Assembly: GCF_050947875.1 (NCBI RefSeq)
Contig: NC_134574.1
Span: 156,881,534 to 156,945,533 of the forward strand
Direction: 5' to 3'
DNA: 64,000 bases
From: Dermacentor variabilis
Taxonomy: Eukaryota > Arthropoda > Arachnida > Ixodida > Ixodidae
This document shows, piece by piece, positions 1-64,000 of the stretch (position 1 is its first letter; the number at the start of each line of letters is the position of its first letter). The position numbers were made by a program, and so were the translations under genes. The notes beneath the pieces were generated by a model that searched no databases, was not told the origin of the DNA, and worked only from the letters and a program-made list of their open reading frames with translations.

Positions 1-1271
1 AAATCACCCATGCGACGTCAGTGGGGCGAGCTATCCGATTGGCTGACAAGGGCGCGTGATCGATAATTTTTCCAACTTTACGGTAAACAAATTATCTTCG
101 TAATAGTTGGAATGTTAGTTAATTTGTTTTTATGAAAAGAAAGTAACATAAAGAGAATGCACAAGAACAATTTTTCAGTACACTTAAGCACTTCCGGCAC
201 ACAGCGTGTGTCGTCTGCTTGTGTTACAACGTACTCCATTTTGAAGAGAGCTCCGCGGTCAGAGTCGGTCGCAGTCTTTTCGCGAGCTCTATGATTGGAC
301 TTTGTTGCCTTGTGGACTGCAAACGTAGCGACTGGCAATATGTCAAGCTGCGACATCGTGTCCCTCTGCAAGGCAGCGTACGAGCGAACTGCCTGCTGCG
401 CATCAGACTGCCGCTATGCGATCGGCGCCAGGATTTGCGCGTTTGTGGCCGTCATTTTACACCGGAAGATTACTAGCGCAATAGCGTTTTAGGGCAGACG
501 CAAGCGCAAGGGGACAGAGTCTGGCCGCTTAACTGTGCCGTAACGGGATGAGCCATGAGATGAGCAGAAGGGCAAATATGAATGGTCTGCATGGTGCAGC
601 CACCTGGTGGCACAAAGCTCAACCATACACAGTAGCAGCAACGAAGTGTATTCTTCTTTGCTGCTGGTGTGTATTTTTCGCAGGAGTGCAATCATCAACA
701 CGTGTTTTTATAAATGTTTAAATTGTTTTACACTTGGTTAGAGCAATATTAGCGCTTTGTTTGGCTGGTTAAGCGCTGCGCCAACAAGTGTATGGACCGT
801 GAAGACCGATCAGGCCGCTCACGTACGTCTACGCTAATGTTCCTTCATCAGCTTGAGTTTATGCCTCCAGTCATTTGCCGAAATGACCAGCTTGCCTGTG
901 GTTACCGGAATACAAAACACGTTCGGCGCTACGACAGAATGCTTGCAACGCACGCTGCTTCGATAGCTCTCGCGTGGGGTCGACGGCCAAGCGGCTAGCG
1001 GAGAGGTCTCGCGCGGGCGGGCTCCAAAACAACCGGAAGTGGACGATGTGACGTCGCATCGTGACGCTGAACCAGTGAAGGCGGAGCTTAGCCCCGCTCG
1101 CTCGGCGAAGGAGTTGAGGAGGAAAAGCATGGCCAGGGAGGAGGGTAACGTCTAATCGCTTGTAGCTCCATTAATACGTAACGCTTCACTTAAATTGTGG
1201 TGCGAATGTTCTACTTAAGCTGTACCCTACGCGTCTACAAAATTTGTCCGAACCGTTTCAGGGGCCCTTTA

Positions 1272-1272
<1 letters not shown>
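1..1272 (-). mobile_element. TTAA-type non-autonomous DNA element, copy A (cut by window edge)
   Basis: This is the reverse complement of the elements at 5346-8309 and 6449-7926. Its outer end reads CGTTTCAGGGGCCCT followed by TTAA (1269-1272), matching their inverted ends. The other end lies outside the window. No open frame exceeds about 100 codons and none resembles a transposase, so it is probably a MITE mobilised by an element elsewhere. At 184-187 it carries an uninterrupted TTAA at the exact place where copy B has been entered by copy C, so it shows the empty site. TTAA target duplication is typical of the piggyBac superfamily; that assignment is inference. Confidence 0.75.
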
Positions 1273-1274
<2 letters not shown>

Positions 1275-1318
<44 letters not shown>

Positions 1319-1329
1319 AGAGAGAGAGT
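1275..1329. repeat. (GA)n microsatellite
   Basis: A run of GA dinucleotides with a short G interruption follows directly after the end of the TTAA element. Confidence 0.95.
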
Positions 1330-1451
1330 GACGTGTTACAGTAAGAGCGGCCCGTTTGAAAACGTTTAACGTAACTCCTCATTCGGACAGTACCATTGTA
1401 TTTCATCGGAGTATTTGGTTTTTTTCCGCCCATCTAGTTGAGCACTCTGAA

Positions 1452-1780
1452 CACTGAGCATTCTCTGGATGGATGGATGTTATGAGCGTCCCCTTTAGAA
1501 CGGAGTGGTGGGTTGCGCCGCCAAGCCCTTGCTATTGTACTGCCTAATGTCCTACCTAGGTTAAAGAAAAGAAGAAAAAGAAACACCATGAACTCCCACA
1601 ACCAAATTTTCTGACCCCCTATTGTGAACTTTGCATTTGTACGTCTCTGTTTTTTGTCGTTTCCCTGCTTTCTTCCACCAATCTTCCAATCGCCTCTTAC
1701 TAATCTCTATTGCGGGCATGTTTACTTTTCCCCTGCTCTTGCTGAACCCAAGGGTTTCCCTAAATGATGATGTAGACGCT
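1452..1780 (+). repeat. Candidate interspersed repeat with GGAT start
   Basis: The segment begins with a GGATGGATGGATGTTATGAG stretch, has an A-rich middle (1560-1590) and continues to about 1780. I recall similar sequence scattered in tick transcripts, so I call it a dispersed repeat. There is no second copy in this window to prove it. The rest of 1330-2400 shows nothing else I can name. Confidence 0.35.
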
Positions 1781-2409
1781 GCAGTCCGTATTCAATGAAC
1801 AGAGCAGTTACCGAGGCACGTAGAGGGGCAGCAGATTTGTGGCGCCATCTGTTAACGCACCTAATAATCATGAAATAAATTGCATGCCTTCGTGCGTGAT
1901 CTCGCAGGCTCTGTAGTTTGCATGGCATTCGAGATTGTAGCCCGAGGAAATCTTTGAGGCCGTGTGAGCCAGTGGTAAAACAAAACTAGAGGCACAGCGG
2001 TGCGATTATTCTTGATGCGTTCGATAGTTCAATACACACTAGAACAGATGTGGTAAAAGGCAAGCACTGAATTTCCAAACCATGAACGCAGTGATACCAT
2101 CATAGAGTAAAAAGGCACATGCGTGCTACACCCGTTTAATTAAGATTAGGATCTCGATAACGTAGCGTTTAAAGAATGGGAAGTACTTACAATAACATAA
2201 TATTTACGCCTTGTAAAGTTTGCTGGTATAAATATCGGGGAAATTGTCCTCACGTCTTACAATGTTTCTTTAGCACGAACCGTAGCGGCACCTGGTGTGA
2301 CTACGTGAAACTTGCGGGAGAATATTTCGCGGCGTTGCCGGCCGATGGCGCTCGCTCGCAACGCGAAGTACGGGGTAATCGGAAGTGTAAATGGGGGATA
2401 ACCGGGAGT

Positions 2410-2760
2410 CGTCAAAAAAGAAAGCGAGGAGACACAGAGACATTGAATTGGTTGCAAAGAATGGAAACAAAAGGACCATGGAGATTTAGAAGAATGAGAA
2501 GAAAGAAATCTAAACGAAAAATCTGTACGACAACACAAAGGGCAGTGCCTTGTTATTTGAGGCTCGAGCCTGTTGTCTTAAGGACAAAAATATACCGGAG
2601 CAAATATTCGTAAGATGAGGCATGTGTATGTCGCGAGCGAAAATCTGGAGGCTACTCAGCGCATCCGAATGGAATGCAAAGGGATTCACCTAGTGAGGTC
2701 CGTAGGTAATGTAGACCTTACAGAAACGCTAGGATTCAATGTGTAGGGAAGCATCAACTA
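2410..2760 (+). pseudogene. Decayed C-terminal end of a non-LTR retrotransposon ORF2
   Basis: Translated in two frames this stretch gives peptide pieces such as LRLEPVVLRTKIYRSKYS, CVCRER and MECKGIHLV. They resemble the end of ORF2 in a tick LINE family, where a Cys-rich segment is followed by a T-E-H-I-L-M-E-C type motif. A stop after RSKYS and at least one frameshift near 2615 break the frame, so it is a dead 3' remnant. The family comparison is from memory. An open frame from 2176 to 2613 covers its first part, but its upstream half matches nothing I know. Confidence 0.45.
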
Positions 2761-4108
<1,348 letters not shown>

Positions 4109-4217
4109 GAGTGAGTGAGTGAGTGAGTGAGTGAGTGAGTGAGTGAGTGAGTGAGTGAGTGAGTGAGTGAGTGAGTGAGTGAGTGAGTGAGTGAGTGAGT
4201 GAGTGAGTGAGTGAGTG
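4109..4217. repeat. (GAGT)n tetranucleotide microsatellite
   Basis: About 27 uninterrupted GAGT units. The array starts where the neighbouring LINE copy at 12876 reads CTGAGTGG, so it may have expanded from that LINE word. Confidence 0.97.
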
Positions 4218-5341
4218 AAACTTTCTTTTATTTTTGTTTGCTACCGAGTTTTTAAAATACGGTTTTTATTGAATACCGTATGGTACTACCGTTTTCTGGT
4301 GCCGAGGTTATGGTAATGATTTTTTTCTCCTGTATGTTCAGCTAAGCTACATGGAATACTCGCCTATTTAAGTGTTTTGTTTATAAGGGTTTCTTTATAT
4401 CACTATCATTTGCGTAATATTCTGTGGGTGTTTATTGCTATCTCCCTGTACGTTTTCACGTGCTTTGTTTTTCTTCACTCCCTCGTCCCCTTCTCCCCCC
4501 TTCTTCACCACCGTAATACCATGAGTCGCTGTGGGTACGAGTAAATAAATACATAAAAATAATAAAACTAATCACTCGCGCGAAGTCGCTGTTACTGGGG
4601 GTTCTTCTATTCATGTATTTTATTTTTCAATCTCGGTTTTGCGACGGCGTTGGTAAAGAATCACATGGGTTGCAAGTCAAAAATATTTGGCAGACCGTGA
4701 AAAATCTGTAATGCACACTCCACGAGAGTCACATAAAAAAAAAAGGTACTTCAGGGGATTAAATCCTCCTCTTCTCCTCTTATAGATCCAGGTCACAGCT
4801 CTGTCTCTTCCGTTCACATCATTTGATTTGAAGTTTATTTTTTAAAACAATTTCCTTCTTCGGGGCGTTAAAACGATTTGAATTGCGCGCCTTCGAGCTG
4901 TTCGCGACGACCGCAGTAACGCAGCGCCATCTGCACGCCATGTTTAGAATCAACCGCCGCTTGAGTTCTACTTTCAGGCGGAGAGTGGCGCTAGTTACGG
5001 TACAATTGCCACTTGCATTTGTGTACCCCCGTCCCCTTTTATTTAATAAAGTTGTTTCCTCCTCCTGCAGTTGTGTTCTTCGAAGCCGGCCCATAGGCCA
5101 GCTGACCTTATGGCACCTTCTTTATTGAATGTGGTTCCCTGTCTCAAAGAAAAAGAAAATAAACAAAAAATAAATAAGAAGAAAAGTGGGCCTTTGTATT
5201 GCAGGTATGAGTGGACAAGCTCGAAGCAGATAAAGTTCTTGGGCTATGTCCTCCACAGGTTCGTAATGATCAGTTTTAATACCTAACACTGTTCTGGAAG
5301 TGGTAAAGACACCGTTTGTGAAAATGATAGAGAAACAGGGT
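4218..5341. other. Anonymous sequence with two polyadenylation-like ends
   Basis: No coding region is recognised. AATAAA words occur at about 4541-4560 (followed by an A-rich tail, like a LINE 3' end) and at 5044-5049, downstream of a GC-richer block at 4880-5000. Either could be the 3' end of an old retroelement; no boundaries can be set. Confidence 0.4.
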
Positions 5342-8313
5342 CTAAAGGGCCCCTGAAACGGTTCGGACAAATTTTGTAGACGCGTAGGGTACAGCTTAAG
5401 TAGAAAATTCGCATCACAATTTAAGTGAAGCGTTGCGTATTAATGGAGCTACAAGCAATTAGAAGTTACCTTCCGCCCTAGCCATGCTTTTCCTCCTCAA
5501 CTCGTTCGCCGAGCGAGCGGGGCTAAGCTCCGCCTTCACCGGTTCAGCGTCACGATGCAACGTCACATCGTCCACTTCCGGTTGTTTTGGAGCCCGCTCC
5601 GCCCACGCGAAACCTCTCCGCTAGCCGCTTGGCCGTCGACCCCAAGCGAGAGCTATCGAAGCAGCGGGCGTTGCGAGCATTCTGTCGTAGCGCCGAACGT
5701 GTCTGGCATTCCGGTAACTACAGACAAGCTGGTCATTTCGGTAAATGACTGGAAGCATAAACTCAAGCTGATTAAGGAACTTTAGCGTAGACGTACGTGA
5801 GCGGCCTGAACGGTCTGCACGGTCCAGTCACTTGTTGGCGCAGCGCTTAACCAGCTAAACAAAGCGCTAATATTACTCTAATAAAGTGTAAAACATTTTA
5901 AACATTTATAAAAACACCGTGTTGATGATTACACTCCTGCGAAAAATACACGCCAGCAGCAAAGAAGAATACACTTCGTCGCTGCTACTGTGTATGGTTG
6001 AGCTCTATGCCACCAGGTGGCTGCACCGTGCAGACCATTCACGCTTGCCCTTCTGCTCATCTCATGGCTCATCCCGTTACGGCACAGTCAAGCGACCAGA
6101 CCCTGTCCCCTTGCGCTTGCGTTTGCCCAAACACCGGACTCGCGATACGCTATTGCGTTAGTAATCTTCCGGTTTAAAGTGACGGCCACAAACGCGCGAA
6201 TCCTGGCGCCGATCGGATAGCGGCAGTTAGATGCGCAGCAGCCAGTTCGCTCGTAAGCTGCCTTGCAGAGGGACACGATGTCGCAGCTTGACATATTGCT
6301 AGTCGCTACGTTTGCAGTCCACAAGACAACAAAGTCGAATCATAGGGCTCGCGAAAAGACAGACCGACACTGACGGCGGAGCTCTCGTCAAAATGGAGTA
6401 CGTTGTAACACAAGCAGACGACACTTGCTGTGTGCCGGAAGTGCTTAAAGGGCCCCTGAAACGGTTCGGACAAATTTTGTAGACGCGTAGGGTACAGCTT
6501 AAGTAGAACATTCGCACCACAATTTAAGTGAAGCGTTACGTATTAATGGAGCTACAAGCGATTAGAAGTTACCCTCCTCCCCAGCCACGCTTTTCCTCCT
6601 CAACTCGCTCGCCGAGCGAGCGGGGCTAAGCTCCGCCTTCACTGGTCCCGCGTCACGATGCGACGTCACATCGTCCACTTCCGGTTGTTTTGGAGCCCGC
6701 CCGCGCGAAACCTCTCCGCTAGCCGCTTGGCTGTCGACCCCAAGCGAGAGCTATCGAAGCAGCCTGCGTTGCGAGCAATCTGTCGTAGCGCCGAAGGTGT
6801 CTGGTATTCCGTTAACCACAGGCAAGCTGGTCATTTCGGCAAATGACTGGAGGCATAAACTCAAGCTGATGAAGGAACTTTGGCGTAGACGTACGTGAGC
6901 GGCCTGATCGGTCTGCACGGTCCAGACACTTGTTGGCGCAGCGCTTAACCAGCCAAACAAAGCGCTAATATTGCTCTAACCAAGTGTAAAACATTTTAAA
7001 CATTTATAAAAACAACGTGTTGATGATTACACTCCTGCGAAAAATACGCACCAGCAGCAAAGAAGAATACGCTTCGTTGCTGCTACTGTGTATGGTTGAG
7101 CTCTATGCCACCAGGTGGCTGCACCGTGCAGACCATTCACATGTGCCCTTCAGCTCATCTCGGCTCATCCCGTTACGGCACAGTCAAGCGGCCAGACCCT
7201 GTCCCCTTGCGCTTATGTTTGCCCTAATACGGGACTCGCGAAACGCTATTGCGTTAGTAATCTTCCGGTGTAAAGTGACGGCCACAAACGCGCAAATCCT
7301 GGCGCCGATCGTATAGCGGCAGTCCGATGCGCAGCAGCTAGTTCGCTCGTACGCTGCCTTGCAGAGGGACACGATGTCGCAGCTTGACATATTGCCAGTC
7401 GCTACGTTTGCAGTCCACAAGGCAACAAAGTCGAATCGTAGTGCTCGCGAAAAGACTGAGACCAACTCTGACCGCGGAGCTCTCGTCAAAATGGAGTACG
7501 TTGTAACACAAGCAGACGACACTTGCTGTGTGCCGGAAGTGCCTAAGTGTACTGAAAAATTGTTCTTGTGCATTCTCTTTATGCTGATTTATTTCTATAA
7601 AAGCAAATTAACTAGCATTCCAACTATTACGAAGATCATTTGTTTACCATAAAGTTGGAAAAATTATCGATCACGCGCCCTGGTCAGCCAATCGGATAGC
7701 TCGCCCCACTGACGTCATATGGGTGATTTCGGTCATATGGGTAGGGGCGGCTTAAAATTCCGCCGAGCAGTGCGCTGCGATCGGCAGCGATGTGCATCTT
7801 TAAAACCTTATAATAAATTACACGCTTTACGCAGAGCACTTAGATGTGTCAATTAATGATCAGAAGGACCTACTCTAACGACTCAGTACGTTTGTAGAAA
7901 ATCGTCAAAAGCGTTTCAGGGTCCCTTTAAGTGTACTGAAAAAATGTTCTTGTGCATTCTCTTTATGTTACTTTCTTTTTATAAAAACAAATGAAATAAC
8001 ATTCCAACTTTACGAATATCCTTTGTTAACCATAAAGTTGGAAAAATTATCGATCACGTGCCCTGGTCAGCCAATCGGATAGCTCGCCCCACTGACGTCT
8101 TAAGGGCGATTTCCGTCATATGGGTAGGGGCGGCTTAAAATTCCGCCGAGCAGTGTGCTGCGATCGCCAGCGATGTGCATTTTTAAAACCTTATAATGAA
8201 TTACACGCTTTTCGCAGAGCACTTAGATGTGTCCATTAATGATCAGAAGGACCTACTCTAACGACTCAGTAGTTTTGTAGAAAATCGTCAAAAGCGTTTC
8301 AGGGTCCCTTTAA
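5342..8313 (+). mobile_element. TTAA-type non-autonomous DNA element, copy B (interrupted by copy C)
   Basis: The element proper runs 5346-6448 and resumes 7931-8309, about 1482 bp in total. It starts AGGGCCCCTGAAACGG and ends CGTTTCAGGGTCCCT, an inverted pair. Flanks are CTAA (5342-5345) and TTAA (8310-8313), i.e. a TTAA target duplication with one mutation. Copy C lies inside at a TTAA. No frame looks like a transposase. The two halves join exactly at the TTAA that is intact in copy A. Confidence 0.85.
6449..7926 (+). mobile_element. TTAA-type non-autonomous DNA element, copy C (nested in copy B)
   Basis: A 1478-bp full copy with ends AGGGCCCCTGAAACGG and CGTTTCAGGGTCCCT, flanked on both sides by TTAA (6445-6448 and 7927-7930). 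It is colinear with copy B and inverted relative to copy A. The sequence just left of it (GGAAGTGC) and just right (GTGTACTG) are adjacent in copy A, proving insertion. No transposase frame is present; the longest open frames are under 130 codons. Confidence 0.9.
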
Positions 8314-10615
<2,302 letters not shown>

Positions 10616-11103
10616 TATATTATAAAGTACCTTTGCGACTGAATATATCGGTGTACAATTGGCAAACTTGCCATATATGTTCTTGGATCATGCGCTTCTC
10701 AACAGAGCTTCTCGATTATTACTTTAAGCGTTTAATTTGATCTGTAGTTTTAACATAAATGAAAGCAAAATTCTAGAGTACGCATTTCCCGCAGTCTGGG
10801 TTTCTAGGGCAATCGTGTCTCTTTTCTTACATTTACCGTGTTTCTGTTCAAAGAGTTAGCCCGTTTTCCCAACTCTTATTATATCCAGTTGCGGTTTCCA
10901 TGCGCCCACCATAACGGTGATCAAGAAGTCAGGAGAGTTCGTTGCGATCGTCAAGAAAGCTATACGTGTTAGTGCGTACAAGTAAATTCACATAACTCGT
11001 GTAGGATTTGTGGTAGCGGGACCATCGTATTGGAAACATCGGTAATATAGGAGTTTCGAGTTGTCGATTATTTCATCCTCCGTTTAGGCAGGCTGCTGGC
11101 GAG
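10616..11103. other. No gene recognised
   Basis: Anonymous AT-rich sequence with no repeat or coding signal that I can name. Confidence 0.5.
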
Positions 11104-11170
11104 TCCAGGTGGCAGAGCGACCCCTCCGGATAGATATTGATCGTGGGTTCGAATCCCGGATAAGGACGAA
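11104..11170 (+). ncRNA. tRNA-like RNA polymerase III promoter, probable SINE head
   Basis: A box-like TGGCAGAGCG (11110-11119) and a perfect B box GGTTCGAATCC (11146-11156) are spaced as in a tRNA gene. The outer GTCC and GGAC could pair as the start of an acceptor stem, but the remaining acceptor positions do not, and no anticodon arm is convincing. A T-rich stretch follows at 11187. A tRNA-derived SINE head or tRNA pseudogene is more likely than a working tRNA. Confidence 0.4.
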
Positions 11171-11559
11171 TTATTCAACTGAAGTTTTTTTTTGTTTGTT
11201 TACGAGAGATAACCGTACGAGGTTTCATTTGTAGTTTCGTGCTACAGTAGGGATGACAATTTTCATTTTACTTAATAAATAATGAATGATAAAATGTGTG
11301 GCAGAAAGAAGTTAATGAAAGGAATAAAATATTCTCGGGCGCAATGAATTAACATCGGCGAATGCATGCACGTTACGTGAGCATGAGCATCGTTTGGTTA
11401 TCTCGCTGATCGTCATTACGAGCGTCTGGTGACCGAACGTCTGCCAATGAGGGAGAAAAGGTCTGGTATGCGTTGTTCCAGCTTAAACCGAAGCGAAGTG
11501 CGGAGGAGGGTATGTGATTACACGACATCAGTTTGCTGTTAATGTATATGACAAAGAAT
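11171..11559. other. No gene recognised
   Basis: Anonymous sequence between the tRNA-like head and the RTE remnant; it may hold unrecognisable 5' parts of that LINE. Confidence 0.4.
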
Positions 11560-13235
11560 GACAGTGTCCAACTCAAGAGATCAGATAGAATTCGCGGAAC
11601 TGTCAAAACTGATCAACAAGGAGAAAGCAAGGGATAGTCAAAATTATAACGCGAGAAAGACTGATGAAGCAGTAAAAAAAATGGACGCAGTATGAAAACA
11701 GTGAGAAGGAAACTTGGCATCGGACAAGCCAAGATGTATGCACTGAAAGCTAAGCGGGGTAATATCACCAGCAATTTCGATGATATAGTTAAAGAAACGG
11801 AAGAGTTCTATACTGACCTGCACAGCACCTAGAGCCGTCACGCTACCTCCATTTGAAGTAGTAATTAACAGGTTAGAGAGGCTCCTTCCATAACTAGCGA
11901 TGAAGTTTGAAGGGCCTTGCAAGACATGAACCGGAGAAAAGCGGCAGAAGATGGAATAACAGTCGATTTAATCAAAGATGGAAGAGACATCATGCTTGAG
12001 AAGCTTCCGCCCCTTGATACAAGATGACTCACGACTTCAAGGATTCCAGAGAATTTGAATAATGGCAACATTATACTAAGCCACAGAAAGGCAGACGTTA
12101 AGGAATTAAAAATAAAGATATCGGTCCATTAGCTTACTTCCAGTACTGTATAAAATATTCAACAAGATAATTTCAAATGGAATAAGGGCAACACTTGGCT
12201 TCAGTCAACCAAGCGAACAGGCTGGCTTCAGGAAGGGAATGTCTACAATGGATCACATCCACGTCATCACTCAGGTAATTGAGAAATCTGCAGAGTACAA
12301 TCAACCTCTCTATATCGTTTTCATAGATTACGAAAAAGGCATTTGATTCAGTAGAGATACCAGCAGTCATAGAGGCATTACATAATCAAAACGTGCACGA
12401 CGCTTACGTAAATATCGTGGAAAGTATCTACAGAGATTCCATAGCAACCTTGTATCGGCACAGGGAAAGCAGAAAGATACCTACAAAGAAAGAGGTCAGG
12501 CAAGGAGACACAATCTCTCCAATGAGACAGACTCCAATAGGACTCAGGATCAACGGTAAATATCTCAGCAGCCTTCGGTTTGCAGATTATATTGTCCTGT
12601 TAAGCAACACCGGGTACCAATTGCACCAAATGATTGAGGACCTTAACAGAGAAAGTGTAATAGTGGCGTTAGAGATTAATATGCCGAAGACAAAGACAAT
12701 GCTCAATAGCCTGCCAAGGGAACAAGAGTTCAGAATCGCCAATCAGCCTTTAGATTCTGTGAAGGCGTGCATCTACCTAGGTCAATTACTCACAGGGGAC
12801 CCGGACCATGAGAAGGAAATTCACAGAAGAATAAAAATGGGTTGGACCGCATACGGTAGACATCGTGAGCTCCTGAGTGGAAGCTTACCATTATCATTGA
12901 AAATGAAAGTATACAATAAGTCCATTTTACCGGTGCTGACATACGGCGCAGAGACTTAGAGGCTGACAAAGAAGCTCGAAAAACAGTTAAGGACCGCGCA
13001 AAAAGCGATGGAACGAAGAATGTTAGGCCTAACGTTAAGAGACAGAAGGACGACAGAAAACTAGGTGGAATTACGAAATGAGGAATTTCGCAGGCGCAAG
13101 TTGGAATCGGTTGGCGCCGGACAATGGTATTTGGAGATGGCAGGGAGAGGCCTTCGTCCTGCAGTGGACATAAAATAGGCTGCTGCTGCTGATGATGATG
13201 ATGATGGTGGTGATGATGATGATGATGAAGTATCC
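11560..13235 (+). pseudogene. Decayed RTE-type non-LTR retrotransposon, reverse transcriptase and 3' end
   Basis: Multi-frame translation gives, in order, a linker with RRKLGIGQAKMYALKAKRG, the fingers (DMNRRKAAEDGI), EQAGFRKGMSTMDHI, motif A as FIDYEKAFDSVE after a one-base shift at about 12330-12345, a QGDTISP box, and then a 188-codon open stretch (12393-12959) with FADY instead of the catalytic FADD (12579-12590), YLGQLL and LPVLTYGAET. A stop follows YGAET. The copy ends CCTGCAGTGGACATAAAATA followed by a (GAT)n-type tail to 13229, the short-repeat tail usual for RTE elements. Many stops and frameshifts show it is dead. The endonuclease half is not visible. Confidence 0.85.
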
Positions 13236-13703
13236 AGACTGAGGAAGAAAACATACGAAGTTATTAAAAAGATTAAAAACACCAATATGTCTATTGATGT
13301 CGGAAGTCGATCAAACAATGACAGGATGAGGAGGAAATTATCGATCAAACAATGACAGCATGCTCAAGAAGCGAGTATGAACCATTAAAGGGGTGGAAAA
13401 ATCTGCGACGGGGACATATAGCCGCGCGCTGCGTTCTCGCAGCTTAGTTCGCGTTGATGCGAGACGCAACACGAAGGTCAGTTCGCTCGCCGGAGCTGCC
13501 GCGCTTCCTCACTCCAGCGTTTCTACAGCGAGTTTTCAGGGTCATCGAGTGAGAGGTGTTCATGTTTGTTAATTTAGTTATTGTGCCTATGTTTACAAGT
13601 TTACACGGTAAAAAATGGTAAGTCTTGCAATGGTGACCGCAGACACGTTAAATGTCTGCAGACGCTACTCTCTTTCAGATGCCGCTTTAAATGCTTTAGT
13701 ACA
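13236..13703. other. No gene recognised
   Basis: Contains a GC-rich block at 13420-13540 of unknown nature. No open frame is convincing. Confidence 0.45.
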
Positions 13704-13924
13704 GGGGACGTATTCTGAAACGTTCGCCGCCGCGAAAGTTTCGCCCTGGCCACGCCTCCGCCGTTGCGACGCGCGCTGAATGGCTGCTTTGACAAAACCG
13801 GAAATTCATTTGCGCCACCTGAATTTCCGGTTTTGTCAAAGCAGCCATTCAGAGCGCGCCACAACGGCGGAGGCGTGGCCAGGGCGAAACTTTCGCGGCG
13901 GCGAACGTTTCAGAATACGTCCCC
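13704..13924. mobile_element. Foldback (near-perfect palindromic) element
   Basis: Two 105-bp arms (13704-13808 and 13820-13924) are inverted copies with about three mismatches, separated by an 11-bp spacer. The outer end is GGGGACGTATTCTGAAACG. Arms spanning almost the whole element mark it as a foldback-type MITE. No clear target duplication is seen. The left context CAGGGGA recalls hAT ends, but the right end does not mirror it, so the superfamily stays open. Confidence 0.85.
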
Positions 13925-14329
13925 AGGACACCTCAATATCAGACAGCGTGATTAACGTAGCACAATACAGGATTCACGGAAGATTTCCTCATTGGGATGG
14001 CTTTCAAGCTGTGCTACTTGGCCATCGTTTACTATATACTGAAGTTAAAAGCGCTTTTCTTCAAATCTTGCATGTCCGAAACCCCGATCACTGGCTTACG
14101 GTAACCAATGTTGACGCTGATGAAAACACAGTCTTTGTATATGACTGAATTGATCAAGATACTACTTCTGGTGCCATCAGGGACAGCGTATTATGATTTA
14201 TCTTTCAGTTCTGGTAACATGCAACGTACAAGGAATTCACTAATGGATGGTATGCCGAAAAACTGGCCATTATTTCTGCGTGATGCAGTGCAAGTATGTG
14301 GCGTTACCTTACAAGGGACACCCACAAAG
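13925..14329 (+). pseudogene. Fragment resembling a C48/Ulp1-like cysteine protease fold
   Basis: The frame open to 14148 reads SDSVINVAQYRIHGRFPH, then a glycine-containing loop, LQILHVRNPDHWLTVTNVD and VFVYD. The pattern (D-x-x-I-N-x-x-Q, then Q-I-L-H, then H-W-L-T-V, then V-Y-D) is that of the Ulp1-like domain in many invertebrate predicted proteins, where the His of HW is catalytic. The active-site Cys region is missing. A TGA follows VYD, and in-frame stops at about 14194 and 14212 follow. It could be a broken exon or transposon-borne domain. The first 60 codons of the open frame belong to the foldback element, so no start is assigned. Confidence 0.5.
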
Positions 14330-14920
14330 TAAGTTACACTTTACTTTGAAATGAGGCATGAATATCAGAAAAATATATGTTTATATTGCCAGTTAGCGTG
14401 GTCCGCGGAGTGTTTTTCCAGATGTGAACGATCATTTATTCTTATCCAAACAATTCATTCCAGCACAGCGTTCTTTTTTGTATACTGGTGTCAGGCTATC
14501 CTGCCTACTGTCACTGAAACCAGGATGTTAGTTTTGTCTGAACTGCAGCATCACTGACAAAATGTTTCCCTGCTAGAAACTATTTCAATTTGGTGGAGAC
14601 CCAGTACGGCAAAGTTTTGTCAATATTGATGAGTTTAACACAGAGGTCTCCTTTTTTAATTCAATGAGCGAACATTGGCATGATATCAGCATACAATACA
14701 GATCTTGTTTTATATATAAAATAATTCTGACAGGCGGCATTCGATTGATCGGTCCAAGCAAAAAGAACTAATCGACCAGTGAGCCTGTACTACACTATTG
14801 CAATGGTTCACATCTGGAAAAACTACCTGTGCATCAGCCTATCCGACAATATAAACGTTTATTTTCTGATGTCCATGCCTCGTTTAAAATAAATTGTAAC
14901 TTTGGGCAAACATCATGTTA
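14330..14920. repeat. Diverged inverted repeat around a ~375-bp centre
   Basis: The left arm (about 14330-14430) and right arm (about 14806-14920) are inverted copies at roughly 75% identity by eye, including an 18-bp perfect match GTTTTTCCAGATGTGAAC (14412-14429) with its complement at 14806-14823. The centre has no recognised coding sequence. Confidence 0.6.
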
Positions 14921-17900
14921 CTGTAACAGCTGCCACAAAAAGTTGAGGGAATGTCTAATAAAAGTCTTCAGCTGTTCTTGTCAAGCTGTCCATTAGCCAA
15001 CTTTTAGCGTAACTTTAGCAGGGCTTACTGAAGTACTTCTAGACGTCCATAGCTACAAGATGTCTTGATCAAGACAGCTACTAGACTTTTGAATTAGCCG
15101 TTCAAGACATCTTTTAGATATGAAATAGCTGCTTGCGTGTTTCGTGGGTACTAAGGCGTGTAAGCGACGTGAATAATGAAGTGATTCCAGACGGAGACCT
15201 GCCATCGCCCAAGCGCCGTTTACCACGTGCAGAGACTGTACATCCATAAATCCATATTGCGGCGTTCGGAGACTGCTGTAAGCACAGCATAAACGTGGAC
15301 ATGTACTGTACGCTTGCAGTGCTTGTCGTCTGCTGCACACACTCTTGCCAAGTGATGGCGCCCAGAGAGGAAACGGGGGAGAAGCGTGCCTGTGCTTGCG
15401 GCCCGACGATATTCACTCGGGTTCTCGGGTGACTCACGGGAAATGCTGCGCGCGAGACGCTCAAAAATATTGCTTTCCATCTCTGCAGGCACCTGATAGA
15501 TGGTATATTTTTCTGCTTTGTAATATTGAACGCTGACTATTATTATAGAGAAACGCATGACAGTATAGTTGAAATCATTTTCCGATGATGTCTAATCAAA
15601 ATGCGTACATTTATTAACGCATAAGACAACTTTTTTCATATCGTTGCAAGTTCAACGCATTGTTTAGTAAGATTTGATATATTTCAATTGTTTCAGTTTA
15701 ATTTATTAAAGCGACGTCACTTCTGTGCGTCACAGGAGTCGATTCTGTGTGGAGTCGTCTGGGGCACGGTCTGGGGAGCCCCGCGTCGCACGAGACGCTG
15801 CCTAATATTTGCGGGCAGGGTGCTACCATCTGGCGGAGGAAGCGGCAACTTCTGAGCCATCGTTAGCGTTGGCTCAGTGGAGATGGCGCCACAGTCCGTA
15901 CAGTGAGTGGTCTGTCCGCCAGACACCTTGGTCGGACACTGAGCTGTTGCAACAAGCAGGTCGGGACGTATCGATCAGTTACCGTGCCGTTTGGGATAAG
16001 TGTGTCGTAACCGCCACATTTTCCAGCTGCTAGTTTGAAAGTCGTTAACACCACGTCGGCTTGTCCAGTGCCAGCCCAATAAACGCGAAGGCTATTTGTT
16101 AAAAACTTTAATTAGCAGGGGGCGCGCTAAATGCAAATATGCAATTACTATCGCATTTCTGGTTTTATTAGGGTGGATTTGTTAATAAGCATGCTAGACA
16201 AGTAGTCCAGTTGACAAATGCGTTCAAAGGACCCGAATGTTTAAATGCACCGGTGTGGCATACGACTTCGACTGCGTTTACTATGAACTTGCTTTTTCTG
16301 AACCTAAACGCCCGCACGAAAAATTACAGGAACTCACAACAAACGTTTTGCGTGCTTGAATGCTTTTGAATGTAGACTATGCTCCTATTTTTTGGCGGTG
16401 TGCACCTTCGAAATTGAGTTCGATATTTTTTTTTTCGTTCTGGAAGGTAATATATACCTTCCGTACCCCCCCCCCCCCCCCCCCCATTTTTTTTTCAGCA
16501 CCTACATTGCGACCTATCAAGAGTTGCAACAATACACAACAACCCTTAGCGGATATATGCAGGAAGGAAAACGTCATAAGAGGCACTTATAAAACGCTAG
16601 CAAGCACCGGACAAGCATCCGGACGACCTCGAGACAAAACAACAAGAACCTCAGGCGTGAGCGGGATTATTGTGAGTAATCTTATATGCAAACTTCTGAA
16701 GTCTTCCCGGACGTGACACAACACTGTGTAGATGTTGGCGAAGCTCAGAAGATGCCGCAGAAGAGTAGGAAAAGAGGTGATTACCCGAGCGTGTACATTT
16801 ACATAAAGACCGCGACACAGTTTGACAGGCTCTCCAACAGGCATGCACCCACCTGTGCTGCCAAATTGAACGAAGCTTTCTTGATTACTCTCCAAACGTT
16901 TCTAGAATGCACTGCAGCTACAAATGCAGGCGAAACGGGAAACGTACAGCAACGCATTTTCGTCGTGTACAACTTTATCGAGGTTTGAATTTAAGCCGAT
17001 TGTACGCGCTCCGAAGGACACAGGAATAAACTGCGATGCGTGATTGAGGAATGACAACTTAAAGGGTGACGTCGTAAAAAGAAATAATAATAATAATAAA
17101 AAGAAGGAAAACAAATTACACCAGCTGGACTGGTCACGAAAGGACAGCTGAACGCGACGACGCCCGCCCTCTGTTTTATTTTGTGTGCGCGTGTGTGGGT
17201 GTGTTTGTCGAGAACTTTCGTGACAAAAGATATAACTGAACTAGCGAGCTTCCTTTGGACGGCGCACTTAAGCGGCCTGACATTTCGTCCGAATGTGTTT
17301 TATGTGACTACCATTCGCGGGGTTTTTCTATATAGTCCATGGTACCAATTGTTCTTGAATTCAGAGTGCGCAGTTCTATGTTCGAAGGATTAGGTGGAGC
17401 CCCATAAAGAGCGCGGACATCTCCTAATTATCGTGTGTTAAAAAATATATAACTACATCTGTATCACGCGTAAGAAGGCAAAATATGTAAATTTACTGGA
17501 TTACAGAGGGGGTGGGGGGGGGGGCAGGGGTGGACTCGCTGAAGTAATAGCGCATAAGTGGAAGAACATACTAAAAACTTGAATTCATTCAATATGTAAA
17601 ATACACGCGTGGGAAGCATTACGTCACCACTGTAACAGAGGACAACCAACTGAAGAAACGTAGCGACGGCACTATATATAGACTCTACCTTTACACCAAG
17701 CAGACGAAACAACCTTGACTCAACGAAAAAGTTGGCCAATTTGCAACGTCACCCTCTCTCAGACGTCAGTTAAAGTGACAAATCAGCTAGCAGCGCACGA
17801 CGCTCTCTTTGGTGGCGTACTGGTGCAAGAAGTGGCTTTGATAAGTACGACGTCATTGCGCGATGTGCATGCCGCAGCCACTGTAACTCATTATTTTGTG

Positions 17901-18134
17901 ACGTTGTCTTCAATCACTTTCTTTCCTTTTTTTTACGTGAGTGAGCCCTCACAGGGACGCCTATTCACGACGCTTCACCAGCAGAGCTGTTTTACCCGCA
18001 CTCATCGTCAGCACATGTTTCCGCCATTTTCATCTTGTTCAAAGAAAACTGAATAATTCCAGCCGATCTTGGTTAACTTCTTTCGAACTTCTATTGCCTA
18101 ATCACAGAAACTCTAGAGTTCTCTTTTGCTGCTG
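14921..18134. other. No gene recognised
   Basis: Holds a 16-bp perfect palindrome TGTCTTGATCAAGACA (15061-15076), a GC-rich block at 15715-16090 ending with AATAAA (about 16079-16084) that could be an LTR or gene end, a C homopolymer at about 16467-16485 and a G-rich tract near 17508-17524. Open frames match nothing known to me. Confidence 0.45.
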
Positions 18135-18231
18135 CTGTGTGTGCATGTGCATGCGTGCGAGTGAGTGAGTAGTGAGTGGGTGAGTGTGTGAGTGTGTGTG
18201 TGTGTCTGTGTCTGTGTGTGTGCGCGTGTGC

Positions 18232-18262
<31 letters not shown>

Positions 18263-18265
18263 TGC

Positions 18266-18301
<36 letters not shown>

Positions 18302-18306
18302 GCGCA
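18135..18306. repeat. (GT)n/(GTGC)n purine-pyrimidine alternating tract
   Basis: About 170 bp of GTGA, GTGT and GTGC repeats, ending in GCGCGC. Alternating purine-pyrimidine runs of this sort can adopt Z-DNA. Open frames through it are low-complexity artefacts. Confidence 0.95.
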
Positions 18307-18589
18307 CAACTGCATTCGCCTTTGTTATTATGATAAAACTAACATTGGGGTTTTTTGTTCTTCTGTATTGTGGGTTGATGCATTTTTTCGCTTATTAAAA
18401 ATGTTTGGCTATGAAGCTTTCTAATGCTGACGAACTAATAATTCACAGCCATACGTTTTATTTTGGGCATTTGTATGATGATAATAATGGTTAGCATTTT
18501 ATATCTGCAAGTTTCATGCGGTGTCACAGTTATCATGCACCGATGTTCCCCATTTAGTTGGTAACAATACGGTACATCATTTCGTGCAG

Positions 18590-18699
18590 GTCAGAAACAG
18601 ATTATTCATGGTTGCAGTGAAGTAGGAATGACAAAACATATGTATATGTAGGTGCTGTCACTCCTACTTGACTGCAACCATGAATAACCTGTTTCTGAC
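18590..18699. repeat. 110-bp hairpin (foldback) element
   Basis: Arms of about 43 bp (18590-18632 and 18657-18699) are inverted copies with about three mismatches, around a 24-bp loop. The outer end is GTCAGAAACAG. It may be a small MITE; it also has the shape of a small-RNA precursor. Confidence 0.8.
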
Positions 18700-20264
18700 G
18701 GCTTTCTGATTCTGAACGCTTTTTAAAGCTAATTTTCGCCTGGGATGCGATCACTTCATCTCATATTATGAACCTTTAATCATTGAACAATTTCTAATTT
18801 GTGGGGAAACCGGTGACGAAGCATCTGCTAACGTTTCCAACGACATTAGAAATCAAACATATAAACAAGAACAATTGTGATCACAATCCAACGATTCGGG
18901 CAATGCATCACAGTGGCAGCTTTTGCTGGAGTTGAGTAATTGCATGTCGAATGTGCAACTCCATCTTGCGATAGCTTTCGCGTTCCCCCGATGAGTACGT
19001 TTGCTCTTTTCACAAGTACAAAATGGCGCTAATGTGCTCCGTGTCAAGAAGAATAGTAAACTGGATGAGCCGATATACTGGTTCATGGTTTTAGGGTAGA
19101 CCTATGCTGACACGGAACGAATGAACGACACAATAGGAAAGACAAACTGCCCTTGAAACATGTACTCCATGTCGGGCGTAAAACACTTCAAAACGACGAC
19201 GACGACAGATACAACAACAACAACAACCGTCAACGATTTCTTCGGAATAATCGCCGAATCGGAAATAACGTAGCATATGCAAGTAAGTATGCCTGGTATG
19301 CATTGTATACGCCCACATCATATTACTTTTAAAATTATGTAACATGCATACAGGGGTAAAGCGGTTGCTTCCGTAGAAAACAGTCTCAAGCAACGTGTTG
19401 ATCATTAATTGTAAAGTTTCCAGTTTTGTGCACTTAGTCGTTCTCGTGTGTGTGAAGTGATTTTTGAAAAGGAGAGGAAGAAATGAGTGCAGCGCCGTAA
19501 CTGTGACGGCATGCCTCTACCGACTGCAATACTTTTAATGTTTTTTTTTCTTATCACGTACCCTGCATATGCATTTCTTCCCCCCACCCCCGCCCCATCC
19601 AGCCATTTCTTTAGATCCACCAGTGTGTGGTAAATATAATGACCCATACTGACCAAACAACTACGACAAACGACAAAGAAAGAACACGCGTTGACTCCAA
19701 GCATTACAGGTATCTAATCAATCAATACACCGTGCGCACAGTAAGCAATAGGTCCTACATACAGAGTTAATGGGCGCAATTCGCTTAGGCTGAGTTGGGA
19801 ACGAGGTGGCGGGGCAATTCCCATATTCTCTTCGGCATTCGTGGCTTCCAAAGAAAAAGGGACGAAGACGTTTCGGTATTTCAAAGTGGCCGAGGAGCAC
19901 CGAGGTCGGTGTGAAGTGCCCGCGGTGCTCTTCAGTGGGTAGGTCAGGTGCGCGCAGGTGCAAAATGCCGCGTCGTTATCTTTCTCTTTCTTCTACCTTC
20001 TCTCCACCCCACCCCCCTCTCCCTCACGTACCACCGAAGCTTGCTTCCCATAGCCTTCCGGGCTCGAACGTTTCCATCCTTCGCGTATGTGCATAGCAGC
20101 GAGCGGTGTAACGTTCCCAGCCTGTTGACTCCGAGTAAACATATCTTTCTAAAGCCTCCCGAGTTCGTGGGGCTACGCGCGTTTCTGCGAAACGTAAAGT
20201 ACCCTACGGCAGTGGCAATCGACTGAGGCAACAGAAGAATTTCCAGGTATTATGAGAGGTAATG

Positions 20265-20310
<46 letters not shown>

Positions 20311-21435
20311 AGTTTGTTTCGTTTGTGTGAGTTTCTTGTTACTTCGAAGAAAGCAGGTGAGCAGACACTGCGTCTAAGACACCTCGCGGTTCACCAGCCC
20401 TCCTACGGACATGATGCGCTCACGATCTTCGACACAAACACTTCTACGCTCGCGTTTATTTCTTTAACATTTCTTGGGGCTGACTCCCTTCTACCGGAAA
20501 ATGAAAAAAAAAAGAAAGCAAGAACGCTGGCCTTGAGGAAGCTTACCCACCTCAACGCACGATGAGCCATTGGATCCGAATCAATGCTGGACACGCAACC
20601 CAGGGCGGTCTTACTTGACGAACGACGACTGTCCATTTATCCTGACTGGCGCTATAAAATCAATTTATTAAATTGCGCTAAGCAACTGAGTTGTGGATTG
20701 GAGGCTCCTCCGCATTTTATTGCAGATCTTTTTTGAGTCGATAAAACTCCCTAATTTTACTGCTAAGCTTGTTGATGCAACAAGGTCGTCCCAAAAGAAT
20801 TGCAAAAGTTGGCACATCTTTCTTTTATTAAATGACATACGTTATTGAAATTGAGACCAAGTTAAGTCTGAAACAATGAAGGAAAGGAAATTCTAGATGC
20901 TTGTAGAGCAACTCTTTTGAAATGCGAAGATCCTATTAAATATAATCTCTATTACGAGAGACGCATTTGCGCCAACGTTAAACCCAATGCCCGACTGCTC
21001 TTTGAAAAAAAAATTGAGTAGTGGGCTAATCGATTCGTCCACTCGCTGACGATCCTTGTCGCTGATCGCAGTTGACGGTCTCCCTGCTCTGCGTAGTTTG
21101 TTTCCAACGCTCGTGTGATTTTTTTTCCCCTTTTAATACCATCTATGCACATTACTCTGGTCAATAGTGTTGCCTCCGTAAACATTCACTTACCTTCTGT
21201 GAATGTCGGACAGCTTTAATTCCTTCTTGGTCAAAAATTCAATTACAGTTCTTTGCTTCTGCTTGTAATCCACTACTTGACCCTGCATTGAGAAAGAAGA
21301 GTTATTAGGGGATACTACGGTGGAAGATTTACTCTACAAACACGTAGAATATGAAAGAAGTACGTTAGTTAATAGCAAAAAAGGTTATGCCATATTTTGC
21401 GTTACTTTTGGTACAAACAACGCATTATGCTGTAC
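18700..21435. other. No gene recognised
   Basis: Anonymous sequence with a (CT)n tract at about 20268-20307. Open frames between 19800 and 20230 overlap on both strands and have no recognised domain. Confidence 0.45.
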
Positions 21436-21822
21436 AAAACATATGCCGAGACATATGCCGAGTCTCAAAAAATTATCGCTGATCATTGCTTAGAACACAT
21501 GGAAATAGCCTTAGATCCCAAAGATATAGAGCGTGCCCACCGGCTTGGCCGTCATACCCCAAACCATCTACGCCCTATCATTGTGAAATTCATATCATCC
21601 AAGACAAAAGAAACCACTCTATCTAGAGGGCCCAAATTTAAAGGAACGAAATTCAGTGTAGGCGAAGATTATACCCGCCGCGTCCAAAATATTCGAAAGC
21701 ACTTGGTTGCATTTGCAAAAGAAACAACTAATAAATTCTCACTCCGCTATAAGACGCTTCATATCGCGCCCAAGCGCTACTTCTTTGACGAAAAGACTAA
21801 CTCAGTGAAGGAAATCGCATAG
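21436..21822 (+). pseudogene. LINE ORF1 protein, C-terminal fragment
   Basis: The frame reads from about YKTYAETYAESQKII through DPKDIERAHRLGRH, RPIIVKFISSK, SVGEDYTRRVQNIRK and PKRYFFDE to a TAG at 21820-21822. The I-E-R-A-H-R-L-G and R-P-I-I-V-K-F motifs are those of L1-type ORF1 RNA-binding (RRM and C-terminal) domains, a nucleic-acid chaperone that coats the LINE RNA. The N-terminal coiled coil is missing through 5' truncation, and two stops lie upstream at 21370-21375. No native start exists. Confidence 0.8.
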
Positions 21823-24684
21823 CAGATAACTTTTCGGCGCCGGTCCCCACAATGCCCTCTATCAGCCTGTCATCCTAGAACCAACTCCCGAACCACCCTT
21901 TGCCTTTCCGTCATTTTCACAAATATACGCAGCTTCCTTCCCAAACGAGACCTTGTATCTAACCTTGTATCGTCGTCCGGAAGCAACATACTTGTACTAA
22001 CAGAAACATGGCTCAACGAAAACATCAGCGATTCTGAAGTTCTGCATGATCTGCCAAATTTTTGCCTCTTTCGCAACGACCGCGAGGCTTCTCGAGGTGG
22101 CGGTGTTTTAGTCGCCATTAATCGAGAACTACCATTCTTGCTTGTAAACATCACTTCTCACCTTGAAATTATGTGGCTCATTTGCCGCACTGCGCCAATA
22201 ACAACACTAATTGGTGTCTGCTATCGACCGCCACATAATAGCCCTGACTTCCCCCGTGAGTTTAACAGTGTTTTGCTACAATTAACAACTATGTATCCAA
22301 GTGCACGAATTATTCTTTTTGGTGACTTTAACTACCCTTCTATAAACTGGCACCAACCTCACGTTACCGTTTCTCAAGAGCCTCGAGAATTTGTCGACGT
22401 ATGTCTCAATTTTAATCTTTCACAGCTAATAACTGAGCCAACTCGCATCACCCAGACTTCACAAAACACTCTTGATCTCATTCTAACTAGTCATCCTGAG
22501 ACCTTAGCTTCTATTACTTACCTGAGGGAAATCAGTGACCATAAAGTTATTCACGCCTCATTTAACATTACTCCCGTTCAAAGGAAAGTGTCCAAAAAAA
22601 CAATAAAGCTTTACGATAAGGCCGACTACGCAGCAATAAATAATGAACTAAACTCCCTCTTACCCACTTTTGAACTTCACTTCCATCAGCATACAGTTGA
22701 CGAAAACTGGTCAATATTTAAACGCAAAATTAGTGATCTAACGAGCAGATACATTCCAAAGTGCACTATAAACTCTGATTCCCAAAATCCTTGGTTCAAT
22801 AAAACGCTCAAAAGACTCAAAAATAAAAAGCAGCGGCTGTACCGTGCAGCTAAACTTAGACCCAGCTCTTCTGCATGGGAAAAGTACTACAGCGTTGAAG
22901 ACGCGTACTTAGCAGAAGTGAAAAGCGCGAAACGTTTCTTTCTTCACAACGACTTACCCAAAATGATAACAACTAACCCGAGAAAATTTTGGAACGTGAT
23001 AAATCCCCAGGAATCGCACGACATCACCCTTACTAATGATAACGGCGACTCTGTTAGTGATGTTCAGTGTGCCGATATATTTAATACTGCCTTTTCATCA
23101 GTATTCACGATAGAACCTGAAGATACATTCCTTTCACTACCATCCATTACTGAACTAGCAATGCCAGCCATAATTTTTCATCCAAATGGCATTTCGTGCG
23201 CAATCGACAAATTGAAAATTTCATCGTCAGCCGGAACAGACGAAATTAACACTAAGTTTCTCAAAAACACTAAGGACATTTCATCCAAGTTTTTATGCTT
23301 ATTGTTTTCTCAGTCACTCGCCACAGGTATCATCCCAGAAGACTGGAAGATGGGGAAGGTCGTTCCTGTTTTCAAATCAGGTAACAGAGACTCTCCACTC
23401 AACTATCGCCCCATTTCCCTAACTAGCATCCCTTGTAAACTAATGGAACACGTCATCTACTCCCAGATAATGCAGCATCTAGACTCTATAAATTTTTTCA
23501 CTCCATCCCAACATGGATTTAGAAAAGGCTTATCATGTGAGACACAGCTTGCCATCTTTCTTCACGATCTTCATTCCAACCTTGATGCTAACTTACAAAC
23601 TGACGCCATCTTTTTAGACTTTGCCAAAGCATTCGATAAGGTACCTCATCAACGTCTACTCTTAAAACTTTCCAGACTAAACTTGCATCGAGAAATTATT
23701 GCATGGTTAAAAGAATTCCTCACACATCGTTCACAGTCTGTTACTATTAACAACTACTCTTCTAACCGTCTACCAGTAACATCGGGCGTTCCTCAGGGAA
23801 CTGTCCTTGGCCCCCTCTTATTCTTAATTTATATTAATGATCTGCCACAAAATTTATCATGCCACGTCCGTCTGTTCGCCGACGATTGCGTTATTTATGC
23901 CCCAATTACTAATGCAGCTGATCAAGAATCCCTTCTGGACAATCTTAACCGCATTCAATCATGGTGCAATCACTGGTTGATGACGCTTAATCCCAATAAG
24001 TGCAAACTCATGTCTTTCCATCGTCGTCACAACCCGCATTTATTTACTTACAAGATTTCCGATTCTCCTGTCGAACTCGTTCCGTCCTATACTTACCTCG
24101 GTATCACTATCAGCAATGACTTATCATGGCGCGAGCACGTAACAAAGGTAATATCATCTGCGAATAAAAAACTAGGCTTTCTTAAACGTCATCTTCACGA
24201 CGCCCCTCAAAATGTAAAGCTACTTGCTTATAAATCATTAATCAGGCCAAAACTTGAGTATGCATCCGCCATCTGGAATCCACAGCAAGCTTACCTCATC
24301 GACTCCTTAGAAGCTGTTCAAAACAGAGCCGCCCGTTTCATTCACCGTTCATACTCATCCTATATTAGTGTTTCATCTCTCAAGCTACAGTCCCAATTAT
24401 GCAGTCTTTCCCTCCGTCGCCGTATTTCTAGTCTGTGCCTATTTCACAAATTTTATTATTCCCAGCTCAAACAGCAGCCATACATCTGCGCACCGCCATC
24501 ACGCACGTCTCGCCGAATTGGTCATCCGCTGAAAGTCTCACGCCAACGTGCCCGTACGACTACATTTTCCAAGTCATTCTTCCTCCGAACAGCAAGCGAC
24601 TGGAACGACCTTCCCCATCAAATTGCAGCTATCACCTGTCCATCAAACTTCCTAGAAAAAGTTACATCCCACCTGTCATCATGA
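21823..24684 (+). CDS. LINE ORF2: AP-type endonuclease and reverse transcriptase
   Basis: The frame is open from the codon after the ORF1 stop to a TGA at 24682-24684, 953 codons with no internal stop. Numbered from 21823: the endonuclease lies at about 25-245 with FTNIRS, catalytic E61 in LTETW, YRPP, GDFN (167-170) and SDH (238-240). The reverse transcriptase lies at about 430-720 with [11 protein letters not shown] (motif A), [14 protein letters not shown] (motif B) and FADD (685-688, bases 23875-23886). The C-terminal part carries [18 protein letters not shown] and QNRAARFI, as in related LINEs. The protein nicks target DNA and primes reverse transcription there. The first in-frame ATG is at 22171, inside the endonuclease, so the true start is unclear; the frame matches ORF1's. 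It looks intact, but the copy lacks its 5' end and promoter. Confidence 0.88.
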
Positions 24685-24780
24685 AAAAAAAATGTTTTAC
24701 TTTCTCACGTTAACCCCACCCCTTATGTAAAACCCCCTACAGGGGGTCTTTAAGCAAATAAAAATGAAATGAAATGAAAA

Positions 24781-25616
24781 GATGCGGCGCAATATACATG
24801 GACAAAGTGTCACTCCCTTCACCTTTTCTTCAGTTTGTTGAGCAGCTTTCGGCGTCGGAAAGGCTAGGATCCCATTGTCTTTAAAGGGAGTGATCTGAGA
24901 TGCGAGTTGTACGGGTTTTTTTTGCAAGTTTCTGCGGTGCCACGGTTCTAAAATACACGTTTTGAACGCGCCAGACAGTTGTCCTCGTCATGTCGTTTTC
25001 TCTATGTTCGTCCATTTTACTTATGTTTTATCGATGGTGGTGTAGGCAGAAAATGTTCTCGTAAGGTGACACGCCCTGCACCAGGGACGGGAAGGGGAAG
25101 AGACACGTGTCAGGTGTGCCTCTCCCTCCCCCCCCCCCCCCCCCCCGTGACTACACTGCCGGTTTCGTCTACCGCTACCTTCTCGAGCCACATGTAGTGT
25201 TACCGCGTTGGCACAGATCGGCGTCACAGCTCGCTTGTACAAATAAACCGCTCTCTTCAGCCGCCGAGTGCTTTGCCGACCAAGGCGTTCGTGCGGTCGT
25301 GCTTGTTCTTTACACTTCAAATTGTGGCGCGGAAATCAGACACGGCGAAAGGAAGCACCGTAGACACGCTGAAAGTCGCCGCAGATGGATACATGCACTG
25401 ATGCATATGCTATTGGCTCTTTTTATCTAACAGCGTCTTTTGCCGGTCCATATGGACGAAAAAAAAAGAAGGCCCTTGCGCTAAGGCTGGTGGCAAGGTC
25501 GGATGCCGACCAACTCTGATACCGGACAAATTAATTTCGCCAAGGTGGCCGGCCATTAGTAAGTACCACTTATGAAAAAGAAAAGTTTTGGTGAATTCGG
25601 CCCGTGTTCTAGTTTG
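24781..25616. other. No gene recognised
   Basis: Anonymous sequence with a C homopolymer at about 25128-25146. Confidence 0.5.
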
Positions 25617-27146
25617 TTAAAGGGCCCCTTACCAGGCCACATAGAAGATTTCGGTTATACGCTGGAAGTTGTTACGTGTCCTCTAGCGAGCGTTCTGGCG
25701 CAACAATTTTTCAAATCGCTTCGCTAATATCCCAGATAGGAAAAAAAATTGAAGGACGCTCAGGCTTTGCCTTTAAGAGTGTAACGCGATAGTATCTAAA
25801 GATCTCTGATTGCTTCTCACGCTTCCCGTCAAGTGAAGCGTATGTAACCGTAATGCTTACCGGGAAATGCTGGCTGCGAACGCTATGCACGAAGGCGGGC
25901 TTTCTGATAGAAACGGGGCCCCTCGCGTGGGCCGCGATGCGGCGGAGTCGAGCGCCACCTGGAGGTATTGCAAAGAATCGGGCCAAATGGCGCATGCCGT
26001 GGCTGGTCTACGATTGGTAGAAACGCCGCAAAAGGGGTTTCTTTTTCGCGTAACAGAATTATGCTTTTCCGTATAGTCAAATTATAATACGACGCTATCA
26101 TGTCTGTAGGCTGTGTGTAAGTCGTACTTTACGATTTGTCTACGTATTTTAGCTTGATACGTTCAGTTAGTTCAGTAATTTCCTTGCGCCATGTGGAGGC
26201 GTGGGTATGGGTGGTTCAAAAATATATATATATATATTTTTTTGCCGAAACGACGTCCGACACTCGGATTTTCTGCGACACAGGGCCCTTAACGCTATGA
26301 CGTTAGTATTTCAGTGCCGCGAACTCATAATTTCAGGAGCCGAGCTCCACTGCCAAGCGAGACCAATCTGTCCACTCGCCCCGTCAAGCCACCGCAAGCG
26401 AAATTCCTTCGCTGCGTTCTCTCATACCGGAGCTCCAGAAACGAATGTCGCATATACGGCACGGAGTCCGCCTTCATCATTTTTTCCACGCATTTTTGCG
26501 GTGCGGCGCACTTCCGCTGACGGCGTCGCGCGCGAGCGGTTGCGATACTCTCGTTTCGTGCAGCGCAAGATTTCGCGCGCTGTGCGCGAGGACAGATGAC
26601 TAGCGGTATAAGTCCGTGCTACGCGAATACTGAGGCAGGCACAGGCGGATCACAGAGCTTGATCGCTCACTGGAACACGGTAGAAAATGACGTAGTTTTG
26701 GCGTCTGCGCGCCCGACTGCACGACGTGGGAACAAGCAGACGAAACGGAAGTAGATCTCTCTTGCTGCGGCGCGAAGTAGAACAAAAACACGCACACATT
26801 CGGTTTGCGTGTTTTATTATTTCTCTAAAGTTTAATTCGTCTATTGAAGCAGCAGATTACACAGATAACAGATGTTACCTTGAATAATTCTCGAGATCAC
26901 GTGTCACTACGAGCGACTTCTAAGCACGAACACGTGCATGTAGGCGCACTAGCGCGTGTACGCCACCGTCAGGCTTCGAGCATGGCTGCCGCGAGGAGAA
27001 GGGCAAAAGGCGCTCGGTTTGAAATTTCATACGTTTCTCCGGCATGTACCGAAGTAATATTTAGTAGACACGATTGATAGTTGTCGCGCATTGCATCTGT
27101 GCGCTTCTCAGCTCAACATGGCCAGATTTGGTGAGGGGCCCTTGCA
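25617..27146 (+). mobile_element. Second TTAA-ended non-autonomous element (old copy)
   Basis: The left end is TTAA (25617-25620) then AGGGCCCCTTACCAGG. The right end at 27128-27142 reads TTTGGTGAGGGGCCCT, an imperfect inverted match, followed by TGCA where TTAA is expected. Length is about 1522 bp. It shares the AGGGCCCCT terminus with the 1.48-kb family but has different interior sequence. A sub-segment (25740-25810) recurs inverted at 29425-29490. No transposase frame is seen. Confidence 0.55.
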
Positions 27147-27210
27147 AGCGATGTTTTATTTGCGTACCCTCCGGGGTTTCGTACGGCTCCTGAGTAGGTA
27201 AGGTGTGCAC

Positions 27211-27213
<3 letters not shown>

Positions 27214-27248
<35 letters not shown>
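27214..27248. repeat. (TA)n microsatellite
   Basis: About 17 TA units, immediately left of the RTE LINE fragment. Confidence 0.95.
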
Positions 27249-27249
<1 letters not shown>

Positions 27250-27920
27250 CTGTGTATTACCAGTACTCACACCCGCCGTGGTTGCTCAGTGGCTATGGTG
27301 TTGAGCACGAGGTCGCGAGATCGAATCCCGGCCACGGCGGCCGCATTTCGATGGGGGCGAAATGCGAAAACACCCGTGTGCTTAGATTTAGGCGCACGTT
27401 AAAGAACCCCAGGTGGTCAAAATTTCCGGAGTCCTCCACTACGGCGTGCCTCATAATCAGAAAGTGGTTTTGGCACGTAAAACCCCAAATATTATTATTA
27501 TTATTACCAGTACTCACCTACGGGGCAGAAACCTGGAGGCTTACGAAAAGGGTTCTGCTTAACTTGAGGACGACGCAGCGAGGTATGGAAAGAACAATGA
27601 TGGGTGTAACGTTGAGGGATCACAAAAGAGCAGACTGGGTGAGGGAACAAACGCGAGTTAATGACACCTTAGCTGAAATCAAGAAAAATAAATGGGCATG
27701 GGCAGGACTTGTAATGAGGAGGGAAGATAACCGATGTCATTAATGATTACAGACTGGATTCCAAGGGAAGGGATGCGTAGCAGGGAGCTGCACAAAGTTA
27801 GGTAGGCGGAAGAGATTAAGAAGTTTGCAGGGACAACATGGCCACAATTAGTACATGACCGGGGTTGTTGGAGAAGTATGGGAGACGCCTTTGCCCTGCA
27901 GTGGGCGTAACCAGGCTGAT
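27249..27920 (+). pseudogene. RTE-type LINE 3' fragment, split by a SINE
   Basis: After the SINE, the frame reads PVLTYGAETWRLTKR, GMERTMMGVTLRDHKR and a WAWAGLVMRR-like end. This is the C-terminal part of an RTE reverse transcriptase and matches the 12.9-kb region of the larger remnant. The nucleotide end (CCCTGCAGTGGGCGTAAC, then CTGATGATA) is the RTE 3' terminus. The short part before the SINE (27249-27270) holds only the start of this segment. There is no catalytic domain; a frameshift after about 27743 ends the frame. Confidence 0.85.
27271..27502 (+). mobile_element. Ruka-like tRNA-derived SINE with perfect target duplication
   Basis: The 232-bp insert starts with a tRNA-like head: an A box TTGCTCAGTGG (about 27282-27292) and a B box GATCGAATCC (about 27319-27328). 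It continues with a conserved body and ends in an ATT-repeat tail. Identical 15-bp direct repeats ATTACCAGTACTCAC flank it at 27256-27270 and 27503-27517, the signature of LINE-driven insertion. It closely resembles the Ruka SINE of ixodid ticks as I remember it, which is my main clue to the organism. Confidence 0.9.
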
Positions 27921-28465
27921 GATACACACACACACACAAACACACACGCACACACACACGCACAGAGGTTATATGTGCGTCGAATGAAGATGCCAACGAT
28001 CGCGCTTAAATGACCCTTGCATGCTGACCAACAAGGTAGTGCCAGTGCATGTATACCTCTGCTCTGCACTACAAAAAAAAAAAAGAAAATCCTACACAAT
28101 TTCTCTAAATATAATGTCGGCTGACGGGTACCTTTAAATCGCACCGACCTTTTATTGAAAGAGCGGCTTATATTTAACGGATTTTTTATCTTAGTTTATT
28201 CGATTTTATTTAGCAATTTGCGTATATATGTGCCAATGAATGTGCGCCTGTTCAATTGACCCGTCTTTCCAGAATCCGTCTGTGCCACTGTGACTCAAAG
28301 CGAACAGAATCCGCAAACGTTGCCTGATACGTGTCGTACTTTTCTGCGCATTCACCTGTCTGTCATCACTATTCCTCCCTCGATCAAGCATCCTACATCG
28401 CGTTTGTTCTCGTCAAATCCTTGCGTGTAGACGTCTTACACTGCGCATATACGCCTGATTTGGAG
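27921..28465. other. (CA)n tract and anonymous sequence
   Basis: An imperfect CA repeat at about 27923-27963 follows the RTE tail and may derive from it. The rest, up to the gap, shows no gene. Confidence 0.5.
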
Positions 28466-28665
28466 NNNNNNNNNNNNNNNNNNNNNNNNNNNNNNNNNNN
28501 NNNNNNNNNNNNNNNNNNNNNNNNNNNNNNNNNNNNNNNNNNNNNNNNNNNNNNNNNNNNNNNNNNNNNNNNNNNNNNNNNNNNNNNNNNNNNNNNNNNN
28601 NNNNNNNNNNNNNNNNNNNNNNNNNNNNNNNNNNNNNNNNNNNNNNNNNNNNNNNNNNNNNNNNN
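28466..28665. other. Assembly gap (200 N)
   Basis: Exactly 200 N bases; the round number suggests a scaffold placeholder rather than a measured gap. Open frames crossing it are meaningless. Confidence 1.
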
Positions 28666-28949
28666 AACGCAAGCAAGTATACTCAAACGAACGAGCGACC
28701 AAACAAGTATACGGAAATGCCTTCACGAAACTGCTTCGTAATTCACGAGAACAGAGCCCTCGTGTAAAAAAGCGGGTTTAGTGCAGGCAGGCGACATTGA
28801 TGCGTTGTACGTAAGCACTTCGATGAAGGTGTCACTAATCATGTGAGAAAATGTCGTGTGCAGGTTGGGATTGGAGAAGCGGGAAAGGGTGGGCGATGAC
28901 GTATAGGTCCCACCCACGCCCAAGTGACGAATCTTAATGTGAAGAGCAT

Positions 28950-29550
28950 TGTGTTAGTCTTTATATTAACGCAACAGCGTTAAGGACCGCGTGTCGCGGA
29001 AAATCCAGTCACGGCATTGGCGTCTGCCGTCGGTGGCGTCGTCCGTGAGTAAAAATCTTCCTCAGCCACAACCACGCAGGCCCTCCTTGTGGCGCAGAGG
29101 CATTACTGAAATTATTGAATTTCTCAAAGTAAGATGAGCCAGAAAATCTGACTTATATATACTTATCACTTACCGACGTGGTAACATCGGATTGTAATTT
29201 CAATACACGAGAAATCATATTTTCGTTAAGCGGAAACTCAAACACAAACCCCTTTTTTCCTTGCTTACGGAGGTATGAGCCTTTGATGAGTCACTGCTTA
29301 TAGCCTCTGAATTGCAGGGGTATGAGCCATTGCTCTGCCCTGCAATGCCGCCGGGATCGGTCCACCATTGTTTTCTATCGGGCCTCGTGTCGCATACATA
29401 CGGTGCCGGCATCAACGGGGCCCGATTACGCTATCACGTTCCGCTGTCACTCTTAAAGGCGAAGCTTAAACGCCCTCCAAGTTTCTTTTTTAAGCGTTAC
29501 AATGCACAATGGCGCTGCACATTGTGTCACTCTTTTGACACGCCCTTTAA
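28950..29550. repeat. Candidate dispersed repeat related to the 25.6-kb element
   Basis: The stretch 29425-29490 is the inverted counterpart of 25740-25810 (shared CACTCTTAAAGGC and CGCTATC words). It lies downstream of AACGCAACAGCGTTAAGG (28970-28987), which I recall from tick repeats. The two parts may be one element; ends are not resolved. Confidence 0.4.
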
Positions 29551-30869
29551 TACAACATAATAGAATGGTGAATCAAACAGTTGTGCGCTTTCGCTAGCGA
29601 ATTAGCCACAGTAGTCTGTAGCAACTTGCCATTTTCGTAATTCGCAAGTGCGCTTCTCTGCACTGCACATATGCCCAAGTGCTAGCTGCGCATGCCGGGG
29701 ATTGTCACTTTCGCACGGTTTCATCACGAGAGCCAAGTCAATTTCTATGCCATAATGCAACGAAACTGTGCTTGTACGCGCTGTTTGTAAAAATGACTAC
29801 GCCGCCAGTAGTTGGGCAGACTGGTTCGCAGGAAATCGGGCACTGCAATTATAAAACGGGTCTATTGCGCCGTGGGCCAAATATACCCTTTATGATTCGA
29901 CTACTGTGAAGCGCGATAGACGGGAAAAAGGAAGGCCAGACAGACGAATCTAATAGGCCCCTTAAATAGTATACCCTGAAAGAGGTCTTTAAGAGAAGGA
30001 TAAATAATGTGATGATTATTATCATGATGATAAAGATTTCTTTAGTTTATACAAATAGCCCTCTTTGCGTCGCCGGGGTATTCTGCTAGGTTCCTATGTT
30101 ATTTTCTTTTAATTAAAGATACTTGAAGTTTGAATACTTCTGCTTGATAGAGATCCTCTTTATCAAGCAGAGGCCTTGGTTTGTCACAGGGAAAAATGAA
30201 GGAAGCACAATGTGTGTATGTGCCGGCTAATTTCTGTATTATTTTTTATTTCTTATGTGACCGACTGCGGAGACAAGAAGTGATGTAGTGCATTGTTCGT
30301 TTTCTTGATTAAACGCCGTATAAAACTATCAAATTGTCTGCTTCACCAAAAACATGTCCTCATACTTAAATGTGGCAGCAGAGTCAGAGAATTCTTAGGA
30401 ATTTGACGTAGCCTGATAGCAACTTATCTTATCGTGGCGTTTTACTACTTATTTCTTTCTCGCCCGCACCCTCACGCATGAAACCTCGACTGATTCCCCC
30501 ACAGAACCGCCCACGTATGTATGCATGACTGACTTGCATCTCTGAAATAACATTAGTCGCGACCCGGCGGTTCAGACCGGGCGGACATGACCAGACGAGA
30601 ACACCAACACTACACACACAAGCGAAACAATAACGCGCCGTTCGCCAGGGGTGCTTACTTTTAATTATTTTTTCTTCACGTCGTCGCTCTAGCGTTTCAC
30701 AGCCAAGTCATGTAGAGAAAGGCTTAACGTAGAGGAGCTAAATCGAACAAAAACAAGCCGGTAACCTCGCACATTTGCGTGCGTGCCCTGTATACGCCCC
30801 TGCACTTACACATGTACTACAATACGTGGGAAGCAGACGACACGACCATACATACATCTATCCGGTACG
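29551..30869. other. No gene recognised
   Basis: Anonymous sequence with a short hairpin CTGCTTGATA / TATCAAGCAG at about 30140-30171. Confidence 0.5.
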
Positions 30870-31620
30870 TCGTACGTTTGCGTGCGTCTCGGAGCAGACG
30901 ACAGTTCCAGTCGCTGGCGCGCAAAGCGCCCCCTGCCACTCGCCGATCTGCCTAATTGCGAGACAGCCCTCGGCGCGCGACCGTTTACTCTCGGTCCCGG
31001 AGGTCCTGTCCGCTCTCCACCTCGCATTCCTTCATTACCACTGTGTGCGCACTTTGCTCGTACCTTGCAAGGCCCCACCATCTCTTTTCTTTCATTTACA
31101 CAACCATCTCTCCCTCCCCAGCGCGCCCCGGGAGTTCACGGTTGGGCGAGCGCGCAATCGCAAACGATGTCAGCGGTCTAATTTGAGGCTCGGGAATTGG
31201 CAGCGTGGTGGCAGCGGTGGCAGACGAGACGTTAGGGCTAAGCGAGTGCTCCGGAACGTGGCTCAATCGTGCGAGCCGAGAAAGAAACGAGTGTGGACAG
31301 ATTTGGGGGAACAGCAGCAACACGACACAAAGAAGGGGCTCTCTCGCACTGAGCGGCCGCGGCGGGGGAGGAGTGAGGCAAGAGCGCGAGGGGGTATTTC
31401 TAATTTGCATACTAAAAGCGCGGATGCCGCCGCCGCCGCCGCGATGCCACCTCGAGCCGTGCCACGACGTCGGCCCTCTTTTGGCAAATACGGGGCGCTA
31501 ATTGAATTGGACCACCGATGGGGTCGCGGCCGCGTGTGCGGCCGGTTAGGCCTAACGTGGCGGCCGCCTGCCATGGCGTTCGGGTAATGAGAGCTTGACG
31601 TTTGTTTGTCGGGGTGAACG
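30870..31620. promoter_or_regulatory. GC-rich block, possible CpG-island-like regulatory region
   Basis: This is the most GC-rich non-transposon stretch in the middle of the window, with (GCC)n at 31424-31443, several GCGGCCGC-like sites and an octamer word ATTTGCAT at about 31402-31409. Overlapping open frames occur on both strands (the longest, 30775-31587, is 270 codons). They are Arg, Pro and Ala rich without a recognisable domain, so I treat it as possible regulatory DNA rather than a gene. Confidence 0.25.
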
Positions 31621-32384
31621 TGCGCGTGCAAGGTTCCCTGTGGTTTTATTCCACGGGTTGAGCTGGACGGGCCTGCGTTTGACGGTTGACGTTTCCGAGA
31701 AAGGCCGACCGCTTATGAATGGCTAAGCTGGTCGCGTGCAGGAGGCCTGCACATGCCGCTGGAAGTATACGAGACATTTACTGATGCGTCACGAGTGAGA
31801 ATTATGGGTGAGAAATGCCGCGAGTGGTGAAACGAAGTCGTCCCACTGCATTTGACGACAGCGGCGAGGAACACGTTCAGAGACCGCGCAACGACGCCTT
31901 TGGACGACTTGTGCAGTTCCAAGGGTCGGGAAATTCGGAAGCTACTTGTCACGCATTTAGTTGTCAAGGAGGAGACTGCTGTATAACCGCTTATATCCGT
32001 GAAGCCGTTTGTTTGTAAAACCTCGTAATAACAAAGTTAAGGAGGAGGCGAAATTACTTGGTTATATCCATTGCTTGGCTTTATATTCAATATTGCATGT
32101 AATGGGGCTATATGAAGCTATGGGGATTTCAAGGATAATTTCACATATTTATTTCAGTTATTTTGTCCTACAGAGTTTCGTTGTAGAGAGATTTGACTAC
32201 ATGTTTTTTTGTTTCAATTTTATTATGCGTACCACAGTATACATAATTCCTTAAAGTAAACCATCGCATTCCATCATCGGCTATAGTTCTGAGCCGGATT
32301 TCAACCGACGTTGGAATGCACTTCTCCAGTTGAATGAGAGAGAGAGAGAGAGAGATGTTAAATAAAGTCGGGCATAGAACATGG
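31621..32384. other. No gene recognised
   Basis: Anonymous AT-rich sequence ending in a short (GA)n tract (about 32336-32355). Confidence 0.5.
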
Positions 32385-33965
32385 AGCTGTGGTGGCAGCA
32401 GACGTGTCCTATACGTGCAAGTTTGCAGAAAGTTATCAATTCTATTGAAAAATTTCTATTCGCACGATGTCACCAGATAAGTGTGCCGCCATTGCTTTCA
32501 TTAGGCATGATGTCTCGCGCTACCCGTTAAATGTTGCGCACTCTCCCATTCGGTACGTGTCAGGTCACAAGCTTCTGGGTGTGATAATCCACAGCCTAAT
32601 TACGTGGACACCTAATAAGTTCGAATATTAAAGCAAGTCATACGCTATAGCATCTTCCGTATGCTATCAAGCAACACTGGGGGCCACTCCGTGAACGCTC
32701 TGTTAGGCCAATGTAATACGCATCTCTGTGAAGTTCTCCTGTGATACACCCTTCATATATATGCTGCAGAGCGCTTTCCAAACCAACACATAAGCGCTTA
32801 CTGGTACGCAAGAAAAAGCCTTGAGTGTGCGCCTCGGCCTACCAAAAACACAAAGTGCAGGAACCCTTGCAGAAAGCAAACGCCTGTCGGTTACAGGTCT
32901 TTTGAAGCCTGAGGTTCTTCGAGTGCATACATGTGCGCTTTGCTGCCATAATGGCGGGTCACCAGCTTGCTTCAGGCAGCGGTCCCGTGGCGCGGAGCTT
33001 TGCTCCCGGCGAATTAGCACAGCCCTTCTATGCCGACGGTGCCACCGTGGAAATTTTATTCGTGGTCAATTGTCACTTCCGTACCTGGATTCAAGAGAAA
33101 GGGAAACACTTCCTGGCCGGCGCTGACATATTTTGCCCTATAGAGATATGAGCACCAGCTACATGGTGTGTGTTTCTTTCTCTACGTCTTTCGTGTTTTT
33201 AGCGCTCTGAGTTTTTATTAACCAGCTACTGGGCTCGGCGTAATATGTACACTGATGGCTCCGTTACGCCTATACATTATCTGCCATTGGTGCGTAGATT
33301 CCGTCTGCCACTATTACCACGGTAATATTACTTCAGCTACACAGCCACTGAACTAGCTGCGACTGTGGTCAGATTTTGTTTACATCGTAGACCAGAGAGT
33401 TGAATCTTGAATCACCTTCGCCAACTCAAGAGCGGCCCTGCAGACCCTAAAGACGCCACGCATGCAAGAACAATTGGTCGCGGACATCAGATGTCTATGC
33501 ATAAAAGCCTGAGAACCGCATAACAACGTAGTGCGGCAGTGGTTACAAGGCAACGTCCAGGCTGACTGTGCTGCAAAAGCTGGACACTACACTTCGAGAG
33601 AAATGGATCAGATACCTGTCTTGAGAAAACATGCTGCAACACCTGTAGCTCCACACGCTCGGCGTTTACAGCGATCTCTCTGGACAGATGCAGGCGTTCA
33701 GTGCGGCCCCCTATCTATAGATTCGGCCCATCTTGTGAGTTTTATACGCTGCGAGGCTTCATGAATTAAGACCAAACGCGCCACCGCCGCATCAGACTCA
33801 ACGTGGCCTACACGAACTACTTCAAGGGCAAGATTCAACTGACGGACTCGCCAATGTGCTCTGACTGTAACGCCCATGAAGACATGCAAGATGATCTGCG
33901 TGACTGCCGCGCGACTTGCCGCTCGAGGCACTTTGCGCGTATTCGCAGGCTTCTTTAACGCTCGG
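32385..33965 (+). pseudogene. Decayed tick LINE with reverse transcriptase 3' part and RNase H
   Basis: Multi-frame translation gives MSPDKCAAIAF, YVSGHKLLGVIIHSLITWTP, LSVRLGLPKTQSAGTLAES, then an RNase H start YTDGSVT (about 33247-33267), TELAATV, QADCAAKAGHY and a Cys-His-like end CSDCNAHEDMQDDLRDC. This order matches a tick LINE family with an RNase H domain after the reverse transcriptase. Stops and frameshifts are frequent, and the region carrying the reverse-transcriptase active site is not visible, so it is an old dead copy. Confidence 0.75.
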
Positions 33966-34794
33966 AAAAACGCCTTTATGTAGCACGTATCGAGCAACAG
34001 AAAGCTTTAGCGGCAGCTTTTTATGTTGCTCTACAAGTTTCTCATTGACAACGTTCATCTAATGATATTTGAGAAGTTGATTAATTAATTAATAATTTTA
34101 ACATTCATAAAACGTGCAAGGTTGTCTTGGTAGGATAAATGGGGAAGTAACAAGAAAACAAAAGAAATGGTGCGTCGGAATTGCGGAAGGGTACAATTCG
34201 GGGTTTTAAGCTAGTTGTTTAGTTTCCCCGGAATGACTCACGGTCAATGCTTGAAGCTATCTTTTCCGTAATTGTATATTCGAGCTGGTTATTGTGTGCG
34301 GGAAAAAAGAAGTAAAGTGTCCGTTGCATATGTCCTGCTGAATTGAAGCACAATCAGTTCTCACTGCAATTTGTGTTGTCGGAGTTTAGTGTACTTAATT
34401 CTGTGGAAGCTGTATTTCTTGTCTGTCGTGCATTCTTCAGAACAACCTGTAGTCGTTGAGAATGTATAAGAACTCAGTGGCGAATACAACGCTGCCCAAC
34501 TCAATGAGGCGTTGTGCGTCAGCCAAATACGTTGTGAGATAGCTGGCCAATTCTGAGTACAATCTTCCCACGCTTTACATTTACTAAAGAAGAATGAGGC
34601 CCACGGCAAAACGCGTCGTGCGGACCTTCTGGCCACGTGTATATAGCAATAACACAGAAAAGCTGTATACTCTTCTCATCAGAAATCATAAGGTGCATTG
34701 TCATTTGAGTCTCTGATGTACTTGTGATGCCAAAAAACATTAGACGATGCATTTCTTATGAATATCGGATGTCACATTAGGAATGCATAACGTC
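33966..34794. other. No gene recognised
   Basis: Anonymous AT-rich sequence. Confidence 0.5.
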
Positions 34795-34935
34795 CTCTAC
34801 AGAAACTCATGGTTCATTTTCATAAGGGTACCCAAAGTTCGGCACACGAGCGTTCGTCTATATATTCTGCCCTCCCGCAGGAATGCGGCCATTGCGGTCG
34901 GCATTCGAACCCGGGACACCGTGACTCAACCTGAT
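34795..34935 (-). mobile_element. Truncated Ruka-like SINE
   Basis: On the minus strand, a B box GGGTTCGAATGCC lies before a CGGCCGCATTCC-like body and a CGCTCGTGTGCC segment, in the same order as the intact SINE at 27271. The head's A box and the tail are not clear. Confidence 0.6.
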
Positions 34936-35062
34936 GGTGGAAACCATCGTTCCGACAGTATGAATGTATCGGAAACAGCTGCGAAAGCCTTTTTATTCAT
35001 CGTTACTTCCAGCACCATATGCCAGTAGCGCACGTCGTTTCTTTCGCGTCCCGAACAAAAAA

Positions 35063-35064
<2 letters not shown>

Positions 35065-35142
<78 letters not shown>
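35065..35142. repeat. (GA)n microsatellite
   Basis: About 39 uninterrupted GA units. Confidence 0.98.
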
Positions 35143-35144
<2 letters not shown>

Positions 35145-38056
35145 GGGAGGCGGGATGTGGGAGGGGAGGTCTGGTGTGCGTTGTGGGGTGATTTGGTCGT
35201 GCAGTTTAGGCCCTCCACTAAACTCGAGTAAGACACGCAACTCGTATCTGCCCATCAGTAAGAGCCTAATTACAAACTTTACCGCGATTTCAGGGAAAAA
35301 GTTACAAGGGGGGCGGAGAACGACTTGACCGCCGGTCGCGACACTCATTTGCATGCGCAGGTCGCTGATGCTAAGTAGTCTGCGTGTCAACGCCCCACTG
35401 GCTTGCGGTGCCCATTTTGCTTGTGTGGTCTCTCTGAGCGAAAATAATTTCGTGTAGCAGGCCTGTGTCCGGGTTAAACTGTAATGGTACACGCAAGGTG
35501 GTGTCGAGCGGCAGTCGCCGTTACTTTCTTTTTTGGGCTCGGAGCAGTGTGGGCGTTTTTCGACTGTTGTACAGTCTGTCTCAAAAGATTAGAGACCGCC
35601 ACTTGCGGTGCGGTAGCAGGCCGGGTCGTCCAGATACGTGGTAGCTGTAGCGTTCGCATGTATGCGGTCGACCACAAAAGATTACGGGCCACAAGATCTG
35701 AAAAAAAAAAAAAGCTGGATAACTTCGCAGCCTGGTATTCGCACTTCCAGCCTGTATACATGAATATGCGAACAAGGTTGTGAAGATACGGTGTTGCTGG
35801 CTGCGTACTTTTGCAGGCTGCTCGTGAATTCAACGTTTTCTGAGATCCAGTGATTCCGTAAACTTTCGTGGTTGACTGCACGTGTACGTTCCTGGGAAGT
35901 GCGACTATAGCCTTGAAAACAGCCGTCGTATAAGCGGCTTTTGTGCATGATTGGAGTCGTCGCTCTCTTTCACAATGTGACGGAACACTAACAGGACGCA
36001 AAAGAGCTACAGTAAACAGACTGGTAGAATATTCTTTCAAAACCTTTTTTCTCATTCATTATGGCTGAAAATTATTGATTTTATTGGAGAAAATGAAAGA
36101 TAAGCTTGCATTTCTTGAACTACGCGAGCCGAAGCCTCAGTGACATCATATACGTAGCGTGACGTCACACATTTAAAGTTGTTTTAATAATCGAGGCCGT
36201 AGCAGTGCCAGAAAAATTTTCGAATAATGCTACATAGGTTAAATCTCGAGCCTGTTTTAAGAGGCTGTGTAGCCCTTCTTTACTTATAAAATGCTGTAAC
36301 AATATAGCATCGAGTAAACGTTGTGAATATCTATGACGTCACGTTGAAATGGGGTGCTATTCGAGACACTTTCAAAATTTCGTCACGTGCATGGTCGTTT
36401 TGTGCCAATCACAGAAGGGAATTTCAGTGCGACTTAGCCGCATGTTTATTGTTCTTACGTTTACATTTACACTACCAGGCCTGCTCTCCTATGTTATTGC
36501 TCCTATGTTATTGGGGCTCCTATGTTATTGCAGAAGCATAAACTGATATGACTTTACCTAACGGTCCCTGTTTAGCGCCGCCCTAACGGCCTTCACCTTT
36601 TCCGAAGCAATTCAGTGCAGGCAACCTGGTTCGGAGTGGTTCAGTTCGCTTTGACACGTTGATGTTGTTTCCACACTTTTCATCTGGTTCCACAAAAGCT
36701 CCTATGAGTAAGCATTTTGCTATTACGTACCACTTATATTGAGGAAACCTATGTGCAACGCGATTAAGTGTTGCACTTACTGAATGAAGCAGACTTCTCG
36801 TACGCTCTGCTTTTAAGTGCCGCGTTTAATCATGATCAGAGTAATTATTCTTGTCACAGGTCATACGGTGACTCTCTATTACGCGTGCACAGTTTTACAG
36901 TTTTCGTCGAGACCTTTGTATATTTATGGAGTGAGTCTAGGGAGTCTCAATGCGGGCGATTGTGAAACCTTCTCACTATTTATTTTTATTTTTCAATTTA
37001 TACTGGTTCCCTCCTGTGGTTATTTACATGTGCTTGTGTCAGCTATCATTTTGGAACAGCGGGCTCGCAAGTAGCCAAACTTCTCATGTTATCACTGTTA
37101 ATAAAAAACATAAGCCTTTGTGGAGCAATATTAACAATGATATGCTGTAACAGCGGCACAAAGCTCGACCAAATGATGAGCCGACGCTCAAGGAAATTAG
37201 TTCCATATGTGCCTCATTTAATAAGAGGAAACTTTTTGAAAGTATGTTTAGCTGGCTTCGTGTATAGTCTATGGGAAAAGACATTAAGAGTACAAGTTAC
37301 ATTGAAGAACCGTCTACGGGGGCACAGACAAACTAAGTCAGCATGTCCAGATTGGCGTAATATGAAGTTAAGTACAGTACCCCTACCCCTCCCCCCCCGA
37401 AAAAAGAAAAGAAAAAAGATAAAAAGAAAAAGACGATAGAAGAAGAGAGGAGCAGACCAAAGCGCAAGATTTAACTCGAAGCCACGTCTTCAGTTTCCCA
37501 TTCCCAGCCGCACTCTCTTGATTGAGCCCATTCACTCCGTGCCAGAGGTTATATTCGTGCTTCCTTAAATGCGAGCTCTTCAAGCCGGAAACCAGCGGTT
37601 CTCCGGGCCTTCATTTAATTGTTCCTAAACTGCGGCCAATGACGCACCTTTAGCCTTGGGAAATGTGGGCAGGTTCGGTAAATAAAAAAAATAAAGAAAG
37701 GAAGGAAAGGTTCCCAGGTGTACAAAGCGATAGAAATCTGGCGTGCGACTGGAATTAAGCAAACACTGCTCTGGTTGTGTTCCCGAATTGGCGGAAAAAG
37801 CAGGGGAGGGGGGTGACCTTAATTGAAGTGGGCCTCGTTAAGGGTGCATTTCGATTTGGAAAAAGGAAGTCATCTTCCTTCTCTTGATTGTCTTTTTTTT
37901 ATCTTCGTGTTAACTCTTTCCTTTTTTTTCTCTCTCCTTGGTTTCTGAACGAGCTTTTGCGGTATTTCGGTATCGACGTGAGTATGTGATTCTTCAGCTA
38001 ACCTCACTACCTTTTTTTTTTCCTTTTTTTTTTATAGGTCCGTTCTCTTTCAGACT
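35143..38056. other. No gene recognised
   Basis: Anonymous sequence. It contains three tandem copies of a CTCCTATGTTATTG word (about 36486-36530). The open frames here, including one of 193 codons on the minus strand (35474-36055), have no recognised domain. Confidence 0.45.
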
Positions 38057-38255
38057 TGCCGTGGTAACTCAGTGAAGTCGTGCTGCACAGATGATCTGGT
38101 GGCGATCCCCGCCGCCGCGGTCGCATTCCGATGAGCTCAGGAAAAGAAAAAAAGGAAAGGAAAGAAAGAAAGAAAAAAAAACGCTCGTGTACCATGCGTT
38201 GTCTGCACGATAAATCAGCCCAAGTGTTCGAAATTATTCCCGAACGTCCTCGCCA
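38057..38255 (+). mobile_element. Diverged Ruka-like SINE with A-rich interruption
   Basis: The head GCCGTGGTAACTCAGTG and the following GTCGCATTCCGATG correspond to the intact SINE. A GAAA-rich block (38139-38180) interrupts the body before a CGCTCGTGTACC segment resumes. Confidence 0.55.
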
Positions 38256-38695
38256 TAACAGCGGTCTTAGTACTGAGATCGTGGTTTCGACGGGTAAGCT
38301 TTGTAAATTGCTCACTGTAAATAAAGCCCTTGCTTGATTACTTACTTAAACCGCAAAATTTAATCTAACTTTCCTCGTTGAGCGCTCGCCGGTATGCTGG
38401 CGCTGAATTTCAGCGTATACCGGGCGAGCTGCGGTCGCTGGAGTGCTGGCGTAATATTTCTGACCTCTCATCGTTTCTTTTTTCTTTCGCGTTAAATGAA
38501 AGTTTTGGATGAACCTCTAAACTACAGGAACAAAGTATAATGGCCTGTATCAGGGCGTCCTGAATCATTTACTGTCGTATACTTTCACTACGAACCAGTT
38601 TCGGTGTGTGTGTTGTGACGTCATGGCACAGCATGAGGTCACGATGACCCAGAACGTCTTGAATGTTTTTGACACGCTATGAATGAAATAAATGT
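38256..38695. other. No gene recognised
   Basis: Anonymous sequence between the SINE and the microsatellite. Confidence 0.5.
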
Positions 38696-38900
<205 letters not shown>

Positions 38901-39281
38901 CACTTCGAACTGCGAATTAACATTGCACCCCACATATGTGTCATGTTTTCCGACTTCCTTCAACTTTCCTACATGTATATCGCAGCCTGTGGAAATATTG
39001 TGCAAGCCTCACTCACTGGAATTTAATATTTCGATTTACACACGACACAAAGTTATTCTACGAGACTAAATACACCTAGAAAAATGTACTAATCGTTATT
39101 CGCTATGGAACACATTTTTTCTTCTACATCATCCTCATCAACGACCTCGAAAAGTGAATTTATGCTATGTCAGGTCATTTATTAAACTTGGCAACGTCGA
39201 GCCGAGCATTTGCGTCGCGCAATAATTCACGAGCGAATGAGGCATTTGAGAGTATACCCTGAATTTGTTGAAAGCAACGTT

Positions 39282-39371
39282 TACGGCACTAAGCAGACGA
39301 GGACGATGTGAGACAGAAACGAAATGTACGGCATTTGTGTCTCACTTCGTCCTCGTCAGCTTAGTGCCGTA
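39282..39371. repeat. 90-bp hairpin, possible mariner-type MITE
   Basis: Arms of about 37 bp (39282-39318 and 39334-39371) are near-perfect inverted copies. The outer sequence is TA-CGGCAC at the left and GTGCCG-TA at the right, so a TA target duplication is plausible. Confidence 0.75.
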
Positions 39372-40943
39372 TACCTTTTTTTAAGTCACGAACCAACTAG
39401 CACAGCAAGAAGCTTTGTAAAATCTCGCTTTCTGTGACAGTATAGGCAGCTTCGTTCTGTACTGGTAAATGCCAGAGTGGCATGCGCCCGAATTTTGACT
39501 ATGAAAGCAGACAACGCTGTTTCTTCTCGAATCGGTGAGTGCGACTAGTGCTGGATCGTGAATAATTAAACGCTCGAAAAATTGCGAGTCTTTAGGAACA
39601 GCCATATAGAGTGACGCCAGATTCTTTTCCCATTAACGCGCGCCTTTGCTGCGGGATTTCCGCACGGTGCTTTTTCAAATCTCATTTGTGACGGAAGGTA
39701 ACTTTACCGGTCAGAAACGGGCCAAGAATAGAAACTAAACGGAGCAATAGAGGGCCGGAAATAATTGGACTCCCCTTTCGAAGGCTAAAGACGTTTCTTT
39801 GTTTTCTCTCTCTCTCTCTCTCTCTCTTCGCAATGGCTTCAAAAGAATTGGCAGAACTTTCTTGCGCTTCCGCCAAGACGACGTGCGTAGTCGTTCGCAT
39901 AATTGGTGTCGGAAGAGGGTCGCGCGAAAAACTGCTTTTCTGACCAGTTAACGGAAGCCTCGTCGCTCGAGTCCCAGCTGGCATTATTCGTGGCATGGAC
40001 TCCGAGCGTAAGATGTCTACCGTATCTTCCCGACTACAACTGTCCGTGTGGATTACAAGCGTTCAAATGTACACCCTGTATCCCACGTAACGAGTGCCAA
40101 ACTTTAAAAAAAATATTTAAAAGAAAATGTGCAAGTGCGACGTAGTTGGACACAACAAAGCTAATGCTGTTTGCCGTCGCTTGGAGAGAGTCAGACTATA
40201 TTTGTATTTCGCCTAATTGCGTAATTAGTTATTAATAATTAATCAAATTCCCCAATATTACATTAGGATCAAGTGTAAATGAGAAAACTGCACACCGTAC
40301 CGGAAACGTCTCCATCCGCTGCTTTATGTTGCTCAATACTTGCTACATGAAAGATTTTTCTCAGCCAATTAACGAAACGCCCTGAAACACGAAAAAGTGC
40401 CGCGCGACTTTTAGGCGAAAGAAAAAAAAATGGTCTGACTTACTCCAAGCGATAGCAAACAAGAATTACCCTAGTTCTGAACATTCAAAACATTTAAAAC
40501 ATTTAAAATTTTTGTCACAAGTCACGCGGATCGCATGGTATAGGGAGCGCCGCATATTAAAATATTTCGAATGTTAGTCGATACAATTCAGCTTTAAAAC
40601 CAAAGGGCTCAACTTGTTAAATCCAACATACAATTTTCTGTCGCATATTTGATCCTGGCATATGACGTACGGTGCTAGTTGAGTGAAAGGCTCCTACGAC
40701 GAAAAAAAAAAAAGAGAAGAAAAACAAAGAATTGCTCTTACATATGGGCGCATTGGTTACTTCAAATGGCCGTTGCGTAAAGCAACCAAGAACAATGTGC
40801 TGAGCTCTCACTTCATTCAACAAATTCAGCTGCCTCCTGCAAGGCAATCGGGAGCAGCGTAGACACCTTCTGGCAAGTCTTGCTTACTTAGCAATTAAGT
40901 TGGCCGATAAAAGATGTACCAATTAAGTTGTCCAGTGAAATGA
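39372..40943. other. No gene recognised
   Basis: Anonymous sequence, AT-rich at 40200-40260, with a short (CT)n at about 39806-39828. Confidence 0.5.
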
Positions 40944-40950
40944 ACTTACA

Positions 40951-41196
40951 TATTAAAATCAAATTGCTGGTTTTAACGTATACCGAGAACTGTGCAGTGC
41001 GTCGTGAGGCACGCTGCAGTCGGGGACCCCGAAATAATTTTTACGGCTCTCTAACGAGCACCTAATGCGCGGTGGTAAACCTGCGTTTTTGCATCCCTCC
41101 CCATCAAATTGTGGTCGCTGCGGTAGGGATCGAACCCGCGACTTCGCGCCCTGCAACGCAACGCCATGGCCGCTTTGCTACCGCGGCGGGTTATGC
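40951..41196 (-). mobile_element. Ruka-related SINE
   Basis: On the minus strand it starts with CCCGCCGCGGTAGC, carries a B box GGGTTCGATCCC and follows the body of the intact SINE in order, with many substitutions. ACTTACA occurs at 40944-40950 and 41197-41203 and may be a short target duplication. Confidence 0.75.
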
Positions 41197-41429
41197 ACTT
41201 ACAAACTGGATTGCGTGTTTTGAAGAAAGTAAAATTTCTTTGTGCCCCACCTTTTGATACTCACTATCTTCGTTTCATTTAAAATGAAACAAACTAGAAA
41301 ATCAGCACTTGGTCTGGTATGCGAAGTACCTCAGTATGAAATATTCGTAGCAAATTCAGGTTCTTACAGCGAAGCTGAATGTAGCTAGGGCTAGGGTCCA
41401 TGCATTTTTGTTCTCCGTGAACAAAAACT

Positions 41430-41700
41430 ATCATCATCAATGGCTCATACCCCCGTGAGCATTCATACACCCGCAAGCAAGCAAAAAATGCAATGGTTCA
41501 TAGCCCCATAAGGCAGAGGCTACAAGCACTCAGCAAAGTGAAGCGAGCCGTGCTTAAATGCTTTCTAATCACGCATACAGCGTACAGAAGAGCCTGTCGA
41601 AAACTGTCGCCAGAAATGGCTCATACCCCTGTGAGAAATGGCTGATATGCCCGTGGGCAATTGCTCATACCCCCGTAAGCAAGCCAAAAACTGCAATGAC
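41430..41700. repeat. Irregular tandem repeat of a TGGCTCATACCCC word
   Basis: At least four variants of TGGCTCATACCCCCGTGAGC occur, for example at about 41440, 41618 and 41660. Inverted relatives lie at 29270-29335. Function unknown. Confidence 0.5.
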
Positions 41701-41910
41701 TCGGTCTCTGGCCTGTCAACGCTCTCACCACCATTGATCTTGTGAAAAGTAGACGTTAGACCCCTACGGTCATCGCATGGCGAATGTATTGACGTACCAT
41801 GCACTGCAATGTGTTCTCTGGATTTTTCTGCAACGGACACAGGTCTCTGCGTTTGCGAGAACCTTTGCACCTATACGTTTTTGTCCTCAGGCACCTGGCC
41901 AGGGCTTTCT

Positions 41911-41917
41911 CTCTTTT

Positions 41918-41956
<39 letters not shown>

Positions 41957-41957
41957 A
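41911..41957. repeat. (TTTC)n microsatellite
   Basis: About eleven TTTC units. Confidence 0.95.
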
Positions 41958-42580
41958 TCGTGCGCGATGCTTTTTATAGCTATGGTCTTGGAGTACCTTG
42001 CTCTTTAGATGTATAGATATATTTATCTAACGGATCAACTGGAGAGATTCGAAGAACGTAGCCCTTGCTGCTTTATTTCGCTTATATGCACGGGCTGTAA
42101 AACACGCTATGAGTGATGGAAATTATTAACCAAAATAGTGATTAACATAGAAAAATGGCAAATTACTCTATGGTGGATGACACGATGCAACACTTAAACG
42201 CGAGTTAAAAAAGGAAAGACAAGCTAATAGAGAAGCCACGAATACGCTTCTAAGAACCTGCTACCACATAACCGTATATAGGCACAAATAACAAGGTAGT
42301 CCAGCCGTGCCCAAGTATCCTAACTTCCCATTTGGTCACCGCTAAATAATAAACAACAACAATAACAACAAAACTCGTCATTTCTTGCGGCTGTGTCCTG
42401 ACACTAAGGGTATTAGGCACAATATAATTAGGAAGGCCAAACTAAAATGTCCTGTATAAAGGACAAATTCACGGACTTCGTTGCTGCAGAACCTGTATCG
42501 AACAAAGCTTCACGCATTTATTGCAAGGCTTTTGGTAAATTTTTGTGTACATATGCCTGCGACAAGTCCACCAAACATAT

Positions 42581-42587
<7 letters not shown>
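41958..42587. other. No gene recognised
   Basis: Anonymous AT-rich sequence. Confidence 0.5.

Positions 42588-42661
<74 letters not shown>
42588..42661. repeat. (TA)n microsatellite
   Basis: About 36 TA units; open frames through it are artefacts. Confidence 0.98.
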
Positions 42662-42664
<3 letters not shown>

Positions 42665-43277
42665 CAGCACTGAGCACATCCTGCGTTTCCATTGTTGCCC
42701 TTATCCGACGAGCGCCTCGTGTTTCTAATCCGGCACTCCGACCCCAACCCGCGTGTTGCATGCATGCAATCCCTCTTCGCAAGCGCCCCTGAAATTTGTG
42801 ATCAAAGTCGCGTGCAATTACAGGGGCCCCGTCGAAGCAGCGAGCGTGGAGACAAACATGCGACCTTCGTGCAAGCGGCGAGGCATGGGTGTTTATCCGA
42901 TAATTACGCCACGTGACAGAGACAGAGAGCACGCGTGGGTCGCCGGCCTCGCATTAGGTATAGACTCACGTATACGGCATGTGTACTCCAACCCTGATTT
43001 CTTTTTCAAAAGCATCCGGTTACCCAACTCCCCATGGGCCCTATGTCGAAAGAAGCTGTCACTTCCACTGAAATCATATTCGGGACGCTATATGTGCGGG
43101 CTGTCGTGAACAAACTATTGATACTGTCACGTTGCTCGCTTGCAGCCTCGTCACCAGTCTCGTCGCAGTCCCGAAAATGCCACGGGCAGAGAAATAAACT
43201 AAAATGTATTTACAAGCTTCATTCGCCGACCTACAGCATAGCCGAGACGGCGGAAAGCTAATCTCTATAATCGCCGT
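42662..43277. other. Left flank of the LTR elements, no gene recognised
   Basis: Anonymous sequence ending in the target duplication CCGT (43274-43277). Confidence 0.5.
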
Positions 43278-43763
43278 TGTTGCGTTTCGCCTGCGACACG
43301 TGGTTTTGCCGGCGCGACGGCGGCGGGGCGGCGGACATTTTGGCCCGATCGTCGTCACCGCAACACTCATCGCCAGGTGTTTCCAGGCGCGTCTGCGGCG
43401 ATGCGACCGCCTAGGGATTTCGTTCCAGTCATTGTGCCCGAAACAGGCGAGGCCAAAGCAGGGATCTCCTTCCAGTTATTGGGCCCGAAACAGGCGATGC
43501 CAAAGCAGGGATCTCGTTCCAGTCATTGTGCCCGAAACAGGCGATGCCAAAGCAGGGACCATCTTCTCGTTACAGTCATTGTGTCCGACCGGCAGCGCCA
43601 CGACAGTGTGCTGCGCAGCGCCACGACCAGGTGCTACGAGATCGTGCGCAGCGCCACGACATGGTGCTACGGCATCGCTACGACAGTGTGCGTCACCATT
43701 AGCCCATTGTACATTCACGTGCTCGTCTTTTGAGGGGTTCCTTCTTGCCCTCAACTGCGAGAG

Positions 43764-43770
43764 TATAAAA
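43764..43770 (+). promoter_or_regulatory. LTR TATA box
   Basis: TATAAAA in the 5' LTR, conserved in all full LTRs here (for example 53825-53831). Confidence 0.8.
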
Positions 43771-43880
43771 ACAGCTGCCCCCGGACGCCAGAAGAGGGCT
43801 CCGATTTCTTCCGTTGAGTGAAGTGCTCTCCCGTCTCTCTACTTCGGTCAAACCTGACCGCCAACTCTTTGCGATGTTAA

Positions 43881-43886
43881 AATAAA
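43881..43886 (+). terminator. LTR polyadenylation signal
   Basis: AATAAA about 115 bp after the TATA box, present in every LTR copy in the window. Confidence 0.75.
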
Positions 43887-44060
43887 CAAGTTGTTTCGTT
43901 GTTACCTGTCGACTCATGCTTTGCCGGGACCTTCGGATGCTTGCAGTTGTACCCCAGGCCGCCAGGCCAACGCTACCCTTGGGGCTTGCGACCCAGGTAC
44001 AACCACGGGCGTCAGCGCCGAGTTCCCAACAGATCGTACCAGAAGTCAGGTCCAAACATC

Positions 44061-44078
44061 TGGTGGCAGCGGTGGGAT
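44061..44078 (+). other. Primer-binding site, matches tRNA-Leu 3' end
   Basis: TGGTGGCAGCGGTGGGAT starts two bases after the LTR. It is complementary to the 3' end (with CCA) of the animal tRNA-Leu(AAG) type as I recall it. The other three element ends in the window carry altered versions. Confidence 0.75.
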
Positions 44079-44412
44079 CGCCTACGACTTCAAACAACGG
44101 TCTGCCAGCGGCGAGATCGCGACAACGGAGGCCAGCAGCAAAGAGATGCAGTTGACAGTATGCTGAGCAGCTCAACGACGATCCGGGAGCAGTGCAACGA
44201 GCCCTGTGTGACGACTGGTTGCCTGCAGCGGAACGACTGCGCGGAATTCCTGCCTGCGAGGTTTGGTGAGTGCGGGACTTTCTTCTACTGAGCTTTGCCA
44301 GGCTTTTTTTTAGTGTCAGAAACAGAGCTGGTAATTGTGGTTGTCGTTGCTGCCGGGTTAGTTTGCGGCAAGACAATAGTAAGCAGTAGAGAAAGCAGCA
44401 TTCAGAGCAGCC

Positions 44413-45197
44413 ATGGATTTGAAGTCGTTGCGCAAACCGAAATTGTTGGAGCTTGCAAGAGAGTTGGGTCTGGATGTCTCAGACAAACTAAGAAAACCGG
44501 AACTGATAACGGCTATTCTTGAGTTAGAGGCTGAGGATGACGAGCTGTCGGAATGCCTTGAGACTATTGAGGAGAGGTCAAAAAGACAGGAGCGCGAACT
44601 TAAAGAGCAGAAAGAAAAAGAAGAGCGCGAACACGCTTTGGAAATGAAGCGTCTCGAGGTAGAGATGGAACGCGCTCGTAATGGAAGTCAGGCACACGGT
44701 GCAGGAGAACGCGTATTGTTCAAAATGACTGACCTGATGCGGCCGTTTAAGCTTGGAGAGGACATTGGTTTGTTCCTGGTTAACTTTGAGCGAACGTGCG
44801 AGAAGCAGGGGTTCTCTCGGGAAACGTGGCCACAGCGCTTGCTCACTTTGTTACCCGGCGAGGCGGCCGACGTAGTCGCTCGCTTGGATAGAGAGGAAGC
44901 AGAGGATTTCGACAAAGTAAAATCGAGTCTGCTAAAAAAGTACCGGCTGTCTGCGGAAGCGTTCCGTCGGAAGTTTCGGGAAAATGAGAAAGGCAAAAGT
45001 GAGTCATATACAGAGTTTGCGTATAGGCTTATGTCGAACATGCAGGAGTGGCTCAAAGAAGAGAAAGCGTTTGGTGACCACGATAAAGTTCTGCAGTGTT
45101 TCGGGCTAGAACAGTTTTATAGTCGGTTACCGGAGAACGTGCGATACTGGGTCTTGGATAGGCCAGACGTGAGTACGGTGGCTAGAGCCGCTGAGCT
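44413..45197 (+). pseudogene. Truncated gag, triplication unit 1
   Basis: This encodes the first 260-odd residues of the Gag found at 47572 (SAP-like start, coiled coil, most of the SCAN-like region), then runs into the inverted copy at GAGCTC (45193-45198). The open frame continues to 45237 only through inverted sequence. It lacks the zinc knuckle and all Pol domains. If translated it would give a capsid fragment ending near the SCAN-like helices. Confidence 0.85.
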
Positions 45198-46006
45198 CGA
45201 CGCGTCACAAACTCCTCGGCTAGCTCAGCGGCTCTAGCCACCGTACTCACGTCTGGCCTATCCAAGACCCAGTATCGCACGTTCTCCGGTAACCGACTAT
45301 AAAACTGTTCTAGCCCGAAACACTGCAGAACTTTATCGTGGTCACCAAACGCTTTCTCTTCTTTGAGCCACTCCTGCATGTTCGACATAAGCCTATACGC
45401 AAACTCTGTATATGACTCACTTTTGCCTTTCTCATTTTCCCGAAACTTCCGACGGAACGCTTCCGCAGACAGCCGGTACTTTTTTAGCAGACTCGATTTT
45501 ACTTTGTCGAAATCCTCTGCTTCCTCTCTATCCAAGCGAGCGACTACGTCGGCCGCCTCGCCGGGTAACAAAGTGAGCAAGCGCTGTGGCCACGTTTCCC
45601 GAGAGAACCCCTGCTTCTCGCACGTTCGCTCAAAGTTAACCAGGAACAAACCAATGTCCTCTCCAAGCTTAAACGGCCGCATCAGGTCAGTCATTTTGAA
45701 CAATACGCGTTCTCCTGCACCGTGTGCCTGACTTCCATTACGAGCGCGTTCCATCTCTACCTCGAGACGCTTCATTTCCAAAGCGTGTTCGCGCTCTTCT
45801 TTTTCTTTCTGCTCTTTAAATTCGCGCTCCTGTCTTTTTGACCTCTCCTCAATAGTCTCAAGGCATTCCGACAGCTCGTCATCCTCAGCCTCTAACTCAA
45901 GAATAGCCGTTATCAGTTCCGGTTTTCTTAGTTTGTCTGAGACATCCAGACCCAACTCTCTTGCAAGCTCCAACAATTTCGGTTTGCGCAACGACTTCAA
46001 ATCCAT
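45193..46006 (-). pseudogene. Truncated gag, triplication unit 2 (inverted)
   Basis: A minus-strand copy of the gag start, identical in translation to units 1 and 3 except one Leu-to-Phe change in the coiled coil. It ends at the same inversion junction. The palindrome with unit 1 has arms of about 1.58 kb around a ~24-bp centre. Confidence 0.85.
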
Positions 46007-46361
46007 GGCTGCTCTGAATGCTGCTTTCTCTACTGCTTACTATTGTCTTGCCGCAAACTAACCCGGCAGCAACGACAACCACAATTACCAGCTCTGTTTC
46101 TGACACTAAAAAAAAGCCTGGCAAAGCTCAGTAGAAGAAAGTCCCGCACTCACCAAACCTCGCAGGCAGGAATTCCGCGCAGTCGTTCCGCTGCAGGCAA
46201 CCAGTCGTCACACAGGGCTCGTTGCACTGCTCCCGGATCGTCGTTGAGCTGCTCAGCATACTGTCAACTGCATCTCTTTGCTGCTGGCCTCCGTTGTCGC
46301 GATCTCGCCGCTGGCAGACCGTTGTTTGAAGTCGTAGGCGATCTCACCGCTGGCAACCAGA

Positions 46362-46772
46362 TGTTTGGACCTGACTTCTGGTACGATCTGTTGGGAACTC
46401 GGCGCTGACGCCCGTGGTTGTACCTGGGTCGCAAGCCCCAAGGGTAGCGTTGGCCTGGCGGCCTGGGGTACAACTGCAAGCATCCGAAGGTCCCGGCAAA
46501 GCATGAGTCGACAGGTAACAACGAAACAACTTGTTTATTTTAACATCGCAAAGAGTTGGCGGTCAGGTTTGACCGAAGTAGAGAGACGGGAGAGCACTTC
46601 ACTCAACGGAAGAAATCGGAGCCCTCTTCTGGCGTCCGGGGGCAGCTGTTTTTATACTCTCGCAGTTGAGGGCAAGAAGGAACCCCTCAAAAGACGAGCA
46701 CGTGAATGTACAATGGGCTAATGGTGACGCACACTGTCGTAGCGATGCCGTAGCACCATGTCGTGGCGCTGC
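46362..46772 (-). repeat. Partial LTR, inverted unit
   Basis: The 3' part of an LTR on the minus strand (end TGTTTGG on the plus strand at 46362). It breaks inside the 23-bp U3 repeats at the centre of a 26-bp perfect palindrome (46760-46785). Confidence 0.85.
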
Positions 46773-47216
46773 GCAGCGCCACGACCAGGTGCTACGAGAT
46801 CGTGCGCAGCGCCACGACATGGTGCTACGGCATCGCTACGACAGTGTGCGTCACCATTAGCCCATTGTACATTCACGTGCTCGTCTTTTGAGGGGTTCCT
46901 TCTTGCCCTCAACTGCGAGAGTATAAAAACAGCTGCCCCCGGACGCCAGAAGAGGGCTCCGATTTCTTCCGTTGAGTGAAGTGCTCTCCCGTCTCTCTAC
47001 TTCGGTCAAACCTGACCGCCAACTCTTTGCGATGTTAAAATAAACAAGTTGTTTCGTTGTTACCTGTCGACTCATGCTTTGCCGGGACCTTCGGATGCTT
47101 GCAGTTGTACCCCAGGCCGCCAGGCCAACGCTACCCTTGGGGCTTGCGACCCAGGTACAACCACGGGCGTCAGCGCCGAGTTCCCAACAGATCGTACCAG
47201 AAGTCAGGTCCAAACA
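46773..47216 (+). repeat. Partial LTR, third unit
   Basis: 444 bp from the U3 23-bp repeats to the CCAAACA end, including TATA and AATAAA signals. It precedes the leader of the full Gag-Pol frame. Confidence 0.85.
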
Positions 47217-47571
47217 TCTGGTTGCCAGCGGTGAGATCGCCTACGACTTCAAACAACGGTCTGCCAGCGGCGAGATCGCGACAACGGAGGCCAGCAGCAA
47301 AGAGATGCAGTTGACAGTATGCTGAGCAGCTCAACGACGATCCGGGAGCAGTGCAACGAGCCCTGTGTGACGACTGGTTGCCTGCAGCGGAACGACTGCG
47401 CGGAATTCCTGCCTGCGAGGTTTGGTGAGTGCGGGACTTTCTTCTACTGAGCTTTGCCAGGCTTTTTTTTAGTGTCAGAAACAGAGCTGGTAATTGTGGT
47501 TGTCGTTGCTGCCGGGTTAGTTTGCGGCAAGACAATAGTAAGCAGTAGAGAAAGCAGCATTCAGAGCAGCC

Positions 47572-50500
47572 ATGGATTTGAAGTCGTTGCGCAAACCGAA
47601 ATTGTTGGAGCTTGCAAGAGAGTTGGGTCTGGATGTCTCAGACAAACTAAGAAAACCGGAACTGATAACGGCTATTCTTGAGTTAGAGGCTGAGGATGAC
47701 GAGCTGTCGGAATGCCTTGAGACTATTGAGGAGAGGTCAAAAAGACAGGAGCGCGAACTTAAAGAGCAGAAAGAAAAAGAAGAGCGCGAACACGCTTTGG
47801 AAATGAAGCGTCTCGAGGTAGAGATGGAACGCGCTCGTAATGGAAGTCAGGCACACGGTGCAGGAGAACGCGTATTGTTCAAAATGACTGACCTGATGCG
47901 GCCGTTTAAGCTTGGAGAGGACATTGGTTTGTTCCTGGTTAACTTTGAGCGAACGTGCGAGAAGCAGGGGTTCTCTCGGGAAACGTGGCCACAGCGCTTG
48001 CTCACTTTGTTACCCGGCGAGGCGGCCGACGTAGTCGCTCGCTTGGATAGAGAGGAAGCAGAGGATTTCGACAAAGTAAAATCGAGTCTGCTAAAAAAGT
48101 ACCGGCTGTCTGCGGAAGCGTTCCGTCGGAAGTTTCGGGAAAATGAGAAAGGCAAAAGTGAGTCATATACAGAGTTTGCGTATAGGCTTATGTCGAACAT
48201 GCAGGAGTGGCTCAAAGAAGAGAAAGCGTTTGGTGACCACGATAAAGTTCTGCAGTGTTTCGGGCTAGAACAGTTTTATAGTCGGTTACCGGAGAACGTG
48301 CGATACTGGGTCTTGGATAGGCCAGACGTGAGTACGGTGGCTAGAGCCGCTGAGCTAGCCGAGGAGTTTGTGACGCGTCGAGCTCGCGGAGCTAAGGACG
48401 GTCAAAAGGGTGAATTTGGCTCCAAGTCTGAGAGGCCAAGGTTCACGCCCATGAGATTTAAGGGGGACACGCGTAGTGAGGATGCGAGTGAAAGCAATCC
48501 GACCAAACGTAAAGAGACGGCAGCCGAAGCCGAACGCAGAAAGCGGTTCGAGATGAGGCGAGCGGGCGTTTGTTATACGTGCCAGAAGCCGGGTCACTTT
48601 TCGGCGCAGTGTCCGGAAACAACACCAAAAGTTGTGTTTTTTTCAATAGGCAGCACGGACGAGAACATGAAGCTTCTCGAGCCTTACATGCGAGACCTCC
48701 TCGTGAACGGGAAAGAGTGCCGAGTGCTTCGCGATTCCGCAGCTACGATGGATGTAGTTCACCCATCTTACGTAGAACCCCATATGTTCACGGGCGAGTG
48801 CGCGTGGATCAAGCAAGCCGTGGAAGCTCATAGCGTGTGTCTGCCAGTAGCAAAGGTGCTCATTGAAGGACCTTTCGGAGCGCTTGAGACGGAGGCGGCA
48901 GTGTCATCTATGCTGCCACCCCAGTACCCGTACCTATTTTCAAACAGGTCCGATCACCTCCTGCGCGAGAAGGGGCTTTTGTTTGGTGAAGCTAGTGTTC
49001 AGGCCTTAACCAGATCGAAGGTTCGGGAGCTCGCTGCAAAGGCGGTAGTTGCGGGGCCGACGTTATCAAACAACGAAAAAGGGTCAGAGGCGCAGCAAGC
49101 TGATATTCAGAGCACGCCCGAACTGAATAGACTTGAGTCTGTAACGTTAAAGGCGCCAGATACTGGAGAGGAAAATCCCGACGCGGGAAAGTTAGAAGAG
49201 CTATCTACTGATTTGCTCATCGCGCCTACGTCAGACGGACTTGATAGGTTGCTAAAAGTCAGCCGGACGGCTTTGATAGCCGAGCAAAAAAAGGATGGCA
49301 GCCTGGAAAACGTGCGCTGCAATGTCAAAGAAGGTATCGCCAGGAAAACTGCGCGTTTTGTGGAAAGAGGTGGAGTCCTGTACCGGAAGTATCTAGACCG
49401 CCGAGGAGTGGAGTTCGATCAGCTGGTCGTGCCTCAATGCTATCGTCAGGATCTGTTGCGCTTGTCACATGGGGGTTCGTGGTCCGGACACCTAGGAGTT
49501 AAGAAAACTAAGGACCGTCTCTTGCAAGAGTACTATTGGCCAGGGTGTTTTCGGGACGCAGACCATTTCGTGAGGACATGTGACACTTGTCAGCGGGTGG
49601 GCAAACCAGGGGACAAATCAAGGGCGCCGTTGAAATTGGTACCTATCATAACGGAGCCTTTTAGACGGCTCGTTATTGATACTGTGGGACCTCTGCCGGT
49701 AACAGCCACGGGGTACAGACACATTTTGACTGTGATCTGCCCAGCGACAAAGTTCCCTGAAGCAGTGCCGCTTAAAGAACTCAGCTCAGTTGAGATAGTT
49801 AATGCACTACTGTCCATATTTGCGCGAGTTGGTTTTCCTGCGGAAATCCAATCAGATCAGGGCACAGTGTTTACTAGCGCTTTGACGACAACTTTTCTCG
49901 AAAGGTGTGGGGTAAAGCTGTTACACAGCTCAGTGTACCACCCACAGTCGAATTCCGTTGAGAAGCTCCACTCCGTCATGAAGCGCGTGTTGAGAGCGTT
50001 GTGTTTTGAACATCGAACTGACTGGGAGCTGTGTCTGCCTGGGGTGATGTTTGCTTTAAGGACCGCGCCGCATGCGGCTACGGGGTTTTCGCCAGCTGAA
50101 CTGGTGTACGGTCGCTCGCTTCGATCTCCGCTTCGCATGCTTCGAGAATCATGGGAAGGTAGGGGCGACGACCCAGTCGTGGTGGAGTACGTACTTAAGC
50201 TCCTCGAACGCTTAAGAAGGGCACAGGAGTTGTCAGGTGAAGCAATGACAAAGGCCCAGCAGAGGGCCAAGGTTTATTATGATCGGACAGCCAGGGCCCG
50301 TCGTTTTGAGGTTGGCGATGAGGTCATGATATTGCGCACATCGCTAAACAACAAACTAGACGTGCAGTGGGAGGGCCCAGCACGAATTGTTCAGAAACTG
50401 TCGGACGTTAACTACGTGGTAAGTCTGCCAGGAAAGCGGAAAGCACAGCAAGTTTACCACTGTAATCTGCTCAAACCTTATAGACAAAGGGAAGCAGTGG

Positions 50501-51996
50501 TGTGCATGATGGTAAACGTTCCTGAAGAGCTTCCGGTCGAGCTTCCGGGACTAGGCTCAGTGACGAACAAGGAAGACACCGGTCAAGTCATTAGTGACCT
50601 TATCAGTAAAGCACCGCTGTCGCCTGAGCAGAAAACCGAACTACACCAGCTATTACAAGAGTTTCAAGGTCTGTTCTCTGAGAGGCCTGGTAGGACTTCG
50701 GTACTTACTCATGATATTGAACTTACCTCCCCAGAGCCAGTACGATCCAAGGCGTATCGGGTGTCACCCCGCCAGAGCGATATTATGGAGGCGGAGGTAA
50801 AGAAAATGCTACGGCTCGGTGTTATTGAGGCAGGTGAGAGTGATTATACCTCCCCTTTGATTTTAGTTGAGGTACCGGGCAAGGAACCTCGTCCTTGCGT
50901 CGACTACCGCAGGCTTAATTCCATCACTAAGGATCAAATTTATCCGATCCCTAACATCGAGGAGCGCCTTGAGAAAGTTAGTAGCGCTCAGTTTATTTCC
51001 ACCCTAGATCTTGTCAGGGGTTATTGGCAGGTTCCACTTACAGAAGAGGCTAGTAGGTATGCGGCGTTCATTTCACCAATGGGAACATTCCGTCCTAAAG
51101 TGTTGAGTTTTGGTTTGAAGAACGCGCCATACTGTTTTTCAAGCCTCATGGATAAAGTGTTGCGGGGACAGCAAGAATTCGCTTTACCGTATCTAGACGA
51201 CGTAGCGATATTCTCCGCATCCTGGTCTGAGCATATGACACACTTGCGGGCAGTGCTAACCCGCCTGCGCGAAGCAGGCTTGACAGTAAAGGCTCCTAAG
51301 TGCCAGTTAGCACAGGCCGAGGTTGTCTACCTCGGTCACGTGATTGGTCAGGGTCGTCGCCGCCCCTCTGAAATAAAAGTGGCCGCTGTGCGAGACTTTC
51401 CGCAACCGCGCACAAAGACCGATATTCGGTCGTTCTTAGGTGTCGCCGGCTACTATCAGAGGTACATCCCTAGGTACTCTGATATCGCGGCTCCCCTGAC
51501 GGATGCTCTAAGAAAAACAGAGCCTCAAACAGTCGTCTGGGACGAGACAAAGGAAAGAGCTTTTAGCGCCCTAAAGAGTGCCCTAACAAGCCAGCCTGTG
51601 CTACGATCGCCAGACTATACAAAAGGGTTCATTGTTCAGTGCGATGCTAGTGAGCGAGGCATGGGCGTTGTACTGTGCCAACGGGAAAATGGAGAAGTAG
51701 AACACCCCGTCCTGTATGCTAGTCGTAAGCTGACCAGTCGTGAGCAGGCGTATAGCGCCACCGAGAAAGAGTGTGCGTGTCTCGTGTGGGCCGTTCAGAA
51801 ATTGTCATGCTATCTAGCCGGCTCGAGGTTTATCATTGAGACGGATCACTGCCCTCTCCAATGGCTGCAGACCATCTCTCCCAAAAATGGCCGCCTCCTG
51901 CGCTGGAGCCTCGCTTTACAACAATATTCCTTTGAGGTGCGTTACAAAAAGGGGAGTCTCAACGGTAACGCCGATGGCTTAAGTCGAAGCCCCTAA
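47572..51996 (+). CDS. gag-pol: Gag-Pol polyprotein, Gmr1-like (protease-integrase-reverse transcriptase-RNase H order)
   Basis: 1474 residues, one frame, no gag/pol shift. In order: SAP-like helices (2-37); charged coiled coil (40-92); capsid (about 101-270), whose part from 178 resembles SCAN (GLEQFYSRLPENVRYWVLD at 231-249); CCHC knuckle C334-C337-H342-C347; protease D388-S389-A390 where D-S/T-G is usual; integrase zinc site H633, H640, C670, C673; integrase catalytic D703, D762, E797; GPY/F-type module near W933-E-G-P936; reverse transcriptase with CVDYRRLN (1109-1116), D1146 and YLDD (1207-1210); RNase H with D1358, E1398, D1425 and D1468. It stops just after RNase H. The ATG at 47572 is the first in frame and lies in CAGCCATGG. 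The protein would build the particle, copy the RNA and integrate it. Integrase before reverse transcriptase is the defining oddity. It appears intact. Confidence 0.95.
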   Translation: MDLKSLRKPKLLELARELGLDVSDKLRKPELITAILELEAEDDELSECLETIEERSKRQERELKEQKEKEEREHALEMKRLEVEMERARNGSQAHGAGERVLFKMTDLMRPFKLGEDIGLFLVNFERTCEKQGFSRETWPQRLLTLLPGEAADVVARLDREEAEDFDKVKSSLLKKYRLSAEAFRRKFRENEKGKSESYTEFAYRLMSNMQEWLKEEKAFGDHDKVLQCFGLEQFYSRLPENVRYWVLDRPDVSTVARAAELAEEFVTRRARGAKDGQKGEFGSKSERPRFTPMRFKGDTRSEDASESNPTKRKETAAEAERRKRFEMRRAGVCYTCQKPGHFSAQCPETTPKVVFFSIGSTDENMKLLEPYMRDLLVNGKECRVLRDSAATMDVVHPSYVEPHMFTGECAWIKQAVEAHSVCLPVAKVLIEGPFGALETEAAVSSMLPPQYPYLFSNRSDHLLREKGLLFGEASVQALTRSKVRELAAKAVVAGPTLSNNEKGSEAQQADIQSTPELNRLESVTLKAPDTGEENPDAGKLEELSTDLLIAPTSDGLDRLLKVSRTALIAEQKKDGSLENVRCNVKEGIARKTARFVERGGVLYRKYLDRRGVEFDQLVVPQCYRQDLLRLSHGGSWSGHLGVKKTKDRLLQEYYWPGCFRDADHFVRTCDTCQRVGKPGDKSRAPLKLVPIITEPFRRLVIDTVGPLPVTATGYRHILTVICPATKFPEAVPLKELSSVEIVNALLSIFARVGFPAEIQSDQGTVFTSALTTTFLERCGVKLLHSSVYHPQSNSVEKLHSVMKRVLRALCFEHRTDWELCLPGVMFALRTAPHAATGFSPAELVYGRSLRSPLRMLRESWEGRGDDPVVVEYVLKLLERLRRAQELSGEAMTKAQQRAKVYYDRTARARRFEVGDEVMILRTSLNNKLDVQWEGPARIVQKLSDVNYVVSLPGKRKAQQVYHCNLLKPYRQREAVVCMMVNVPEELPVELPGLGSVTNKEDTGQVISDLISKAPLSPEQKTELHQLLQEFQGLFSERPGRTSVLTHDIELTSPEPVRSKAYRVSPRQSDIMEAEVKKMLRLGVIEAGESDYTSPLILVEVPGKEPRPCVDYRRLNSITKDQIYPIPNIEERLEKVSSAQFISTLDLVRGYWQVPLTEEASRYAAFISPMGTFRPKVLSFGLKNAPYCFSSLMDKVLRGQQEFALPYLDDVAIFSASWSEHMTHLRAVLTRLREAGLTVKAPKCQLAQAEVVYLGHVIGQGRRRPSEIKVAAVRDFPQPRTKTDIRSFLGVAGYYQRYIPRYSDIAAPLTDALRKTEPQTVVWDETKERAFSALKSALTSQPVLRSPDYTKGFIVQCDASERGMGVVLCQRENGEVEHPVLYASRKLTSREQAYSATEKECACLVWAVQKLSCYLAGSRFIIETDHCPLQWLQTISPKNGRLLRWSLALQQYSFEVRYKKGSLNGNADGLSRSP

Positions 51997-52482
51997 CGTA
52001 GGAATCAGCCTCAAAATTGTTTGTTACTGATGTTTTTCTTCCTGAGGCAGGATTTTTTTTAACATATTGCTTTTGTTTAGTGTTTCAAAGTGATGATATG
52101 CTTTCTAGTGCAATTTTTCAATTTGTGGACGCGTTCTGAGTGATGCTAGACTACTGTAAGGAACTAGGCAGTGGTATAAAAGGGGGAAAGAGCCTGGCAG
52201 GGCTTAGTGAGGGTTGTGCCGTGCTTGCTGACTGAGCGGTTGAGTTTTCAGCGTAGTTCTAACGCTTGCCGGGAACGAGAACAAAAATGTGAACTCTCCC
52301 GAAGTCACTTTGCAGTGTCCCGTGCGAACCTGAACGAGAGAACGAAGCCTTCTCTGTGCGCTGCGCTCAAGAAACATCAAGGGACGCCCGACTTCGGTTA
52401 TGAGCATCATCGAGCGACATCCCTCCGGACAGCGGATGCAGTCCCCTGTCCATCGGGATCTCCTTTCCCCGGCGGGGCGGTC
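51997..52482 (+). other. 3' internal untranslated region with a second TATA box
   Basis: No env-like frame follows pol. A TATAAAA lies at 52175-52181 inside GTGGTATAAAAGGGGG, conserved in copy 2 at 59145-59151. The sequence before the 3' LTR (GGCGGGGCGGTC) is a poor polypurine tract. Confidence 0.6.
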
Positions 52483-53309
52483 TGTTGCGTTTCGCCTGCG
52501 ACACGTGGTTTTGCCGGCGCGACGGCGGCGGGGCGGCGGACATTTTGGCCCGATCGTCGTCACCGCAACACTCATCGCCAGGTGTTTCCAGGCGCGTCTG
52601 CGGCGATGCGACCGCCTAGGGATTTCGTTCCAGTCATTGTGCCCGAAACAGGCGAGGCCAAAGCAGGGATCTCCTTCCAGTTATTGGGCCCGAAACAGGC
52701 GATGCCAAAGCAGGGATCTCGTTCCAGTCATTGTGCCCGAAACAGGCGATGCCAAAGCAGGGACCATCTTCTCGTTACAGTCATTGTGTCCGACCGGCAG
52801 CGCCACGACAGTGTGCTGCGCAGCGCCACGACAGTATGCTGCGCAGCGCCACGACAGTGTGCTGCGCAGCGCCACGACCAGGTGCTACGAGATCGTGCGC
52901 AGCGCCACGACATGGTGCTACGGCATCGCTACGACAGTGTGCGTCACCATTAGCCCATTGTACATTCACGTGCTCGTCTTTTGAGGGGTTCCTTCTTGCC
53001 CTCAACTGCGAGAGTATAAAAACAGCTGCCCCCGGACGCCAGAAGAGGGCTCCGATTTCTTCCGTTGAGTGAAGTGCTCTCCCGTCTCTCTACTTCGGTC
53101 AAACCTGACCGCCAACTCTTTGCGATGTTAAAATAAACAAGTTGTTTCGTTGTTACCTGTCGACTCATGCTTTGCCGGGACCTTCGGATGCTTGCAGTTG
53201 TACCCCAGGCCGCCAGGCCAACGCTACCCTTGGGGCTTGCGACCCAGGTACAACCACGGGCGTCAGCGCCGAGTTCCCAACAGATCGTACCAGAAGTCAG
53301 GTCCAAACA
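52483..53309 (+). repeat. 3' LTR of copy 1
   Basis: 827 bp, 46 bp longer than the 5' LTR, exactly two extra 23-bp units of the CAGCGCCACGACAGTGTGCT type (about 52800-52880). By eye the rest is identical. Confidence 0.92.
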
Positions 53310-53338
53310 CCGTTCTCTTTCAGTTTCAGTTTATTCAG
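53310..53338. other. 29-bp host spacer between the two elements
   Basis: It starts with CCGT (target duplication of copy 1) and ends with TCAG (target duplication of copy 2). Confidence 0.9.
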
Positions 53339-54119
53339 TGTTGCGTTTCGCCTGCGACACGTGGTTTTGCCGGCGCGACTGCGGCGGGGCGGCAGACATT
53401 TTGGCCCGATCGTCGTCGCCGCAACACTCATCGCCAGGTGTTTCCAGGCGCGACTGCGGCGATGCGACCGCCTAGGGATCATCCTCGCATTCCAGTCATT
53501 GTGCCCGAAACAGGCGATGCCAAAGCAGGGATCTCATTCCAGTCATTGTGCCCGAAACAGGCGATGCCAAAGCAGGGATCTCATTCCAGTCATTGTGCCC
53601 GAAACAGGCGATGCCAAAGCAGGGACCATCCTCTCATTACAGTCATTGTGCCCGACCGGCAGCGCTACAACAGGGTGCTACGAGATCGTGCTCGACAGGG
53701 TGCTACGAGATCGTGCTCGTCATGGTGCTACGGCATCGCTACGACAGTGTGCGTCACCATTAGCCCATTGTACATTCACGTGCTCGTCTTTTGAGGGGTT
53801 CCTTCTTGCCCTCAACTGCGAGAGTATAAAAACAGCTGCCCCCGGACGCAAAAAGGAGGGCTCCGATTTCTTCTGTTGAGTGAAGTGCTCTCCCGTCTCT
53901 CTACTTCGGTCAACCTGACCGCCAACTCTTTGCGATGTTAAAATAAACAAGTTGTTTTGTTGTTACCAGTCGACTCATGCTTTGCCGGGACCTTCGGATG
54001 CTTCCAGTTGTACCCCAGGCCGCCAGGCCAACGCTACCCTTGGGGCTTGCGACCCAGGTACAACCACGGGCGTCAGCGCCGAGTTCCCAACAGATCGTAC
54101 CAGCAGTCCGATCCAAACA
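53339..54119 (+). repeat. 5' LTR of copy 2
   Basis: 781 bp with three 47-bp U3 repeats (about 53490-53630) and two ~25-bp GACAGGGTGCTACGAG-type repeats instead of the 23-bp units of copy 1. TATAAAA is at 53825-53831 and AATAAA at 53942-53947. The primer-binding site after it (from 54122) reads TGGTTGGCAGCGGTGAGAT, one base inserted and one changed relative to copy 1. Confidence 0.92.
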
Positions 54120-54473
54120 TCTGGTTGGCAGCGGTGAGATCGCCTACGACTTCAAACAACTGTCTGCCAGCGGTGAGATCGCGACAACGGAGGCCAGCAG
54201 CAAAGAGATGCAGTTGACTGTATGCTGAGCAGCTCAACGACGATCCGGGAGCAGTGCAACGAGCCCTGTGTGACGACTGGTTGCCTGCAGCGGAACGACT
54301 GCGCGGAATTCCTGCCTGCGAGGTTTGGTGAGTGCGGGACTTTCTTCTTCTGAGCTTTGCCAGGCTTTTTGTTAGTGTCAGAAACAGAGCTGGTAATTGT
54401 GGTTGTCGTTGCTGCCGGGTTAGTTGCGGCAAGACAATAGTAAGCAGTAGAGAAAGCAGCATTCAGAGCAGCC

Positions 54474-57400
54474 ATGGATTTGAAGTCGTTGCGCAAACCG
54501 AAATTGTTGGAGCTTGCAAGAGAGTTGGGTCTGGATGTCTCAGACAAACTCAGAAAACCAGAACTGCTAAAGGCTATTCTTGAGTTAGAGGCTGAGGATG
54601 ACGAGCTGTCGGAATGCCTTGAGACTATTGAGGACAGGTCAAAAAGACAGGAGCGCGAACTTAAAGAGCAAAAAGAGAAACAGGAGCGCGAACTTAAAGA
54701 GCAAAAAGAGAAACAGGAGCGCGAACTTAAAGAGCAGAAAGAAAAAGAAGAGCGTGACCGTCAACACGCTTTGGAAATGAAGCGTCTTGAGGTAGAGATG
54801 GAACGCGCTCGTAATGGAAGTCAGGCACACGGTGCAGGAGAACGCGTATTGTTCAAAATGACTGACCTGATGCGGCCGTTTAAGCTTGGAGAGGACATTG
54901 GTTTGTTCCTGGTTAACTTTGAGCGAACGTGCGAGAAGCAGGGGTTCTCTCGGGAAACGTGGCCACAGCGCTTGCTCACTTTGTTACCCGGCGAGGCGGC
55001 CGACGTAGTCGCTCGCTTGGATAGAGAGGAAGCAGAGGATTTCGACAAAGTAAAATCGAGTCTGCTAAAAAAGTACCGGCTGTCTGCGGAGGCGTTCCGT
55101 CGGAAGTTTCGGGAAAATGAGAAAGGCAAAAGTGAGTCATATACAGAGTTTGCGTATAGGCTTATGTCGAACATGCAGGAGTGGCTCAAAGAAGAGAAAG
55201 CGTTTGGTGACCACGATAAAGTTCTGCAGTGTTTCGGGCTAGAACAGTTTTATAGTCGGTTACCGGAGAACGTGCGATACTGGGTCTTGGATAGGCCAGA
55301 CGTTTGTACGGTGGCTAGAGCCGCTGAGCTAGCCGAGGAGTTTGTGACGCGTCGAGCTCGCGGAGCTAAGGACGGTCAAAAGGGTGAATTTGGCTCGAAG
55401 TTTGAGAGGCCGAAGTTCACACCCATGAGATTAAAGGGGGACACGCGTAGTGCGGATGCGAGTGAAAGCAGTCCGACCAGACGTAAAGAGACGGCGGCAG
55501 CCAAACGCAGAAAGCGGTTCGAGATGAGGCGAGCGGGCGTTTGTTATACGTGCCAGAAGCCGGGTCACTTTTCGGCGCAGTGTCCGGAAACAACACCAAA
55601 AGTTGTGTTTTTTTCAATAGGCAGCACTGACGAGAACATGAAGCTTCTCGAGCCTTACATGCGAGACCTCCTCGTGAACGGGAAAGAGTGCCGAGTGCTT
55701 CGCGATTCCGCAGCTACGATGGATGTAGTTCACCCGTCTTATGTAGAACCCTATATGTTCACGGGCGAGTGCGCGTGGATCAAGCAAGCCGTGGAAGCTC
55801 ATAGCGTGTGTCTGCCAGTAGCAAAGGTGCTTATTGAAGGACCTTTCGGAGCGCTTGAGACGGAGGCGGCAGTGTCATCTATGCTGCCACCCCAGTACCC
55901 GTACCTATTTTCAAACAGGTCCGATCACCTCCTGCGCGAGAAGGGGCTTTTGTTTGGTGAAGCTAGTGTTCAGGCCTTAACCAGATCGAAGGTTCGGGAG
56001 CTCGCTGCAAAGGCGGTAGTTGCGGGGCCGACGTTATCAAACAACGAAAAAGGGTCAGAGGCGCAGCAAGCTGATATTCAGAGCACGCCCGAACTGAATA
56101 AAATTGAGTCTGTAGCGTTGAAGGCGCCAGATACTGGAGAGGAAAATCCCGATTCGGGAAAGTTAGAAGAGCTATCTACTGATTTGCTCATCGCGCCTAC
56201 GTCAGACGGACTTGATAGGTTGCTAAAAGTCAGCCGGTCGGCTTTGATAGCCGAGCAAAAAAAGGATGGCAGCCTGGAAAACGTGCGCTGCAATGTCAAA
56301 GAAGGTATCGCCAGGAAAACTGCGCGTTTTGTGGAAAGAGGTGGAGTCCTGTACCGGAAGTATCTAGACCGAAGAGGAGTGGAGTTCGATCAGCTGATCG
56401 TGCCTCAATGCTATCGTCAGGATCTGTTGCGCTTGTCACACGGGGGTTCGTGGTCCGGACACCTAGGAGTTAAGAAAACTAAGGACCGTCTCTTGCAAGA
56501 GTACTATTGGCCAGGGTGTTTTCGGGACGCAGACCATTTCGTGAGGACATGTGACACTTGTCAGCGGGTGGGCAAACCAGGGGACAAATCGAGGGCGCCG
56601 TTGAAATTGGTACCTATCATTACGGAGCCTTTTAGACGGCTCGTTATTGATACTGTGGGACCTCTGCCGGTAACAGCCACGGGGTACAGACACATTTTGA
56701 CTGTGATCTGCCCAGCGACAAAGTTCCCTGAAGCAGTGCCGCTTAAAGAACTCAGCTCAGTTGAGATAGTTAATGCACTACTGTCCATATTTGCGCGAGT
56801 TGGTTTCCCTGCGGAAATCCAATCAGATCAGGGCACAGTGTTTACAAGCGCTTTGACGACAACTTTTCTCGAAAGGTGTGGGGTAAAGCTGTTACACAGC
56901 TCAGTGTACCACCCACAGTCGAATTCCGTTGAGAAGCTCCACTCCGTCATGAAGCGCGTGTTGAGAGCGTTGTGTTTTGAACATCGAACTGACTGGGAGC
57001 TGTGTCTGCCTGGGGTGATGTTTGCTTTAAGGACCGCGCCGCATGCGGCTACGGGGTTTTCGCCAGCTGAACTGGTGTACGGTCGCTCGCTTCGATCTCC
57101 GCTTCGCATGCTTCGAGAATCATGGGAAGGCAGGGGCGACGACCCAGTCGTGGTGGAGTACGTGCTTAAGCTCCTCGAACGCTTAAGAAGGGCACAGGAG
57201 TTGTCAGGTGAAGCAATGACAAAGGCCCAGCAGAGGGCCAAGGTTTATTATGATCGGACAGCCAGGGCCCGTCGTTTTGAGGTGGGCGATGAGGTCATGA
57301 TATTGCGCACATCGCTAAACAACAAACTAGACGTGCAGTGGGAGGGCCCAGCACGAATTGTTCAGAAACTGTCGGACGTTAACTACGTGGTAAGTCTGCC

Positions 57401-58967
57401 AGGAAAGCGGAAAGCACAGCAAGTTTACCACTGTAATCTGCTCAAACCTTATAGACAAAGGGAAGCAGTGGTGTGCATGATGGTAAACGTTCCTGAAGAG
57501 CTTCCGGTCGAGCTTCCAGGACTAGGCTCAGTGACGAACAGGGAAGACACCGGTCAAGTCATTAGTGACCTTATCAGTAAAGCACCGCTGTCGCCCGAGC
57601 AGAAAACCGAACTACACCAGCTATTACAAGAGTTTCAAGGTCTGTTCTCTGAGAGGCCTGGTAGGACTTCTGTACTTACTCATGATATAGAACTTACCTC
57701 CACAGAGCCAGTACGATCCAAGGCGTATCGGGTGTCACCCCGCCAGAGCGATATTATGGAGGCTGAGGTAAAGAAAATGCTACAGCTCGGTGTTATTGAG
57801 GCAGGTGAGAGTGATTATACCTCCCCTTTGATTTTAGTTGAGGTACCGGGCAAGGAACCTCGTCCTTGCGTCGACTACCGCAGGCTTAATTCCATCACTA
57901 AGGATCAAATTTATCCGATCCCTAACATCGAGGAGCGCCTTGAGAAAGTTAGTAGCGCTCAGTTTATTTCCACCCTAGATCTTGTCAGGGGTTATTGGCA
58001 GGTTCCACTTACAGAAGAGGCTAGTAGGTATGCGGCGTTCATTTCACCAATGGGAACATTCCGTCCTAAAGTGTTGAGTTTTGGTTTGAAGAACGCGCCA
58101 TACTGTTTTTCAAGTCTCATGGATAAAGTGTTGCGGGGACAGCAAGAATTCGCTTTACCGTATCTAGACGACGTAGCGATATTCTCCGCATCCTGGTCTG
58201 AGCATATGGCACACTTGCGGGCAGTGCTAACCCGCCTGCGCGAAGCGGGCTTGACAGTCAAGGCTCCTAAGTGCCAGTTAGCACAGGCCGAGGTTGTCTA
58301 CCTCGGTCACGTGATTGGTCAGGGTCGTCGCCGCCCCTCTGAAATAAAAGTGGCCGCTGTGCGAGACTTTCCGCAACCGCGCACAAAGACCGATATTCGG
58401 TCGTTCTTAGGTGTCGCCGGCTACTATCAGAGGTACATCCCTAGGTACTCTGATATCGCGGCTCCCCTGACGGATGCTCTAAGAAAGACAGAGCCTCAAA
58501 CAGTCGTCTGGGACGAGACAAAGGAAAGAGCTTTTAGCGCCCTAAAGAGTGCCCTAACAAGCCAGCCTGTGCTACGATCGCCAGACTATACAAAAGGGTT
58601 CATTGTTCAGTGCGATGCTAGTGAGCGAGGCATGGGCGTTGTACTGTGCCAACGGGAAAATGGAGAAGTAGAACACCCCGTCCTGTATGCTAGTCGTAAG
58701 CTGACCAGTCGTGAGCAGGCGTATAGCGCCACCGAGAAAGAGTGTGCGTGTCTCGTGTGGGCCGTTCAGAAATTGTCATGCTATCTAGCCGGCTCGAGGT
58801 TTATCATTGAGACGGATCACTGCCCTCTCCAATGGCTGCAGACCATCTCTCCCAAAAATGGCCGCCTCCTGCGCTGGAGCCTCGCTTTACAACAATATTC
58901 CTTTGAGGTGCGTTACAAAAAGGGGAGTCTCAACGGTAACGCCGATGGCTTAAGTCGAAGCCCCTAA
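54474..58967 (+). CDS. gag-pol: Gag-Pol polyprotein, Gmr1-like, longer coiled coil
   Basis: 1497 residues in one open frame, nearly identical to the protein of copy 1 and with the same domain order and catalytic residues (shifted by +23: CCHC at 357-370, protease D411-S-A, integrase D726, D785, E820, reverse transcriptase YLDD at 1230-1233, RNase H D1381, E1421, D1448, D1491). The extra length comes mainly from two more copies of an 11-residue QERELKEQKEK unit in the Gag coiled coil, three in all, plus DRQ for E nearby and one residue lost before the knuckle. The integrase D-to-E spacing is 34 residues, one less than the usual 35, as in copy 1. No stop or frameshift is seen, and with matching LTRs this copy could be active. 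Confidence 0.95.
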   Translation: MDLKSLRKPKLLELARELGLDVSDKLRKPELLKAILELEAEDDELSECLETIEDRSKRQERELKEQKEKQERELKEQKEKQERELKEQKEKEERDRQHALEMKRLEVEMERARNGSQAHGAGERVLFKMTDLMRPFKLGEDIGLFLVNFERTCEKQGFSRETWPQRLLTLLPGEAADVVARLDREEAEDFDKVKSSLLKKYRLSAEAFRRKFRENEKGKSESYTEFAYRLMSNMQEWLKEEKAFGDHDKVLQCFGLEQFYSRLPENVRYWVLDRPDVCTVARAAELAEEFVTRRARGAKDGQKGEFGSKFERPKFTPMRLKGDTRSADASESSPTRRKETAAAKRRKRFEMRRAGVCYTCQKPGHFSAQCPETTPKVVFFSIGSTDENMKLLEPYMRDLLVNGKECRVLRDSAATMDVVHPSYVEPYMFTGECAWIKQAVEAHSVCLPVAKVLIEGPFGALETEAAVSSMLPPQYPYLFSNRSDHLLREKGLLFGEASVQALTRSKVRELAAKAVVAGPTLSNNEKGSEAQQADIQSTPELNKIESVALKAPDTGEENPDSGKLEELSTDLLIAPTSDGLDRLLKVSRSALIAEQKKDGSLENVRCNVKEGIARKTARFVERGGVLYRKYLDRRGVEFDQLIVPQCYRQDLLRLSHGGSWSGHLGVKKTKDRLLQEYYWPGCFRDADHFVRTCDTCQRVGKPGDKSRAPLKLVPIITEPFRRLVIDTVGPLPVTATGYRHILTVICPATKFPEAVPLKELSSVEIVNALLSIFARVGFPAEIQSDQGTVFTSALTTTFLERCGVKLLHSSVYHPQSNSVEKLHSVMKRVLRALCFEHRTDWELCLPGVMFALRTAPHAATGFSPAELVYGRSLRSPLRMLRESWEGRGDDPVVVEYVLKLLERLRRAQELSGEAMTKAQQRAKVYYDRTARARRFEVGDEVMILRTSLNNKLDVQWEGPARIVQKLSDVNYVVSLPGKRKAQQVYHCNLLKPYRQREAVVCMMVNVPEELPVELPGLGSVTNREDTGQVISDLISKAPLSPEQKTELHQLLQEFQGLFSERPGRTSVLTHDIELTSTEPVRSKAYRVSPRQSDIMEAEVKKMLQLGVIEAGESDYTSPLILVEVPGKEPRPCVDYRRLNSITKDQIYPIPNIEERLEKVSSAQFISTLDLVRGYWQVPLTEEASRYAAFISPMGTFRPKVLSFGLKNAPYCFSSLMDKVLRGQQEFALPYLDDVAIFSASWSEHMAHLRAVLTRLREAGLTVKAPKCQLAQAEVVYLGHVIGQGRRRPSEIKVAAVRDFPQPRTKTDIRSFLGVAGYYQRYIPRYSDIAAPLTDALRKTEPQTVVWDETKERAFSALKSALTSQPVLRSPDYTKGFIVQCDASERGMGVVLCQRENGEVEHPVLYASRKLTSREQAYSATEKECACLVWAVQKLSCYLAGSRFIIETDHCPLQWLQTISPKNGRLLRWSLALQQYSFEVRYKKGSLNGNADGLSRSP

Positions 58968-59451
58968 CGTAGGAATCAGCCTCAAAATTGTTTGTTACTG
59001 ATGTTTTTTTTCCTGAGGCAGGATTTTTTTAACATATTGCTTTTGTTTAGTGTTTCAAAGTGATGATATGCTTTCTAGTGCAATTTTTCAATTTGTGGAC
59101 GCGTTCTGAGTGATGCTAGACTACTGTAAGGAACTAGGCAGTGGTATAAAAAGGGGAAAGAGCCTGGCAGGGCTTAGTGAGGGTTGTGCCGTGCTTGCTG
59201 ACTGAGCGGTTGAGTTTCAGCGTAGTTCTAACGCTTGCCGGGAACGAGAACAAAAATGTGAACTCTCCCGAAGTCACTTTGCAGTGTCCCGTGCGAACCT
59301 GAACGAGAGAACGAGGCCTTCTCTGTGCGCTGCGCTCAAGAAACGTCGAGGGACGCCCGACTTCGGTTATGAGCATCATCGAGCGACATCCCTCCGGACA
59401 GCGGATGCAGTCCCCTGTCCATCGGGATCTCCTTCCCCCGGCGGGGCGGTC
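58968..59451 (+). other. 3' internal untranslated region of copy 2
   Basis: Colinear with 51997-52482, including TATAAAA at 59145-59151. No env-like frame. Confidence 0.6.
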
Positions 59452-60233
59452 TGTTGCGTTTCGCCTGCGACACGTGGTTTTGCCGGCGCGACTGCGGCGG
59501 GGCGGCAGACATTTTGGCCCGATCGTCGTCGCCGCAACACTCATCGCCAGGTGTTTCCAGGCGCGACTGCGGCGATGCGACCGCCTAGGGATCATCCTCG
59601 CATTCCAGTCATTGTGCCCGAAACAGGCGATGCCAAAGCAGGGATCTCATTCCAGTCATTGTGCCCGAAACAGGCGATGCCAAAGCAGGGATCTCATTCC
59701 AGTCATTGTGCCCGAAACAGGCGATGCCAAAGCAGGGACCATCCTCTCATTACAGTCATTGTGCCCGACCGGCAGCGCTACAACAGGGTGCTACGAGATC
59801 GTGCTCGACAGGGTGCTACGAGATCGTGCTCGTCATGGTGCTACGGCATCGCTACGACAGTGTGCGTCACCATTAGCCCATTGTACATTCACGTGCTCGT
59901 CTTTTGAGGGGTTCCTTCTTGCCCTCAACTGCGAGAGTATAAAAACAGCTGCCCCCGGACGCAAAAGGGAGGGCTCCGATTTCTTCTGTTGAGTGAAGTG
60001 CTCTCCCGTCTCTCTACTTCGGTCAAACCTGACCGCCAACTCTTTGCGATGTTAAAATAAACAAGTTGTTTTGTTGTTACCAGTCGACTCATGCTTTGCC
60101 GGGACCTTCGGATGCTTCCAGTTGTACCCCAGGCCGCCAGGCCAACGCTACCCTTGGGGCTTGCGACCCAGGTACAACCACGGGCGTCAGCGCCGAGTTC
60201 CCAACAGATCGTACCAGCAGTCCGATCCAAACA
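59452..60233 (+). repeat. 3' LTR of copy 2
   Basis: 782 bp; starts TGTTGCG, ends CCAAACA, followed by TCAG. It differs from its 5' partner by about one added A (near 60026) and one A/G change in the A-rich run near 59965. Confidence 0.92.
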
Positions 60234-62655
60234 TCAGACATACATTGCCTTGGGTTGAAAGGACTAAAGGCAGATGAACTCTGCCTGACTAAGCTCCCTC
60301 CCTTCACCCATACATTTTCAATACATTTTCAAACAATGTTGGTCACAAAGTGGTCAACATTGATTTTGTCACATTGCTCGCGGTCCCGTAACAATACGTA
60401 TACGTTTTACGAAGAGCACATTTCCGTGTTTTAGAGATAACTGGTGACCTCTAGCTTGTTTAGCGGTGGTATGCACTCGAATTCAAATGTTTTGAACAAC
60501 TTTCGTCCGACTAAAGTTGGCAACAATGGGAATCCGCAGAATTTACAGGCGCTATTCATAAGTTACCGAAGTGCCACTTGGCATGTTGCATCATGGACAA
60601 CATGACGCACCGCACTTAAGGTATCAATAACATCGGCACTTCCTTTTGACTTTAACAAGAAAGAAAAAAAAAGAACACAAGCCTATGCGGGTATTGCCAT
60701 AATTTCAAATAAAGAGTGTTGGCCACCTATAGAAATATGGAAATGTGCAGATATTTCCGATACTCCGCGAGAGGTGTGATAACATTTCGGCACCAATTTT
60801 GGCGAGAGGTGTCTCCACGAAACTCTTCAGCAATACCCTGACGTCACTTCTGGGACTCTTAATTACATCTTGCATCTGAAGGGGCAAAACTCGAAGTTGT
60901 CGCAACGCTAATGTATGTAAATGTGGAATAAACAACGAGCCTATATCTCTGTGTGAACGTTGCACTGTGTTATTTTAGCGCTTGAGAATGATCAGCACTT
61001 TGTGCATTGTGTGCATTGCCATTTTAATGTTTTCACGCTTTGAACAAAGTTGAAGCCTGGCATATGCGTTTCCTGGGGATCGAGGAAAATTGAGCAGTCT
61101 GATTTTTTCTAAGAGCATCGTTGATATCGCTCGTGATGTGAACGTTGCTTTGTTTTGCGAATGGTATGTTGTTAACTTTTTTTTATTAGAACAATCAAAC
61201 GAGACCCTAGCGCTTTTAATTGGCGCCAGCTCGTCATTGAGCAAGGAAAAGGTACGGGCACACAGTAAAGTCCAAGAATAAGCACATGTGCACATACGAT
61301 GGAATCAGCTGAATCAGTGTGAATGTGACGTATTTAAAATTCCACACGCACACATGCACCGACAACGCCCCGATGATTTGCGCACCGTGCGGTGAAGGCA
61401 GAATGTAAGAGGGACAAAGTTCTTACAGCACGAATCCACATAAGCACATACGTAATCACACCAATGTAAGTTCACACTATAGTGGAATCACATTAACGTA
61501 AAGCAAATTCACAAATAGTGCTTGGTCATGAGTAGCGGAAATTTGTGTATACGGTTGGTAAAGTTCAATGCCACCACAGCGCAGTTGAAGACACTGCCGC
61601 TCCAGTTTGGCAAGCACCGCCTGGCCGGCTCCTCCCGGCACGAGAACTCTGAGGCGAGCTCTGCCGAGGGTGAGCGTAGCTTAGGCTTAGGTTTCCTCCT
61701 TTAGGGTCCACGAGAGGTCGCTACTGTCCATAGCTTGACTCAGGCGTTCGCGATCACGCGAAACGCTAGGGGCAACGCAGACTGCTCTGCTTCCTCGGGA
61801 GATTTGCAAACCCTCCTGCTCTCTCTCTCTTCAAAGTCAGCTACGGACAGAGCTTCTATACACTCACTCTGATTATTTCCTTCTCTCTGTCTTTAAACAC
61901 GACTGCGTACTTTAAAGCAGACGTCACGTCACCAGGTGTCGCTTCTATACGTTTCGTCCGGCCATGGTTCTATAGTCTGTGTTACGACGACATGCAGTAG
62001 AGGTATTCAATCATACCAATTCAGAAGCTCCCCCATGGACCCAAAGTTTCAAAATCCGGATGCAACTTGTGGCAAAGAGCGCGGGGTTCTGCTGACTGTC
62101 ACGTGACCTATGGAGAACACAACTAACTAAACAAAACATCTTTTTCGGTACAACGAAAAGTGCATAACATCTCGGCACGGAGTGAAAGCAAAGTCAAGTG
62201 GAACGGTGCTTTCAATCAGCACCTTCTTTTTACCTCGGATTATCCATATCAAGCACTTTGTCAGGAGCGATGAGCGAAGGCGAGTCTCAACTTGTCGCTC
62301 AGTGGTGGCGCGTCAGTCAGTTCACCCTCCACGGAAGGGTAGCTGAGCATGTATGACCCGGTGGCGCTACGGAGGTGGAGCACCGCTGCAGTATATGCGG
62401 GCGATTAAACAAGGATACAGTGAAATTTTTAGGCCATAACTTGACGAACCCTCGTGTGAACATTCATAAAGACTTCCTGTAGACTTGGTTGTAGACAACC
62501 GTCCATGCAGACCGCCTTGACTTCGTATATACCGTGGCCCTTTTTGGTCATATGAAGGCCATACAGAGTCTACACTGAATATCGACAGCGCAAAGCGACA
62601 TGAACGGCACAGAAAAGACACATGAACACTGGAAAAGAGCCCAAAGAACTAGCAA
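60234..62655. other. No gene recognised
   Basis: Right flank of the LTR pair. Anonymous sequence with an AATAAA at about 60928 and a short imperfect palindrome near 60335-60361. No coding region is recognised. Confidence 0.5.
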
Positions 62656-63038
62656 TGTTGCCACGATGTAGTGACGGGGAAGAACGCAGTAGCGAAACCG
62701 GGAATGACGAAAACTAAGTTTTTATTAGGCGGACCTGGTGTCCAGAAAAAACAGGCTACAATCGAAACACAACAATAGCGGCGACCACAGTCGGCGATCA
62801 TCGAGAATCTGATCTGCGGGTGAAGCGAGTCGGCTTTTATGCGTGAGTCATCGGAGGTTCCAGAGCAACCGCTGGTGGCCCCGTGTCTTCCAGAAAGTGC
62901 GACACAATCGGTGTCGCGCATGCAATCTGATAATGCAAGGTACGGCGAGGACATACACAACAGATAGAATGAACGATAACGTTTGAGAAACTTTCGAATC
63001 ATGCAGGCGCGTCCTGCGCTGAGCGATAACGCTTAACA
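62656..63038 (-). repeat. Probable solo LTR of another Ty3/gypsy family
   Basis: On the minus strand it starts TGTTAAGCGTTATCGCTC and ends GTGGCAACA, has a TATA-like ATAAAAG (plus-strand CTTTTAT at about 62834) and an AATAAA (plus-strand TTTATT near 62718-62726). I recall the start and the polyadenylation region from tick gypsy LTRs. No target duplication is obvious and no internal region adjoins, so it is likely a solo LTR with some decay. Confidence 0.55.
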
Positions 63039-63119
63039 TTTATTTGTTAGCGGTGAAAAGCCGTCACCGGAGAAAGATAAACAAGTGCATGTATCAACAT
63101 ATTTCATAACGACGATACA

Positions 63120-63232
63120 TTGGGCACGCTGGTAATCCACAGTGACGGATTACCAAGGTCAGTTACCAATCCGTACTGATATTTCGTTTCGCGCTGCGGA
63201 TAGTTTTCAGTGCGGATTACCAACGTGTCCAA
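63120..63232. repeat. Small element with ~20-bp inverted ends
   Basis: TTGGGCACGCTGGTAATCC at the left and GGATTACCAACGTGTCCAA at the right are inverted with about three mismatches. GGATTACCA recurs inside. Too short to code. Confidence 0.5.
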
Positions 63233-63739
63233 TTAACGAGCCAATTTCCTTTACTCTGCTGATATCTGTATAGACTGCCGAACATGGTTTGTCGCACGAA
63301 GTCTATATTAGTCATATCATGAGAAGCCAACAAACACTGACACCAAGGACAACATAGGGGAAGTTAGTCTATATTAGCCGCACCCGCACACAATGTGCAA
63401 CACCGTTAGTGTAGAGGCGCCCTATAGAACGTTCCTATACATGCGCTCTACATTATATTCGCACACAAATACACACACTCGCCCGCCCACCCCCGCACGT
63501 GTATATTCACACAGTACACACACTACCGTCCACAAACGCACACGGAAACAGTAAACAGTTAAGAAAAAAGAAAACACGCAGAAGCCGAGCGCGCACGCGC
63601 GCACATACACCGATGCCGTATAACGTGGACAATGAATATATTACGCGTTTTCGCGTGCGGGATGCACAAAAGGTGATAACAGTACGAATGATGAATGAAG
63701 AGGTGCGCAAAAAAGAAGAAAAAAAAGAACGAAACTTAT
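63233..63739. other. No gene recognised
   Basis: Anonymous sequence with an imperfect CA-rich stretch at 63465-63610. Confidence 0.5.
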
Positions 63740-64000
63740 GCTAGCGCGAGCCGCGGTTCCGAATGGGGAAAGAGGGGGAGTTGGGGAGGAGGCGAGTCCC
63801 GAAAGCTGCAGCGTTGCAGCGACCGCCGCGTCAAGCACGCCGCCAGCTCGTGGGCAGGGGGCCCTGCAGGAAGAGAAGGAGCGCGACGTGATGCAGCTCC
63901 GGGACGCTCTCTCAAGCCGGGCTAAAAGCCGCGTAGTGGGGAGGCGCGGCGCAGTCCATAAAAGCTCCGGCGGAGAAATTAACAGATTAGTGCCGGCGTA
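63740..64000 (+). promoter_or_regulatory. GC-rich end of window, possible promoter
   Basis: GC-rich and CpG-rich sequence with a TATA-like CATAAAAG at about 63957-63964 and no transposon signature. It could be the promoter of a gene to the right, outside the window. This is a weak inference. Confidence 0.25.

What the first reader, a model, noticed from the sequence alone, without database searches (positions are those of the whole stretch)
47572..58967. Ty3/gypsy element with integrase ahead of reverse transcriptase (Gmr1-like) in a probable tick
Both Gag-Pol proteins run protease, integrase, reverse transcriptase, RNase H in one frame, yet the enzyme sequences and the GPY/F module are Ty3/gypsy type. 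Two separate insertions with different U3 variants share the order, so it is not a local rearrangement. The Gmr1 group with this order was described, to my knowledge, from deuterostomes. A chelicerate member with intact copies would widen its range or suggest horizontal transfer.
Basis: partly seen in the sequence, partly recalled or inferred. Interest (0 to 1): 0.9.

Follow-up and report, generated by a model that had tools for sequence, protein, structure and literature searches.

The report
Tick retrotransposon with integrase placed first
Two young, intact-looking copies of a retrovirus-like jumping gene sit side by side in what is probably tick DNA; their enzymes come in an unusual order, but this fits a known family (Gmr1-like) already reported outside the group it was first described from, so it is a good example rather than a surprise.

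Summary
[quoted passage not shown] They are two separate insertions, A 43278-53309 (target duplication CCGT) and B 53339-60233 (TCAG), with nearly identical LTR pairs. Gag holds a SCAN-type capsid domain, as in Gmr1-like elements. Among the listed best hits of two searches, all 202 proteins with one IN and one RT (two are the window's own) have IN first. In the RT tree the IN-first rows form one clade (100/99); the IN tree agrees only once one long-branched fish sequence is left out. Gmr1-like is well supported, though cod Gmr1 itself was not compared. The claimed surprise is not supported: Gmr1-like elements were reported in crustaceans (2013) and an annelid (2021), and databases hold IN-first relatives in other ticks, spiders, a beetle and sponges. 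The window copies nest among ticks in an arthropod branch (100/100), so recent transfer from vertebrates is not indicated. Odder are a D-S-A protease triplet and an inverted triplication in A whose outer primer site looks re-copied from tRNA. New member of a known kind.

The parts
43274..43277 (+). target-site duplication CCGT, left of element A
43278..53309 (+). element A (10,032 bp), Gmr1-like LTR retrotransposon with an internal inverted triplication
43278..44058 (+). 5' LTR of A (781 bp)
   Evidence: no mismatch to the 3' LTR, one 46-base gap
44061..44078 (+). primer binding site of A (outer copy), 18 nt, complement of a tRNA-Leu 3' end (tRNA identity recalled, not from a call)
43610..45197 (+). 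first forward arm of the triplication
45188..46775 (-). reverse arm of the triplication
46768..48356 (+). second forward arm (partial LTR, PBS, leader, start of gag), running on into the intact ORF
47572..51996 (+). Gag-Pol ORF of A, 1474 aa
48115..48381 (+). SCAN-type capsid domain in Gag of A
   Evidence: Pfam PF02023 E 5.6e-14
48568..48618 (+). CCHC zinc knuckle of A
   Evidence: Pfam PF00098
48676..49011 (+). protease region of A, active-site triplet D-S-A
   Evidence: hhalign to relatives' protease pieces; motif
49429..49602 (+). IN zinc-binding domain (H2C2) of A
   Evidence: Pfam PF17921
49651..49944 (+). IN catalytic core (rve) of A; D703, D762 and, just past the Pfam match, E797
   Evidence: Pfam PF00665
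50374..50478 (+). IN C-terminal module of A (Integrase_p58_C, GPY/F-like)
   Evidence: Pfam PF22938
50881..51345 (+). reverse transcriptase of A (YLDD)
   Evidence: Pfam PF00078
51613..51927 (+). RNase H of A
   Evidence: Pfam PF17917
52483..53309 (+). 3' LTR of A (827 bp)
53310..53313 (+). target-site duplication CCGT, right of A
53335..53338 (+). target-site duplication TCAG, left of element B
53339..60233 (+). element B (6,895 bp), simple complete copy
53339..54119 (+). 5' LTR of B
   Evidence: 99.7% to the 3' LTR, 1 mismatch and 1 gap
54474..58967 (+). Gag-Pol ORF of B, 1497 aa
55089..55355 (+). SCAN-type capsid domain in Gag of B
56400..56915 (+). IN zinc-binding and catalytic domains of B
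57852..58316 (+). reverse transcriptase of B
58584..58898 (+). RNase H of B
59452..60233 (+). 3' LTR of B
60234..60237 (+). target-site duplication TCAG, right of B

Best explanation
Two recent, independent insertions of one family of Gmr1-like Ty3/gypsy LTR retrotransposon in a tick, probably Amblyomma. Inferred life cycle: transcription from the LTR; one ORF makes a Gag-Pol polyprotein; the protease cuts it; the SCAN-type capsid makes particles; reverse transcription is primed by a tRNA at the site just inside the 5' LTR; integrase inserts the DNA with a 4-base target duplication. The IN-first order was most likely fixed once, in an early ancestor of the whole clade, and inherited. Once the protease has released the enzymes, the order should matter little. 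Shown here: structure, order, target duplications, LTR similarity, an excess of silent over replacement differences, and the trees. Inferred: the steps of the cycle, the single origin and activity today.
For: Domain order in both copies. Best solved-structure matches of both RT and IN are yeast Ty3. SCAN in Gag. Different 4-base duplications and nearly identical LTR pairs. pN/pS 0.198 between the copies by a simple uncorrected count, 37 synonymous and 24 non-synonymous differences over 1473 codons. IN before RT in 202 of 202 proteins with one IN and one RT among the 239 proteins P0001-P0239 (window's two and the listed hits). IN-first rows are one clade in the RT tree, 100/99, 38 rows, and in the IN tree without the Kryptolebias rows, 99/95, 37 rows.
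Against: In the IN tree with all 49 rows the two identical, long-branched Kryptolebias (normal-order) rows fall inside the IN-first group; a single IN-first clade is not rejected (p-AU 0.175). One axolotl RT (P0318, third of three RTs in a gene model with a short IN piece before it) lies outside the IN-first clade; its near-identical neighbour in the same model is followed by that IN, so its order is unclear. Spider rows show no SCAN match. The cod Gmr1 sequence was not in the trees. Two of the 38 IN-first RT rows (turtles P0111 and P0120) have no detectable IN and were so named by kinship to P0113, whose IN is a fragment. Present activity was not tested, and the host's other copies could not be searched.
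Confidence: 0.94

Rival explanations
1. The order is a misassembly or a local rearrangement of a normal-order gypsy element.
For: Element A does carry an odd forward-reverse-forward structure just upstream.
Against: Two insertions with different target sites share the order in an open frame, and 200 of 200 database proteins with one IN and one RT, window copies left out, share it. The triplication ends before IN.
Confidence: 0.01
2. The element reached ticks by recent horizontal transfer from a vertebrate or other deuterostome.
For: Gmr1-like elements are reported in frogs and fish (passages), and ticks feed on vertebrates.
Against: The nearest named relatives are tick elements (Amblyomma 97-98%, Haemaphysalis 82% in RT-RNase H). 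Turtle, urchin and amphioxus proteins in that list are only 50-52% identical. The arthropod rows form one branch with 100/100. Only the best 120 hits per search were listed, so a rare close vertebrate relative cannot be wholly excluded.
Confidence: 0.03
3. The two copies are a tandem product of recombination between LTRs rather than two insertions.
For: They lie head to tail, 29 bases apart (53310-53338).
Against: Each has its own 4-base duplication and its own LTR variant, and they are joined by unique sequence, not by a shared LTR.
Confidence: 0.02

Closest known systems
Gmr1 clade of Ty3/gypsy (Gmr1 of Atlantic cod and relatives)
   Same: IN upstream of RT, Ty3/gypsy enzymes, SCAN-related Gag, one Gag-Pol ORF of about 1500 aa (Gmr elements of Tetraodontiformes 1506-1634 aa, table passage)
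   Different: Found in a probable tick; protease triplet D-S-A; LTRs 781-827 bp against 337-518 bp in the fish table. Direct comparison with the cod sequence not made.
Crustacean Gmr1-like elements (GyRex4, Gychoro2, GyMaja1, GyLiva4)
   Same: Arthropod members of the Gmr1 clade by the RT/RH tree of PMC3587641 (passages)
   Different: GyRex4 (RT/RH) and GyRex5 (IN) were not shown to be one element in that paper; the window copies are complete. No sequence comparison made here.
Squirrel and Toxo clades of Ixodes scapularis
   Same: Chelicerate Ty3/gypsy clades with CCHC Gag, GPY/F, TG..CA LTRs and 4-bp duplications (PMC4748124, passage)
   Different: Described with two ORFs; whether either has IN first could not be read (supplement not available), so identity with this family is open
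Ty3 (yeast)
   Same: Best PDB sequence match for RT (E 1.1e-63; 2.8e-63 for the whole polyprotein chain) and IN (E 1.7e-28)
   Different: RT match (651-1009) lies before IN match (1086-1447) in Ty3
Ty1/copia elements
   Same: Order PR-IN-RT-RH (from papers)
   Different: Enzymes are not copia-type: Ty3 is the top RT and IN match

Membership tests
Gmr1 clade | IN upstream of RT in pol | tested here: met
   in both copies; 202 of 202 scorable proteins, window copies counted
Gmr1 clade | RT, RNase H and IN of Ty3/gypsy type | tested here: met
Gmr1 clade | Gag capsid related to the SCAN domain | tested here: met
   PF02023 E 5.6e-14 and 2.4e-13; link of SCAN to Gmr1-like Gag from passages
Gmr1 clade | RT tree groups it with deuterostome IN-first elements, apart from normal-order elements | tested here: met
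   100/99; same without Ty3 and plant rows
Gmr1 clade | IN tree groups it with deuterostome IN-first elements, apart from normal-order elements | tested here: inconclusive
   With Kryptolebias not one clade, but not rejected, p-AU 0.175; 99/95 once Kryptolebias is left out
Gmr1 clade | Groups with the named cod Gmr1 sequence | not tested
   No hit bearing that name in the rows shown
Gmr1 clade | Single Gag-Pol frame (as in the fish Gmr table) | tested here: met
   compare
Ty3/gypsy (Metaviridae) generally | LTRs TG...CA, target duplication, PBS inside the 5' LTR | tested here: met
   (tRNA identity of the PBS recalled)
Ty1/copia | copia-type RT and IN | tested here: not met
   Ty3 best
Squirrel or Toxo clade (Ixodes) | Tree position with the published elements | not testable with these tools
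   supplement not readable; main-text passage only

The most novel reading that the evidence does not exclude
IN-first Gmr1-like elements are one ancient animal-wide clade reaching sponges, with a single origin of the swapped order. Inside its arthropod branch a live lineage runs on a protease whose active-site glycine is replaced by alanine (D-S-A). Element A further shows that a copy with a fold-back triplication can retrotranspose as a unit, its outer primer site rewritten from the tRNA while the inner sites keep the old sequence.
Probability: 0.5. Interest if true: 0.42.

Novelty: new member of a known kind. Interest (0 to 1): 0.3.

Why it matters
It corrects the view that the integrase-first gypsy group is confined to deuterostomes and gives two intact, very young copies to work with. 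The single-clade RT result makes the origin of the swapped order testable (one early event, unless moved by transfer). The D-S-A protease and the re-copied primer site are small, testable oddities.

Tried and rejected
Rejected: misassembly of the order; a copia element (Ty3 is the top match); recent vertebrate-to-tick transfer. Led nowhere: a viral-contig scan found no close relative of the RT (2 pattern matches, neither confirmed). Pfam finds no protease (only a below-cut-off spumavirus protease match, E 0.034 and 0.014, in the piece that holds RT), so profile comparison was used. Literature: Gmr1 with tick and retrotransposon (2 papers), Gmr1 with chelicerate, spider and related words (15 of 4,230 listed), Gmr1 alone (40 of 53 listed) and SCAN domain with tick and gypsy (none) showed no paper that names Gmr1 in ticks or chelicerates. 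PMC9415403, listed, holds only a DOI containing gmr18548. The library is open-licence PubMed Central only and the lists were capped, so this does not show that it is unpublished. Emerson and Thomas 2011 and Goodwin and Poulter 2002 are not held and are known only through citing passages. Not followed: the host genome's other copies, because the genome tool did not complete. Rows dropped before trees: 2 of 67 RT pieces and 9 of 58 IN pieces, too short; the two Kryptolebias rows in the repeat IN tree, and Ty3 and the plant rows in the repeat RT tree. Tree rows were a hand-picked sample of the 355 proteins held.
Full report
WHAT IS THERE. The window holds two long open frames, 47572-51996 (1474 aa) and 54474-58967 (1497 aa), 96.8% identical as proteins. 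I annotated each in four pieces with Pfam. Gag has an N-terminal Rho_N-like motif, a SCAN domain (E 5.6e-14 and 2.4e-13) and a CCHC knuckle. Then come the IN zinc-binding, rve and C-terminal (Integrase_p58_C) domains, then RVT_1 and RNase H. IN residues D703, D762 and E797, the RT YLDD box and the RNase H acidic motifs are present in copy A (motifs recalled). The IN C-terminal motif reads GPA rather than GPY/F. The observation that IN lies before RT in one frame in both copies is correct.

TWO INSERTIONS. Self-comparison and the flanks give element B as 53339-60233, with LTRs of 781 and 782 bp (99.7% identical: one mismatch, one gap) and the target duplication TCAG. Element A is 43278-53309, with the duplication CCGT and LTRs that differ by one 46-base gap and no mismatch. 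Both have TG...CA ends. The LTRs of A and B are 89-93% alike. The insertions are separate and recent; no date was computed. Between the ORFs there are 37 synonymous and 24 non-synonymous differences over 1473 codons, pN/pS 0.198 by a simple uncorrected count. In Gag the numbers are 13 and 13, in the protease-linker part 5 and 5, in IN 11 and 3, in RT-RNase H 8 and 3. This is what selection for working enzymes leaves. Present activity was not tested.

ENZYME TYPE. Against solved structures, the best match of both the RT-RNase H piece (E 1.1e-63) and the IN piece (E 1.7e-28) is yeast Ty3. In the Ty3 polyprotein the RT match (651-1009) precedes the IN match (1086-1447). The protease is not named by Pfam. 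A profile of 40 tick-like protease pieces matches a profile of 63 pieces drawn from the search-37 set plus P0108 and P0110 (98.3%, E 2.6e-14).

RELATIVES. A search with the RT-RNase H region (1637 proteins with E up to 0.001 among the 7980 candidates scored, best 120 listed) found Amblyomma americanum at 97-98%, Haemaphysalis longicornis (82% and 74%), Ixodes, Ornithodoros and Rhipicephalus, then spiders (54-59%), the beetle Onthophagus (58%), and sea urchin, amphioxus and turtles (50-52%). A second search from the urchin protein (4463 proteins, best 120 listed) found more echinoderms and amphioxus and three sponge rows: two named Halichondria panicea, and one eukprot row labelled Em0001g1970a that I take from recall to be Ephydatia. 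I scored domain order with HMMs built here, counting domains over 40 bits. Of the 122 proteins P0001-P0122 (window's two included), 87 had one IN and one RT, all IN first; 22 had RT only; 13 had several domains, and the 7 of these that begin with RT are all the pseudoscorpion Cordylochernes. Of the 117 proteins P0123-P0239, 115 had one of each, all IN first; the other two had several domains and begin with IN. So 202 of 202 single-IN, single-RT proteins have IN first, two of them the window's own. In the third search, started from a normal-order Cordylochernes RT, 2 of 116 new proteins had one of each, both RT first; the other 114 were gene models with several domains in mixed strings. The SCAN domain is not seen in the named spider rows, so it is not shared by the whole arthropod branch at this sensitivity.

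TREES. Rows were hand-picked. RT-RNase H, 65 rows: the 38 IN-first rows are one clade (100/99). Two of them (turtles P0111, P0120) have no detectable IN and were so labelled by kinship to P0113. Within it, ticks, spiders, beetle and four unlabelled rows form a 21-row branch (100/100) that holds the window copies, next to Amblyomma and then Haemaphysalis. One axolotl RT preceded by a short IN piece in a three-RT gene model lies outside. IN, 49 rows: the same arthropod branch (100/100), but two identical long-branched Kryptolebias rows (normal order) fall inside the IN-first group. A single IN-first clade is not rejected (p-AU 0.175), and without those rows it is recovered with 99/95. The RT result is unchanged without Ty3 and the plant rows. 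The cod Gmr1 sequence itself was not available.

KNOWN OR NEW. [quoted passage not shown] PMC8220671 puts an annelid family in Gmr1. PMC8556966 lists Gmr1 among clades present in several phyla, but did not find that annelid Gmr1 clade in its own analysis. PMC4592553 and PMC3424704 state that SCAN resembles, or derives from, Gmr1-like Gag. PMC11117352 lists Gmr elements of Tetraodontiformes with single Gag-Pol frames of 1506-1634 aa. The Ixodes genome paper PMC4748124 describes two chelicerate clades, Squirrel and Toxo, either of which might be this lineage; its supplement could not be read. The searches showed no open paper naming Gmr1 in ticks or chelicerates, and no title listed (10 of 836 papers) reports it in sponges; the library is partial and the lists capped. 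So this is a new member of a known kind, and the idea of a deuterostome-only group is out of date.

HORIZONTAL TRANSFER. Recent transfer is not indicated: the closest named sequences are ticks, and the arthropod branch is well supported. Older transfers among phyla remain possible, since the deep branching inside the clade is poorly resolved and does not follow animal phylogeny closely (two of the three sponge rows group with amphioxus, 91/91).

TWO ODDITIES. First, by pattern search, the protease triplet is D-S-A in 24 of 45 IN-first proteins among P0001-P0048 (window's two included; 13 D-S-G, 3 D-T-G, 5 not found), in 4 of 41 among P0052-P0112 (two named Onthophagus), and in 0 of 115 of the search-37 set, where a motif was found in 69. 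In the alignment the named D-S-A rows are Amblyomma, Haemaphysalis and Onthophagus; the named Ixodes, Ornithodoros and Rhipicephalus rows there have D-S-G. Glycine at this place is the rule in such proteases (recalled). Since the frames are otherwise intact in two tick genera, I infer that the variant works. Second, element A contains a forward-reverse-forward triplication of LTR-gag sequence (43610-45197, 45188-46775, 46768-48356). Over the shared stretch the outer forward arm differs from both other arms at only three places, all in the primer binding site (44063, 44066, 44075); one further change is private to the reverse arm. The outer site reads TGGTGGCAGCGGTGGGAT, the complement of a tRNA-Leu 3' end as I recall it; the inner sites and element B carry a slightly different version. 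The simplest reading is that an already triplicated element was transcribed and reverse transcribed, the outer site being re-copied from the tRNA. An assembly artefact from fold-back reads would be expected to give the same primer site in all arms. Element B kept the other version, so re-copying is not always seen. Reads are needed to settle it.

Noticed in passing
43610-48356: Forward-reverse-forward triplication of LTR-gag sequence inside element A. The intact ORF of copy A follows the second forward arm, which has its own partial LTR.
   Followed up: partly
44061-44078, 47219-47237, 54122-54140: Primer binding sites: the outer site of A differs from the inner copies at three places, the only differences that set that arm apart from the other two; suggests re-copying from a tRNA (tRNA-Leu by recall).
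   Followed up: partly
48733-48741 and the same place in element B: Protease active-site triplet D-S-A instead of D-S/T-G, shared with Amblyomma, Haemaphysalis and Onthophagus rows and many unnamed ones, not found in the search-37 set.
   Followed up: partly
P0204, P0216, P0222: Gmr1-like proteins with SCAN, IN and RT from sponges (two named; the third by a recalled label).
   Followed up: partly
47575-47697: Rho_N-like motif at the start of Gag (Pfam above cut-off in A, just below in B); a Diadema relative lists PF02037, the SAP domain by recall (P0126).
   Followed up: no
52796-52880 against 43591-43633: Short tandem repeats in the U3 part of the LTRs of A; by eye the 46-base gap between its two LTRs lies in this array.
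   Followed up: no
22138-24684 (+): Open frame of 848 aa with endonuclease and reverse transcriptase domains, a non-LTR (LINE-type) element by its domains; a weaker RT piece, just below cut-off, lies at 12393-12959.
   Followed up: no
42581-42661: Near-perfect 80-base palindrome just left of element A.
   Followed up: no
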